Shown one piece after another: positions 1-64,000 of a stretch of 64,000 nucleotides of DNA (the stretch's first letter is position 1; each line of letters begins with the position of its first letter). The notes beneath the pieces were generated by a model. The model made no database searches. It saw nothing but the letters and a program-made list of their open reading frames with translations, and had not been told where the DNA came from. Both the position numbers and the translations under genes were made by a program. The stretch covers positions 1 through 64,000 of the forward strand of contig CAMYJO010000009.1 of the NCBI GenBank assembly GCA_947258755.1. Direction: 5' to 3'. The stretch is from an uncultured Gammaproteobacteria bacterium. Its GTDB lineage: Bacteria; Pseudomonadota; Gammaproteobacteria; JAADHQ01.

Positions 1-129
1 AAAGTACTGCCTTACTACAAGATGCCGATGGATATGATCGTCAGTGTACACCAACTTGTCGGGGATGCGCTTATCCTGACAGGACAGAATTCGGATGAAG
101 AGGAAGCTGCAGAAGCTTCTGCAGAATAG
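1..129 (+). CDS. dsrK: C-terminal end of DsrK (sulfite reductase-associated FeS/heterodisulfide reductase-like protein), truncated by window start
   Basis: Open frame 1 from base 1 to TAG at 127-129 (KVLPYYKMPMDMIVSVHQLVGDALILTGQNSDEEEAAEASAE*), directly upstream of dsrL. Confidence 0.7.
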   Translation, partial: KVLPYYKMPMDMIVSVHQLVGDALILTGQNSDEEEAAEASAE

Positions 130-228
130 AATTTTTTCAGGACATCACAACGATGGCCTGTGGGAAGCAATATTAACTATTGGATCAGCCCTGGCTGTGA
201 AACATATTGGTGATTAGGAGATTGAACG

Positions 229-2181
229 ATGGCAACGTCCAGTGACGATATGAATAAAGATCTTACCTTTAGAAAATATGAAGAGGGTGATACCCAGTAT
301 GATGACTGGACCGATCAGATCTTCAAAGAGGACACTTCATACAAGTGCCCTACCTATGTACATCGTACTCCACCCTGCCAGGGCAGCTGCCCATCCGGTG
401 AGGATATTCGTGGCTGGCTCGATATCGTTCGTGGTATAGAAAAACCTGTTGGTGACATGACCTGGCAGGAATATGCATTCCGTCGCTCAACCGATGCAAA
501 CCCGTTCCCATCAATCATGGGTCGTGTCTGCCCTGCTCCTTGCCAGGACGGTTGTAACCGCAATCAGGTAGAAGACTTTGTCGGCATCAATTCGGTAGAA
601 CAATTTATTGGTGATACCGCGCTGGAAAATAAATATACCTTTGCTGAAGTACCTGCATTCACTGGTAAGAAAGTCGCTATCATCGGTGGTGGCCCTGCTG
701 GTCTGGCTGGCGCTTACCAATTACGTCGCCTAGGACATGGCAGCACTATCTTTGATAACCATGATGAATTGGGCGGCTTCATGCGCTACGGCATCCCTGG
801 CTATCGTACTCCACGTGACGTCCTCGATGGTGAAATCCAACGTATTCTTGATCTGGGTGATATTGAAGTCAAAACCAACACCAAGGTTGGCGTCGATGTA
901 ACTGTTGAAGAACTTGAAAAAGAATATGATGCAGTACTGTGGGCCCTGGGCACGCACTCTGGAAAAATTGCTCCTGTTCCTGGCGGTGACGCTCCTAACA
1001 GCATCAGCGGTATCGACTTCCTGGCTGCCTTTAACGAAGGTCGCCTGCAAGCAGTAACAGGTAACATTGTAGTCATCGGTGGTGGTGATACCTCTATCGA
1101 CGTTGCCTCCGTTGCCCGTCGACTGGGTGCGATCACAAACATCAATGAAAAAGATCGTCCTGAGAATATCGTTCTCGGCCATACCGCACATGATGTTGCC
1201 TCGACTGCTGCACGTGAAGGCGCCAATGTAACACTGACTTCCCTGTTCCCGGTCGAAAACATGACCGCAGCAGAGCATGAAGTTCATGACGCCCAGCACG
1301 AAGGTGTAAACATCCTGGGTAGCGTAATGCCTGTTGAAGCCATCAAAGATGCCGATGGTCGCGTTAGTGTAGTCAAATATGCGAAATGTGAAATGGATGG
1401 CAACCGTCCTACTCCTGTCGAAGGTACAGAGTTTGAAGTGGAGTGTGACCTGCTAGTTTCAGCGATTGGTCAGAGCGGCGCTCTGGAAGACCTCGGCGTT
1501 GACAATGGTCATGGCTTTATCGATGCCGACAAGAACTATGGCGTGCCTGGAAAGCCCGGTCACTTCGTAGCCGGCGATATTGTTCGCCCTCACCTGTTGA
1601 CGACTGCTATCGGCCAGGCCTCTATCGCGGCTGACAGCATCAATACTTACCTGAACCAGGGTGAGATGGGCAAGCGTCCTAAAGTTGATGTACATCACTA
1701 TAACCTGCTGCAGAAATTGCAGGATACAGGTCTTGAGCCAACGCAATATGAAGCTGATGAAACTGATCAGCGTGGTACCGATGCTGAGAGCTATGCTGTA
1801 CATAACTATGAAGACCGCTCAGGCAACGAGATCATCAAATCAACGCAGCTATTCCTTGGTCATTTTGAATTTGAAGATCGTAACCTGCGTAAAGATATTC
1901 CTGTTGACCCTGAAAACATCATCGGTAGCTTCCGTGAGCGTATGGAAGGCCTGAGTGAAGAAATGGCACAGGCTGAAGCCGGACGCTGCATGAGTTGTGG
2001 CATGTGTTTCGAATGTGATAACTGCGTTATCTTCTGCCCTCAGGAAGCGGTTAAACGTACGCCGAAAGATCAATCTACAACCGGCCGTTATGTTTACACT
2101 GATTATGATCGTTGTATTGGTTGTCATATCTGTGCTGATGTATGCCCAACTGGCTATATCGACATGGGTATGGGCGAATAA
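229..2181 (+). CDS. dsrL: DsrL, NAD(P)H:acceptor oxidoreductase (GltD-like) with C-terminal 2x[4Fe-4S] ferredoxin domain
   Basis: 650 aa; GGGPAGLAGA nucleotide-binding motif; C-terminal CMSCGMCFECDNC / CIGCHICADVCP clusters; followed by dsrJOP. Confidence 0.93.
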   Translation: MATSSDDMNKDLTFRKYEEGDTQYDDWTDQIFKEDTSYKCPTYVHRTPPCQGSCPSGEDIRGWLDIVRGIEKPVGDMTWQEYAFRRSTDANPFPSIMGRVCPAPCQDGCNRNQVEDFVGINSVEQFIGDTALENKYTFAEVPAFTGKKVAIIGGGPAGLAGAYQLRRLGHGSTIFDNHDELGGFMRYGIPGYRTPRDVLDGEIQRILDLGDIEVKTNTKVGVDVTVEELEKEYDAVLWALGTHSGKIAPVPGGDAPNSISGIDFLAAFNEGRLQAVTGNIVVIGGGDTSIDVASVARRLGAITNINEKDRPENIVLGHTAHDVASTAAREGANVTLTSLFPVENMTAAEHEVHDAQHEGVNILGSVMPVEAIKDADGRVSVVKYAKCEMDGNRPTPVEGTEFEVECDLLVSAIGQSGALEDLGVDNGHGFIDADKNYGVPGKPGHFVAGDIVRPHLLTTAIGQASIAADSINTYLNQGEMGKRPKVDVHHYNLLQKLQDTGLEPTQYEADETDQRGTDAESYAVHNYEDRSGNEIIKSTQLFLGHFEFEDRNLRKDIPVDPENIIGSFRERMEGLSEEMAQAEAGRCMSCGMCFECDNCVIFCPQEAVKRTPKDQSTTGRYVYTDYDRCIGCHICADVCPTGYIDMGMGE

Positions 2182-2199
2182 TAGATACGGGAAACCATT

Positions 2200-2640
2200 A
2201 TGAAGTATCTGCAAAAGATGCTGGTCCTGCTATCAGTGGTACTACTTGCTAGTACCACTGCTTTCGCAGAAGTCCCCAGCCCTAAAATACCTAAAGGCAA
2301 TGCAGAGCAATGCGTTGAGCCTACACAGGAAATGCGTGTCAATCACATGGAGTATATTCTCCATCAACGTGATGAAACCGTGTATAAGGGCGTACGTACC
2401 AAGCAACATAGCTTTAAAGAATGTATTAATTGCCATACTGTTAAAGATGATGCAGGCAAGGCGGTTAACTTTAAAGATGAACGTCATTTCTGCAATAGCT
2501 GCCATACCTATGCAGCTGTTAAAATCGATTGTTTTGAATGCCATGCTTCCACGCCTACCGCAAAAAAAGATGGTAAGGCACATGCTGGCATCAACAGCCT
2601 CATCAAGATGACTGCCGCAGAGAGTAATAATAATGAGTAA
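2200..2640 (+). CDS. dsrJ: DsrJ, periplasmic triheme cytochrome c
   Basis: Signal peptide plus three CxxCH motifs (CINCH, CNSCH, CFECH) and the Cys in EQCVEPTQEMRVNHM that fits the unusual axial ligand of DsrJ. Confidence 0.93.
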   Translation: MKYLQKMLVLLSVVLLASTTAFAEVPSPKIPKGNAEQCVEPTQEMRVNHMEYILHQRDETVYKGVRTKQHSFKECINCHTVKDDAGKAVNFKDERHFCNSCHTYAAVKIDCFECHASTPTAKKDGKAHAGINSLIKMTAAESNNNE

Positions 2641-3403
2641 ATCAGAAGCAGCTTCCAACGGTCTTAGTCGACGAAAATTTCTGGGTGCCAGTGTTGCCGC
2701 TGGCGCTTCCGTAGCACCAGGTATTTCGCTCATTAGCGTTGCTAATGCGAAACCCGTTGATCAAGCTATTAGCGATGAAAAACGCTGGGGCATGTTGATT
2801 GACACCAATAAATGCGCCAAGGGTTGCAGTGCGTGTGTTGACGCCTGCAACACTGAAAACGGCCTGAATACCGGTGACGAGCAGAATTCCAGGCAAGAAC
2901 AAAAAGCACAATGGATTCGCAAAGTCGACTTACGTGACAAATTAACCGGTCATGAAGTTTCTTTGCCGCTAATGTGCCAGCATTGTGAAAACCCGCCTTG
3001 TGTTGATGTATGCCCTACCGGCGCCTCCTTCAAACGTGAAGATGGTGTCGTTCTGGTAGACAAGCACATTTGTATTGGTTGTCGCTACTGCATGATGGCC
3101 TGCCCTTATAAGGCCCGTTCTTTTATTCATGAAGAACTGACCAACCAGGTCGAAAATACACCGCGTGGTAAAGGCACGGTAGAAAGCTGTACTTTATGCG
3201 TTCATCGCATCGATGAAGACACAAACAATCAACGTGATCCCGCCTGTGCTGAAGCCTGCAACACTGAAGGCCACAAAGCGATGATTTTTGGTGATCTCAA
3301 GGATGCCAGCAGCGATGTCAGCAAAGCATTGAAGCAGCATTCAAGCAAAGCCATTCGTGAAGATCTTGGACTTAACCCAGGCATTCGTTACCGCGGCATT
3401 TAA
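2633..3403 (+). CDS. dsrO: DsrO, Tat-exported periplasmic iron-sulfur protein
   Basis: Twin-arginine SRRKFLGA signal, several 4Fe-4S motifs; 8-bp overlap with dsrJ. Confidence 0.93.
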   Translation: MSKSEAASNGLSRRKFLGASVAAGASVAPGISLISVANAKPVDQAISDEKRWGMLIDTNKCAKGCSACVDACNTENGLNTGDEQNSRQEQKAQWIRKVDLRDKLTGHEVSLPLMCQHCENPPCVDVCPTGASFKREDGVVLVDKHICIGCRYCMMACPYKARSFIHEELTNQVENTPRGKGTVESCTLCVHRIDEDTNNQRDPACAEACNTEGHKAMIFGDLKDASSDVSKALKQHSSKAIREDLGLNPGIRYRGI

Positions 3404-3442
3404 GTCTGAGTGACCTTTAACAAGCATTGAGAACTATAACAG

Positions 3443-4654
3443 ATGAAAAAAGTTAATTATCTTGAAATCGAAGGTCGTAGCAGAGGATTCCTTGCCCTGC
3501 TAGGCGTGCTTGGCGTTATTGTACTTGCCGGTTTATCTGGCATGTACTACATGGAACATAATGGCCATTATGTCACTGGCATGGATAACCAGATTGTCTG
3601 GGGTATGCCACACGTATTTGCGGTTTTCCTGATTGTAGCTGCTTCCGGGGCCCTCAATGTCGCCTCAATCGGCACCGTTTTCGGCAAGGCCATGTATAAG
3701 CCTCTCGGCAGGCTATCTTCCTTACTCGCCATCGCCCTGCTGGCTGGCGGCCTGATGGTTCTTGTTCTGGATCTGGGCAGACCCGACCGTCTGGTCATTG
3801 CCATGACCTATTATAATTTCAAGTCGATATTTGCCTGGAACATCATCCTCTATAACGGCTTCTTTGCCATCGTTATTGTATACCTATGGATGATGATGCA
3901 GGCCAGTATGAACAAGTATTACAGGGCCGCCGGTTTTGTTGCCTTCTTCTGGCGCCTGATACTGACAACTGGTACCGGCTCTATCTTTGGATTCCTGGTT
4001 GCCCGTCAAGGTTATGATGCCGCTATCATGGCACCGATGTTCATTATCATGTCGTTCGCATTTGGCCTGGCTATTTTCCTGCTAGTTCTGATGATGGGTT
4101 ATCGCTGGACAGAAAGACCACTGGGCGATGAAATGATCCGCAAGCTGAAGAACCTGCTGGGTGTCTTTGTTGGTGCAGTCATGTACTTTGTACTGGTTTA
4201 TCACCTGACCAACCTGTATGCCACCGAGCATCACGGTGTTGAGAAATTTATCCTTGCCGGTGACTCAGAGCACACCCCTATTTTCTGGTTCCTACAGATT
4301 TTGGTTGGCGGTGTCGTGCCATTGGTTATTTTATATAGTAAGCTGGGTGCATCCCGCTTATGGATTGGTCTGGCTTCCGTGCTGGTAATCCTCGGCGGCC
4401 TCGCCCAGATGTATGTCATCATTATTGGTGGACAGGCCTACCCGCTGGACATTTTTCCAGGCATGGAAATCGTCAACAGTTCATTTGCTGATGGCAATAG
4501 CTACCATGCCTATACGCCCAGCATGGCTGAAACATTACTGGGAATCAGTGGTTTTGCTGTAGCCCTTTTGATTGTTACGCTTGGCGTTAGAGTGCTGCGC
4601 TTCATGCCAGACAGCCTTGCTGACAAAGATGTAGATCCGCATCACAAGGGATAA
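3443..4654 (+). CDS. dsrP: DsrP, NrfD/HybB-family integral membrane quinone-interacting protein
   Basis: 403 aa polytopic membrane protein directly after dsrO. Confidence 0.92.
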   Translation: MKKVNYLEIEGRSRGFLALLGVLGVIVLAGLSGMYYMEHNGHYVTGMDNQIVWGMPHVFAVFLIVAASGALNVASIGTVFGKAMYKPLGRLSSLLAIALLAGGLMVLVLDLGRPDRLVIAMTYYNFKSIFAWNIILYNGFFAIVIVYLWMMMQASMNKYYRAAGFVAFFWRLILTTGTGSIFGFLVARQGYDAAIMAPMFIIMSFAFGLAIFLLVLMMGYRWTERPLGDEMIRKLKNLLGVFVGAVMYFVLVYHLTNLYATEHHGVEKFILAGDSEHTPIFWFLQILVGGVVPLVILYSKLGASRLWIGLASVLVILGGLAQMYVIIIGGQAYPLDIFPGMEIVNSSFADGNSYHAYTPSMAETLLGISGFAVALLIVTLGVRVLRFMPDSLADKDVDPHHKG

Positions 4655-4735
4655 TCGAGCTTATTTGTTATTCATTACAGACGATATCCATAATGGCGTG
4701 AGAACGACTGGATATTAGGCTTTTATCACCTTCAG

Positions 4736-4770
4736 ACCCGGATATACTTGTATATCCGGGTTTATTTTTC
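4736..4770 (+). terminator. Rho-independent terminator/attenuator-like hairpin downstream of dsrP
   Basis: Perfect 11-bp stem ACCCGGATATA-cttg-TATATCCGGGT (4736-4746/4751-4761) followed by ttattttt. Confidence 0.8.
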
Positions 4771-4783
4771 AGGAGGCATATTA

Positions 4784-5785
4784 ATGTACACAGAACATCC
4801 ATTTGCAGAATTCGTCCGCATCCTGGGCAAGGGTAAAAACGGCTCGCGCTCCCTGACCATGGACGAAGCCTATAACTCTATGAAAATGATTCTGGCCGAT
4901 GAAGTCACGCCCGAGCAATTAGGCGCCTTCCTGATGCTATTACGTGTCAAGGAAGAGACGCCGGAAGAAGTAGCAGGCTTTGTTAAGGCGGTAAAGGAGT
5001 CCATTTCGGTCCCTGCCAATATGCCTGAAGTCGATCTCGACTGGTCTTCCTACGCCGGTAAAAAAAGACAACTTCCCTGGTTTATCCTGAGCGCACTGGT
5101 TCTGGCCGAAAACGGGGTTAAAATATTCATGCATGGAGCCGCTGGACATACAGCCGGCAGAGTCTACACCAAAGATATCATCGGTAAATTCGGTTTTAAT
5201 AACTGCACTAATATGGACGAGGTTGCACAATCGATTAGCTCGCAGAATTTTGCCTATATGGATATCGAAGCGCTGTGTCCGGCCATGCATAAAATAATTG
5301 AGCTCCGGCCGTTCCTGGGCCTGCGCTCACCGGTACATACCGTTTCCAGGATGCTGGATCCTTTTTCGGCGACGTATAATTTTGAGGGGATATTTCACCC
5401 TGGCTATCGACCGATGCATCAGGAAGCGGCATTACTACTTGATATGAAGCATGTTGCCGTTGTTAAAGGCGATGGCGGTGAGATTGAACGTAACCCTGAC
5501 ATGGCTTGCCTGGTGCAAAGCGTTCATGATGGTGAGCTGAGCGATGAGGAATGGCCCGCCATGTTTGCACGGCGTCACATGCGCGATGATGAAATGAACA
5601 TAGACCGTCTACTAGGCCTATGGAATGGAAGCATTGACGATGAATACGGCGAAGCCGCTGTCTATGGCACGCTTGCCATAGCGCTGAAGCTAATGGGGCG
5701 TGCCTCATCAATGAATGACGCGGAAGCGCAAGCAAAAGCTATGTGGGACGCGCGCACTAAAAACAAATACGGCGCAGCCGCATAA
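4784..5785 (+). CDS. TrpD2/YbiB-like glycosyl transferase (anthranilate phosphoribosyltransferase-fold) family protein
   Basis: MYTEHPFAEFVRILGKGKNGSRSLTMDEAYNSMKMIL... family signature; AGGAGG Shine-Dalgarno at 4771; the ORF-track start at 4748 lies inside the hairpin. Confidence 0.85.
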   Translation: MYTEHPFAEFVRILGKGKNGSRSLTMDEAYNSMKMILADEVTPEQLGAFLMLLRVKEETPEEVAGFVKAVKESISVPANMPEVDLDWSSYAGKKRQLPWFILSALVLAENGVKIFMHGAAGHTAGRVYTKDIIGKFGFNNCTNMDEVAQSISSQNFAYMDIEALCPAMHKIIELRPFLGLRSPVHTVSRMLDPFSATYNFEGIFHPGYRPMHQEAALLLDMKHVAVVKGDGGEIERNPDMACLVQSVHDGELSDEEWPAMFARRHMRDDEMNIDRLLGLWNGSIDDEYGEAAVYGTLAIALKLMGRASSMNDAEAQAKAMWDARTKNKYGAAA

Positions 5786-5801
5786 GTTAGCGCCTTAAGC
5801 C

Positions 5802-7205
5802 ATGTCACACCTGCTCATATCTGCTGCGCACAAATCATCCGGCAAGACCACTGTTTCTATTGGCCTGACTGCCGCGCTACGCTCGATGGGTAAGCAGGTG
5901 CAGACATTCAAGAAAGGGCCTGACTATATCGACCCCATGTGGTTGGGTCGCGCCGCTAATCGACATTGCTACAACCTCGATTTCTATACCATGCAGGAAT
6001 CCGAAATTGTCAGTAAATTCGAACAACATATGGTCGATGCAGAGATTGGTCTCATTGAAGGCAACAAAGGTCTTTATGATGGTCTCGACCTGGACGGCAG
6101 TAATAGTAATGCCGCACTGGCTAATCTACTTGGTGCACCAGTCGTACTGGTCATTGACTCACGTGGCATGACCAGAGGAATCGCCCCACTGGTTCTCGGC
6201 TATCAACAGTTCGATAAAGATATCAATATTCAAGGTGTCATCTTTAATCAGGTCGGTGGTAGCCGGCATGAGAGTAAATTACGCGCCATCCTTGAGCATT
6301 ACACCGATGTACGCGTACTCGGTGCTATCCATAAGGATGAAAAACTCAACATCGATGAAAGACACCTGGGCCTGATTCCCAGCAATGAAGAAAACCACGC
6401 CGACCAAAAAATAAGGTATATCGAGCAACGCATACAGGAACAGGTCGACCTAGATCAGCTCATATCAATATCCAACTCAGCCAAAGCCCCTACAAGAACT
6501 GCTAATATCACCCTGGAGAACAAGCAGGCAACCAGTAAATCAATAAAAATCGGTATTTTCAGGGACGAAGCATTTGGCTTTTACTATCCCGATGACCTCG
6601 AAAGCATGCAACAATATGGCGCACAGATTATCGAAATCAATAGTCTGCACGACACTCATCTACCAGAGATTGATGGATTGTTTATTGGTGGGGGTTTCCC
6701 CGAGACACAGATGCAGGCCATGCATGCCAATGCTGCCTTGCGAGCAGCTGTAAAGGAAGCTATCGAAAATGGACTGCCCACCTACGCGGAATGCGGAGGC
6801 CTGATGTACTTGAGTCGCAGCATCAGCTGGAAGGATGAAAAATATGACATGGCCGATGTCATTCAGGGTGACATCATCATGGAAAACACACCGCAAGGCC
6901 GTGGTTATATTCAATTACAGGAAACAACACAGCACCCGTGGGACAGCAATCGTAAGCTTGAGACTGTATTTGCGCATGAATTCCATTATTCCAGGCTGTC
7001 TAATTTAGACGCGCACTATGATTATGCCTATAAGGTCCTAAGGGGAACGGGTATTGATGGCGCGCATGATGGTTTGATCTATAAAAATCTATTAGCCAAT
7101 TATGGTCATCTCCGCAACACCAGCAGCCATGAATGGGTCAAACGATTCATTGACTTTATTAATAGTAAAAAATCAACGCGCCAGCCTATGGCACTTTCAT
7201 CATAA
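5802..7205 (+). CDS. dsrN: DsrN, cobyrinic acid a,c-diamide synthase-like (siroheme amidase)
   Basis: CobB/CbiA-like N-terminal ATPase (SSGKTTVSIGL) and C-terminal glutaminase (YAECGGLMYL); dsr context. Confidence 0.92.
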   Translation: MSHLLISAAHKSSGKTTVSIGLTAALRSMGKQVQTFKKGPDYIDPMWLGRAANRHCYNLDFYTMQESEIVSKFEQHMVDAEIGLIEGNKGLYDGLDLDGSNSNAALANLLGAPVVLVIDSRGMTRGIAPLVLGYQQFDKDINIQGVIFNQVGGSRHESKLRAILEHYTDVRVLGAIHKDEKLNIDERHLGLIPSNEENHADQKIRYIEQRIQEQVDLDQLISISNSAKAPTRTANITLENKQATSKSIKIGIFRDEAFGFYYPDDLESMQQYGAQIIEINSLHDTHLPEIDGLFIGGGFPETQMQAMHANAALRAAVKEAIENGLPTYAECGGLMYLSRSISWKDEKYDMADVIQGDIIMENTPQGRGYIQLQETTQHPWDSNRKLETVFAHEFHYSRLSNLDAHYDYAYKVLRGTGIDGAHDGLIYKNLLANYGHLRNTSSHEWVKRFIDFINSKKSTRQPMALSS

Positions 7206-7244
7206 TCACAGTAAACATGACTTCATGATTTAAAGGGTAATACT

Positions 7245-7562
7245 ATGTTAACGATCACAGAGGCGGCAGCCAGTAAAATCATCGAACAATCAAAGCAGAC
7301 TGATGCACTCGATCTGGCACTTAGAGTGGCAGCCAAGACCAATCAGGATGGCAGCTTCGACTATGGCATGGGCTTTGATGAAAACAAGGAAAATGACGTT
7401 AAAACCAGTCAATATAATGTTGAAATCGTCATGGATCCACAAAGTGCTGAGTTACTCGACGAAGCCACCATGGATTATGTTGAGATCGAACAGGGTCAGT
7501 TTCATTTCATCTTCTCTAATCCAATAGATCCGAATTATATTCCGGCCAAAAAGAGCAAATAA
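7245..7562 (+). CDS. dsrR: DsrR, A-type (IscA-like) scaffold homolog without cysteines
   Basis: 105 aa IscA-like fold, no Cys in translation, immediately after dsrN. Confidence 0.88.
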   Translation: MLTITEAAASKIIEQSKQTDALDLALRVAAKTNQDGSFDYGMGFDENKENDVKTSQYNVEIVMDPQSAELLDEATMDYVEIEQGQFHFIFSNPIDPNYIPAKKSK

Positions 7563-7580
7563 TTTCAACCTGTTGCCTAT

Positions 7581-9224
7581 ATGACTACTCTCCTGAAAAA
7601 ACCTGCACAATCCATTGACCCGGAAAAGAGCGGATCAATAACGCAGGATTGGCGTATCAAAGCCAGGGCAATGATACATAGTGGTTTATTTTGCCCAATC
7701 ATTGGACTTACTATTGTCGTCTTTCTTCTCGGAATTAGTAGCCTGCTGTACGATTTGTTCCCGGACAACATCCACTATCTTTATATAAGTCAGATCGTGC
7801 TCATTATCCTGGCCATCGTTCATATCGGCATCCTGTTACACCGAATTCATCATCAACTGATGATGCCACTTTCACATCTCAAGGAATGGGCACTACAAAT
7901 GCGTAAGGGCAATCTGTCAGCAAGGATACCCGTACCCCCTTCTGGTGACTTTTCGTCATTGGCAAATGATATCAATACGCTCAGTGTCACCCTTAAAAAA
8001 CTGTCCAGCGAGATGGACGACCAGGTTTCAAAACAAACCGAAAGAATTGGACAGAAAAACAGATCGCTTGAAATCCTTTATGATGTAGCGGCCAGCATTA
8101 ATATTTCCCGAGACCTTGATGACCTGCTGGTTCGTTTTCTCCGAATCATGAATGATGTTGTCCATGCCAAGGCAGCAACCCTACGACTCCTCACTGATGA
8201 CGATCAAATGCTATTGATTTCCAGTGTCGGCCTCAGTGCGGAGGTCGTCGAAAAAGAGAAACTGGTACCGGTCCAACGCTGCCTATGTGGACAGGCCGCC
8301 ACTGATGGCGACATATTGTCCCAACAAAGTGTCAAGGAATGCAGCTTGCTGGCGGGACACTCTTTCTTCGAAAATGACGACATAGAAATGATTGCAGTCC
8401 CCCTGCAATATCGTGGTGAAACGCTGGGTGTTTACAACCTGTTCATCGAAAAACCTGGGCTTGTCGACCGAGAAGATATCAAGGACCTGCTCATCAGTAT
8501 CGGACGCCACATGGGTATGGCGATTGAGAAAAGTCGACTGGATGCCGAAGCCAATAAAATATCGATCGTCCAGGAACGTAATATGCTATCCAGCGAGTTG
8601 CATGACTCGCTGGCTCAGACATTGGCCAGCCTCAAATATCAGGTGGCAAACCTCGATGATTCCATTAACGGTGGCGATGAACTGACGGCTGAACGTGAAA
8701 TTGCCCAGATCGAAAGCACACTGGATGAGGCCTATACAGAGTTGCGCGAACTAATCGCACATTTCCGCGCGCCCTTTGATCAACGTGGACTGGTAGAATC
8801 GATTGAAAAAGCAGTAGACCGCTTCCGCAAGGAGACCGGTATACTGATATTCTTCCAAAACGAATGGGGACAAGAAGAACTCCCCTCTACCCTGGAAATG
8901 CAAATACTGCGTATTGTGCAGGAGTCGCTCAATAATATCCGTAAACACAGCAAGGCACATGCGGTTCGTATCCTGTTGCGCGGCAATAAATCAGATAAGC
9001 ATCTACTCATGATAGAAGATGATGGCACAGGCATCGGAGAGCCTTTATTGGATGGAAAACCAGGAGAGCATGTCGGTCTATCCATCATGCAAGAGCGCGC
9101 GCAACGACTGGGTGGAGAATTACAAATTGAAAGTGAAGTTGGTGAAGGTACCAGGATAATATTACATTTCAGTTCACCCCAAAGTAGCCAACAGAACCTA
9201 CTGGATCTGATATATAAATCATGA
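7581..9224 (+). CDS. NarX-type sensor histidine kinase (two TM, HAMP, GAF, HisKA_3, HATPase_c)
   Basis: HAMP after TM segment; GAF region with cysteines; SELHDSLAQTLASLKYQ H-box; C-terminal ATPase. Confidence 0.9.
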   Translation: MTTLLKKPAQSIDPEKSGSITQDWRIKARAMIHSGLFCPIIGLTIVVFLLGISSLLYDLFPDNIHYLYISQIVLIILAIVHIGILLHRIHHQLMMPLSHLKEWALQMRKGNLSARIPVPPSGDFSSLANDINTLSVTLKKLSSEMDDQVSKQTERIGQKNRSLEILYDVAASINISRDLDDLLVRFLRIMNDVVHAKAATLRLLTDDDQMLLISSVGLSAEVVEKEKLVPVQRCLCGQAATDGDILSQQSVKECSLLAGHSFFENDDIEMIAVPLQYRGETLGVYNLFIEKPGLVDREDIKDLLISIGRHMGMAIEKSRLDAEANKISIVQERNMLSSELHDSLAQTLASLKYQVANLDDSINGGDELTAEREIAQIESTLDEAYTELRELIAHFRAPFDQRGLVESIEKAVDRFRKETGILIFFQNEWGQEELPSTLEMQILRIVQESLNNIRKHSKAHAVRILLRGNKSDKHLLMIEDDGTGIGEPLLDGKPGEHVGLSIMQERAQRLGGELQIESEVGEGTRIILHFSSPQSSQQNLLDLIYKS

Positions 9225-9886
9225 AAGTTATTCTCATCGATGACCACGCACTGTTCCGCATTGGACTGGAAAGTATCCTCGAGCGACGTGGAGTAAGCGT
9301 TATTGCCTCTCTGGGTGACGGTGAAGAAGGTATCCGCCTGGCTCAAGAACAGAAACCCGATATTGTCCTGCTGGATATGCGCATGCCACTTCTATCAGGC
9401 ACCCAGGTGCTGGGTAAACTCCGCACAGTCAATAGTGCTATCCCTGTCGTTATGCTAACAACCAGCAATGAAGAGACTGACCTGATAGAGTCATTGAGAA
9501 ATGGCGCGCAAGGCTATCTGCTGAAGGACATGGATCCTGATGAACTGGTTACCTCATTGCATGATGTATTGCGTGGAAAAACAGTAGTCGCACCGGAACT
9601 GACCAACGTTCTTGCAAAGGTAGTGCAACAAGGTGACAACAAACAAGAAGACAAAAGCAGTACATTTGCTGAACTGACACCACGTGAACATGAAATACTC
9701 TGTCACCTTGCCGAAGGGCAAAGCAACAAGGTTATTGCCCGCAACCTGGGAATATCAGATGGCACCGTGAAATTACACGTCAAGGCCATATTACGTAAAT
9801 TGGATGTGCATTCACGAGTAGAAGCTGCTGTTATCGCTGTCGAGCAGCAATTATGTGACAAGTCGAAAAACTCCAATCAATCATAG
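9221..9886 (+). CDS. NarL/LuxR-family response regulator
   Basis: Receiver domain (IDDHALFRIGLE, DIVLLDMRMP) plus LuxR HTH (LTPREHEILCHLAEGQSNKVIARNLGISDGTVKLHVKAI); ATGA overlap with kinase. Confidence 0.93.
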   Translation: MKVILIDDHALFRIGLESILERRGVSVIASLGDGEEGIRLAQEQKPDIVLLDMRMPLLSGTQVLGKLRTVNSAIPVVMLTTSNEETDLIESLRNGAQGYLLKDMDPDELVTSLHDVLRGKTVVAPELTNVLAKVVQQGDNKQEDKSSTFAELTPREHEILCHLAEGQSNKVIARNLGISDGTVKLHVKAILRKLDVHSRVEAAVIAVEQQLCDKSKNSNQS

Positions 9887-9893
9887 ATTTTCC

Positions 9894-10370
9894 ATGGAGC
9901 CTGAAATGAAAAGCTTTGCCAACCTGATCGATGATGTTTTACCGGAAATAACTGAAATTTTTCCCTGGGATCTAGATGAGAAACTAAAGAGCAATCCTGA
10001 TATTACCTTGCTGGATATCCGTGAGCCTTATGAATTCGAGGTTATGCGTATCAAAGGCTCTATCAATGTGCCCAGAGGTGTACTTGAATCTGCCTGTGAT
10101 TGGGGATTTGAAGAGACCGTACCGGAAATTGCCTGTTGTCGTGACCGTGAGGTTGTTGTTATATGTCGCTCAGGTAACCGCACTGCATTGGCAGCATATA
10201 CCATGCAGCAGATGGGATATAATAACGTGGCCTCACTAAAAACCGGCCTGACCGGATGGAATGATTATGAATTACCCCTGGTAAATAATGAAGGTAAAGT
10301 TGTCGATATAGAAGAAGGTGACGTCTTTTTCGAGCCCAAGGTTAGGCCTGAACAGATGCCTCCAAAATAG
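9894..10370 (+). CDS. Rhodanese-domain protein
   Basis: LLDIREPYEFEVMRIKGSINVP and active loop CRSGNRT. Confidence 0.9.
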   Translation: MEPEMKSFANLIDDVLPEITEIFPWDLDEKLKSNPDITLLDIREPYEFEVMRIKGSINVPRGVLESACDWGFEETVPEIACCRDREVVVICRSGNRTALAAYTMQQMGYNNVASLKTGLTGWNDYELPLVNNEGKVVDIEEGDVFFEPKVRPEQMPPK

Positions 10371-10440
10371 GTTTTACAACCTACTGGTTACACCAGAGAG
10401 ATAGCATGCATTGTTTTTAATTTGTAATGATATTCCCAAT

Positions 10441-10476
10441 AAAAACGGGCAGTGAACACTGCCCGTTTTTATTGTC
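10441..10476. terminator. Bidirectional intrinsic terminator between convergent genes
   Basis: 14-bp arms AAAAACGGGCAGTG / CACTGCCCGTTTTT. Confidence 0.9.
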
Positions 10477-10499
10477 CAACTATTGCTTAGGACGCCCGC

Positions 10500-12410
10500 T
10501 TAAATCTTGAACCTACTCACCAGCAATTGCAGATCAGATGCCAAACCAGCCATTTCCTGACTGGCATTGGATGTCTGACTAGCAGCATCTGCCGATTCTT
10601 CAGCAACATCATTGATACTAATAATATTTTTATTAATCTCTTCTGCTACTGAGCTCTGCTCATCTGCTGCACTGGCAATTTGCATATTCATATCATTAAT
10701 ATTGGTGATCGAAGAAGTAATGGTATCCAGTGAGGAACCTGCAGTTTGTGCACTGGTGACGCCGACTTCTGCCTGTTTCTTACTGTCTTCAATCGCCTTG
10801 ACCGCTTCATGTGCATCAGCCTGCAAACGACCTATCATATCGTTTATCTCTTCAGTTGACTGCTGTGTTCTACTAGCCAGGGTTCGTACCTCATCGGCTA
10901 CCACAGCAAAGCCTCTACCTTGCTCACCTGCACGCGCGGCCTCAATAGCGGCATTCAATGCCAACAGGTTAGTCTGCTCGGCGATACCGCGGATAACATC
11001 CAGTACTGTACCGATACTCTGACTGTCTTCCTCCAGTCGCTGAATAACATCGGATGCTTCATTAATCTCGCCGGCAAGGGCGTTAATGGCATCAACTGTG
11101 GCCTGCACGACTTCGTGTCCATGACGCGTCTCTTCATCAGCATTGTGTGCCGACGATGCGGCTTCTGATGCATGACGCGCAACCTCTTGCACGGTTGAAG
11201 TCATCTCATTCATGGCAGTAGCGACTTGCTCAGTCTCTGAACGCTGTCGCTGTATACCCATATTGGTACTTTCTGTAATGGCAGACATTTCTTCAGCCGC
11301 CGCACCCAGTTGTCCTGTGGAGCTACTGATATGCTTAACCATCTCGTGTACACGTTCGACGAACTGGTTAAAGGATTTAGACAATTCGCCTAATTCGTCA
11401 TTGCTTGTTTCTTCAAGTCTCTGCGTCAGGTCACCTTCACCCTCAGCAATATTATTCAAGGCAAGCACTGTTTTCTTGATACGACCAGAGATACCACGTC
11501 CAATAAACCAGGCCACCAACAAGCCAACAACAATGGCAACAACACCAATAATAACGGTGACGTTACGGGCATCCGTATGGGCTTGTACGTAGGAACTACG
11601 ATCCATGATCAGTTCCAGTATTGCCGTTGGGTTACCTGAAAAGTCCTTGACCGATTCTGTGTAAATTGCTACTGGCGTATCACCGATGACTGATTCGCGA
11701 ATAACTGATTCACCATTCATGACACTTTCCAAGGTAGACGTTTCTACCTCTAGCGGACTAGCTAATGTAGACGCAACAGACTTGAAACCAGCACCATCCC
11801 TTATATACATAACTACGTCTGCTTTAAACTCATTTTTAAAACGCTCGAGAAATTTATTACCCAGCGCTAGACCAAATTCTACACTGCCCTGGTGTTCGCC
11901 ATTATGTGAAACAGGTACTACACCACGTATACCGATTCCAGCTACACCCTTCTCCAGACCGCGTATTGGTTTTTTTGTCGCGTTCGCCTGAACGACAGTC
12001 TTACGAAATCCTGAAAGATCATCACCAAACTTTTTCGGCTTATGGATGCGCAAAAATGAATGACCATTAGGGGTATGAAACTGGAACTGTTTCACGCCAT
12101 AACGTTCTTTTAATATTTTAAATGATGGCAGCATCGCATCCAGTACACCTTGCCTATCGCGTGCGGCAAATTTTGCACTAATCTCATCCAGACTGGCTAC
12201 CTGTAATGCCAGGGCTTCAGCCATATGCGATTCAGTAGTGACCGTTTGCTGTAAAGCTGAATGCATTTGTTTTAACTGCATCAATTGGGCATCTTCCGAG
12301 ATCTTGCCGATATTTCCCAGCACCACCGGGAGGATTACCGCAATGACCAGAATTAATACTGCTCCAAATCCAAGCTCGATCTTTTTTGAAATATCTAAAT
12401 TCTTAAACAT
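10500..12410 (-). CDS. Methyl-accepting chemotaxis protein with Cache-type periplasmic sensor
   Basis: TM-periplasmic domain-TM-HAMP and the conserved MCP hairpin tip ([37 protein letters not shown]). Confidence 0.95.
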
Positions 12411-12745
12411 GTCTATATTACCTGCGCATCAATAAATAGTATTCAGCCATAACCTAGCCCGCTGCCAAGATGCAACGGAAGCACAGGTGATTCCTGTACA
12501 AGTTATCTACTTATCGGAAAAATGTGCTGATACTTGAGTCTGGAACAGTGAAAAATGACTATCTTGTAGCTGAATTTGCTATCACAGCCAATCTATTAGC
12601 AAAATATCACGTAATTCCATTAAATATCATAGAGATATGAAAGATAGATACTTTCTATTACTTATTATTTACATGGATAAAGTAGGCGCGATGTCCGGTG
12701 CCTGCGCCAGGCTTATACCTTCAGAGGATAATATTCAGAAACGAC

Positions 12746-14134
12746 TTAGTGCTGGAACCAGTTAAGCCGTTCATGCAGCGTGACAACCTTACCGACGATA
12801 ATCAAGGTCGGCGGCTTTATGTCAGAGTCTTTCACCGCTTGCGGCATGCTCTCGAGGACACCGGTGACCACTTTCTGCTCCGGCGTTGTAGCCTTTTGCA
12901 CAAGCGCAATCGGTGTATCAGACGGCATGCCGTGGGCGATAAGCTCGCGGCAAATGACGTCCAGTCCCTGCAATCCCATGTAGAAAACGATGGTCTGGTT
13001 CGGTTGTGCCAGACCATCCCAGTTCAGGTTCATGGAACCATCTTTTAAATGTCCGGTGGCAAAGACCACTGATTGCGAATAATCTCTGTGCGTGAGCGGA
13101 ATACCTGCATAGGACGCGGCCCCTGAGGCTGCCGTTACTGCGGGAACCACTTGAAAAGGCACCTCTTGTTGCATCAGCGTATCGATCTCTTCGCCGCCAC
13201 GACCGAAAATAAACGGGTCGCCACCCTTCAGCCGACATACCTTCTTGCCTTCCTTACCAAGCCTGGCAAGCAGATGATTGATATCTTCCTGTGGCACGGC
13301 ATGATTAGAGCGTTCCTTTCCGACATAAATTCTGTCCGCATCACGTCTGACCAGATCGAGTATTTGTTTTGACACCAAACGATCATAGACGACGACATCC
13401 GCCTGTTGCATTAGACGTAGTGCTCTAAAAGTCAGCAAATCTGGATCGCCAGGCCCGGCACCCACCAGATAGACCTCGCCAACATCATGATGCTGCTTAT
13501 TTTGCGCATCCTTAAATTCCTGGCTTAGATACTCACGTGCACGCGCATCCTGTCCTGCCATGACCATTTCAACTACCGGACCTGACAGTATTCTCTCCCA
13601 GAAATAGCGTCGCTCATCCACACTGGAGAAAACCTGTTTGGCCATTTCGCGGTTTTCTTCCATGAGTTCACCGAGGCGACCATACGCAGACGGAATCATT
13701 GATTCCAGTTTTGAGCGTAAAGTACGTGCCAGCACTGGTGACGAACCGCCTGTTGAAATGGCAATCTGAACCGGCGAGCGATCGATAATAGAGGGCATAA
13801 TAAAACTACCCAAATCGGGATTGTCGACCACATTGACCGGTACATTGTGTTGATTGGCCCATGACGAAATAGATTCATTGACGGCATGATTATCGGTTGC
13901 CGCAATAACCAATGCCTTGCCCGATAAATCATCCTCAGTGTATTCACCCTGACGATACTCGATAATATTTTGCTCTTGCAGTTCTTTCAGGTTGTCACAC
14001 AACTCGGTTGAAATAACCGTGACCCTGGCTCCGGCATCAAGTAACAGGCTGACTTTTCGCTCGGCAACATTACCGCCGCCAATAACCAGACAAGGGCGCT
14101 CGCGGATATTCAGAAAAATCGGTAAGAAATCCAT
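12746..14134 (-). CDS. cysG: Siroheme synthase (uroporphyrinogen methyltransferase/precorrin-2 dehydrogenase/ferrochelatase)
   Basis: N-terminal CysG NAD-binding domain (MDFLPIFLNIRERPCLVIGGGNVAERK) and SUMT domain (VYLVGAGPGDPDLLTFRALRLMQQADVVVYDRLV). Confidence 0.96.
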   Translation of the reverse strand: MDFLPIFLNIRERPCLVIGGGNVAERKVSLLLDAGARVTVISTELCDNLKELQEQNIIEYRQGEYTEDDLSGKALVIAATDNHAVNESISSWANQHNVPVNVVDNPDLGSFIMPSIIDRSPVQIAISTGGSSPVLARTLRSKLESMIPSAYGRLGELMEENREMAKQVFSSVDERRYFWERILSGPVVEMVMAGQDARAREYLSQEFKDAQNKQHHDVGEVYLVGAGPGDPDLLTFRALRLMQQADVVVYDRLVSKQILDLVRRDADRIYVGKERSNHAVPQEDINHLLARLGKEGKKVCRLKGGDPFIFGRGGEEIDTLMQQEVPFQVVPAVTAASGAASYAGIPLTHRDYSQSVVFATGHLKDGSMNLNWDGLAQPNQTIVFYMGLQGLDVICRELIAHGMPSDTPIALVQKATTPEQKVVTGVLESMPQAVKDSDIKPPTLIIVGKVVTLHERLNWFQH

Positions 14135-14263
14135 ACAACTAACCTGCAATTAATTTTGATGACATAATGAAAGTACAGCGATAAACGACAGCATTATACA
14201 TTTTTTAGCCCAACGGCTACCAGTCGAGCCATGAATTTTGCGAATTTCATGGCTGATATAGGG

Positions 14264-15835
<1,572 letters not shown>

Positions 15836-15846
15836 ATTATTCTTAC

Positions 15847-16224
15847 TCATAACTGTCGCCCTAACATCATACCCATCCAGGTTGCCCCAAGACAAAGAAA
15901 CACGCTCATCACAATATTCAAAACAGCCTTCTGTGCTTCGCCATTCTGCATTAATAGCAACGTTTCCATCGAGAAAGTGGAAAACGTCGTCAACGCACCC
16001 AATAGGCCTATCTGGATAGCCGCACGCCACTCCGGTCCCAGGCTAAACCGCTCCAGTAACAGAATATAAAGCACGCCCATGCCCAGACAACCAATCACAT
16101 TGGCCATCAGTGTGCCGTATGGAAAACCTCGGCCTAGCATGGCATGGGTCGCATTCGAAATAGCAAACCGAAGCACGGCCCCTACTGCACCACCAGTGGC
16201 TATAAACACCAGAAGCTTAATCAA
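15847..16224 (-). CDS. crcB: Fluoride channel CrcB/Fluc
   Basis: GGAVGAVLRFAISN, GTLMANVIGC, GLLGALTTFSTFSME motifs. Confidence 0.95.
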   Translation of the reverse strand: MIKLLVFIATGGAVGAVLRFAISNATHAMLGRGFPYGTLMANVIGCLGMGVLYILLLERFSLGPEWRAAIQIGLLGALTTFSTFSMETLLLMQNGEAQKAVLNIVMSVFLCLGATWMGMMLGRQL

Positions 16225-16274
16225 TACGGGACCCCCACAAATTGTTACTATGGCCGCTATTGTACATTTTTTCC

Positions 16275-17612
16275 TCAGGATTTACCTTTTTTCCTGGCTT
16301 TTTCATCTTCTGTCCGCAGGAAATTTAATTTTTCGGCGATCTTGATTTCAAGTCCACGATCAACCGGAAAATAATATTGCCGCTCTCCCATTCCCTCTGG
16401 AAAATAGTGCTCGCCCGCCGCATAGGCATCACCCTCATCATGGGCATAACGATAATCCTTGCCGTAATCCATCGCTTTCATCAACTGCGTGGGGGCATTA
16501 CGTAGATGCATCGGCACCTCTAGTGAGCCGTGCTCCCTGGCATCCTTCATCGCCGCCTTGAAAGCGGAATAAACAGCATTACTCTTCGCCGCACAGGCCA
16601 GATAGACGACGGCCTGAGCCAGGGCCAATTCACCCTCCGGGCTACCCAGTCTTTCCTGTACATCCCAAGCGTTCAAGCAAATGGACAAGGCGCGGGGATC
16701 GGCATTACCGATGTCCTCGCTGGCCATGCGCACCACGCGTCTGGCAATGTACAAAGGGTCACAACCGCCATCGAGCATACGCGTTAACCAGTACAGGGCG
16801 GCATCCACTGCAGAACCCCTAACCGCTTTATGCAAGGCAGATATCTGCTCATAGAAGGCATCCCCTCCTTTGTCGAATCGTCGGACGCCACCACTGACTA
16901 CATCCTTCAATATTTCCAGTGTAATATTATTTTCAACATCTCTGGATTCGGCAATATCGGCCGCGATTTCGAGCATGTTCAAGGCATAGCGAGCATCGCC
17001 ATCGGCGGCCAGGGCCAGTAACTGCAAGGCCTCATCATCGATGTGAATTTGCCTGTTGCCCAGACCGCGCTCGGTATCTGCCAGGGCTCGCCGCAGCAGA
17101 TCAATGATACTGTCCTGGTCCAGACTCTTGAGCACGTAGACGCGAACCCGCGATAACAAGGCATTATTTAACTCAAACGATGGGTTTTCAGTCGTTGCAC
17201 CGATAAAGGTGATGGTGCCATCTTCAACGTGAGGCAAAAAGGCATCTTGCTGTGCCTTGTTAAAACGATGTACTTCATCAACAAAAAGGATACTGCCACG
17301 ATCAAACTGCTGGCGATTTAATTTGGCGGCTTCGATGGCCTGTCTGATATCCTTGACACCGGATAATACCGCCGAAAGACTGGTAAACTCGGCATTTGCA
17401 TAATGGGCAATCATGCGCGCTAATGTGGTTTTTCCGGTACCGGGAGGCCCCCAGAACAACATCGAGTGTAGGTGCCCATGCTCGAGCGCTTGATGCAATG
17501 TCTTCGATTCATCCAGAAGATGTGCCTGGCCGACGACTTCGTCAAGCAATCGTGGCCGCATACGATCTGCCAAAGGGCGATAATCTTGCTGCTTGTCGTC
17601 CCCGGCATTCAA
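16275..17612 (-). CDS. rarA: Replication-associated recombination protein A (RarA/MgsA AAA+ ATPase)
   Basis: [35 protein letters not shown]. Confidence 0.96.
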
Positions 17613-17627
17613 GACTTTACTATGTGC

Positions 17628-18248
17628 TTATAATTGATCACCACCGATCACATCAGTACCCGGTGGAACGTTAAAATGAAATTTTGTTGTATCAATATCG
17701 GCATTCGTTTTCAGCGATTTGAAATGAATCAGGGTTCGCTGACCCAGCTTGTCTTTGAGCTCCAACAGGGCCAGGACATCATTTAAAAAAGCTACGGAAA
17801 TCTCGGCGAAGTCCGCATCGTCCTGTTTCGGAACCAGGGTCACCCATTGATGTTTATCACCACGATCGACCTCGATGAGTTTGAAGTCGCGGTCCAAAGG
17901 ATGTTTTCCGCTTAACACCAGGGCCGGCGCATTGCCCATGGCGCTGTCTTCCTGCTTGACCGTGACCTGGTCCAGTTCCGGGTCATAAATCCAGATGCGT
18001 AGGCCATCTGCAACAATGGTCTGTGGGTAAGGCTCATTATATTCCCAACGAAACAAACCCGGTCTTTTAATCCACACCTTACCTTTGGACTCCTGCACCA
18101 TATTGTCATTGGCATCTTTCAGTTCCTGGTGAAAGTCGGCTTCAATAGTCCGAATGTCATCGTGAAAACGATTGAGCTGGTCCATGGCGCTTGCCGCAAA
18201 AATGCTGGCATGAAACAGGCAGAGGGATAATACTAACAATACACGCAT
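17628..18248 (-). CDS. lolA: Outer membrane lipoprotein carrier protein LolA
   Basis: Signal peptide, KVWIKRPGLFRWEYNEPYPQTIVADG; located between rarA and ftsK. Confidence 0.95.
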   Translation of the reverse strand: MRVLLVLSLCLFHASIFAASAMDQLNRFHDDIRTIEADFHQELKDANDNMVQESKGKVWIKRPGLFRWEYNEPYPQTIVADGLRIWIYDPELDQVTVKQEDSAMGNAPALVLSGKHPLDRDFKLIEVDRGDKHQWVTLVPKQDDADFAEISVAFLNDVLALLELKDKLGQRTLIHFKSLKTNADIDTTKFHFNVPPGTDVIGGDQL

Positions 18249-18275
18249 AATTTATTCCTAAAAAGAATCTGACTA

Positions 18276-20588
18276 TCAGTCCTTGATCGGCGGCGGAGCG
18301 ATGACCTCACGACTACCATTGGACTGCATACTGGTGACGATGCCTGCCGCTTCCATGGCCTCAATCATTCGCGCTGCGCGGTTATAACCAATTTTCAGGC
18401 GGCGCTGTACCGAAGATATCGAGGCCCGGCGTGTTTCAGTAACGATCATCACGGCTTCATCATACAAAGGATCAGACTCATCATCGGACTCAGAAGTTTC
18501 ACCCGGTAATAAAACGGGTATTCCACCCTGCTCCGCATCAACAATATCGTCCAGATAATCCGGCTCACCCAGCTTCTTCAACTGCGCCACAACCTTGTGC
18601 ACCTCATGGTCTTCGACGAAGGCGCCGTGCACACGTGTCGGCAGACCACTACCCGGACTCAGGTATAACATGTCACCATGACCCAGCAGTTGCTCCGCAC
18701 CACCCTGGTCGAGGATGGTCCTCGAATCCACTTTTGATGAAACCTGGAAGGCAATACGGGTCGGAATATTCGCCTTGATCAGACCGGTAATGACATTCAC
18801 GGAGGGTCGCTGGGTCGCAACAATCAGGTGGATACCGGCAGCACGTGCCTTTTGCGCAAGCCGCGCGATCAATTCTTCACATTTCTTGCCGACGATCATC
18901 ATCATATCGGCAAACTCATCGATAACGACGACGATCAAGGGCAGATGATTCAAGGTCGGTGGTGGTTCATCCGGGTCAAAGGCCTCTTCCGGTTTATATA
19001 ATGGATCCGGTATCGGCTCGTCCTTGTCAATGGCCTCCTTGACCTTACGGTTATAACCGGCAATATTTCGTACCCCGAGCGACGCCATTATACGGTAACG
19101 CCTTTCCATCTCGCCGACACACCAGCGCAGGGCATTGGCCGAATCGTTCATGTCGGTAATGACCGGGGTCAACAGGTGCGGTATGCCTTCATAGACTGAC
19201 AACTCCAGCATTTTCGGATCAATCAAAATCAGGCGCACGTCATTCGGAGTCGCCTTGTATAACAGACTCAAGATCATCGCATTCACGGCCACCGATTTAC
19301 CCGAACCGGTGGTTCCTGCCACCAGTAAATGCGGCATTTTACCCAAATCGACAACAATCGGATGACCACTGATATCCTTGCCCAAGGCCAGGGTCGCAGG
19401 TGAATTGGAATTGTCGTACTGCTGCGATCGCAGGATCTCACTCAAGAAAACAATCTCTCGATGCTCGTTCGGTATCTCAAGACCAATCGTTGATTTACCC
19501 GGTATCACCTCGACCACACGCATGCTAACGACAGACATCGCACGCGCCAGATCCTTGGCGAGGTTACTGATTTGACTGACCTTGACACCGGCGGCCGGTT
19601 GCACCTCAAAGCGCGTTATAACCGGACCGGGATGGACAGACTCGACCACCACCTCAATGCCAAAGTCACGCAGTTTCAACTCCAGTAATTGCGACATCGC
19701 CTCCAGGGCATCCTTGGAAAAACCCTTGGTCGATGGCACCGGATCATCGAGCAGAGACAGCGCCGGCAATTCGGTGTTCGGCGCCGGCTCAAACAATTGC
19801 ACCTGCTTTTCCTTTTCTATGCGCAAGCTGGGAGCAACGTCCTTGATAGTCGGTTCAATCTTGACCGGCCTACGATTTTCCAGCTTAACTTTTTCGACCT
19901 GGACAACATCAACGCGCTCCTTACGTGCCTTGCGCACTGCAAACCATTCACGAACTTCGCCCAAGAAGCCCCGCAACCTGTCAAAGGCATCGATGGTCAG
20001 TTTGCCGATGCGGTCCATCAGCTTCAGCCATGAAAGGCCTGTGAACAGGGTGATGCCGGTCAGGAACAGGGCCAGTAATAATAGTGTCGAACCCAGAGAA
20101 GCAAAGGCCTTCAATAGTACCAGGGCCACAGTCGAGCCGAGGATGCCGCCTGCCGATTGCTCGGGTAATAAACCTGGCTCTATTAGAAAGTGTAAGGAGG
20201 CCAGAGCCGTGCCGCTGATTAGGGTCAGCAGAAAGCCGCCGAAGCGGATTGAAAATATGCGGCCGTCAAACTCGCCGGTAACCTTGCGCTCGCGGTAGAT
20301 CAGCACCCCGGAATAGATAATCATGATCGGTACCAGATAGGCCAGGTAGCCAAATAGTAACAACAACACATCGGCAAACCACGCGCCGACCTGACCACCG
20401 GCATTGCTGACATCGCTGCGGCTGATCGTATTGGTCCAACCCGGATCACTGGTATGGTAGCTGGTCAGAATAATGAAGAAATAGATGCCAATGGCGCCGA
20501 ATACAAACAACGCTGCCTCACGCAGGCCGCGTGCGACATGGGTACCCAGTGGTTTTGAATCTGGTTTCTTTTTTCGCGCTTGCGCCAA
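18276..20588 (-). CDS. ftsK: DNA translocase FtsK
   Basis: N-terminal TM domain, motor [16 protein letters not shown]-terminal gamma winged-helix domain. Confidence 0.97.
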
Positions 20589-20647
20589 GTTTACACCTTT
20601 ACTTAAGAATATCCTATAAATGTCTAATTATTATAAATATAAGCGTG

Positions 20648-21712
20648 TTACGCAAGTGCTTCCTTGAGGCCGGGATGGACGAGCTGCCCAGCTTCAATGT
20701 TGATGCCTTTGAGCAATTCCTGCTGCCCTTTCCAGTGCCCGGATGCCAGTTGCAGGGTGTATGGCAGAATCGCTGCTGACAAGGCCTGTGATGCACTCCT
20801 CGGCACCGCGCCGGGCATATTACTCACACCAAAGTGTATCACTTCCTCATCCAGATAAGTGGGATCCTGGTAGTCTGTCGGCCTGATGGTCTCCACACAG
20901 CCGCCCTGATCGACCGATATATCAATAATAACACTTCTATTTTTCATGTTTTTAACCATGGCCCGACTGACGATATGCGGCGTCTTCGCGCCGGGAATCA
21001 GCACCGCACCGATGAGCAAATCGGCATCACAGACCGCCTCCTCGATCGCATCATGATACGGATATAGCGCGCTGACATTGTTACCTAGCTCACGTGCCTG
21101 CGATAATTTTTCGCGCAAGCGATCAAAGACCGTCACCCGTGCGCCGATGGCCGCCAGCATACCTGCGGCATTACTACCGGCGACACCGGCACCAATGACG
21201 ACTGCGTGACCACGCTCTGCCGCCGGAAGGCCGCCGAGTAATACGCCGCGGCCACCACTCGGTTGATGCAACAGGTGTGCGCCGACCTGGGCTGCAACAC
21301 GGCCGGCGATATCACTCATCGGCGCCAGTAACGGCAGACTGCCTTGCGCCTCGACTGTCTCGAAGGCGACAGCGGTCAGGCCAATATCCTGTAATTGTGT
21401 GGCCAGCTCTGGATTGGCTGCCAGGTGCAGAAAACAAAACAGTAAATGCCGCTGCTGTAATAGTTTGACTTCTTCACCCCAGGGCTCTTTGACCTTGATA
21501 ATCATATCTGCCTGCGCATAGACATCCGCAGCCGTTGGTACGATGCTGACTCCCAACTGCTGATATTGCTGATCGGTATAACCGCTCAATACGCCGGCAC
21601 CCTGCTCAAGCAGCAGATCATGGCCAGCGCGCACCAACTCTGCACAGGCCTCTGGCACTAGACCAACGCGGCCTTCGAGGATTTTATTTTCTTTCGGGAT
21701 TCCTATTTTCAT
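20648..21712 (-). CDS. ald: Alanine dehydrogenase
   Basis: MKIGIPKENKILEGRVGLVPEACAELVRAGH; VIGAGVAGSNAAGMLAAIGA. Confidence 0.95.
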   Translation of the reverse strand: MKIGIPKENKILEGRVGLVPEACAELVRAGHDLLLEQGAGVLSGYTDQQYQQLGVSIVPTAADVYAQADMIIKVKEPWGEEVKLLQQRHLLFCFLHLAANPELATQLQDIGLTAVAFETVEAQGSLPLLAPMSDIAGRVAAQVGAHLLHQPSGGRGVLLGGLPAAERGHAVVIGAGVAGSNAAGMLAAIGARVTVFDRLREKLSQARELGNNVSALYPYHDAIEEAVCDADLLIGAVLIPGAKTPHIVSRAMVKNMKNRSVIIDISVDQGGCVETIRPTDYQDPTYLDEEVIHFGVSNMPGAVPRSASQALSAAILPYTLQLASGHWKGQQELLKGINIEAGQLVHPGLKEALA

Positions 21713-21859
21713 CGCGCAAAATATTCCAATATAGGTTAAAATCCGGGCCTGGTTTTATCGTCAACGATCTGACGATAATCCAGCAAAGCCAGTATATTTA
21801 ATAGCTGAACCTTTTTCGACTACATCAGTCGAATTTGGAACACATAAAGCCTTACATGA

Positions 21860-22831
<972 letters not shown>

Positions 22832-22861
22832 GCAACATTCATCTATTTGGTCTTTTAAATC

Positions 22862-22898
22862 GTGTCTTCGTGGTAAAAAAATATAACCACGAAGACAC
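22862..22898. repeat. Intergenic inverted repeat downstream of trxB
   Basis: 13-bp arms GTGTCTTCGTGGT (22862-22874) / ACCACGAAGACAC (22886-22898). Confidence 0.8.
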
Positions 22899-22972
22899 TA
22901 AGGAAGACAGAAAGTAACCTTCTCCTTATTTGCTACCCCCTGTCGCCTTGACAGGTATTCCGGTTTCGTGGG

Positions 22973-23137
22973 TTTCGTTTTTTCGCGGCCAAGGGCCGCT
23001 CCTACAGGGTGTATCGTTTGCCAGGTATTTCTTAGAAGCTTCGTCACTTTATACAGATATTTTTCTACCACGATGACACGAAGAAACAACCTCCAAAGCA
23101 TTCTGTAGGAGCGGCCCTTGGCCGCGAAAAAACGAAA
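22973..23137. repeat. Pair of inverted 35-bp REP-like sequences
   Basis: TTTCGTTTTTTCGCGGCCAAGGGCCGCTCCTACAG (22973-23007) and its exact reverse complement (23103-23137), 95 bp apart. Confidence 0.9.
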
Positions 23138-23366
23138 TCAGAGGAAACCATGATATCAGCCAAGCCGTTTGGTATATATAGAATAAGGCAATGCTTACCC
23201 TCTATCTTTCTTCATGTCGTCGTGCCTTCGTGGTCATCACGGTTATACCGGTATACACTTTCTTGATAGAAGGAGCATACGAATGACAGTACCCTTAGTC
23301 TTTAACGGTATTAATTCCTTCACAGTCAGTTAGAATCTAGTTGAACTTATCAATACATGTATCAAC

Positions 23367-24512
23367 ATGGACATTAAACTACACCACAGCATTCTCGATA
23401 TCCCTAGCGCAGACTGGAACCGGGTACTGAACAGTCGCTACCCTTTCATGCGCCATGAATTCCTCGCAGCGCTAGAACAAAACCACTGCACCGGTGAGAA
23501 GTATGGATGGCTGGCCAGACATATTGCCGCCTACGAGGACGGCAAGCTGGTCGGCGTTCTTCCCATGTACGAAAAAGATAACTCCTACGGCGAGTTTGTG
23601 TTTGACTGGGCCTGGGCCGATGCCTATCAGCGCAACGGTCTTCCTTATTATCCTAAGTGGGTCATTGCCGCACCCTACACACCAGCCACAGGCCCCAGGA
23701 TTCTGGTGGATCCCGATCACGACTGGTCAAGTGTATCAACCAATCTGATCACCGCCCTACGCGAGATGGAAGGCAAGGCCGACATTTCCTCGATACATTT
23801 TTTATTTACCACAGAAAAAGAAACCCGGTTGCTACAGGATCAGGGTTACATGGCTCGTCTCGGTTGTCAGTTTCACTGGCATAATCAGGACTACCGGGAT
23901 TTTCAGGATTTTCTTGATACCTTCACTGCAAAAAAACGCAAGAATGTCAAACAGGAAAGAAAATACGCAGCGGCAGCAAAAGCCGATATAGAGATCATTC
24001 CCAGCAACCAGGCCAGCGAAGAACAACTGCTGGCGGTGGAACACTTCTATCGCAAGACCTTTGATGAAAAATGGGGAACCGCAACCCTGAACCTTGGCTT
24101 CTTTAAACAAATAGCCACAAGCATGGGGGAGCAAATGCTGTTGATTATGGCCAGGCGCCATGGCCGCTATATCGCCGGGGCGATCTGTTTTCAGGATGAA
24201 CATACATTGTATGGCCGCCATTGGGGTTGCATAGAAGACCATGCCCACCTGCATTTCGAACTCTGTTTCTACCAGGGCATCGAATATTGTATCCAGCAGG
24301 GCCTAAAGTCATTTGAACCCGGCGCGCAGGGTGAGCACAAAATCAGTCGTGGCTTTCTGCCGACAGCGACCTGGTCTGCACACTGGATTAAAGAACCGCG
24401 TTTCAGCACAGCGATACAACACTTCCTGCAACAGGAAACAGAAGGCATGCAAGACTATATACAAGCCATGCTGGAACGCAGCCCTTACAAAAATCCGCCA
24501 TTAACAAACTGA
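23367..24512 (+). CDS. GNAT/FemAB-like protein (COG3146-type peptidogalycan biosynthesis family)
   Basis: 381 aa; KKRKNVKQERKYAAAAKADIEIIPSNQAS; upstream of aat/bpt. Confidence 0.85.
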   Translation: MDIKLHHSILDIPSADWNRVLNSRYPFMRHEFLAALEQNHCTGEKYGWLARHIAAYEDGKLVGVLPMYEKDNSYGEFVFDWAWADAYQRNGLPYYPKWVIAAPYTPATGPRILVDPDHDWSSVSTNLITALREMEGKADISSIHFLFTTEKETRLLQDQGYMARLGCQFHWHNQDYRDFQDFLDTFTAKKRKNVKQERKYAAAAKADIEIIPSNQASEEQLLAVEHFYRKTFDEKWGTATLNLGFFKQIATSMGEQMLLIMARRHGRYIAGAICFQDEHTLYGRHWGCIEDHAHLHFELCFYQGIEYCIQQGLKSFEPGAQGEHKISRGFLPTATWSAHWIKEPRFSTAIQHFLQQETEGMQDYIQAMLERSPYKNPPLTN

Positions 24513-24559
24513 TTGTTAATCAATATCAACATATTGGTCGATACTGATATTTTCCTGTG

Positions 24560-24600
24560 TTGATCCAGATCAATATTTCATCCCCATTTATTCCTATACT
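24560..24600 (+). promoter_or_regulatory. FNR/ANR-type box with class II spaced -10
   Basis: Perfect TTGATccagATCAA (24560-24573) and TATACT (24595-24600). Confidence 0.65.
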
Positions 24601-24659
24601 GCAATTTCATCCCAGCGACCATAAACTCAAGGGGAATAGCGCATCGCGATGACAAGCTA

Positions 24660-24743
24660 ATGGCATCCAACCGCGCCAAGACCATCATGGTATTAATCGG
24701 CTTCATGTGTGTCATTATCATCCTGTCTAATATGCTGGCGTAA
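24660..24743 (+). CDS. Possible 27-aa single-TM micropeptide
   Basis: ATG...TAA encodes MASNRAKTIMVLIGFMCVIIILSNMLA, about 50 nt downstream of the predicted FNR-type promoter; weak Shine-Dalgarno. Confidence 0.35.
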   Translation: MASNRAKTIMVLIGFMCVIIILSNMLA

Positions 24744-24959
24744 TTTAAGCTGTATCAGCATCCTGAACAGGCATACAAAAGCTGTTCCTGCGCCCGGTGT
24801 TTTTGCACAAGGCGTAGCTTATACTGCGCATGACCTTGAGGAAATGATTCTGTCCCTGGAATAAGTTATTATTGCAACTCAGGTAAATGCCGGACTCAAC
24901 GAAAGCTCATTGACTCAAACCAAGCTGCGAATGACAAACCCTACAGATTATTTACGTCT

Positions 24960-25691
24960 ATGCCCGCCCCTTACTGGATAGAAGAAGACTGCCCGGATTA
25001 CCGCTTCCCTGATGTCAGCCTGTCGCTGACAGACCCTGATGGATTACTGGCCATCGGCGGCGACCTGTCGCAGGCGCGTCTGCTCAGCGCCTATCAATCC
25101 GGCGTTTTCCCCTGGTATTCAGCAGGACAACCTATTTTGTGGTGGTCGCCTGACCCGCGTTTTGTGTTATTCCCTGAGCATCTGAAAGTCTCACGGAGCC
25201 TACGCAAGACCCTACGCAAACAACTCTTTTCATTAACCATCAATAAAGATTTCGATGCCGTCATCAAGGCCTGCTCACATACGGAAAGACCAGGGCAAGA
25301 TGGCACCTGGATTACCGATAAAATGTATCGCGCCTATGTCGATCTTCACAAGGCTGGCTTTGCGCACTCCGTAGAGGCCTGGCAAGATGGGCGTCTGGTC
25401 GGTGGCCTTTACGGCGTCGCCATCGGAGGCGTTTTTTTTGGTGAGTCGATGTTCAGTCTCGAAACAGATGCATCAAAGGTAGCTTTCGCTTGCTTTGTCA
25501 GACATATCCACAAACTGGGTTTTAAGCTCATTGATTGTCAGGTCTATACACGCCATTTACACAGCCTCGGTGCCGAACCTATTTCCCGCATGCAGTTTAT
25601 ACAACTATTGAAGCAGCATTGCACAACGAAACGTGAGCCGATCCTATTACCCACGGGTAACATCGAATGCAACTTCGACTCATCGCTATAG
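24960..25691 (+). CDS. aat: Leucyl/phenylalanyl-tRNA--protein transferase
   Basis: DGLLAIGGDLS, GVFPWYSAGQPILWWSPDPR, GGVFFGESMFS. Confidence 0.97.
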   Translation: MPAPYWIEEDCPDYRFPDVSLSLTDPDGLLAIGGDLSQARLLSAYQSGVFPWYSAGQPILWWSPDPRFVLFPEHLKVSRSLRKTLRKQLFSLTINKDFDAVIKACSHTERPGQDGTWITDKMYRAYVDLHKAGFAHSVEAWQDGRLVGGLYGVAIGGVFFGESMFSLETDASKVAFACFVRHIHKLGFKLIDCQVYTRHLHSLGAEPISRMQFIQLLKQHCTTKREPILLPTGNIECNFDSSL

Positions 25692-25781
25692 GCCGCTTGC
25701 ATGACATAGCGTATTGCTTCCCCGACCAATCTGGCGCAAAATAGTCTTCATTCCGGTTTATAAACCGAATTAGCACTTTCC

Positions 25782-26522
25782 ATGAATAAACAAAACTCGC
25801 ACTCTGACAAGCCCGACAATCCCGAGCAGCTACGCCTGTCTTTTTATTCGACGCCGACACATGATTGCAGCTACCTTGATGACCGTCAGGCCATCACGCT
25901 ATTCGCTGATCCACAGGCCGAACTGGATAACCATATCTACTCGACCCTGTCGCAATATGGCTTCCGCCGTAGCGGCAAGCATATCTATCGTCCATCCTGC
26001 CCAAGCTGCAATGCCTGCATCCCGATCAGGGTACCGGTCAATGACTTTGCCCCCAAACGCAGCCATAAACGTGTCTGGCGCGCCAATCAGGATATTGTCG
26101 TAGATATGCATGGAGCCGAATTCAGACAGGAACAGCATGCGCTCTATGTTAAATATATTCAGGCACGCCACCCCGATGGCGGCATGAATGATCCAGACCC
26201 TGATAAATATATGGAATTTTTGACCAGTGAGTGGAGTGTCACCCGCTTCATGGAATTTCGCCTCGACAAGCAACTGGTGGCCGTTGCCGTCCTCGACCAG
26301 CTCGAAGACGGTTATTCCGCCGTCTATACCTTTTTTGACCCAGACCTGCCACAACGCAGCCTCGGCACCCTGGGAATCCTATGGAGCATTGAATTTACCC
26401 GCAAACTACAGCTGGAATGGCTATACCTCGGCTATCTGATCAAGGAAAGCCCGAAAATGCGTTATAAAACCCAATTTCAGCCCCAACAGGGCTTTATAAA
26501 TGGTCAATGGGGTTATATTTAA
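25782..26522 (+). CDS. bpt: Aspartate/glutamate leucyltransferase (Bpt/Ate family)
   Basis: CSYLDDRQAITLFADP, GFRRSGKHIYRPSCPSCNACIPIRVPV; follows aat. Confidence 0.94.
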   Translation: MNKQNSHSDKPDNPEQLRLSFYSTPTHDCSYLDDRQAITLFADPQAELDNHIYSTLSQYGFRRSGKHIYRPSCPSCNACIPIRVPVNDFAPKRSHKRVWRANQDIVVDMHGAEFRQEQHALYVKYIQARHPDGGMNDPDPDKYMEFLTSEWSVTRFMEFRLDKQLVAVAVLDQLEDGYSAVYTFFDPDLPQRSLGTLGILWSIEFTRKLQLEWLYLGYLIKESPKMRYKTQFQPQQGFINGQWGYI

Positions 26523-26626
26523 ATTATTGTTTTTATTGTTTTTTAATCTATTTCCCCACCTATCTGTGCTGCCTGCCCAGGATTTTAAAGAAATTGTCAT
26601 AATTGACCGCTAATATGGTCAGGACC

Positions 26627-26668
26627 GTGATTTATATCAATTCACGGATACATATTAGGCTCTATACT
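26627..26668 (+). promoter_or_regulatory. FNR-like box (GTGATttatATCAA) with class II spaced TATACT
   Basis: Box 26627-26640 and -10 26663-26668. Confidence 0.55.
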
Positions 26669-26705
26669 TAAATTAGAGTAAAAAACCAGCACCAAGGAGC
26701 GCACT

Positions 26706-26942
26706 ATGTTGAGCTTCATCTACAATCTGGCGAGCAGCTTTGAATCATCACATGGTCTACGGCCCAACCTCCTCTATTTAAACCAGTCCCATCTGCGCTA
26801 TCTGGCGGAAGGATTCGGCAATGATTATGACCTGTTTCAGATTAAGAACATGCTGCAAATGGAAATCATTATCGATAATGAGGCTGTACACCCACATGTG
26901 GCCTGGACGCGGATAGCCGATAGAAAGGCGGCCAACTTCTAA
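26706..26942 (+). CDS. Hypothetical small protein (78 aa)
   Basis: AAGGAG Shine-Dalgarno at about 26694 with a well-placed ATG; promoter-like elements upstream. Confidence 0.75.
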   Translation: MLSFIYNLASSFESSHGLRPNLLYLNQSHLRYLAEGFGNDYDLFQIKNMLQMEIIIDNEAVHPHVAWTRIADRKAANF

Positions 26943-27119
26943 GTCAGGCCGATTTATGACAGTAGCGGCATATGTCCGCCCCCGACACCCGGTTTTGCCC
27001 TGATATGGGCAAAACGACCTTTTCCACTCCCGTAAAAAATTTGACCGTGATTCGCTACATTTCGCGCGCAGTTTAGCGTACAATACGCCGCTGTGTTAAA
27101 CGATGTAGGTAAAGTCTGA

Positions 27120-27338
27120 ATGGCCAAAGAAGATAGTATAGAAATGCAGGGAACGGTGGTTGATACCCTGCCCAATACAACATTCCGGGTTGAACTGGAA
27201 AACGGGCATATAGTCACGGCCCATATCTCGGGGAAAATGCGTAAGAATTATATCCGTATCCTGACCGGCGATACCGTGACCGTACAACTAACGCCTTATG
27301 ATCTCAGCAAGGGCAGGATTGTCTACCGCGCTCGATAA
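27120..27338 (+). CDS. infA: Translation initiation factor IF-1
   Basis: [51 protein letters not shown]. Confidence 0.98.
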
Positions 27339-27365
27339 CACCCCTCTCCACTAAATAGCCAGCGT

Positions 27366-29627
27366 TCAGCTTTCCAGCAGTTCCTCATTTTCATATTCGA
27401 GTACCAGATCATCATTTTCAACGGTCACAAGAATATGTCCGCCTTGCGCAAGTTTGCCAAATAATAATTCTTCTGCCAGTGGCTTTTTAACATGTTCACT
27501 GATCAGGCGCGCCATCGGCCTGGCCCCCATGTGCGGATCATAACCATGTTCGGCGATCCATTCACGTGCCTTCATATCAATATCGATGGTAACTTTTTTC
27601 TGTTCCAATTGCGCTTCAAGCTCGATAATGAATTTATCGACGACATTGCCGATATGTTTTCTGTCGAGTGACTGGAATTGAATGATCGCGTCCAGTCGAT
27701 TTCGGAACTCCGGCGTAAACGCCTTTTTGATCGCTTCCAGACCGTCACTGGAATGATCCTGACGGCTGAAGCCTATAGACTCGCGGCTAATCCTGTCAGC
27801 GCCTGCATTGGTGGTCATGACCAGAACGACATTACGGAAATCGGCACTGCGGCCATTATTGTCCGTCAGCGTACCGTGATCCATAACCTGCAATAACAGA
27901 TTAAATACATCCGGATGGGCCTTTTCAATTTCATCCAACAAAAGAACAGCATGTGGGTGCTTGATAACAGCGTCGGTTAATAGTCCGCCCTGATCAAAAC
28001 CGACATAACCTGGCGGCGCACCGATCAAACGTGAAACGGTATGACGTTCCATGTATTCGGACATGTCAAAACGGATCAGTTCAATGCCCATAATCATGGC
28101 CAACTGACGTGTTACCTCGGTCTTGCCCACACCCGTGGGTCCTGCAAACAAGAAAGAACCGATTGGTTTTTCTATATTCCCCAGGCCCGAACGCGACATC
28201 TTGATAGCGGAAGACAGGGCTTCGATGGCATTGTCCTGCCCATACACAACCAGTTTCAGATCGCGCTCCAGATTTTTCATCGCATCCAGATCAGTAGCGG
28301 ATACACTCTTTGGTGGTATCCGTGCAATCTTGGCAATAATATTTTCAATGTCAGCAACGCCGATAGTCTTCTTACGTTTCGAAGGTGGCTTCAGTTGCAT
28401 GTTGGCACCCGCTTCGTCAATGACATCAATCGCCTTGTCCGGCAGGTGCCTGTCGTTAATGTAACGTTCGGATAATTCAACAGCCACACGTAAAGCCTTT
28501 GGAGAGTATTTGATCTTGTGATGCTCTTCAAAGCGGCTCTTAAGCCCCTTCAGGATCTTGATCGCATCTTCGACACTTGGCTCCTCAACATCAATCTTTT
28601 GGAAACGCCTGGCCAAAGCCCTGTCCTTTTCAAATATGCCACGGTATTCCTGGTAGGTCGTAGAGCCAATACATTTGAGCTGACCGTTTGCCAACATGGG
28701 CTTGATCAGATTGGAGGCATCCATGACACCACCGCTGGCGGAACCTGCACCGATGATGGTATGAATTTCGTCAATAAACAAAACAGCACCCGGCTCCTTT
28801 TTAAGCTGCGCCAGTACCGCTTTCAGACGTTTCTCAAAGTCCCCGCGATATTTTGTTCCCGCTACCAGGGCACCCAAATCCAGCGAGTAGATGGTGCTGT
28901 CTGCCAATACCTCGGGAACTTCTTCATCCACGATCATCTTGGCAAGACCTTCGGCGATAGCCGTCTTACCAACACCGGCCTCACCAACCAGGATCGGATT
29001 GTTCTTGCGTCGCCGACAAAGAATCTGCACGGTCCTTTCAATCTCGGCTTCACGCCCAATCAACGGATCGATCTTGCCCTGCATCGCCAGCTGGTTTAGA
29101 TTTTCTGCAAACGATTCCAGAGCCGATTTACTGCTCTCTTGAACCTGAGTTTCTTCCTCAACCAGATCATCGCTACTGCCAGTGCCATCTTCCCCAATTT
29201 TGGAAATGCCATGTGATATATAATTGACCACATCCAGCCTGGAGATATTTTGCTTGTTAAGGAAATAAACAGCCTGCGACTCCTGCTCACTATAAATAGC
29301 TACCAGGACATTAGCGCCCGTCACTTCGTCATGCCCCGAGGATTGCACATGTAGCACGGCACGTTGTAAGACACGTTGAAAGCCCAGGGTCGGTTGGGTC
29401 TCGCGTAAATCGTTGGGCCCTAGTAGTGGTGTCGTTTCTTCGAGAAAATTATTCAGTTCGGATTTCAGTTGCTCAAGATCAGCTCCACATGCGCGCAGCA
29501 CTTCGGCGGCAGTTGGATTATCCGTCAGGGATAACAGCAGGTGTTCGACTGTCATGAATTCATAGCGTTTCTCTCGGGCCTCATTAAAGGCCTGGTTAAG
29601 AGTAAATTCAAGTTCTTTGCTTAGCAT
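27366..29627 (-). CDS. clpA: ATP-dependent Clp protease ATP-binding subunit ClpA
   Basis: Clp_N repeat, two AAA+ modules, adjacent to clpS. Confidence 0.97.
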   Translation of the reverse strand: MLSKELEFTLNQAFNEAREKRYEFMTVEHLLLSLTDNPTAAEVLRACGADLEQLKSELNNFLEETTPLLGPNDLRETQPTLGFQRVLQRAVLHVQSSGHDEVTGANVLVAIYSEQESQAVYFLNKQNISRLDVVNYISHGISKIGEDGTGSSDDLVEEETQVQESSKSALESFAENLNQLAMQGKIDPLIGREAEIERTVQILCRRRKNNPILVGEAGVGKTAIAEGLAKMIVDEEVPEVLADSTIYSLDLGALVAGTKYRGDFEKRLKAVLAQLKKEPGAVLFIDEIHTIIGAGSASGGVMDASNLIKPMLANGQLKCIGSTTYQEYRGIFEKDRALARRFQKIDVEEPSVEDAIKILKGLKSRFEEHHKIKYSPKALRVAVELSERYINDRHLPDKAIDVIDEAGANMQLKPPSKRKKTIGVADIENIIAKIARIPPKSVSATDLDAMKNLERDLKLVVYGQDNAIEALSSAIKMSRSGLGNIEKPIGSFLFAGPTGVGKTEVTRQLAMIMGIELIRFDMSEYMERHTVSRLIGAPPGYVGFDQGGLLTDAVIKHPHAVLLLDEIEKAHPDVFNLLLQVMDHGTLTDNNGRSADFRNVVLVMTTNAGADRISRESIGFSRQDHSSDGLEAIKKAFTPEFRNRLDAIIQFQSLDRKHIGNVVDKFIIELEAQLEQKKVTIDIDMKAREWIAEHGYDPHMGARPMARLISEHVKKPLAEELLFGKLAQGGHILVTVENDDLVLEYENEELLES

Positions 29628-29648
29628 AACCGCACCACCACTATAATA

Positions 29649-29969
29649 TCAGGCTGTCTCCATTGCACATAACAATGGATGTTGATGAGTTCGAGAAAAT
29701 TCATTCACCTGGGCTACCTTGGTTTCAGCAATATCTCTAGTAAATAAACCGCAAACACCTTTACCGCGGGTGTGCACATGCAACATGACCTGTGTCGCCT
29801 TTTCCCTGTTCATGGAAAAGAACTTTTCCAGTATCTGCACAACAAACTCCATAGGAGTATAATCGTCATTATGGATGATGACTTTATACATAGGAGGCAC
29901 TTTTGTCTCTGGTCGTGCCTCTTCCAGGGCCAGGTCATCACCTGATGATGTTTTTTTAATATTACTCAT
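29649..29969 (-). CDS. clpS: ATP-dependent Clp protease adaptor ClpS
   Basis: [28 protein letters not shown]. Confidence 0.96.
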
Positions 29970-30287
29970 ATCTATAATTCTAATACAATTTTTCCAGTTT
30001 TCACGATCTTGGCCGAGGGTGATATCTCTCAGCAACTCATCAACTGATCATAGCAGATATGGGGTGCTGAGATAATGCAACCTATTTGACCTTATATTAT
30101 CAAAGGTTAAATACAAATTAATACTTGACTAATTTACTGCGAGGAATAAAGTGTACTGGCAGGCTCGCAAAACAATAATAATATTCCTGTTGGAGAACAT
30201 GGTGTCGACATGCTCTCATTTCAAGCTCGACGCCATCATTTATGGAAAGGCTATAGCCTAATAGAAACAACAAGAGGTAGGAGTCAA

Positions 30288-30494
30288 ATGGCGACTGGAA
30301 CAGTTAAATGGTTTAGTAACTCAAAGGGATATGGCTTCATCATGTCAACCGATAACGATGAAGATATTTTTGCTCATTTCTCTGCCATTGAAATGGACGG
30401 GTATAAAACCCTGAAACAGGGCCAGCCTGTGGAATTCGATGTCACCGAAGGACCAAAGGGCTTAACCGCCACTAAAATTCGCATGCCGAATTAG
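30288..30494 (+). CDS. cspD: Cold-shock domain protein (CspD-like)
   Basis: MATGTVKWFSNSKGYGFIMSTDNDEDIFAHFSAIEMDGYKTL; divergent from clpS. Confidence 0.93.
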   Translation: MATGTVKWFSNSKGYGFIMSTDNDEDIFAHFSAIEMDGYKTLKQGQPVEFDVTEGPKGLTATKIRMPN

Positions 30495-30879
30495 TCGGCA
30501 CGCTAGCAACCCCGCTCCGGTTCTGAATACCGACGGAACAAGGTACCTGGACTGGACACGCCATTAAGTTGCGTTAATGGCGCTAGATATCTTGCGGCTC
30601 TCAGATTGCCTCTCACCCCGCTTCTCACAGGCTACTGGTATGAGCTATTCCTAGGTAACAGCAGCGTTTCATCAATGAAACTCAGATACGTCACCATGCA
30701 TTCAATGGTTCGTGCCTGCATATAAGCAAAAGCTCCTCCGCAGGCCAAGCTTAAGACAAGCTGTTTTGCCAAACCGATTAAAGCATGATACAAAACCATA
30801 CTTAAATCATTGCCCTTTGCCGAAATCGGCTATTCATTTAATCTCTAATTCATTAAAGACCAGCAGACCAAGCAATCCC

Positions 30880-31326
30880 ATGACCTGGAAACCCCATGTA
30901 ACCGTCGCCGCCATTGCCCAGATACAAGGGAAATTCCTGATGGTGGAAGAAGTCATCGATGGTAGCATTGTCTATAACCAACCCGCAGGACACCTGGAGC
31001 CCGGTGAAACCTTACTACAGGCCGTGGTCCGCGAAACCCTGGAAGAAACCGCCTGGCATTTCAAGCCGAATGCCGTTACCGGCATCTACCAATGGCATAA
31101 CAATAAAAGTGACACCTCTTTTATCCGTTTTTGTTTTTCCGGGGATTGCCTGCAGCATGATCAGCACCGTCCTCTCGACAGCGACATTCAACAGGCCGTC
31201 TGGTTAAGCATGGATGACATCGAAAAAAGAAGCCGGGACTTACGCAGCCCCATGGTGTTGCAATGCCTGCGTGATTACCTGAATGGCAACCAACAACCCT
31301 TGTCGATCCTGACCGGGCTGGCCTAA
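30880..31326 (+). CDS. NUDIX hydrolase (NudJ-like)
   Basis: Nudix box [23 protein letters not shown]; start [14 protein letters not shown]. Confidence 0.92.
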
Positions 31327-32405
31327 TGAAGCAGAACAAGAAAATCATTGTCGGCATGTCCGGTGGTGTTGATTCCGCGGTCGCTGCTCTACTGTTACTT
31401 GAGCAGGGTTATCAGGTAGAAGGCCTGTTCATGAAAAACTGGGAAGAAGACGATACCGATGAGTTTTGCACCGCCGAACAAGACCTGAAGGATGCGGCAT
31501 CGGTCTGCACGACGCTAGGCATGCCCCTGCATACCGTAAACTTCTCAACCGAATACTGGGACCGCGTATTTGAATACTTCCTGGCCGAGTATCGCGCCGG
31601 TCGCACGCCAAACCCGGACATTATGTGCAATAAAGAGATTAAATTCAGGGCCTTCCTCGATTATGCATTAGACTTGGGGGCCGACGGCATTGCCACTGGA
31701 CACTATGCCCGGATTGACCAACATCAGGGGCGATATCGCCTGAAAAAAGGGCTGGACGAGAATAAGGACCAGAGCTACTTTCTTTATGCCGTTGGACAAA
31801 AACCACTAAGCCAAAGTCTGTTTCCGATCGGCGAACTGCAGAAGTCCGAAGTGCGTACGCTTGCCGAGAAAAATCATTTTACTAACGCCCGCAAAAAAGA
31901 CAGTACCGGCATATGCTTTATTGGCGAAAGAAATTTTCGCGAATTTCTGCAAACCTACCTGCCTGCACAGCCCGGCGAAATACGTACGGCTGAGGGTGAT
32001 TTAATCGGCACCCACCAGGGACTGATGTACTACACATTGGGTCAACGACAAGGGCTAGGCATTGGCGGTCAGAAAACCGGCTCGGAAGAACCCTGGTATG
32101 TGGCCGACAAAGACCTTGCCAACAATAGGCTTCTGGTCGTGCAGGGACACCATCACCCGTTATTGTACAAACCGGATTTGATCGCCAGGGATTGTCACTG
32201 GATAAATGAAAGTATGCCAACCGCACCCCTGGCTTGCAGCGCAAAAACACGCTATCGGCAAGCCGACCAGGTATGCGAGCTCATCCCGCAAGACAAGGAT
32301 TCTGTCAAAGTGATCTTCAAGGAGCCACAACGCGCTGTTACACCGGGCCAATCAGTAGTATTCTATCAGCAGGATATTTGCCTGGGCGGCGGCATTATCT
32401 GTTAA
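31326..32405 (+). CDS. mnmA: tRNA-specific 2-thiouridylase MnmA
   Basis: [37 protein letters not shown]. Confidence 0.97.
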
Positions 32406-32443
32406 CAATAGCCAATAACAATTTAATGTAGCCAGATACGGAC

Positions 32444-33244
32444 ATGCAACAGAAGCATTCACACATCATCAAGGTTAGTGGGCTGAACTCTCACTATGGA
32501 GAACGTCAGATCCTGCATGATGTCAATCTTGATGTCAGGGAAGGCGAGATCATGGTCATCATGGGCAGTAGTGGCTCAGGCAAAACAACATTACTTCGCA
32601 CGATGCTCGGCCTGAATAAACCGAGTCAGGGTCAGGTCCACCTGCTGGGCAAAGAAATTACCAGCATGCCAACCAGGGAGCTGTATAAGATTCGCCAACA
32701 GTTTGGCGTCTCCTTCCAGGGTGGCGCATTGTTCAGCTCGATGTCAGTCAAGGAAAACATTCAACTGCCCTTGCGTGAACATACCCAGCTGGATCAAACC
32801 ACGATGGACATTATGTGCCGACTGAAGCTGGAAGTGGTTAACCTGTCCGGTTTCGAGCAACTGATGCCGGGCGAATTATCGGGTGGCATGTTAAAACGCG
32901 TAGCGCTGGCGCGCGCCATTATCATGGATCCGAAACTGCTATTTTTTGATGAGCCCTCGGCCGGGCTCGATCCGGTTGTCTCCGCTGAACTCGATGAATT
33001 GATCATCCGCTTGAAAGACGCCATGAACATGACCATTGTCGTTGTTACCCACGAACTCGAAAGCGCATTTCGTATCGCCGATCGTATCACTGTGATCGAC
33101 CAGGGCTCGGTATTGATTACTGGTAGCGTTGACGAAGTTAAAAACTGCGATAATGAGCGCGTACAAAACCTGCTAAACCGTCGCCCGCGAAATGAAATCA
33201 TCGATGCCGATGAATACATTAAACGCCTGACTGGAACTCAATAA
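32444..33244 (+). CDS. mlaF: Phospholipid ABC transporter ATP-binding protein MlaF
   Basis: ABC ATPase (GSSGSGKTTLLRT, LSGGMLKRVALARA) followed by MlaE/D. Confidence 0.93.
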   Translation: MQQKHSHIIKVSGLNSHYGERQILHDVNLDVREGEIMVIMGSSGSGKTTLLRTMLGLNKPSQGQVHLLGKEITSMPTRELYKIRQQFGVSFQGGALFSSMSVKENIQLPLREHTQLDQTTMDIMCRLKLEVVNLSGFEQLMPGELSGGMLKRVALARAIIMDPKLLFFDEPSAGLDPVVSAELDELIIRLKDAMNMTIVVVTHELESAFRIADRITVIDQGSVLITGSVDEVKNCDNERVQNLLNRRPRNEIIDADEYIKRLTGTQ

Positions 33245-34035
33245 TGTTACGTAACAGCATAGAAAGTCTCGGCCGCAGCATGATCGGGTTCACCCATACC
33301 ACCGGTATGATGGGCGTGTTCCTGTACCAGTGCCTGCGACAATTATTGCTACCACCGCATAAACTGCATGCGATTATCAAGCAGGTCTATTTTATCGGCT
33401 CACGCTCCACCATTGTCATTATTTTTACCGGACTGTTTACCGGTATGGTATTGGCATTACAGGGTTATCATAACCTCAAAGATTTCGGTTCCACGGACCT
33501 GCTCGGGTCCGCCGTCGGCCTTGGCCTGATCCAGGAACTGGGACCGGTATTAACGGCATTGATGGTGATCGGCCGTGCCGGTTCGGCGATATGCGCCGAA
33601 ATTGGCATCATGCGCCATTCTGAACAAATCGACGCACTCGAATGTATGGGTATCGATCCATATCGCTTCCTGATGGTGCCCAAGTTTATCGCCGCGCTGC
33701 TGTCGCTGCCGATCCTGACCTTCCTGTTTGATGTAATCGGCATTCTCGGCGGTTATCTGGTCGGTGTGCAGTTGATGGGGGTCAGTGAAGGCTCCTATTT
33801 CCAGGGCATGTATGCATCGGTCGACTGGGCCGATGTCCGGCTGGGCTTCGTAAAATCGATGATCTTTGCCATACTGATAGTCTGGATTGCGACCTTCAAG
33901 GGTTATTTCCTGCACGTCCTTAAATCGGGCGGGCATGGTGCTGAAGGCGTCAGCCGGGTCACAACCGACACCGTGGTGCTATCATCGGTTATCATCCTGG
34001 CCAGTGATTACCTGATCGGCTCTATTATGTTATAG
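33244..34035 (+). CDS. mlaE: Lipid asymmetry permease MlaE
   Basis: MlaE/YrbE family membrane protein. Confidence 0.95.
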   Translation: MLRNSIESLGRSMIGFTHTTGMMGVFLYQCLRQLLLPPHKLHAIIKQVYFIGSRSTIVIIFTGLFTGMVLALQGYHNLKDFGSTDLLGSAVGLGLIQELGPVLTALMVIGRAGSAICAEIGIMRHSEQIDALECMGIDPYRFLMVPKFIAALLSLPILTFLFDVIGILGGYLVGVQLMGVSEGSYFQGMYASVDWADVRLGFVKSMIFAILIVWIATFKGYFLHVLKSGGHGAEGVSRVTTDTVVLSSVIILASDYLIGSIML

Positions 34036-34088
34036 CGGCATCGTCGCAAACTTTAAGTGCAAAGCGTTATAAAGATAGGATAAATATT

Positions 34089-34541
34089 ATGCAGAAATCC
34101 ATGCTTGAATTAACTGTCGGCAGCTTCATGATCATTGGCCTGGTCTGTTTTTCCTACCTGGCTGTCATCGTCGGTGGGGTTGACTGGTTTAGTGATGAGA
34201 GCTATCGGGTTAAGGCACGTTTTAACTCCATTTCCGGGCTCAAACAGGGCGCGATTGTCGAGATCGCCGGCGTTAAGGTCGGTAAGGTCGAACATATCGA
34301 CCTCGACAATGGCGAATATGAGGCCATTGTGGAACTTTCCTTAAAAAACGGGGTTAAATTACAGGAAGACAGTATCGCCTCGATACGCACGGCTGGCATT
34401 ATTGGCGATCGTTTCGTTAACATCAAACCGGGTGGCGCGGATGATTTAATAGAACCCGGCGGTACGATCATAGAAACAGAATCCGCTATCAGCTTGGAAG
34501 AACTGATCAGCAAATATATTTTCGAAAGCGATAACAAATAA
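34089..34541 (+). CDS. mlaD: Lipid asymmetry protein MlaD (MCE domain)
   Basis: YRVKARFNSISGLKQGAIVEIAGVKVGKVEHI. Confidence 0.95.
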   Translation: MQKSMLELTVGSFMIIGLVCFSYLAVIVGGVDWFSDESYRVKARFNSISGLKQGAIVEIAGVKVGKVEHIDLDNGEYEAIVELSLKNGVKLQEDSIASIRTAGIIGDRFVNIKPGGADDLIEPGGTIIETESAISLEELISKYIFESDNK

Positions 34542-34542
34542 C

Positions 34543-35337
34543 ATGAACAAAACCAATCGCCACGGCAATCACAGACAAGCATGGGTTGGCATGAAGCTGA
34601 TCCTGCTGACCTTTTGCATGCCCTTTCAAGTGCAAGCCGAAACCCAAGCCGGCGCGGCAAGCAACCAGCCTGTCAACAGCATTGCCATTGAAGACGACTT
34701 CACTCAGGAAGATACTGATGAAGTCCAGGTGTCCGACCCATTTCAGCCTTTTAACCGCGCCATGTTCACTTTCAATGACAAGGCCTACGTCCATGTACTC
34801 AAACCAGTGGCCGTCGGCTATCGCAATGTGGTGCCGGAGAAAGGCCGTATTTCAGTGAGCAATTTTTTCAGTAACCTGCTGGCCCCGGTGCGCATCGTCA
34901 ATGCCAGCCTGCAGTTAAAAGGTGAAGATGCGACGAATGAATTCTGGCGCCTGCTGATCAACACCACCCTCGGCCTTGGCGGTTTTTTCGATGTTGCCAA
35001 AAACGACTTCAAGATCGGCATCAAAAAGGAAGATTTTGGCCAGACCCTGGGCCATTACGGTGTCGGCAACGGCCCGTACCTGGTAATACCCTTCCTCGGT
35101 CCGTCTACAGTGCGTGATGGTTTCGGGCTGGTAGTCGATGGTTATGCCTTCGATCCCATGAAGCATATTTTAGAAGATGAAACCGGGGAGCTGGTGACGG
35201 CCAAGCTGTTAGATATTGAAACCGGCCTGTCTCTGGACAAGGACAGCTATGAGGCCATCAAAAAAGATGCGATCGACCCGTACATATTTCTACGCGATGC
35301 CTACATACAATTCAGGGCAGGAGCGGTCGCCAAGTAG
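34543..35337 (+). CDS. mlaA: MlaA/VacJ family lipoprotein-like protein
   Basis: DPFQPFNRAMFTFNDKAYVHVLKPVAVGYRNVVP. Confidence 0.93.
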   Translation: MNKTNRHGNHRQAWVGMKLILLTFCMPFQVQAETQAGAASNQPVNSIAIEDDFTQEDTDEVQVSDPFQPFNRAMFTFNDKAYVHVLKPVAVGYRNVVPEKGRISVSNFFSNLLAPVRIVNASLQLKGEDATNEFWRLLINTTLGLGGFFDVAKNDFKIGIKKEDFGQTLGHYGVGNGPYLVIPFLGPSTVRDGFGLVVDGYAFDPMKHILEDETGELVTAKLLDIETGLSLDKDSYEAIKKDAIDPYIFLRDAYIQFRAGAVAK

Positions 35338-35450
35338 AGCCCTGGTTACATTTGCAGCAATAATGACATGAAATAACGATATTTTCACGAACATGGCACT
35401 TTTCGTCTGGCGCCAGGTCAGATAAAATAGCATCAAAAGGACTAATAACC

Positions 35451-36095
35451 GTGAATATACTCAAACTTAACAGCATCATGCTTGCCTTGTTCCTCGCATT
35501 CCTGGCCCCGGCCAGTCAGGCACAGGCCTCGGCGACCGAACAGGTCAAGAGCACTGTAGAAAGTGTCCTCAACGTATTAAGGGATAAATCACTGGATACG
35601 GATTTACGTCGCGACAAAATCCGCGAATTGATCAAGGGACGCTTTTATTTTCGCGCCATGTCTCAAAGCGCACTGTCGCGCTACTGGCGCAAAGCCAATC
35701 CGCAGCAGCAAGACAGGTTTGTCGAACTGTTTTCACGCCTGTTGGAAGCGACTTATCTCGGCCGTATCGAAGCCTATACCGATGAGCGCGTTGAGTACCT
35801 GCGTGAAAAACAAAAAAATCCGAAAAGGGTCGTGGTGTATACACAGATTGTCACCAATTCCGGAGACATTCCCATTAATTACAAGCTGGCCAAAAAGGAC
35901 GAGCAGTGGATGGTCTATGACGTCGTCATCGAAGAAGTCAGCCTAATCAGTAATTATCGTTCCAGTTATGCCGAAATCATCAAGAAGGAAGGCATGGAAG
36001 GACTGTTGTCAAAAATGCAACAGAAACTCAACGACAAGGACAAGCAAGAAAAAGCGGCAAGGCTTGATACCTTATTGCTATCGGCACAGCTATGA
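35451..36095 (+). CDS. mlaC: Lipid asymmetry substrate-binding protein MlaC
   Basis: Signal peptide; MlaC/Ttg2D-like. Confidence 0.93.
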   Translation: MNILKLNSIMLALFLAFLAPASQAQASATEQVKSTVESVLNVLRDKSLDTDLRRDKIRELIKGRFYFRAMSQSALSRYWRKANPQQQDRFVELFSRLLEATYLGRIEAYTDERVEYLREKQKNPKRVVVYTQIVTNSGDIPINYKLAKKDEQWMVYDVVIEEVSLISNYRSSYAEIIKKEGMEGLLSKMQQKLNDKDKQEKAARLDTLLLSAQL

Positions 36096-36167
36096 TACCG
36101 TTAGCTGTTTGTCGACTGTGATGCTAGAGCCTATCCTGATTATTTTGTCGGCCATTAATTCACACCC

Positions 36168-36812
36168 ATGAAACACACGCTGTATGATCAGGTGTTAAGC
36201 CTGGCAGGGGTTTTTCAGGCCGCTGCACTGGTTAAACGCGGTGCCCGGCATCGCCTGATTATTGATAACGATATTGAGACCAGTATCAACAGCCTGTTCA
36301 TGGTCAACGCGGACTCGGTTGAACAGATCTATAATGGACCCGCCTATCTGCGTCAGGGACTGAGTACACTGATGGCGCAACTCGGCAATCAAACAAGTCT
36401 GAGGGATGTAGAGGTCAGCCGTTATGTCATCACCCTGTTGTATCTGGAAAAAAAATTATCACGCAACAATGACCTAATGACCACCCTGGCCAATGGCATC
36501 AGCAGCGCCCAGGAACAGGCCGAGTTTTTTAGCCCGACACATGAGAACGTCGTCGCTGCCCTGGCCGACCTCTATCAACAGACAGTCAGTACCCTGAACC
36601 CCAGAATCATCGTCAATGGCGATCCACAGCTGTTGCAGGAACCACAGAATGCCAATCTTATCCGCGCACTGCTATTGGCCGGCATTCGCTCCGCTATGGC
36701 CTGGCGACAATGCGGCGGCAAGCGCTGGCAATTGCTATTCAAGCGCCAGACCATCCTGAATGAGGCCCGTCAGACCCTGGATAAACTCCCCACCATCGAT
36801 GCAAGGGTATGA
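36168..36812 (+). CDS. hflD: HflD family lysogenization regulator homolog
   Basis: QVLSLAGVFQAAALV; IRALLLAGIRSAMAWRQCGGKRWQLLF. Confidence 0.92.
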   Translation: MKHTLYDQVLSLAGVFQAAALVKRGARHRLIIDNDIETSINSLFMVNADSVEQIYNGPAYLRQGLSTLMAQLGNQTSLRDVEVSRYVITLLYLEKKLSRNNDLMTTLANGISSAQEQAEFFSPTHENVVAALADLYQQTVSTLNPRIIVNGDPQLLQEPQNANLIRALLLAGIRSAMAWRQCGGKRWQLLFKRQTILNEARQTLDKLPTIDARV

Positions 36813-36902
36813 TATAATTGCCCTATCTGGGTAAAAATACCACCGTAACATATTGATTAACTTAATGTATCGCTGAAATCAGCGCTATACAGGGGAGTCT
36901 TC

Positions 36903-39566
36903 ATGAGTAACAGTTTTAACGCGCGCGCTGATCTTACAGTCAACCAACAACAATACGAGATTTTTCGCCTCAAGGCTGTCGACAATGCCGATCGCCTACC
37001 CTATTCGCTGAAAATCCTGTTGGAAAACCTGCTACGGCATGAGGATGGTATCAACGTCAGCGCCGATGACATCCAGGCCCTGGCCAACTGGCAGCCGCAG
37101 GCCGAACCAAGTATCGAGATAGCGTTCACGCCCGCACGCGTATTGATGCAAGACTTTACCGGCGTGCCTGCCGTGGTTGATCTGGCAGCGATGCGCGATG
37201 CCATGCGTGCACTGGGTGGTAACCCGGAAAAAATCAATCCGTTGCAACCCGCCGAACTGGTCATCGACCACTCGGTACAGATCGATATGTTCGGTAATGC
37301 CGATGCGATTCAGTTCAATGCCGATCTGGAATACCAACGCAATCAGGAACGCTACAGCTTCCTGAAATGGGGCCAGAAGGCCTTTTCCAATTTCAAAGTC
37401 GTACCACCGGACACCGGTATTGTTCACCAGGTCAACCTGGAATACCTCGCGCGTGCAGTCTTTGCCAAGGACAATAACGGCCGCCTGCAAGCCTATCCGG
37501 ACACCCTGGTCGGCACGGATTCACACACCACCATGATCAATGGCCTCGGCGTACTCGGTTGGGGCGTCGGCGGTATCGAAGCTGAGGCTGCGATGCTTGG
37601 TCAACCGGTGTCGATGTTGATCCCGCAGGTCGTTGGCTTTCGCCTGACCGGCGCCCTGCCCGAAGGCGCGACCGCCACTGACCTGGTCCTGACCGTGGTC
37701 GAGATCCTGCGCGAGCATGGCGTGGTCGGCAAATTTGTTGAATTCTTCGGTAACGGTCTCGACCAATTGTCACTGGCCGACCGTGCCACGATCGCCAACA
37801 TGGCGCCCGAGTACGGTGCCACCTGTGGTATTTTCCCGATAGACCAGGAAACACTGAATTACCTGAAACTGTCCGGGCGTGATGAGCAATCAATCGCACT
37901 GGTAGAGGCCTATGCAAAAGAACAGGGCTTCTTCCGTGATGCACAGACGACTGAGGCCGACTACAGCGCGGTTATCGAACTGGACATCTCTACCGTCGTA
38001 CCCAGTCTGGCAGGCCCCAAGCGACCCCAGGATCGAATTCCGCTGAATCAGTCGCAATCAATGTTTGTCGATGATCTTGCCAAACTGAAGCAGGAACGCA
38101 GCCTCAACAGCAAGGCCGTCAGCACGACAATCAATGGTGAACAGGTCAGTCTCGATGATGGTGCCGTTGTTATCGCATCGATCACCTCCTGTACCAATAC
38201 CTCAAACCCCTCGGTCATGATCGGCGCCGGCCTGGTTGCCAAAAAGGCGGCCGCCCTTGGTCTCAAGGTCAAACCCTGGGTCAAGACCTCGCTGGCACCC
38301 GGTTCACGCGTGGTCACCGAATACCTGAAACAGGCTGATGTCTTGAAGGACCTCGAGGCCCTTGGCTTTTTTGTCGTCGGTTATGGCTGTGCAACCTGTA
38401 TCGGTAATTCCGGTCCGTTACCGGAACCGGTTTCTGCTGCGATTAGCGAAGGCCAGCTCTCGGCTGCATCCGTGCTGTCTGGTAACCGTAACTTTGAAGG
38501 GCGCGTGCACGCCGAGGTACGCATGAACTACCTGGCCTCACCACCGCTGGTCGTCGCCTATGCGATCGCCGGCACCATGAACATCGACCTGCAAAACGAC
38601 CCGCTGGGAGAGGATACACAGGGAAATCCAGTCTATTTGAAAGATATCTGGCCGGCACACAATGAAATCCAGCAGGCCATACAGGAAAGCGTCAACCGCA
38701 GTGAGTTCACCGAGGCCTATGGCGAAGTCTATAAGGGCGAGGATCGCTGGATCAATCTGGCCTCTCCAGAGGGACAGCTGTTTGACTGGCAGCAGGATTC
38801 CACCTATATCAAGAACCCACCCTACTTTGAAAACATGACGTTGACCGTTAACCCGGTCAAAGACATCAGTGGTGCACGGGCACTGGCACTGCTGGGTGAT
38901 TCTGTCACCACCGACCATATATCTCCGGCAGGAGCGATCAAGGCCGACAGCCCGGCGGGACGTTACTTACAGGAGCAAGGCGTCAAACAGAGTGACTTTA
39001 ACTCGCTGGGTTCACGTCGCGGCAACCATGAGGTGATGATGCGCGGTACCTTTGCCAATATCCGCCTGCGTAATCTGCTCGCACCCGGCACCGAAGGCGG
39101 CATTACCGTGCACCAGCCTAGTGGCGAACAAATGAGTATCTTTGATGCCTCGGTCAAATACCAACAAGAACAGGTGCCATTGATTGTCATCGCCGGCAAA
39201 GAATATGGTTCAGGTTCGTCACGCGACTGGGCCGCCAAGGGTCCGCGTCTGCTCGGCATCCAGGCGGTTATCGCCGAAAGTTATGAGCGCATCCATCGCT
39301 CCAACCTGGTCGGCATGGGCATTCTGCCACTGCAGTTCATGGATGGAGACAATGCCAGCTCACTGGGCATTACAGGCAAAGAAATATTTAATATTGAAGG
39401 GCTTGGCGATGGTTCCTCGAAACAAGTTAATATCAGGGCCGTGGCAGAAGACGGCTCAGAAAAGCAATTCGCTGCACGCGTGCGCATCGATACGCCGCAG
39501 GAAATTGAGTACTACCGCAATGGCGGTATCCTGCATTATGTCCTAAGGCAACTAGCCCAGGACTGA
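36903..39566 (+). CDS. acnA: Aconitate hydratase A
   Basis: 887 aa; [32 protein letters not shown]. Confidence 0.97.
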
Positions 39567-39570
39567 GGAT

Positions 39571-40371
39571 TTATGACATCAGGTTCTGCAACATCTGTCT
39601 GACCGCATCGGGCTCAAACGGCTTGTCGCAGATACCTGATACCCCCGCCTGTTGAACGGCCGACAGGCGACTGTCGTTCGCTTCACTGGTCACCATCAAA
39701 ATCGGAATCGCATTTTGCGAGCTATTCTCACGTATATAGCGTGTCAACGCCTCGCCATCCATCTCCGGCATATTGTAGTCGGTGACAACCAGATCGTAAT
39801 AATTTGCCTCGATCATGGCAACCGCCTCACGACCGTTCTTGGCGGTCTCAATTTGCGCGATACCAAGATTAGTCAACACCCGGCTAATATGTTTTCTCGC
39901 CAGAGAGCTGTCATCCACCACCAATACCTTTAGCTCATCCAGTTGAATGTCGGCCAGGGCTTGCTCATCCGGCATAATCAGATCTACGGTCGAATACAAT
40001 GCACGCTTGAGATCTTCAGCGGCAAAGGGTTTGGGTAGAATGGCGACAACACCGGCCTGCCGAATCGGATCGAGACTGGCCCAGGATGTCTCACTGGATA
40101 TCAGCATATACGGCACCGCTTCCAACGCCGGGTCCGCACGCAAACCAAGGACCAAATCGGTGCCGGTCATGTCGGGTAAATACATGCTACTAATGACCAG
40201 GTCGGGAATGGACTGCTTGATATTATCCAGCGCCGTTTGCCCATCATGAAAGAGCTCGACTTTACTGACATCCAAATCCTGCAAGCGCTGATGAATTATT
40301 CTGCCTTGCATAGCCGAGGGCTCAACGACCGTGATCGCGAGGTCTGAAATCGGGATTTTTTCCATAACCAT
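39571..40371 (-). CDS. Response regulator with two tandem receiver domains, no recognisable output domain
   Basis: Two REC units (ITVVEPSAMQGRIIHQ..., VLVVDDSSLARKHISRVL...). Confidence 0.92.
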   Translation of the reverse strand: MVMEKIPISDLAITVVEPSAMQGRIIHQRLQDLDVSKVELFHDGQTALDNIKQSIPDLVISSMYLPDMTGTDLVLGLRADPALEAVPYMLISSETSWASLDPIRQAGVVAILPKPFAAEDLKRALYSTVDLIMPDEQALADIQLDELKVLVVDDSSLARKHISRVLTNLGIAQIETAKNGREAVAMIEANYYDLVVTDYNMPEMDGEALTRYIRENSSQNAIPILMVTSEANDSRLSAVQQAGVSGICDKPFEPDAVRQMLQNLMS

Positions 40372-40548
40372 TTACATTACATATTGATACATACAGCTTT
40401 TCGGCCTGCTGATTGAATCCTTTAAAAACAGCTTATAATTCATTGATATATTATAAATAATAGCAGCTAGGCCTGCCTTAAGGCCCGTCTCTTGTGAATA
40501 AAATACATTACATATATTTATTATCTATATGATATCTTTAAATAATGA

Positions 40549-42003
<1,455 letters not shown>

Positions 42004-42158
42004 TAAACAGGTGATGCAGTCACCTGTTCGCGACACCACAAACTGTGAAACAGCACACAGTTTTATCGAACAGAAAGGGTAGGATTTTAATTATATAGTT
42101 TGTTAGCCCTCTTATCCCGCGATATTCCCCGCAAGGTCTAACAAAACTATATTCCTCG

Positions 42159-42198
42159 CCCGAACTGCCCCCCGCAATGCAGTTCGGGTATTTTTTTG
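42159..42198 (+). terminator. Intrinsic terminator downstream of purB
   Basis: Stem CCCGAACTGC/GCAGTTCGGG followed by TATTTTTTT. Confidence 0.9.
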
Positions 42199-42221
42199 CC
42201 AACTCCGTTATTATTCCACAG

Positions 42222-43382
42222 ATGAAACTGAACAACCCTCTCGGTGACTTGCACCCGGACGAATTTTTGCAACAGTACTGGCAAAAAAAACCAGTGCTGA
42301 TCAAACAGGCCATAAAAGATTTCAGTAGTCCGGTCAGCGCCGAAGAACTGGCCGGCCTGGCCTGCGATGAATCGTTTGAATCACGTATCATCCTGGAAAA
42401 AGATGGACAGCACCCTTGGGAGTTAAAGACCGGGCCATTCAAGCAGGATGATTTTGCCCGCCTGCCCGCCACACACTGGACGCTATTGATTCAGGATATC
42501 GAAAAGCACCTACCGGAACTGAGCTACATAATCGAGGCCTTTCATTTTATCCCGGACTGGCGCCTGGATGACTTAATGATTAGCTACGCGCCCGAGCACG
42601 GTTCGGTAGGCCCGCATGTAGATGCCTATGATGTCTTCCTGCTACAGGCCCAGGGTAAGCGGCACTGGAAAATTAATACACAAATTGATCAGTCTGCTGA
42701 CATACTCGACGATACTGACCTGAAGATCCTGAAAGACTTCAGCTGCGAACAAGAGTGGATACTGGAACCGGGAGACATGCTCTACCTACCCCCCGGCGTC
42801 GCTCACTATGGGGTAGCACTAGGTGATTGCATCACCTACTCGATCGGCTTTCGTGCACCGTCTCATCGTCAGTTGTTACAACACTATTTGCAGACAGTCA
42901 TAGAAAATATTCCGGAAAATGCCTTTTATACGGACCCGAACCTGGACAGACAGCAGAACCCGCATCAGATCACTGAGCAAAACATTGAACGGCTCAAACA
43001 GACGATCAGCGACTATCTGTCACTGGATAAGGAACTACTCAAGTATTGGGCCGGCACCCTGCTCTCCGAAAGTAAAGAACTATTCCAGACCGATGGCATC
43101 GACGAACAAACGACCCTGACCGAGTTTATCGACCAATGGCAGAGCAAGCAGGCACTGTATAGAAATACTGCGCTAAAATTTTTGTATATTGTAGATGATA
43201 TCAGCATCAATTTTTACATCGATGGGCAGGTATTCAATGCCACTACAGAATTGTCGCAACAGGCAGAATGGTTATGCTCTGCAGTGCACATCAACTACCC
43301 TGAACTGGGCCACATAGAACATCGTGATGCCCTGCTTTCTTTGATGTATGATCTTTATTGCCACGGCCACTATTATTTTTGA
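42222..43382 (+). CDS. roxA: Ribosomal oxygenase RoxA/YcfD-like cupin (50S L16 3-hydroxylase)
   Basis: JmjC-type cupin; GSVGPHVDAYDVFLLQAQGKRHWKI. Confidence 0.92.
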   Translation: MKLNNPLGDLHPDEFLQQYWQKKPVLIKQAIKDFSSPVSAEELAGLACDESFESRIILEKDGQHPWELKTGPFKQDDFARLPATHWTLLIQDIEKHLPELSYIIEAFHFIPDWRLDDLMISYAPEHGSVGPHVDAYDVFLLQAQGKRHWKINTQIDQSADILDDTDLKILKDFSCEQEWILEPGDMLYLPPGVAHYGVALGDCITYSIGFRAPSHRQLLQHYLQTVIENIPENAFYTDPNLDRQQNPHQITEQNIERLKQTISDYLSLDKELLKYWAGTLLSESKELFQTDGIDEQTTLTEFIDQWQSKQALYRNTALKFLYIVDDISINFYIDGQVFNATTELSQQAEWLCSAVHINYPELGHIEHRDALLSLMYDLYCHGHYYF

Positions 43383-43819
43383 TGATCACAAACACACAAA
43401 CAGCATTTACCGTGTCATGGGTCAGCTGGCAACAAGCCGAAGCGGACTTGCGATCCATTCGCGAACATGTATTCATCCAGGAACAACAGGTACCCGTCGC
43501 TCTGGAATGGGATGGTCTGGATGCAGACTGCCAACATCTGCTGGCACAAGACAGTGACGGCCAGGCCATCGCAACCGCACGCTTGCTAATGGATGGTCAC
43601 ATTGGCCGTATGGCCGTACTCCCGCAGTGGCGTAAACGCGGTGTCGGCACGGCATTATTAACAGAGCTATTACGGTATTGCCGACAACACCACCTGGACC
43701 CCTTTCTAGATGCACAAAACCATGCGCTGGAATTTTATCGTAAAATGGGCTTTATCGCAGTCGGTGATGAATTTCTCGATGCCGGCATACCACATCACAA
43801 AATGATTATGGCAAAATAA
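43382..43819 (+). CDS. GNAT family N-acetyltransferase (ElaA-like)
   Basis: REHVFIQEQQVPVALEWDG; MAVLPQWRKRGVGTALLTELL. Confidence 0.92.
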   Translation: MITNTQTAFTVSWVSWQQAEADLRSIREHVFIQEQQVPVALEWDGLDADCQHLLAQDSDGQAIATARLLMDGHIGRMAVLPQWRKRGVGTALLTELLRYCRQHHLDPFLDAQNHALEFYRKMGFIAVGDEFLDAGIPHHKMIMAK

Positions 43820-43823
43820 GCAA

Positions 43824-44333
43824 ATGAAACTAGATCACTACAAACTAGGCCAGACCAACGAGCAAGCAGCATTTGAGAACAGACTCGAGAATCGTGAGAT
43901 AGCCACTGCCCTGATCAACCAGGCGCAACAACAGCTACGTGTATTCACCCCCGACCTGGAAAAATCCGTTTATGACGATGCTTATGTTATCCATGCCATT
44001 GAGCAACTGGCCCTGCGCAGTCGGCAAACACAAATCCGCGTGCTAGTCCGGGACTCCGGCGCAGCCACCAGATCGGGACATCGCCTGATTGAGCTGTGCC
44101 GACGGCATACATCAAGCATTCATTTACATATTACACCTAAAGACATCGATGACAGTGACAGTGCTTTTTTGCTAGTTGATAACGCCGGATATATATACAA
44201 AACGATCAGCAGTACATACAAAGGCCATTTCAATGCCAATGACAAACTCAAGGTACGCGAATTAGGCAAACGTTTCGAACTGGCCTGGGAACATAGTCGA
44301 CCCGACCCGGAAATGAGGCGACTATTCATATAA
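43824..44333 (+). CDS. Conserved hypothetical protein (PLD-like fold possible)
   Basis: 169 aa; located directly after the GNAT gene. Confidence 0.75.
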   Translation: MKLDHYKLGQTNEQAAFENRLENREIATALINQAQQQLRVFTPDLEKSVYDDAYVIHAIEQLALRSRQTQIRVLVRDSGAATRSGHRLIELCRRHTSSIHLHITPKDIDDSDSAFLLVDNAGYIYKTISSTYKGHFNANDKLKVRELGKRFELAWEHSRPDPEMRRLFI

Positions 44334-44495
44334 CACGCTACCTTTATCAGACCCAAAAACCAGCCGTGGTGTGGATGCAATGGTTCTGTCTATTTCATTG
44401 AAGCTGCTGAGGAAAATCGAGGAAACCGGTTTTAATGATAGCCAGGACGCGTTTCTTCTTAATGTTAGCTTTTGAGAGGCTGAAGGAGCATCAAT

Positions 44496-45251
44496 TTGAA
44501 ACAATGGTATGAACAGCTTTTCGAGAATTACAGTAAAAAATATGATGAAGAGTCTTTCACTCAAGGAACAATGGGTGAGTGTGACTTTATCGAGAAAGAG
44601 ATAAATCATATTGAGCGCACTCAGATACTTGATATTGGATGTGGAACAGGAAGGCATTCAATTGAACTGCGCAAAAGAGGATATTCAATTGAAGGTATCG
44701 ATTTATCTCAAACGCAAATCGAACGAGCGATTGAAAAATCAAAAACGGAAGGATTAAAAATCGATTTTAAGGTGGCTGACGCCAGAAAGCTGGAGTTCGA
44801 ATCGGAGTTTGATCTCGTTATTATGATATGCGAGGGCGCGTTCTCTCTCATGGAAACAGATGACATGAATTACCAAATTCTGAAAAACGCATCAAAAGCA
44901 TTAAAACCAAAAGGAAAACTGATCTTTACAGCGCTGAATGCACTATTCCCCTTATATCACTCCGTAAAAGACTTTATAAACTCGGGAGCAGAAAAAGGTG
45001 CGACTTCCGAAAACACATTCGACTTAATGACATTTCGAGATCACTCAGTTTATGAAACAGAAGATGATTCAGGAAACAAGCTATCACTGAAATGTAATGA
45101 ACGCTACTACGCACCTTCAGAAGTAAGTTGGCTGTTAAAGTCCCTAGGTTTTACCATGGTGGATATTTACGGGGCCAAGCTTGGTGAGTTTTCAAGAACG
45201 GATCGTTTAACCACCGAGGACTATGAAATGCTGGTAATCGCGGAGAGATAA
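44496..45251 (+). CDS. Class I SAM-dependent methyltransferase
   Basis: ILDIGCGTGRHSIELRKRGYSIEGIDLS motif I. Confidence 0.9.
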   Translation: MKQWYEQLFENYSKKYDEESFTQGTMGECDFIEKEINHIERTQILDIGCGTGRHSIELRKRGYSIEGIDLSQTQIERAIEKSKTEGLKIDFKVADARKLEFESEFDLVIMICEGAFSLMETDDMNYQILKNASKALKPKGKLIFTALNALFPLYHSVKDFINSGAEKGATSENTFDLMTFRDHSVYETEDDSGNKLSLKCNERYYAPSEVSWLLKSLGFTMVDIYGAKLGEFSRTDRLTTEDYEMLVIAER

Positions 45252-45364
45252 AAAAGCTAGCAGTGTACAAGTGAAGTCAGATCACAGTTTTTCAATATGA
45301 GGAACAATTGAGATCTGACCCCACATAATAATGCCAAGATGAGATGATTATTTATCTAGCCGCA

Positions 45365-45480
45365 TCAGATTTTACTGCCAGCGCCGCTAGCAACGGCTGT
45401 TGATACTTCGGTGTAATATTTGTATAACTGCCCTCCACCTTGCTTGGCCGAATACATGGCAGCGTCTGTATGCATAAGCA
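45365..45480 (-). pseudogene. Remnant of GGDEF (diguanylate cyclase) C-terminus
   Basis: LLMHTDAAMYSAKQGGGQLYKYYTE resembles the conserved GGDEF tail (ADxAMYxAKxxGxNxYxxY); no N-terminal part. Confidence 0.7.
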
Positions 45481-45555
45481 GCGAAATCCGCCAGTTTAGC
45501 TTGATGTGAGAGCTTATGGGACAGTAGTGAGCCTGGCCCCATTGATCGCTATTGA

Positions 45556-46467
45556 TCACGGTGCCTGTAAGCCGTGCTCGTCATACAGGCTTTGCGCCGT
45601 ATTACCTTGCATGAATGTAACGAAATCCGCACCCCACTCGCCTCCGTCCGCGACGAGCCCTATGTGATACCGGGTTGTAGGGTTTGAGGGGGAGCGCTCC
45701 CCTGATTGTACGCCTCCAATATCCACGAGTTCAAATATTTCGGGAAAGATTCGGGAATAGCGAAGTGCTAAATGGTAGTAGATTATCGCTGCATCTGCGT
45801 AGCCCGCACCTATCAATTCCGGTATTTCCCTGTGGTGGATGATTTGTGAATGTATCGTCTTTGGGCCTGCCGTGAACAGTTTCGCCACCACTGCATCTCC
45901 ATCCGAACCGGCTTCCAGTGCCAAGCCTCTGGCGGCTTCCGCATAAACTGCGTAACTCGCCTTTTCGGTCACCGGGTTTGAGCACGCCACCGTGATATCG
46001 TCGGATAGCAGGTCTGAGATAGAAGCGATACCTTTCGGATTGCCTTTGCGCACCAGGATGACATTACCTCGGCTCTCGGCAAACGGTACGTGCTGGGTAA
46101 TTAAATTAGCATCTACCAAGTTATCCAGAATATTGCCTGGAGCGATAAAGACATCCGGCTTGCGACTGATGCGCAGGTTACCTAATACAAGGCCGTCGCC
46201 CACCAATGCATCGACCAGTGGCGCGGGCGGTGTGGTTGTATAGAACACATCAACCACAGCCGGGTTTGCAGCAAGGAAGGCGCGCACGGAGGCTTCCAGC
46301 GCCATATGGTGATTGCCATCAGAGAATACAGCCAGACCAGCCTTAGCCGGATCGCCATGGAAGTCCAACACCAGGTTGCTGCCGGACGCGGCAAAGGCGC
46401 GTACAGAATCTTCTGGGTATTGCGCGGCCTCTGGTGGCCAGAACAGAGGGCTGTTTAATGAGGTCAT
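45556..46467 (-). CDS. Substrate-binding-like protein (ModA/PBP type II related) with no evident signal peptide
   Basis: 303 aa; ESRGNVILVRKGNPKGIASISDLLSDDITVACSNPVTEKASY; starts MTSLNSPLFWPPEAAQYPEDS. Confidence 0.75.
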   Translation of the reverse strand: MTSLNSPLFWPPEAAQYPEDSVRAFAASGSNLVLDFHGDPAKAGLAVFSDGNHHMALEASVRAFLAANPAVVDVFYTTTPPAPLVDALVGDGLVLGNLRISRKPDVFIAPGNILDNLVDANLITQHVPFAESRGNVILVRKGNPKGIASISDLLSDDITVACSNPVTEKASYAVYAEAARGLALEAGSDGDAVVAKLFTAGPKTIHSQIIHHREIPELIGAGYADAAIIYYHLALRYSRIFPEIFELVDIGGVQSGERSPSNPTTRYHIGLVADGGEWGADFVTFMQGNTAQSLYDEHGLQAP

Positions 46468-46476
46468 GAATTAGCC

Positions 46477-47274
46477 TTAAGCAGCGCCTGACCCAAAAAG
46501 ACTGCGCAGATGGTCGGATTGTACGATATGGATGTGCTGATTCACGGCGCGGACCGCACCCATTTTGCGCAGACGCGCCAAGCTCGTAGTGACGGTCTGG
46601 CGGCTAGCCCCGATCAAGTTGGCAATGTCCTGATGTGTCAGACGCACGTTTACGCACAACTCACCGTTGGTGGAGCCGGTACAGCTGCGTGTGCCCGATG
46701 ACACTGCTGCTAAACGCACCAGCAAACGAGCGATGCGGGTTTCTACGTTGTCGGAGGCCAGCCCCGCCAAGACCTGACCTAAGGCACGAACCCGTGCTGA
46801 CAAAATACCGATAGCCTTCATTGCAGCTTCCGGGTGTGCACCCAGAAAATCGATAAAGTCTCTGTGGCGGATAGAATAGACCTGGGTTGCTTCATTAGCC
46901 ACGGCATAGCTCTGTCGGTCATTGCCCCTCCAGAGTTCGGCCATGCCGAAGATTTCGCCAGGGAAGCTGAACCACAGAATGGTTTCCTTACCCGTGGTCG
47001 AGCTCTGAAACAAACGGATGCAACCGCTGGCTACAATATAGACGTCGTTGGAATGGTCACCGGCACGGAACAGATGATCTCGGTACTTCAGATCCAGGTA
47101 GCGAGAGCATTTCAGCAAATCCCGCGTCTCCGCTTCTGACAGGCTAGAAAGGAAATTTGCATGAGCATCCGACCAGGCATCCCCCTCATCCTCGATACTG
47201 AAAAAATCACTGGTCCCAAGAGTCGTTCTGATTCCTGGAAGCGGATCCATAATGTGTTTACTGATGGTGCTCAC
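46477..47274 (-). CDS. CRP/FNR-family transcriptional regulator
   Basis: cNMP-binding fold (GDHSNDVYIVASGCIRLFQSS) and HTH (LTHQDIANLIGASRQTVTTSLARLRKMG). Confidence 0.94.
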   Translation of the reverse strand: MSTISKHIMDPLPGIRTTLGTSDFFSIEDEGDAWSDAHANFLSSLSEAETRDLLKCSRYLDLKYRDHLFRAGDHSNDVYIVASGCIRLFQSSTTGKETILWFSFPGEIFGMAELWRGNDRQSYAVANEATQVYSIRHRDFIDFLGAHPEAAMKAIGILSARVRALGQVLAGLASDNVETRIARLLVRLAAVSSGTRSCTGSTNGELCVNVRLTHQDIANLIGASRQTVTTSLARLRKMGAVRAVNQHIHIVQSDHLRSLFGSGAA

Positions 47275-47469
47275 TGGTAAATGTCCTTCCTACCTCTGCG
47301 ATACCCATCATGGCATGTCAGGCCCTCTGTTGCTAGAGGTTATATTGTTATAAAAATGAAATAAAAACGGCGGGCTTGATACGTGTAAAGTCACAGCTAC
47401 TATTTTGTTTATTAAATATTACTTTAAAGGTCTATTCCAATTTTCTAATATCGACCCACCTGGGTAAAC

Positions 47470-47514
47470 ATTGTCACCTAGGCGACAATATTACCGACTC
47501 ACATTCGCTAGTAT
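47470..47514 (+). promoter_or_regulatory. CRP-family operator and -10 of tctC promoter
   Basis: Palindrome ATTGTCACCTAGGCGACAAT (47470-47489) and TAGTAT (47509-47514). Confidence 0.7.
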
Positions 47515-47596
47515 CAAGTCCTCAGAATGAAAAATGGCCGTTCGTAATATAAGGGGCCGGATAACCAAGATAATCCGATAGTATGGAGGAGTGACA

Positions 47597-48535
47597 ATGA
47601 AAAAACTGCTTATGATTGGACTCGGCCTTATGATGGCTGGAGTCATTACCAGTATCAATGCAGCTGAATACCCTAACCGTCCCATTACGTTCATGACCAT
47701 GACTCAACCTGGCGCACAGATCGACCGCCTGACACGTGGCCTGAGTCAACGTATGAGCAAGATTTTAGGACAGCCCATTAATGTCAAAAACGTGACCGGT
47801 TCTCACGGCACTGTCATGGCGACCGAACTTAGTAAGTCCAAACCCAATGGTTATAGCCTCGGCGTAACTTCATTAACCGCCTATACTTACGCACCCCACC
47901 ATGCCAAGCTGATTTACAAGCCTGACGACTTCGACTACCTGACGCTGGTAGCTCTGAACTCTAGTGGTTTCATCTCCAAGAAAGACAAACCATGGAATAC
48001 ATTGAAAGAGGCCTTTGCCTGGCACAAGAAGAACAACAAGGCCATGGTCGCCATGTTTCATGGTGCCGATGACCGCGATGCAATTATACGCATCGCAAAG
48101 AAGGAAGGTGTGAAACTATCGCTGATCCCATCCAAAGGCGGCCCTTCAGTCATCAAAGCCGTTACCGGTGGTCATGCTTCTGTTGGTTACGTAGGCGCTA
48201 TCCTTTATAAACACGTAGAAGCCGGTTCGATCAAGTTAATCGCTGCGGCCCTGGGTGATCGTCTACCGCCGATTCCTGATGTACCTACCTTACGTGAACA
48301 AGGCTACGACGAGCAGGTAGAAATGATCGTCGCCCTGGTTGCTCCGAAGGGACTGGATGCTGGTACAAAGGCCAAACTCCTGGCCGCCGCTAACAAGCTG
48401 GCGAACGACAAGGAAACACAGGAATTCATCACGGGCAACCTGTTGATGCGACCGGTTAAGTGGGGAGAAGCACATGCTGATAACACAGCAAAAGAACTGT
48501 ATAAGACCTTCGGTGAACAAGCGAAAATGAAATAA
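47597..48535 (+). CDS. tctC: Tripartite tricarboxylate transporter substrate-binding protein (TctC/Bug)
   Basis: Signal peptide; YPNRPITFMTMTQPGAQIDRLTRGLSQRMSKILGQPINVKNVTG; GGAGG Shine-Dalgarno. Confidence 0.92.
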   Translation: MKKLLMIGLGLMMAGVITSINAAEYPNRPITFMTMTQPGAQIDRLTRGLSQRMSKILGQPINVKNVTGSHGTVMATELSKSKPNGYSLGVTSLTAYTYAPHHAKLIYKPDDFDYLTLVALNSSGFISKKDKPWNTLKEAFAWHKKNNKAMVAMFHGADDRDAIIRIAKKEGVKLSLIPSKGGPSVIKAVTGGHASVGYVGAILYKHVEAGSIKLIAAALGDRLPPIPDVPTLREQGYDEQVEMIVALVAPKGLDAGTKAKLLAAANKLANDKETQEFITGNLLMRPVKWGEAHADNTAKELYKTFGEQAKMK

Positions 48536-48548
48536 ACCGTATCGCCGG

Positions 48549-48567
48549 ACCGGAACGCGTTTCCGGT
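48549..48567. other. tctC-tctB intercistronic hairpin
   Basis: ACCGGAA-cgcgt-TTCCGGT without a T-tract. Confidence 0.65.
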
Positions 48568-48627
48568 TCGACGTCATCGATTCCCTTTATGCTCCCAGCG
48601 AAAGGCTGTGAGAAAGAGGTAAAACAT

Positions 48628-49146
48628 GTGACAAGAATAATAAGAGATGCGATCGCCTACCTGCTGATCGTCGGATTTTGTATTTTAATGCTCACCTGGG
48701 CAATTCCAACCTACACACCTGCTTATCCAGGTTATGGTGCCTCCCCTGCACTCGTACCCAATGTAGCTGTTTGCGTTATGTTGTTCATGGCATGCCTTTC
48801 GCTAATACGTGTAGGGGTTGCTTTGTGCATGAAGAAACCGATAGTGGTGGAAGAAAGCGAGTTCCCGGAAGACCTGGAAGAGGATGGCGGTTTTACACAG
48901 GTAGGCCGGGTGAAAATAGTCCATCTTGTCAACCTCATGGTCCCGTGCGTACTACTGGTGGTAGCGATCCAATACATTGGCTATATGCTAGCATCTTTCG
49001 CCTTCCTGATGGTTCTCCAGTACGTCATCGGTAGTCGCAAGTGGACTCAGTCGATAGTGGTATCGATCATCCTGACGGCAGTACTCTTTATTGTTATGCG
49101 CTACGGCTTCGGTGTGCCTGTTCCGGGTCCACAGATTTTCGAATAA
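48628..49146 (+). CDS. tctB: Tripartite tricarboxylate transporter small membrane subunit (TctB)
   Basis: Four-TM small protein between tctC and tctA; GTG start with GAGG upstream. Confidence 0.85.
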   Translation: MTRIIRDAIAYLLIVGFCILMLTWAIPTYTPAYPGYGASPALVPNVAVCVMLFMACLSLIRVGVALCMKKPIVVEESEFPEDLEEDGGFTQVGRVKIVHLVNLMVPCVLLVVAIQYIGYMLASFAFLMVLQYVIGSRKWTQSIVVSIILTAVLFIVMRYGFGVPVPGPQIFE

Positions 49147-49174
49147 CAATGACAATAAGCGGAAAACAAACTTT

Positions 49175-50722
49175 ATGGAAATGATCATTGCGGGGTTGCT
49201 GGACTCCATCTCACCTGCCAGTTTGATGTTTGTATTACTCGGTGTAGCCGTCGGTGTACTTATCGGCGCCATCCCCGGCATCAATGGCCCCATGGCCATC
49301 GCTTTATTCATTCCTATTACTTATTACATGACACCTCTCACTGCCGTCGGTTTCCTGGTGGGACTGAACAAGGGTGCGTTCTTTGGTGGTGCTGTGTCGG
49401 CGGTATTATTGCGTACACCGGGTACGCCAGAAGCTGCGGCGACCTCCTGGGATGGATACCCGCTTACCCAGCAGGGAAAGGGTGAAAAGGCTCTCCGTAT
49501 GGCGCTCTATAGCTCGGTAGCCGGTGACTTCATCTCCACCATTGTGCTGATCTTGATCGCTGCACCCCTTGCCGCTATCGCGTTATTCATGGGGCCGTCA
49601 GAAATTTTCGCGCTGATTTCGCTGGCCCTGACGGTTATCGCGGGTATCGGTACGACTTCAATCTGTCGTGGGTTGATCGCGGCTGGCTTCGGCATTCTGC
49701 TGGGCCTGATTGGCACCGAACCGGTAACCGCATTACCCAGGCTTACCTTTGATGTTTATCAACTTGGTAGTGGCTTATCGCTCATACCAGTAGCCATTGG
49801 CCTGCTGGCATTTTCAGAAATCCTGCTGCAAGTGGAAAAGTTTACTGTCAAGGGTGGCAGCGCTCAGTCTGCTAACAAATTCTCTTCCAAACTCGAAGAT
49901 CGACTGATTACGTTTAAGGAATTTTTCTCAAACATCAAAACATTATTACGCGGTAGTCTGATCGGCATTGGTGTCGGCGCCATGCCAGGCCTGGGTGCGC
50001 CGGTGGCGTCGTTCATGTCCTATGACCAGGCAATGAAGCGATCCAAACACAAGAAAGAATTCGGAAAGGGCCGCCTGGAAGGTATAGCCGCATCTGAATC
50101 CGCCAATAGCTCAGTGGTGGCTTCCAGCTTGATTCCTTTGTTTGTTCTCGGCATCCCCGGTAATTTGGCCGCTGCCATGTTAATGGGAGCATTCATGATT
50201 CACGGAATGCAACCAGGTCCCTTGCTGTTTAAGGAAAATGCCCAGCTCATGTACGGTATCTATGGCAGCCTTGTGTTGGCTAGCCTGTTCCTACTCGTAA
50301 TTGGACGCTTCGGACTTCGTTACTTCTGTAAGGCGGTAGATATCCCCGCAATGATCTTGTACCCGATCGTGATATTCACCTGCATTATGGGCGCTTACCT
50401 GGGCAAGTCATCCATGTTCGACGTGGGCATTATGCTCACGTTTGGATTCATCGGTTACTTCATGCGAAAGTTCGACTATTCCTATGTCGCCTTTCTAATT
50501 GGCTTTATCCTTGCGCCAGAATGGGAGCGTTCACTACAACAAGTAGTGATCATTTCAGAACACGATCCATTCATGTTCATCCAACGCCCCGTTGCCATGG
50601 GGCTGATGGTACTGACCTTATTCGTTATTGCACGTACCTTCTGGTGCAGCATCGGCGCCGGACGCAAGAAAAAACAAGTGGAAGCCGCTACTGCTGCCGC
50701 TGGGCAACACAAAGCGGACTAA
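49175..50722 (+). CDS. tctA: Tripartite tricarboxylate transporter large membrane subunit (TctA)
   Basis: LGVAVGVLIGAIPGINGPMAIALFIPITY and GIAASESANSSVVASSLIPLFVLGIPGN motifs. Confidence 0.95.
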   Translation: MEMIIAGLLDSISPASLMFVLLGVAVGVLIGAIPGINGPMAIALFIPITYYMTPLTAVGFLVGLNKGAFFGGAVSAVLLRTPGTPEAAATSWDGYPLTQQGKGEKALRMALYSSVAGDFISTIVLILIAAPLAAIALFMGPSEIFALISLALTVIAGIGTTSICRGLIAAGFGILLGLIGTEPVTALPRLTFDVYQLGSGLSLIPVAIGLLAFSEILLQVEKFTVKGGSAQSANKFSSKLEDRLITFKEFFSNIKTLLRGSLIGIGVGAMPGLGAPVASFMSYDQAMKRSKHKKEFGKGRLEGIAASESANSSVVASSLIPLFVLGIPGNLAAAMLMGAFMIHGMQPGPLLFKENAQLMYGIYGSLVLASLFLLVIGRFGLRYFCKAVDIPAMILYPIVIFTCIMGAYLGKSSMFDVGIMLTFGFIGYFMRKFDYSYVAFLIGFILAPEWERSLQQVVIISEHDPFMFIQRPVAMGLMVLTLFVIARTFWCSIGAGRKKKQVEAATAAAGQHKAD

Positions 50723-50737
50723 GTAAAAGCGCACTAT

Positions 50738-50781
50738 TTGTCACTTGAGTGACAGTAGCGGACTAGACATCACGCTAAACT
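50738..50781 (+). promoter_or_regulatory. Second CRP-family operator and -10 upstream of DUF3604 gene
   Basis: TTGTCACTTGAGTGACA (50738-50754) and TAAACT (50776-50781). Confidence 0.7.
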
Positions 50782-50906
50782 TGGGCCAAACGACTCAATG
50801 AAAAGACTGGGCGGCTTTTTCTGCCAAGCAGCAAGGGTTGAGCTGGGACGTAAATAAATCCTGTGACTTAATAGTATAAAAGATTACAAGTAAAGAGGTA
50901 GATTCG

Positions 50907-53297
50907 ATGAAAAAAATGACTGATGCGGAATTGAAGGAAATATTAGGCGACTCGTATACTGCACCTGTAGGGCTGTATGCAAAGACCAAGGACATGCCAT
51001 TTCTTGGCTCGGTCACTTGTAATATAGAAGAGATGGTTGCAGGCTCATGGCAAGAAGTAGTGATTGTTTATACTTTGGGTCAATCAGGCATGGCCGATGG
51101 CTCCTGGTTCAAGGCAACCTTCCGCTTTTATTCTGATTGGGAATTATTTCAAACCACCGACCCTAAAGCCGCGAACTATGTGTCTGCAGAATATCATGCA
51201 GCAGCAACAGTCGAAGGACAAAGCCCTGCGTCAGTACAAAAACTATCTGTTCGATTCGACCAGAAAGGTCATGAGCGTCCATTCCAGAAGGCGGTCATCG
51301 TCGATACGTATGACGGCTACTTAAAAGCCGGTGATCAGATTGTTATCCGCATGGGTGATCGCCGCTTTGGTGGACCGGGTACACGCGTACAGACTTTCAC
51401 AGAAGAGTTTTTTAAATTCCGCTGCTATGCAGACCCACTCGGTACTTCACGCTTTGCTGCGGTTGAGCCTGATCTGACTATTAATATCAAACCGGGTGTA
51501 CCCGCCCTATTGCAATGGTCAGGATCGCGTCTGGTCAAACAGGGTGAGAAAATACCATTACGTATTCGTGCAGAAGATGAATGGGGCAACACCTGCTGGT
51601 CACGCCCTGACAAGGTACACGTTAAGGCAACCCTGGATGGCAAGGATTGTTACGAAAAAGACATCATCTTACCCGAAGAAGGTTGGTCTGTACGTTTGCT
51701 CGAAGATATGCCCACGAATAAACCGGGCGAGCTAGTCGTTACCGCTATCATGCCCGATCACCCTGCCGTCAAACTACATACTTTTTACGTCACGATTGAC
51801 AAGGAACTTGATTTCCCACGAATTTACTATACCGACCTGCATGTGCACTCGGAAGATACGGTTGGTACCAACTCCACCAGTTACAACTTGAACTATGGTC
51901 GTGATGTGACGGGCCTGGATGTGCTGGCCTTTGCCCACAATGACTTCAATATCACCACCGAGCGCTGGAATAAAACCGTTGAGTTAATTCGGGAAATCAC
52001 CAAAGACGGTGAGTTCGTCGCCTATCCGGGTACGGAATGGTGTGGTAGCTCCTGTGCCGGTGGCGACCATAATGTCATCTTCTTGCATGATGATGAACCT
52101 GAGTTTCCTTATTTGAAGAATGGTGAACATGTTCGATCAGTTGACTGGAATGAAGACTCTGGAACGACCGAAGCCATCCCAGGTGCTTGGCCATTAGAAG
52201 AACTTTGGGCTGCCTATGCCCATGACCCAGAAGGTCATTTGCTTACCCCTCACATTGGTGGTCGTCGCTGTATCATGGACTGGCATCACCCTGAATTAGA
52301 AAAATTAATAGAGATTGGTTCTGCCTGGGGCCACTTTGGCTGGTTATATCAGGACGCGATGTCTCGTGGCTACAAAATCGGTGCCAGTATGGCTGGTGAT
52401 GAACATCGTGGCCGTTGCGGCGGTGGTGTACCAGGTACAGCAGTATTTGGGACCAAGGGTGGTATTTCCGGCGTAATCTCTCCAGCTTTATCGCGCAAGG
52501 CAATTGGTAAAGCCCTACGTGCACGCCATACCTTTGCTTCTACCGGTGAGCGCACATTTGGATTAATAAGCTGTGATAAGTACATCATGGGCGACGAGTT
52601 CGATCATAAAGGTGCTGCACAGGTAAATTATCGTTTCCTCGGAGATGTAGGCTGGGATGAAATAATCGCCTACGATCAGGATGGTGAGATCTGGAAACGC
52701 GACCTACAGAAAGAGCTAGGTTACTCCGATCGAAAGATTCGTTTCCGCTGGGGCGGCGCGCGGATTAAAGACCGTTATCGCTGGGCTATATGGAAAGGCA
52801 AAATTACCATTATTGATGCAGTTATCAACGAATTTGAAGGACTGGGATTTGAACACAAGGAAGAAACCTGTTGGCGCGAAAATACAACCACCATTGGTTT
52901 CAAGAGCGATACATACGGTGATGTAGATGCCATTGAAATGGATGTTTCGCACCTGGCGACTGCAAAAATTAAAATTGAAGGCACCATTGATGGCTATGTA
53001 AAAGTCGGCGACCCATTAAAAGGCAACCCATTTGTACACTGCCCGACTTTTGAATGGGAATTCACCGGCGCAGAGTTACTGGAAGCTGCACGATTGAAAA
53101 AAGATCTTCCAGGCGTTGAAATGTTTCTAGCCATGGAGCGCATGAGTGACTCCAATTCACCGCGTGAAGTAACTGGTAATTTTGAAGTGGCACCTAAGAA
53201 TGGTCCACATGGTCATCGTCCAATTTATGTCGTTGCTCGCCAGGTCGATGATGCAAAAATATGGACATCATCACTATTTATTAATTTTAAAAAATAA
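50907..53297 (+). CDS. Large PHP-like metal-dependent protein, DUF3604 family
   Basis: 796 aa; YYTDLHVHSEDTVGTNS (HxH), LTPHIGGRRCIMDWHHPELEKLIEIGSAWGHFGW, GDEHRGRCGG metal-ligand-like motifs; N-terminal beta-rich domain. Confidence 0.85.
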   Translation: MKKMTDAELKEILGDSYTAPVGLYAKTKDMPFLGSVTCNIEEMVAGSWQEVVIVYTLGQSGMADGSWFKATFRFYSDWELFQTTDPKAANYVSAEYHAAATVEGQSPASVQKLSVRFDQKGHERPFQKAVIVDTYDGYLKAGDQIVIRMGDRRFGGPGTRVQTFTEEFFKFRCYADPLGTSRFAAVEPDLTINIKPGVPALLQWSGSRLVKQGEKIPLRIRAEDEWGNTCWSRPDKVHVKATLDGKDCYEKDIILPEEGWSVRLLEDMPTNKPGELVVTAIMPDHPAVKLHTFYVTIDKELDFPRIYYTDLHVHSEDTVGTNSTSYNLNYGRDVTGLDVLAFAHNDFNITTERWNKTVELIREITKDGEFVAYPGTEWCGSSCAGGDHNVIFLHDDEPEFPYLKNGEHVRSVDWNEDSGTTEAIPGAWPLEELWAAYAHDPEGHLLTPHIGGRRCIMDWHHPELEKLIEIGSAWGHFGWLYQDAMSRGYKIGASMAGDEHRGRCGGGVPGTAVFGTKGGISGVISPALSRKAIGKALRARHTFASTGERTFGLISCDKYIMGDEFDHKGAAQVNYRFLGDVGWDEIIAYDQDGEIWKRDLQKELGYSDRKIRFRWGGARIKDRYRWAIWKGKITIIDAVINEFEGLGFEHKEETCWRENTTTIGFKSDTYGDVDAIEMDVSHLATAKIKIEGTIDGYVKVGDPLKGNPFVHCPTFEWEFTGAELLEAARLKKDLPGVEMFLAMERMSDSNSPREVTGNFEVAPKNGPHGHRPIYVVARQVDDAKIWTSSLFINFKK

Positions 53298-53320
53298 CAA
53301 GTGCTTTATTCTCGTACTAC

Positions 53321-53346
53321 ATGCCACCTTCGTGTGGCATTTTTTT
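53321..53346 (+). terminator. Intrinsic terminator after DUF3604 gene
   Basis: ATGCCAC-cttcgt-GTGGCAT-TTTTTT. Confidence 0.9.
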
Positions 53347-53620
53347 GGCCACAAAATCTAGATCACAACATTTATCGACGCAGAAGACTATGTTTTGTAT
53401 GTAATTGCGTCACCCTATCACTGAACATATAGCCAAGAAAGGCGTTGCCTCCATAACTGTCAGTTCTTAGCCGGCAGGGCTTAACTACTCTTTCAAGTAA
53501 GCCGATCCTGACCAATACGACCAAACTATGCATTCATGCTTATTGGCGCCTCTACTGGATTGGTAAAAGCCGTACATTTATGAGAAAATACAGCGCTTTA
53601 TCTTAACCATTAGAGAGCCT

Positions 53621-56600
53621 GTGCACAGCGTTTCCCCATTTCACCCGGTCATTCCGAACCGCGATAAGCCCGTCGTCCATTGGGGCAAACTGTATGGCAA
53701 TAGCCCTGGCCTGCTACTGGCCTCGTGCGCACAGGAATATGATGGTTTTCTGCTCGTTGTTACCAGCGACATGGTGCAGGCCCATCGGCTTGAACATGAG
53801 CTCAAGTTCTTTCTCTCCGGGCAACAGGAAATATCCATCCTCTCCTTTCCGGACTGGGAAACCCTGCCCTATGACCTGTTTTCTCCACATGAAGACATTA
53901 TTTCCAGGCGCCTGCAAACCCTAAGCCACCTGCCACAGTTTGCAAGAGGCATCCTGATTGTGCCGGTCGCCACATTGATGCAAAGACTGGCTCCGATCGA
54001 ATATGTACAGGCTTCGACATTGGTCCTGGAGTTGGGTGACACCCTGTCCATTGCAAAAATCCGCAAGCAACTGGATAGCGCCGGTTATCACCATGTATCG
54101 CAGGTCATGGAACACGGCGAATACACGGTGCGCGGGTCGATTCTGGATTTGTTTCCGATGGGTAGTGAACTGCCGTATCGCATCGACTTATTCGATGAGG
54201 AGATCGAGACTATCCGTAGTTTCGACCCCGATACACAAAGGACGATTAGCAATATTGACGGCATTCGCCTGCTGCCTGCAAATGAATTTCCAATGCATGA
54301 AGAGGCCATTAGCCTGTTTCGTCAGAATTACCGTAAACGCTTTGAAGGTGATCCGCAGAAAAGCACGGTTTACAGTGAGGTCAGTAATGGTAATGTCACT
54401 GGTGGACTGGAATATTATCTGCCCTTGTTCTTTGCACAAACACGATCATTAACGGATTATCTACCCGATAGTACCGTCGTCATCAGTCTTGAAGGTGCAG
54501 AAGAGGCAACTGAGCAGTTTTGGCAACAGGTTAATCAGCGCTACGAATCACTCAGTCATGATATTGAACGACCTATCCTGAAACCGGAAGAAATCTACAT
54601 CTCACCGTCTAGCGTGCTTGAGGCCTTGTCACAACTACCCCGTGCTGACCTGCAATGGTTTGAATATAGCGATGACGTCCAGCATGACTATCCGGTCATC
54701 AACTATCAAACCTCGGCACCACCACCGCTGTTCATCCAGAACAATGCATTGGAACCGCATACAGCGCTGCTTAATTTTATTGATGGCTTTCAAGGGCGCA
54801 TCTTACTGGCAGCTGAAACCACTGGCCGTCGTGAAATCATTCTGGAAATCTTACGCAAGCTGTCATTGTTTCCGACCGTGCTCGACCATTGGCAGGACTT
54901 CTATCGCTCCGACACTGAGCTAGCCATAACCGTCGCGCCACTGGAAGAAGGACTGGTTTTACAGGAGCCGGCACTCGCCATCATTGCCGAGTCACAATTA
55001 TTTGGCAGTCGCGCGGTACAAAAACGCCGCCGCAAAAAAAGCAAGACCGATGCGGAAAATATTATCCGCAATCTTACCGACCTGCACCATGGTGACCCCG
55101 TTGTGCATGAAGAACATGGCATCGGACGTTATTTAGGGCTGCAGAAATTAAATGTAGGCAACATCGAAACAGAATTCCTGACGCTTGAATATGCAGACGA
55201 GGCCAAACTGTATGTACCGGTCGCATCGCTGCACCTGATCAGCCGTTACTCAGGTGCGTCCGCAGAGAATGCGCCCCTGCACCGTCTGGGCAGTGATCAC
55301 TGGCAGAAAGCCAAACGCAGGGCCGCAGAGCGCGCCCGCGATGTCGCCGCTGAGCTACTCGATGTCTATGCACGCCGCGCTGCCCGTAAAGGTCATAGTT
55401 ACGCGCTTGACCATCAGGAATATACCCGCTTTGCCGCGGCCTTCCCTTTCGAGGAAACCCCCGACCAGCTCGCCGCGATCGACGCAGTGACCGAGGACAT
55501 GAAAGCGCAACAACCGATGGACCGGGTTGTGTGTGGTGATGTCGGTTTCGGTAAAACCGAAGTGGCCATGCGCGCGACATTCATTGCCGCGCAGGCAAAC
55601 CGCCAGGTCGCCATCCTGGTGCCGACTACCTTACTGGCACAACAGCATTACCAGAATTTTCTCGACCGTTTTGCCGATTGGCCGTTTAATATCCAGGTGT
55701 TATCACGATTTCGTAGCGGCAAGGAACAGGATGACATTATCAATGATATTGAAGATGGTAAAATTGATATTGTTATCGGCACGCACAAGCTACTGCAAAA
55801 AGATATTCGCTTCAAAGACCTTGGCCTGCTGGTCATCGATGAAGAGCATCGCTTCGGTGTTCGCCAGAAGGAACGCCTGAAGTCGATCCGCTCCGAAGTG
55901 GATATCCTGACCTTGACCGCCACGCCAATTCCGCGCACCTTGAATATGTCCCTGGCCGGCCTGCGCGACCTGTCGATCATCGCCACAGCACCCACTGAAC
56001 GCGTGGCGATCAAAACCTTTGTATCCGAATGGGTAGATAACCTGCTGGTCGAGGCCTTCTTACGTGAAATAAAACGCGGCGGTCAGGTCTACTTCCTGCA
56101 TAATGAAGTCTCCACTATCGACAAAATCGCCAACCAAGTAGAACAGTTGGTGCCACAGGCCAAGGTTGCCATCGCGCATGGGCAGATGCGCGAACGCGAG
56201 CTGGAACAGGTCATGCTGGATTTCTATCATCAGAAATTCAATGTCCTGGTGTGCACGACGATCATCGAAAGCGGTATCGACGTCCCGTCAGCCAATACCA
56301 TCGTCATCAACCGTGCTGATAAACTCGGTCTGGCGCAACTACATCAGCTACGTGGGCGTGTCGGCAGATCGCATCACCGCGCCTATGCCTATCTACTGAT
56401 ACCGGGTCGTAAAAGTATTACTGCCGATGCACTCAAACGTCTGGAGGCGATTGAATCACTGGAGAACCTCGGCGCCGGCTTCATGTTGGCGACACATGAT
56501 CTGGAAATCAGGGGTGCCGGCGAACTCCTCGGTGAAGGCCAGAGCGGACAGATACATGAGGTCGGCTTTACCCTTTATACTGAACTGCTGGAACGGGCCG

Positions 56601-57091
56601 TCGAGGCGATGAAATCCGGAGAAGAACCGGACCTCGAAAAACCACTGGATCATGGGCCTGAAATCGACCTGCAAATACCGACACTGATACCCGAGGACTA
56701 CCTACCGGATATTCACAGCCGCCTGGTATTGTACAAGCGTATCGCCAGTGCAGCCGACAAGGAGCAGTTAAAAGACATCCAGGTTGAGATGATTGATCGA
56801 TTTGGACTGTTACCACCATCTGTCAAGAACCTGATCAGTATCACCGAGCTCAAGACCCATGCAGCCTCGATGGGCATCACCAAGATTGATGTCGGCGATA
56901 AGGGTGGGCGCCTACTGTTTAATGACAATCCGAATATAAACCCGATCAATATCATTAAACTCATTCAGGAAAAACCTGATATTTATAAGCTTGATGGTAA
57001 AAATAAGCTTCGCTTTTACATGTCATTAGAGGATAATGACAAGCGATTCCAGGCGGTAATGGAATTACTGGAGCTGCTGCAGGCGGCATAA
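53621..57091 (+). CDS. mfd: Transcription-repair coupling factor Mfd
   Basis: 1156 aa; CarD-like RID (GDPVVHEEHGIGRYLGL) and RecG-like helicase (GDVGFGKTEVAMRATF). Confidence 0.97.
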   Translation: MHSVSPFHPVIPNRDKPVVHWGKLYGNSPGLLLASCAQEYDGFLLVVTSDMVQAHRLEHELKFFLSGQQEISILSFPDWETLPYDLFSPHEDIISRRLQTLSHLPQFARGILIVPVATLMQRLAPIEYVQASTLVLELGDTLSIAKIRKQLDSAGYHHVSQVMEHGEYTVRGSILDLFPMGSELPYRIDLFDEEIETIRSFDPDTQRTISNIDGIRLLPANEFPMHEEAISLFRQNYRKRFEGDPQKSTVYSEVSNGNVTGGLEYYLPLFFAQTRSLTDYLPDSTVVISLEGAEEATEQFWQQVNQRYESLSHDIERPILKPEEIYISPSSVLEALSQLPRADLQWFEYSDDVQHDYPVINYQTSAPPPLFIQNNALEPHTALLNFIDGFQGRILLAAETTGRREIILEILRKLSLFPTVLDHWQDFYRSDTELAITVAPLEEGLVLQEPALAIIAESQLFGSRAVQKRRRKKSKTDAENIIRNLTDLHHGDPVVHEEHGIGRYLGLQKLNVGNIETEFLTLEYADEAKLYVPVASLHLISRYSGASAENAPLHRLGSDHWQKAKRRAAERARDVAAELLDVYARRAARKGHSYALDHQEYTRFAAAFPFEETPDQLAAIDAVTEDMKAQQPMDRVVCGDVGFGKTEVAMRATFIAAQANRQVAILVPTTLLAQQHYQNFLDRFADWPFNIQVLSRFRSGKEQDDIINDIEDGKIDIVIGTHKLLQKDIRFKDLGLLVIDEEHRFGVRQKERLKSIRSEVDILTLTATPIPRTLNMSLAGLRDLSIIATAPTERVAIKTFVSEWVDNLLVEAFLREIKRGGQVYFLHNEVSTIDKIANQVEQLVPQAKVAIAHGQMRERELEQVMLDFYHQKFNVLVCTTIIESGIDVPSANTIVINRADKLGLAQLHQLRGRVGRSHHRAYAYLLIPGRKSITADALKRLEAIESLENLGAGFMLATHDLEIRGAGELLGEGQSGQIHEVGFTLYTELLERAVEAMKSGEEPDLEKPLDHGPEIDLQIPTLIPEDYLPDIHSRLVLYKRIASAADKEQLKDIQVEMIDRFGLLPPSVKNLISITELKTHAASMGITKIDVGDKGGRLLFNDNPNINPINIIKLIQEKPDIYKLDGKNKLRFYMSLEDNDKRFQAVMELLELLQAA

Positions 57092-57122
57092 CCATCTTCA
57101 TCGCTAACGTACAGTAAACGAC

Positions 57123-57839
57123 ATGACTTTTAAAAACGTATTCGCACTATCAATACTTTGCCTAATGGCATCCTTGGCCAACTCTGCACAGGCCAGGCAG
57201 TATCGATTTGAAATTATCGTATTTGAATACAATAAAAATCAATACACCGATAGCGAAACATGGCCGACCAGCCCCGGTGAACCCGATTTCGGTAACAGCC
57301 TGTCTTATATTTATGGAAGTAGCTACCGTTCAGGTTCAGCCGTCAACCGACGTGGCTATACGTTCAGGCAGCTGAAACCTGGCCAGCTGGAATTGAAAAA
57401 GGAAGCAAGCGCCATCAAACGTTCATCCAGCAGAAAATTACTGCTGCACACCGGCTGGATTCAAAATATGCACTCAGAAAAGAAGGCACGGCCTATCGCG
57501 ATCAAGATCGGCAAGGAATTTACCAGCCTGGAGACAGGTGGCATCAATCAGTTCAGCCAATTCCAGACGCCGCAATCTTCATCCGCTCGCCATAAACAAC
57601 TGGAGGGTACGATCAAGATATCCATCAGTCGCTATTTACATGTCTGGTCCGACCTCATCTTCCGTCGACCCAGCGCCGCCGGTACCTCTAACGACGCCGC
57701 ATACTCGACTGTACGTGCCTTCCGTTATCAGGACCACAGACGCATGCGCAGTAAAGAACTTCACTACATCGATAATCCGAGTTTCGGCATGTTGATTTAT
57801 GCCCTACCGATCAAGCCCGCCAAGAAAGCAAGCGAATAA
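57123..57839 (+). CDS. csiV: CsiV family protein
   Basis: Signal peptide, YRFEIIVFEYN; located downstream of mfd. Confidence 0.85.
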   Translation: MTFKNVFALSILCLMASLANSAQARQYRFEIIVFEYNKNQYTDSETWPTSPGEPDFGNSLSYIYGSSYRSGSAVNRRGYTFRQLKPGQLELKKEASAIKRSSSRKLLLHTGWIQNMHSEKKARPIAIKIGKEFTSLETGGINQFSQFQTPQSSSARHKQLEGTIKISISRYLHVWSDLIFRRPSAAGTSNDAAYSTVRAFRYQDHRRMRSKELHYIDNPSFGMLIYALPIKPAKKASE

Positions 57840-57854
57840 CGTACAACAATGTAC

Positions 57855-58592
57855 TTACAAGCGCGGTAACGCATACTCCAGTAAGGCGCGCACACTATCC
57901 ATACCAGACTTCAGGTTTTGTTCAATCTCCTGCATGGTGATGATAGCACCATCAATGCCTGCGGCCTTGTTGGATACTACGGCACAACAGGCATAACAAA
58001 GCTCCAGTTCACGCGCCAGCGCCGCCTCGGGCATACCGGTCATACCCACTATAGCACCACCATCATTGGCCAGGCGTCGGATTTCAGCGGCGGTCTCCAG
58101 TCTCGGCCCCTGGGTCGCCGCGTAGACGCCTTCAGTGACTGGATCAAGCTGTGCCTGTCGCGCACCTGCAATCAGTTGCTCGCGTAAGCTTTCACAGTAT
58201 GGGTAGGTAAAATCTATATGCCTGACATCCTGGTGGCCTTCAAAATAAGTACTCTCCCGGGACCAGGTATAGTCTATAATTTGATCGGGTATAACAATCC
58301 GGCCTGGTTGCGTATCTTCTCGAATACCACCAACAGCAGCAACGGCAATGACATTACTGGCTTCAACTTCTTTCAGTGCCCACAGGTTCGCTCGATAGTT
58401 CACTTGGTGTGGCGGAATCGTATGGCCACTTCCATGGCGCGCAAGAAAGACGACACTGCAACCACAGATCTCTCCAAACACCAGTGGCGAAGAAGGCTGG
58501 CCATAAGGCGTATTCACCATTTGCCGATGGGTGATGGTTAAACCCTTCAGAGAATTTAGTCCGGTTCCACCAATGATTGCGATATTCGTCAA
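57855..58592 (-). CDS. S-methyl-5'-thioinosine/thioadenosine phosphorylase family
   Basis: IAIIGGTGLNSLKG; GMTGMPEAALARELELCYACCAVVSNKAAGI. Confidence 0.92.
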   Translation of the reverse strand: MTNIAIIGGTGLNSLKGLTITHRQMVNTPYGQPSSPLVFGEICGCSVVFLARHGSGHTIPPHQVNYRANLWALKEVEASNVIAVAAVGGIREDTQPGRIVIPDQIIDYTWSRESTYFEGHQDVRHIDFTYPYCESLREQLIAGARQAQLDPVTEGVYAATQGPRLETAAEIRRLANDGGAIVGMTGMPEAALARELELCYACCAVVSNKAAGIDGAIITMQEIEQNLKSGMDSVRALLEYALPRL

Positions 58593-58620
58593 GTGTCTAC
58601 TGCGCCTCTCTAATCAAGTC

Positions 58621-59172
58621 TCAATCATCGACCGCATATATTCCAGCGGCATTTCTGAGATAGCCTTTGTAATCCATGCCATAGCCAAACACATATACAT
58701 CTTCAATTTGCAAACCGACAAAATCGGCATGTTGACAGCCCGATTTACGCGCATGCTCTTTCTCGACTAACACACAGCTATATATTGCGGCAGCATTCTC
58801 AGCGTTACAATAGTCCAAAATACTTTGCAGGGTTATGCCTTCATCGAGAATATCATCAATGACAAGTACAGTCCTGCCACTTAGGGAATGCTGAGGTTCT
58901 ACCGTCCAGTCAAGTTCAGCGCCTTGAGTCTTGCCACGGTAGCGCGAGGCGTGCAGATAATCGACATGCAAAGGAAAATCCAGGCGTGTCAACAAATGGC
59001 CTGCGACGATCAGACCGCCATTCATGACCGTAATGATCACTGGATTACTCGCACTCAGCTTATCGCTAATATCCACAGCCAGGCGGTCCAGCGCCTGTTG
59101 CACCTGCTCATTAGTATAAAGGCATCTTGCCCTGCTCCGGACTTCGGAGGCTTGCTCTGCGGTAATAGTCAT
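58621..59172 (-). CDS. hpt: Hypoxanthine-guanine phosphoribosyltransferase
   Basis: PRPP motif VLVIDDILDEGITLQ; RGKTQGAELDW. Confidence 0.93.
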   Translation of the reverse strand: MTITAEQASEVRSRARCLYTNEQVQQALDRLAVDISDKLSASNPVIITVMNGGLIVAGHLLTRLDFPLHVDYLHASRYRGKTQGAELDWTVEPQHSLSGRTVLVIDDILDEGITLQSILDYCNAENAAAIYSCVLVEKEHARKSGCQHADFVGLQIEDVYVFGYGMDYKGYLRNAAGIYAVDD

Positions 59173-59546
59173 TAATAGGTAAAGGTCACTGTGCCATCGG
59201 ACATGGCCTCACTGATTACATAGGCCGAGCCTATCGTTTCAGTAACTTCGGGTATCAGGTTGTCGCCCCATAAATCAAGAGTCGGCGTACAAACCTTGAA
59301 TACCACGCCTGCCTCATAGGCTTCTTTCATGTAATCATACACTGAACGGGTGTTTCCCATATGTAAGAAAATTTTCTCTGCAATTCCCACTTTTGCCAGC
59401 TCGCCAGCGCGACCTGTCAGGATTACTTCCACTTCGTAGTCCATCGAAGCTGCTACCGTCGCCTGAAAAAAAGGCGCACCTAATTCACTTGGGTTTGCAG
59501 GGTCTGTATTTACCATCACTATAACAAGCTTGTCGGCCATCATCAA
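59172..59546 (-). CDS. DsrE-family sulfur carrier-like protein
   Basis: 124 aa DsrE-like fold (DKLVIVMVNTDPANPSELGAPFFQATVAASMDYEVEVILTG) with single Cys (VFKVCTPTLDLWG). Confidence 0.85.
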   Translation of the reverse strand: MMMADKLVIVMVNTDPANPSELGAPFFQATVAASMDYEVEVILTGRAGELAKVGIAEKIFLHMGNTRSVYDYMKEAYEAGVVFKVCTPTLDLWGDNLIPEVTETIGSAYVISEAMSDGTVTFTY

Positions 59547-59562
59547 ACCTCACTGTTGTCGT

Positions 59563-60672
59563 TTAGTTTTCTTCATTCATAGCAATACGTATATTATCCG
59601 GGATATGCATCGTCGAGGTCGGAAAGGCAGATTCCGCGCCTTCATCCTCGATAATTTGAAGAATCTTCAACAATACATCCTGTTTGATTTCATGAAACCT
59701 GACCCAGTTAGTTGTATGGGTGAAAGTATAAACAAAGAAATCCAGCGAGGATGGTGCGAATTTATTAAAATTGACGATCATGGTCTGCTGTTTGTCAATT
59801 TCATTATGCTCGGACAGCATCGCTTTCACTTTTGTGATGATCGCGGCCATTTTCGAAGCGTCATCGTAACGAATACCAATGGTTTCATAAATCCGTCGGT
59901 GCGTCATCCTCGATGGATTTTCCACCGCGATACTGGTAAAGGTAGAATTGGGAATATACAGCGGGCGCTTATCAAAAGTACGTATGCGTGTCAGCCGCCA
60001 ACCGATAGCTTCTACCGTGCCTTCGATATCACGATCAGGGGAACGCACCCAGTCACCCACCGCAAAGGGGCGGTCCATATAGACCATCAAACCACCAAAG
60101 AAATTGGCGAGCAAATCCTTGGCGGCAAAACCGATCGCAATACCACCGATACCGCCAAATGCGAGCACACCGGAAATACTATAGCCCATGGTTTGCAGCG
60201 CAACCAGGCCGGCCGTGATCAGGATCGAGATGCGAACCAACTTGGCAATAGCATCCACGGTGGTCAGATCGATCTCTTTTTCAGCGTCACGGGAATAAGC
60301 AATTATATTTTCCTCGACACGTCTGGCGAAACGTATCAGGAACCAGGTAATAACGATGATCACACCAACATCCCGTATTGGCCCGATTGCTTCAAATATC
60401 ACTGCTTTGGTTTGTGCTTGTACAATTTCAGCAGCAAAAGCGATACCCAGTATCCATATCAATACAGACAAAGGCTTTTTAATGGCATCAACCAGCGAGT
60501 CGTCCCATGGATTACGCGTCGTCTCCAGCTTTTTCTGCAGTCGCAGTAGAATTTTCCTAACTACATAGTTCAGTAATAATGCCAGAAAAATAACCACAAA
60601 GACCTGAACGACCCAGTCTCCTCCGGCCTTCACCCAGGCAACAAAACTGTCCCAGTACTTCACTATATCCAT
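59563..60672 (-). CDS. MscS-family mechanosensitive ion channel
   Basis: GGIGGIAIGFAAKDLLANFFGGLMVYMDRPFAVGDWV. Confidence 0.95.
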   Translation of the reverse strand: MDIVKYWDSFVAWVKAGGDWVVQVFVVIFLALLLNYVVRKILLRLQKKLETTRNPWDDSLVDAIKKPLSVLIWILGIAFAAEIVQAQTKAVIFEAIGPIRDVGVIIVITWFLIRFARRVEENIIAYSRDAEKEIDLTTVDAIAKLVRISILITAGLVALQTMGYSISGVLAFGGIGGIAIGFAAKDLLANFFGGLMVYMDRPFAVGDWVRSPDRDIEGTVEAIGWRLTRIRTFDKRPLYIPNSTFTSIAVENPSRMTHRRIYETIGIRYDDASKMAAIITKVKAMLSEHNEIDKQQTMIVNFNKFAPSSLDFFVYTFTHTTNWVRFHEIKQDVLLKILQIIEDEGAESAFPTSTMHIPDNIRIAMNEEN

Positions 60673-60733
60673 TTTAATCTCTCGATATTTTGCGTTTATT
60701 AAAAATAACCATGCTTATTTAATTTATTCATCG

Positions 60734-61783
60734 CTACTCGATATCCATGTCCAGCAGTGGCTCCAGATCATACTCTTTAATGAGCTCAACCGCCGCTTTC
60801 CATTCTTCGCTCTGATGCAACTGCTGCCAATCGGTCTCATGTCTGCCATGCATGCGCACAAGTCGTAAATGACTGACTGGATTGTCCAGCTCGGCAAGAT
60901 TTTCCAGGACCTCATCGCGGCCTTCGATATTATTACACACCAACACCATATCACAGCCCGCCTGCATGGCCTGGCGCGCACGCTCGGCATAGCCACCTAT
61001 GCTATGTGCAGCGACCATACTCAGGTCGTCACTGAATACCGCACCGTGAAAACCCATTTGATTACGTAAAATATCCTGAATCCAGACCTGCGAAAAACTG
61101 GCCGGTTTATCGTCTACTTGTGGATAGATGACATGGGCCATCATCATCGCAGCCATATCATAGTGAATCATCCTTTCGAAGGATAACAGGTCATCATTAA
61201 CAAGATCGACAAAAGGTCGATCATCAATCGGTAAATCCGTATGCGAATCGGCCTGCACCGCGCCGTGGCCGGGAAAATGCTTGCCGGTCGCTGACATCCC
61301 GGCCTTACGCATGCCGGTCATATACGAATGTGCCAGATCGGCGACAACCTCGGCCGAACGATGGAAGGCGCGATCACCAATGACCGTACTGACACCATAA
61401 TCCAGATCCAGTACCGGGGCGAAACTGATATCGACTCCCAGCGCCAGTAACTCTGAGGCCATCAGCCAGCCAGTGGCCTCGGAGCATCGGCGTGCATATT
61501 TCGGGTTGTCCTGATAGAGCTGACCAAGACGTGACACCGGCGGCAAGCGGACGAAGTCGTCACGAAAACGCTGTACCCGACCACCCTCCTGGTCGACGGC
61601 AACCAACAGACGCGGTGAGCGAATCTGATGGATGTCTTCAATCAGTGCGCGTACCTGCTCGACAGACTGATAATTTCTACTGAACAGGATGACGCCTCCG
61701 ACCATCGGATGAGCCAGCATTTCGCGCTCTTCTGCGCTCATACTCAGACCCTGTAAATCGACCATAACAGGCCCTAATGACAT
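60734..61783 (-). CDS. nagZ: Beta-N-acetylhexosaminidase NagZ
   Basis: VAVDQEGGRVQRFRDDF; GKHFPGHGAVQADSHTDLP. Confidence 0.96.
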   Translation of the reverse strand: MSLGPVMVDLQGLSMSAEEREMLAHPMVGGVILFSRNYQSVEQVRALIEDIHQIRSPRLLVAVDQEGGRVQRFRDDFVRLPPVSRLGQLYQDNPKYARRCSEATGWLMASELLALGVDISFAPVLDLDYGVSTVIGDRAFHRSAEVVADLAHSYMTGMRKAGMSATGKHFPGHGAVQADSHTDLPIDDRPFVDLVNDDLLSFERMIHYDMAAMMMAHVIYPQVDDKPASFSQVWIQDILRNQMGFHGAVFSDDLSMVAAHSIGGYAERARQAMQAGCDMVLVCNNIEGRDEVLENLAELDNPVSHLRLVRMHGRHETDWQQLHQSEEWKAAVELIKEYDLEPLLDMDIE

Positions 61784-61785
61784 AG

Positions 61786-62598
61786 CTAAGCCTCTCCTTT
61801 AATAGATTGTGCGCGCACATCAAGACGATCACGCAAACGATCGCCTGCCAGGTTAACGGCCAATACCACCGTCATCAGGGCCAGGCCCGGTGCCAGGACC
61901 AGATGTGGCGCGACCAGCATATAACGGGTACCGTCACGAATCATACTACCCCAGGATGCATCCGGCGCCTGCACCCCAAGACCTAAAAAAGACAGGCCTG
62001 CCTCGGCAATGACCACAGAGGCAATGCCGAACGTTGCCTCCACCAATAATGGCGCACTGATCAACGGGATCAGGTGCTGAAAAATAATTTTGCGCTGACG
62101 GCTACCCAGGGCCTGTGCTGCCTGTACATGTTCACGTTGCTTGACTGACAGGGTCTGCGCCCTGGCCAAGCGTGCAAACCCGACCCAGCCAACCACCGAC
62201 AGGGCAATAATAACATTATCAATACCCGGACCCATGATACCCGCCAGGGCAATGGCCAACAGGATACCTGGAAAAGCCAGAAAAATATCGATCAAACGCA
62301 CAATCACCAGATCGAACATGCCACCCAGATAGGCGCTCATTGTGCCAATAATGGTGCCGATAATCACGGAAAACCCGATTACAGTCAGTGCGACAATGCA
62401 GGAAGTATAGGAACCTGCCAGCAGGCGTTCAAGTACGGGACGACCTAGATCATCATGGCCAAACCAATGTTGCCATGACGGGCCATTCAGGATCGACTCG
62501 AGCTGCACCCCGCTGATGTCCAGTGACAACCACTGGCTGGCTATTGATCCCAGCACCCAGATAATTACCACCCACAATGACAAGCCGTATTGGTTCAT
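61786..62598 (-). CDS. Peptide-type ABC transporter permease (DppC/OppC family)
   Basis: LAGIMGPGIDNVIIALSVVGWVGFARLARAQTLSVKQREHVQAAQALG. Confidence 0.93.
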   Translation of the reverse strand: MNQYGLSLWVVIIWVLGSIASQWLSLDISGVQLESILNGPSWQHWFGHDDLGRPVLERLLAGSYTSCIVALTVIGFSVIIGTIIGTMSAYLGGMFDLVIVRLIDIFLAFPGILLAIALAGIMGPGIDNVIIALSVVGWVGFARLARAQTLSVKQREHVQAAQALGSRQRKIIFQHLIPLISAPLLVEATFGIASVVIAEAGLSFLGLGVQAPDASWGSMIRDGTRYMLVAPHLVLAPGLALMTVVLAVNLAGDRLRDRLDVRAQSIKGEA

Positions 62599-63524
62599 GA
62601 GCGGCCGCCGATGCGAATGCGCGGATCAACCCAGGCATAGATGATATCAGTGAGCATATTGACGACCACATAGGTCAGGCTGATCAATAACACGCAGGCC
62701 TGCACAACGGGATAATCGCGCTTCATAATAGAATCTATTGTCAGCTTGCCAATACCGGGCCATGAAAATACCGTCTCGGTGATTACCGCGCCACCCAACA
62801 ACACCCCCAACTGCAGACCCAGCAAGGTAATAATCGGTAACATGGCATTCGGTAATGCATGGCGGATGACAACCTGCAAATGCGAATTACCCTTGGCCCG
62901 GGCTGTACGAATATAGTCCTCGTGTAACACCTCCAATAAGGTACTACGGATCATGCGTGACAAGACCGCAGCCAATGCGGTGCCCAGGGTTATCGCGGGA
63001 AGCACCATCGAGGCGGCACCATCGCGTCCACTCACAGGTAACCAACCCAGATATATAGAAAAAATCAGGATCAGTATTGGGCCCAATAGAAAATTAGGGA
63101 TCGACACACCCAGCATGGATGCACCCATCGCCGTGCGGTCCCAGCCCTGCCCCTTGTTCAAGGCGGCCACAATACCCAATGGAAAAGCGATTGCACAAGC
63201 CAGTAACAGTGAAATAATCGCCAACTCTACAGTTGCCGGTATTCTTTCGGCCAACAGTTCTGATACCGGCACGCGGCTATGCAGGGAATGCCCCAGATCA
63301 CCTTGCAGCAGATTATTAAAATAAGTCAATAACTGCACACCCATAGGCTGATTTAGACCCAGCGCTTCACGCAGTGCCTCGCGGTCGGCCATTTGCGCAT
63401 TCTCGCCAAGCATCATATCGACAGGGTCGCCCGGCACCAGATGTATCAGTAAAAAAACCAGAAAGGCGACACCGAAAACAACGATCGCTGTACTAAGTAA
63501 ACGTGATAATAGGAATCTCAACAT
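62595..63524 (-). CDS. Peptide-type ABC transporter permease (DppB/OppB family)
   Basis: HLVPGDPVDMMLGENA; EDYIRTARAKGNSHLQVVIRHALPNAMLPIIT. Confidence 0.94.
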   Translation of the reverse strand: MLRFLLSRLLSTAIVVFGVAFLVFLLIHLVPGDPVDMMLGENAQMADREALREALGLNQPMGVQLLTYFNNLLQGDLGHSLHSRVPVSELLAERIPATVELAIISLLLACAIAFPLGIVAALNKGQGWDRTAMGASMLGVSIPNFLLGPILILIFSIYLGWLPVSGRDGAASMVLPAITLGTALAAVLSRMIRSTLLEVLHEDYIRTARAKGNSHLQVVIRHALPNAMLPIITLLGLQLGVLLGGAVITETVFSWPGIGKLTIDSIMKRDYPVVQACVLLISLTYVVVNMLTDIIYAWVDPRIRIGGRS

Positions 63525-63541
63525 ATGCTCATCCTATCTGT

Positions 63542-64000
63542 TTAAAACCGTTTTGATAAAACATTGGCACTGGTCTGACTACTATCGCGACTGCTTAGCT
63601 TGACGAGTTTTTGAAGGCCATCATAACTACCGTCCTTGGCTAACTGGTAACCAGTAATATTATCGTTACTGGCAACAAAATGTTCCTCATACCATAACGG
63701 AACATACGGCAGGTCTTGCAATAACGTCTGCTGTATTTGCTGGTAGATGACGGCACGTTGGTCAAGATCCTGCGACGTCTCGGCCTGGTCGATTAACTGG
63801 TCGATCAAGGCGTTACTGTAATGACCGCGATTGGCGCCTTTTGGAGGGCGTGATTGACTATGGAAAACATAGCGAAAGATATTCGGATTTTTGATACCGA
63901 CCCAGCTCAGTGAATACATTTGAAAACGCCCTGACTTGATATCACCGTAGAACGTTGCCCAGTCAAAGCTGCGCAGGTTTACAGTGATTCCTACCCTGGC
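63542..64000 (-). CDS. Peptide-type ABC transporter substrate-binding protein (SBP_bac_5), C-terminal part, truncated by window end
   Basis: Minus frame open to base 64000 (ARVGITVNLRSFDWATFYGDIKSGRFQMYSLSWVGIKNPNIF...); QDLPYVPLWYEEHFVASNDNITGY. Confidence 0.85.
   Translation of the reverse strand, partial: ARVGITVNLRSFDWATFYGDIKSGRFQMYSLSWVGIKNPNIFRYVFHSQSRPPKGANRGHYSNALIDQLIDQAETSQDLDQRAVIYQQIQQTLLQDLPYVPLWYEEHFVASNDNITGYQLAKDGSYDGLQKLVKLSSRDSSQTSANVLSKRF

Follow-up and report, generated by a model that had tools for sequence, protein, structure and literature searches.

A putative import-and-hydrolysis module built around a PHP-type metallohydrolase recurs in many sulfur-oxidizing bacteria

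Organization of the locus

We analyzed a 64,000-nucleotide stretch of DNA from an uncultured gammaproteobacterium (hereafter, the window), in which a divergent locus occupies positions 45556–53346 with every gene intact. Two genes lie on the minus strand. The first (45556..46467) encodes a 303-aa leaderless protein of the type II periplasmic-binding-protein (PBP) fold (Pfam SBP_bac_11, 74 bits; cut-off, 25), and the second (46477..47274) encodes a 265-aa CRP/FNR-family transcription regulator, to which Pfam assigned both a cNMP-binding domain and a Crp HTH. On the plus strand, three genes together (tctCBA, 47591–50722) encode TctC, a periplasmic solute-binding protein with a signal peptide (47591..48535; PF03401, 107 bits), TctB, the small membrane subunit (48589..49146; PF07331, 54.8 bits), and TctA, the large membrane subunit (49175..50722; PF01970, 461 bits). 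Each subunit scored above its Pfam cut-off, confirming that the tripartite tricarboxylate transporter is complete, as proposed in a preliminary description of this DNA. Judging from the sequence, TctA probably starts at the ATG at 49175 (MEMIIAGLLDS...) rather than at the TTG at 49091 of the mechanically called ORF. A plus-strand gene for a 796-aa PHP-type (DUF3604, CehA/McbA-like) metallohydrolase follows (50907..53297), and the locus ends in an intrinsic terminator on the same strand (53321..53347), with a 7-bp stem, a 6-nt loop and T7.

A palindrome search revealed a candidate operator of the form TGTCR-N6-YGACA, TGTCACCTAGGCGACA (47472..47487), in the intergenic region that separates tctC from the divergently oriented CRP gene. 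The same palindrome occurs a second time, as TGTCACTTGAGTGACA (50739..50754), upstream of the hydrolase gene, so that the shared operators noticed earlier are one motif used twice. An Rfam search gave no match. A SAM methyltransferase gene at 44496–45251 was considered as a further member and rejected, because it has no close counterpart at the loci of relatives.

The hydrolase has a complete PHP ligand set and is a borderline DUF3604 member

The hydrolase is predicted to consist of N-terminal beta domains, a PHP domain at about residues 305–550 and a C-terminal beta domain, and it has no signal peptide. Its sequence contains the complete trinuclear-type ligand set of the PHP superfamily (HxH, Glu, His, His, Asp-x-His), and the corresponding residues, H312/H314, E377, H388, H449 and D498/H500, were invariant or above 90% conserved in 37 homologs. 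The metal-ligand motifs of the preliminary description were thus borne out, whereas the DUF3604 assignment proved marginal. The match to PF12228 reached 22.3 bits against a gathering cut-off of 20.4, and it was not full-length, its best-scoring stretch covering 34 residues (profile positions 376–409 of 591). Because the match is this marginal, a PF12228 profile search of the genome containing the window returned nothing at threshold. Homologs scored 25–59 bits against DUF3604, and those with 28% identity, which adjoin tctCBA or ABC importers, scored 33–59 bits. At about 800 aa, the window protein is therefore best regarded as a borderline member of the family.

The hydrolase resembles CehA/McbA in its PHP-type domain, in length (cehA, 2385 bp; PMC4850150) and in a weak profile match, but its score against the CehA/McbA profile NF038032 was 23.7 bits, below the cut-off of 80, and none of nine homologs passed. 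The catalytic histidines of CehA are H313, H315, H453 and H495 (PMC8292978); compared by order and position rather than by alignment, H312, H314, H449 and H500 of the hydrolase, which were invariant in the 37 homologs, follow the same order, although the spacing among them differs. In addition, cehA genes have been described beside insertion elements (PMC8292978), rather than with an importer and a CRP gene of their own. Searching PDB sequences with the hydrolase, as a single sequence and as a profile, gave nothing useful. In the structure model, the PHP domain was of low confidence around the active site, loops included, and Foldseek matches were dominated by beta-sandwiches, which we regarded as noise.

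The leaderless protein defines a conserved ModA/PEB3-like family

An export signal is absent from the leaderless protein and its homologs, all of which start with a conserved cytoplasmic-type N-terminus, in agreement with the preliminary description. The motifs SDGNHHMAL, IHHRE and HLALRY were invariant in 28 homologs. The predicted structure (pLDDT 90) matched ModA, PEB3, AcfC and sulfate-binding-like proteins in Foldseek, with PEB3 at the top and TM-scores to the target mostly of 0.6–0.78. The protein thus belongs to a conserved ModA/PEB3-like family, for which the type II PBP fold is a confident prediction. It differs from ModA, PEB3, AcfC and the sulfate-binding proteins in having neither a signal peptide nor an ABC permease of its own type; its histidine motifs and an N-terminal extension, both conserved, are further differences. 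Distant homologs lying near soxB in three genomes (G169, G156 and G082) were also examined and gave no evidence of linkage to it.

Transporters are exchanged around a constant hydrolase

We surveyed the neighborhoods of hydrolase homologs at 80 related loci. A transporter was encoded within 6.5 kb of the hydrolase in 73, most of the remainder being cut contigs; the CRP gene lay beside the hydrolase in 56 and the leaderless protein gene in 48. Among the 33 loci with full flanks, these numbers were 33, 31 and 24, respectively. In a sample of 369 genomes, the hydrolase and the leaderless protein occurred together in 15/16 genomes (p=7e-23). The preliminary description had named a lack of association with tct genes in other genomes as evidence against a module; the association was present.

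The transporter beside the hydrolase is TctCBA, TctA(B), TctA paired with a PhnD-like phosphonate-binding protein, or an ABC importer of the SsuA/NMT1 type, and the hydrolase tree requires at least seven switches between Tct and ABC systems. Whereas all three subunits of the tripartite transporter are complete in the window, in relatives TctC or the entire system has been lost or has given way to an ABC importer. Together with the conservation of the leaderless family, this exchange goes beyond the preliminary description. Overall, many sulfur-oxidizing bacteria carry the module; an uptake system almost always accompanies it, and in most cases so do a dedicated regulator and the shared operator. 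No description of it was found in the open-access literature.

That the genes are neighbors by chance and form no functional unit is extremely improbable: the two minus-strand genes have a higher GC content (0.54) than the hydrolase gene (0.47), and the order and orientation of the genes differ among relatives, but the linkage over 80 loci, the shared operator and the 15/16 co-occurrence contradict such a reading.

A shared operator accompanies the CRP/FNR-type regulator

The palindrome was present in 51 of the 56 CRP-type loci, where 62 sites were observed upstream of the hydrolase against 1.5 expected; in 13 of all 80 loci, the 300 bp preceding the hydrolase gene contained a site. By contrast, no site was found in 319 kb of related loci without the CRP module, which mostly have GntR-type regulators. 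Since the operator is shared across loci, the co-regulation suggested by the preliminary description is supported. The recognition helix RQ[TS] of the regulator was conserved in 50 homologs. In a genome-wide search for the operator, the three best sites examined outside the module were in or over other ORFs in which no link to the module was recognized, and the counts outside the module were not far from those of a reversed-pattern control; we therefore took these sites as chance occurrences and rejected further regulon members.

The strongest form of the palindrome, found in many loci, equals the published consensus of the CooA operator, TGTCGGCNNGCCGACA (PMC545781), but no coo genes were recognized near the module. 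Among PDB relatives of the regulator, proteins of the GlxR/CRP type matched better than CooA-1 (2hkx), a distant relative. CooA binds its heme through Cys75/His77/Pro2. In an alignment of 50 homologs of the regulator, no Cys occupied a column with conservation of 85% or more, and the sole His at that level, H214, lies in the HTH.

Genome context points toward organosulfur compounds

In a class sample, each of the 18 carrier genomes had a match to soxB or dsrA. soxB scored over the cut-off in 16/18 carriers compared with 148/369 (p=2e-5), and dsrA in 15/18 compared with 114/369 (p=4e-6). These carriers span 13 families and are not independent, so the association with sulfur oxidizers may reflect habitat or autotrophy. 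In heterotrophs, sulfur-scavenging genes lie near the homologs (e.g., ssuD/msuE/sfnG or sfnB/sfnG/msuE), and TauE, soxC and luciferase-like monooxygenase genes are other sulfur-type neighbors. The kind and position of these genes vary, and several loci, including those of Klebsiella, Pantoea, Azospirillum TSH58 and Thiobacillus, have none nearby. The luciferase-like monooxygenases near the hydrolase gene of Rhizobium C104 were dropped as evidence, because the 404-kb plasmid encodes 12 of them. On the circumstantial evidence of the 18/18 carriers and the sulfur-scavenging neighbors in heterotrophs, we propose an organosulfur anion as the substrate. The preliminary description had suggested that an organic acid or ester-like compound is imported and then cleaved by the enzyme; this circumstantial context favors organosulfur compounds over organic acids in general.

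Discussion

The view that the locus is a co-regulated module for the predicted import and hydrolysis of a compound has good support. We estimate a probability of about 50% that it is a self-contained module of this kind whose substrate is most likely organosulfur. The CRP/FNR-type regulator, presumably responding to an effector, would bind TGTCR-N6-YGACA in the divergent promoter and ahead of the hydrolase gene and would therefore control both directions. TctCBA, or its counterpart in relatives, would take a small anion into the cell, where the cytoplasmic PHP/DUF3604 metallohydrolase would cut it. The anion may be a sulfonate, a sulfate ester, a sulfamate or a thiocarbamate-like compound, with its sulfur serving energy in sulfur oxidizers and assimilation in heterotrophs. 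The leaderless ModA/PEB3-like protein may bind substrate or product in the cytoplasm, as a sensor, carrier or auxiliary enzyme.

It is possible that the same module instead handles an ordinary carboxylate, carbamate or ester as a carbon or nitrogen supply, and that its link to sulfur bacteria is one of habitat. CehA and McbA, the closest characterized homologs, cleave carbamate esters (PMC8292978) as opposed to sulfur compounds, which counts against the organosulfur reading. BugD and a terephthalate-binding protein are among the PDB relatives of TctC, and the 28%-identity homologs of Sulfitobacter and Pseudosulfitobacter adjoin tctCBA together with fumarase or amidase genes. However, sulfur-gene neighbors are repeated in unrelated heterotrophs, co-occurrence with soxB and dsrA is strong, and sulfolactate is itself among the substrates of Tct transporters.

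A more specific version of the organosulfur reading appears doubtful: the module would be an organosulfur-utilization route of chemolithotrophic sulfur oxidizers, in which the metallohydrolase frees an oxidizable sulfur species from the compound taken up and the leaderless protein, with its conserved histidines, acts as a second enzyme or senses the ligand on behalf of the CRP protein. THI5 and MqnA are precedents for binding-protein-fold proteins that act as enzymes.

Many PHP proteins are phosphoesterases, and the ligand set is of the PHP type, but import of a phospho- or phosphonate-like compound seems unlikely. TctA is paired with a PhnD-like protein at six loci, and PEB3 was solved with phospholactate bound; the Pfam PhnD family, however, also covers other anions, and no C–P lyase, phosphonatase or Pho-type genes were recognized in the neighborhoods.

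These findings place DUF3604, an enzyme family with no function assigned to it, in a defined setting that is open to testing and comprises a regulator, an operator, a transporter and a partner protein; culturable genera, Thiobacillus among them, carry the module. Because transporters are swapped around a constant hydrolase, the binding proteins of the importers offer a ready route to the substrate. If the substrate is organosulfur, the module would connect the pool of dissolved organic sulfur with lithotrophic sulfur bacteria.

The transporter locus encodes a remote relative of DUF3604 and CehA/McbA proteins

All open reading frames of the locus are intact, and Pfam agreed with the gene identities in the preliminary description. 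A leaderless SBP_bac_11 protein (45556-46467) and a CRP/FNR regulator (46477-47274) are encoded on the minus strand. Divergent from this pair, tctC, tctB and tctA (47591-50722) lie on the plus strand, followed in the same direction by the gene for a 796-aa DUF3604-type protein, the predicted hydrolase (50907-53297). A terminator stands after this gene at 53321-53347 (an equally good fold was reached by 9 of 200 shuffled sequences), and mfd lies downstream of the module. At five related loci (L059, L061, L066, L108 and L118), a class I SAM methyltransferase is encoded immediately 3' of the hydrolase gene; the SAM methyltransferase at 44496-45251 of the window has no match at these loci.

Because the hydrolase scored 22.3 bits against a DUF3604 cut-off of 20.4, its best match spanning 34 residues, and reached 23.7 bits where the NCBIfam CehA/McbA metallohydrolase profile requires 80, it is, judged by sequence, only a remote relative of both families. 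A sequence-based search matched no solved structure resembling it. Putative metal ligands H312, H314, H449, D498 and H500 are invariant or almost so among homologs. CehA is of similar length (PMC4850150), and its catalytic histidines are residues 313, 315, 453 and 495 (PMC8292978); the two sites are of the same kind, but their histidine spacing is unlike. Searches of open-access literature, with subscription papers mostly outside the scope, found a single, unrelated paper for DUF3604 and none for DUF3604 in a sulfur-oxidizing context.

The module is conserved and its transporter is exchanged

Neighbourhoods were counted by clustering of locus genes and recounted by tblastn in the best 80 of 300 GTDB matches, whose loci are related to one another. 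A transporter lay within 6.5 kb of the hydrolase gene in 73 of these 80 loci; a CRP gene was present in 56 and the leaderless protein in 48. Where the flanks were complete (33 loci), the transporter was present in all 33, the CRP gene in 31 and the leaderless protein in 24. The linkage proposed in the preliminary description holds and is stronger than stated. Within the same best 80 of 300, the transporter was TctCBA at 16 loci, TctA with or without TctB at 39, TctA plus a PhnD-like protein at 6 and an SsuA/NMT1-type ABC importer at 12, with at least seven swaps between Tct and ABC on the hydrolase tree; truncated contigs account for some of the TctA counts.

Full-length orthologs (60-93% identity) from the class sample and GTDB scan include records named Thiobacillus, Sulfuritalea, Thiohalocapsa, Rhodomicrobium, Acidiferrobacterales and Chromatiales. 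An outer group at ~50% identity, with plasmid records (Rhizobium, Azospirillum, Klebsiella, Pantoea and Methylosinus), has GntR in place of CRP and mostly an ABC importer; two plasmids, one from Pantoea and a conjugative one from Klebsiella pneumoniae, carry the GntR-ABC-hydrolase version in nearly identical layout (L007 and L176). In a distant group at ~28% identity, likewise drawn from plasmid records, the gene is adjoined by tctCBA with LysR or GntR, or by GntR with an ABC importer. The contig of L086, from a MAG named Rhizobium sp. B91_maxbin.006, is practically Thiobacillus. It is probably mis-binned, since its hydrolase branch lies 0.008 from T. thioparus and the two share dnaN/gyrB/DUF494 neighbours; L115, from a Spirochaetia MAG, may likewise be mis-binned.

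A shared operator accompanies the CRP-type regulator

The intergenic palindrome TGTCACCTAGGCGACA (47472-47487) belongs to the motif TGTCR-N6-YGACA, which recurs ahead of the hydrolase gene at 50739-50754. Upstream of the hydrolase in the CRP-type loci, 62 sites were found in 336 kb, where a first-order Markov model predicts 1.5; related loci that lack the CRP module contained no site in 319 kb. Co-regulation, also suggested in the preliminary description, gained in strength, as 51 of the 56 CRP-type loci carry at least one predicted shared operator. The strongest form, TGTCGGCNNGCCGACA, is the published CooA consensus (PMC545781). In the recognition helix of the module regulators, R225 was found in 50 of 50 and Q226 in 49 of 50. 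The regulon looks local to the module, because whole-genome scans gave only a weak operator excess elsewhere and each of the three sites inspected outside the module falls within or overlaps another ORF.

Sulfur genes point circumstantially to the substrate

Three circumstantial lines point to sulfur: co-occurrence with soxB/dsrA, heterotroph neighbours and luciferase-like monooxygenases. In the class sample, a soxB or dsrA match was present in all 18 carriers of the hydrolase. soxB was above cut-off in 16 of 18 carriers versus 148 of 369 genomes (p = 2e-5), and dsrA in 15 of 18 versus 114 of 369 (p = 4e-6). Habitat could also be the source of this co-occurrence; the carriers with sulfur genes are distributed among 13 family codes.

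Near the hydrolase gene of heterotrophs lie ssuD, msuE and sfnG in Azospirillum B510, sfnB, sfnG and msuE in R. etli, msuE with a luciferase-like monooxygenase in another neighbourhood, TauE at some loci, and soxC with cytochrome c in Methylosinus. Sulfur genes are lacking near the hydrolase at several loci. In two of three genomes newly examined after the sulfur idea arose, a luciferase-like monooxygenase lay within 6 kb of the hydrolase, against a background of roughly 3-4% per 20-kb window (p about 0.003, our own estimate).

Neighbours seen beside the hydrolase gene at single loci (among L094, L126 and L004) were a TauE/SafE exporter, a CitMHS/sulfate-type transporter, and soxC with cytochrome c. 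The window starts with genes resembling a dsr sulfur-oxidation set (229-14149; putative dsrL, dsrO, dsrP and a dsrN-like cobyrinate amidase) plus a putative cysG; dsrA of this genome is on a separate contig (G000:C43).

A leaderless protein of binding-protein fold accompanies the hydrolase

The leaderless protein (>300 bits) was found in 16 of the 369 sample genomes, 15 of which also have the hydrolase (18 carriers in 369; p = 7e-23). It has no signal peptide, and its conserved motifs are SDGNHHMAL, IHHRE and HLALRY. A confident AlphaFold model (pLDDT 90) resembles ModA, PEB3, AcfC and sulfate-binding proteins. The natural reading is that the protein would bind a small anion in the cytoplasm; it may also act as a sensor or enzyme. 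A distant homolog (L161, G169:C3:95624-96403) has soxB ~1 kb away.

We class the system as a putative catabolic module in which a regulated importer would supply a predicted hydrolase; its transporter is exchangeable, and its cytoplasmic partner of binding-protein fold is unusual.
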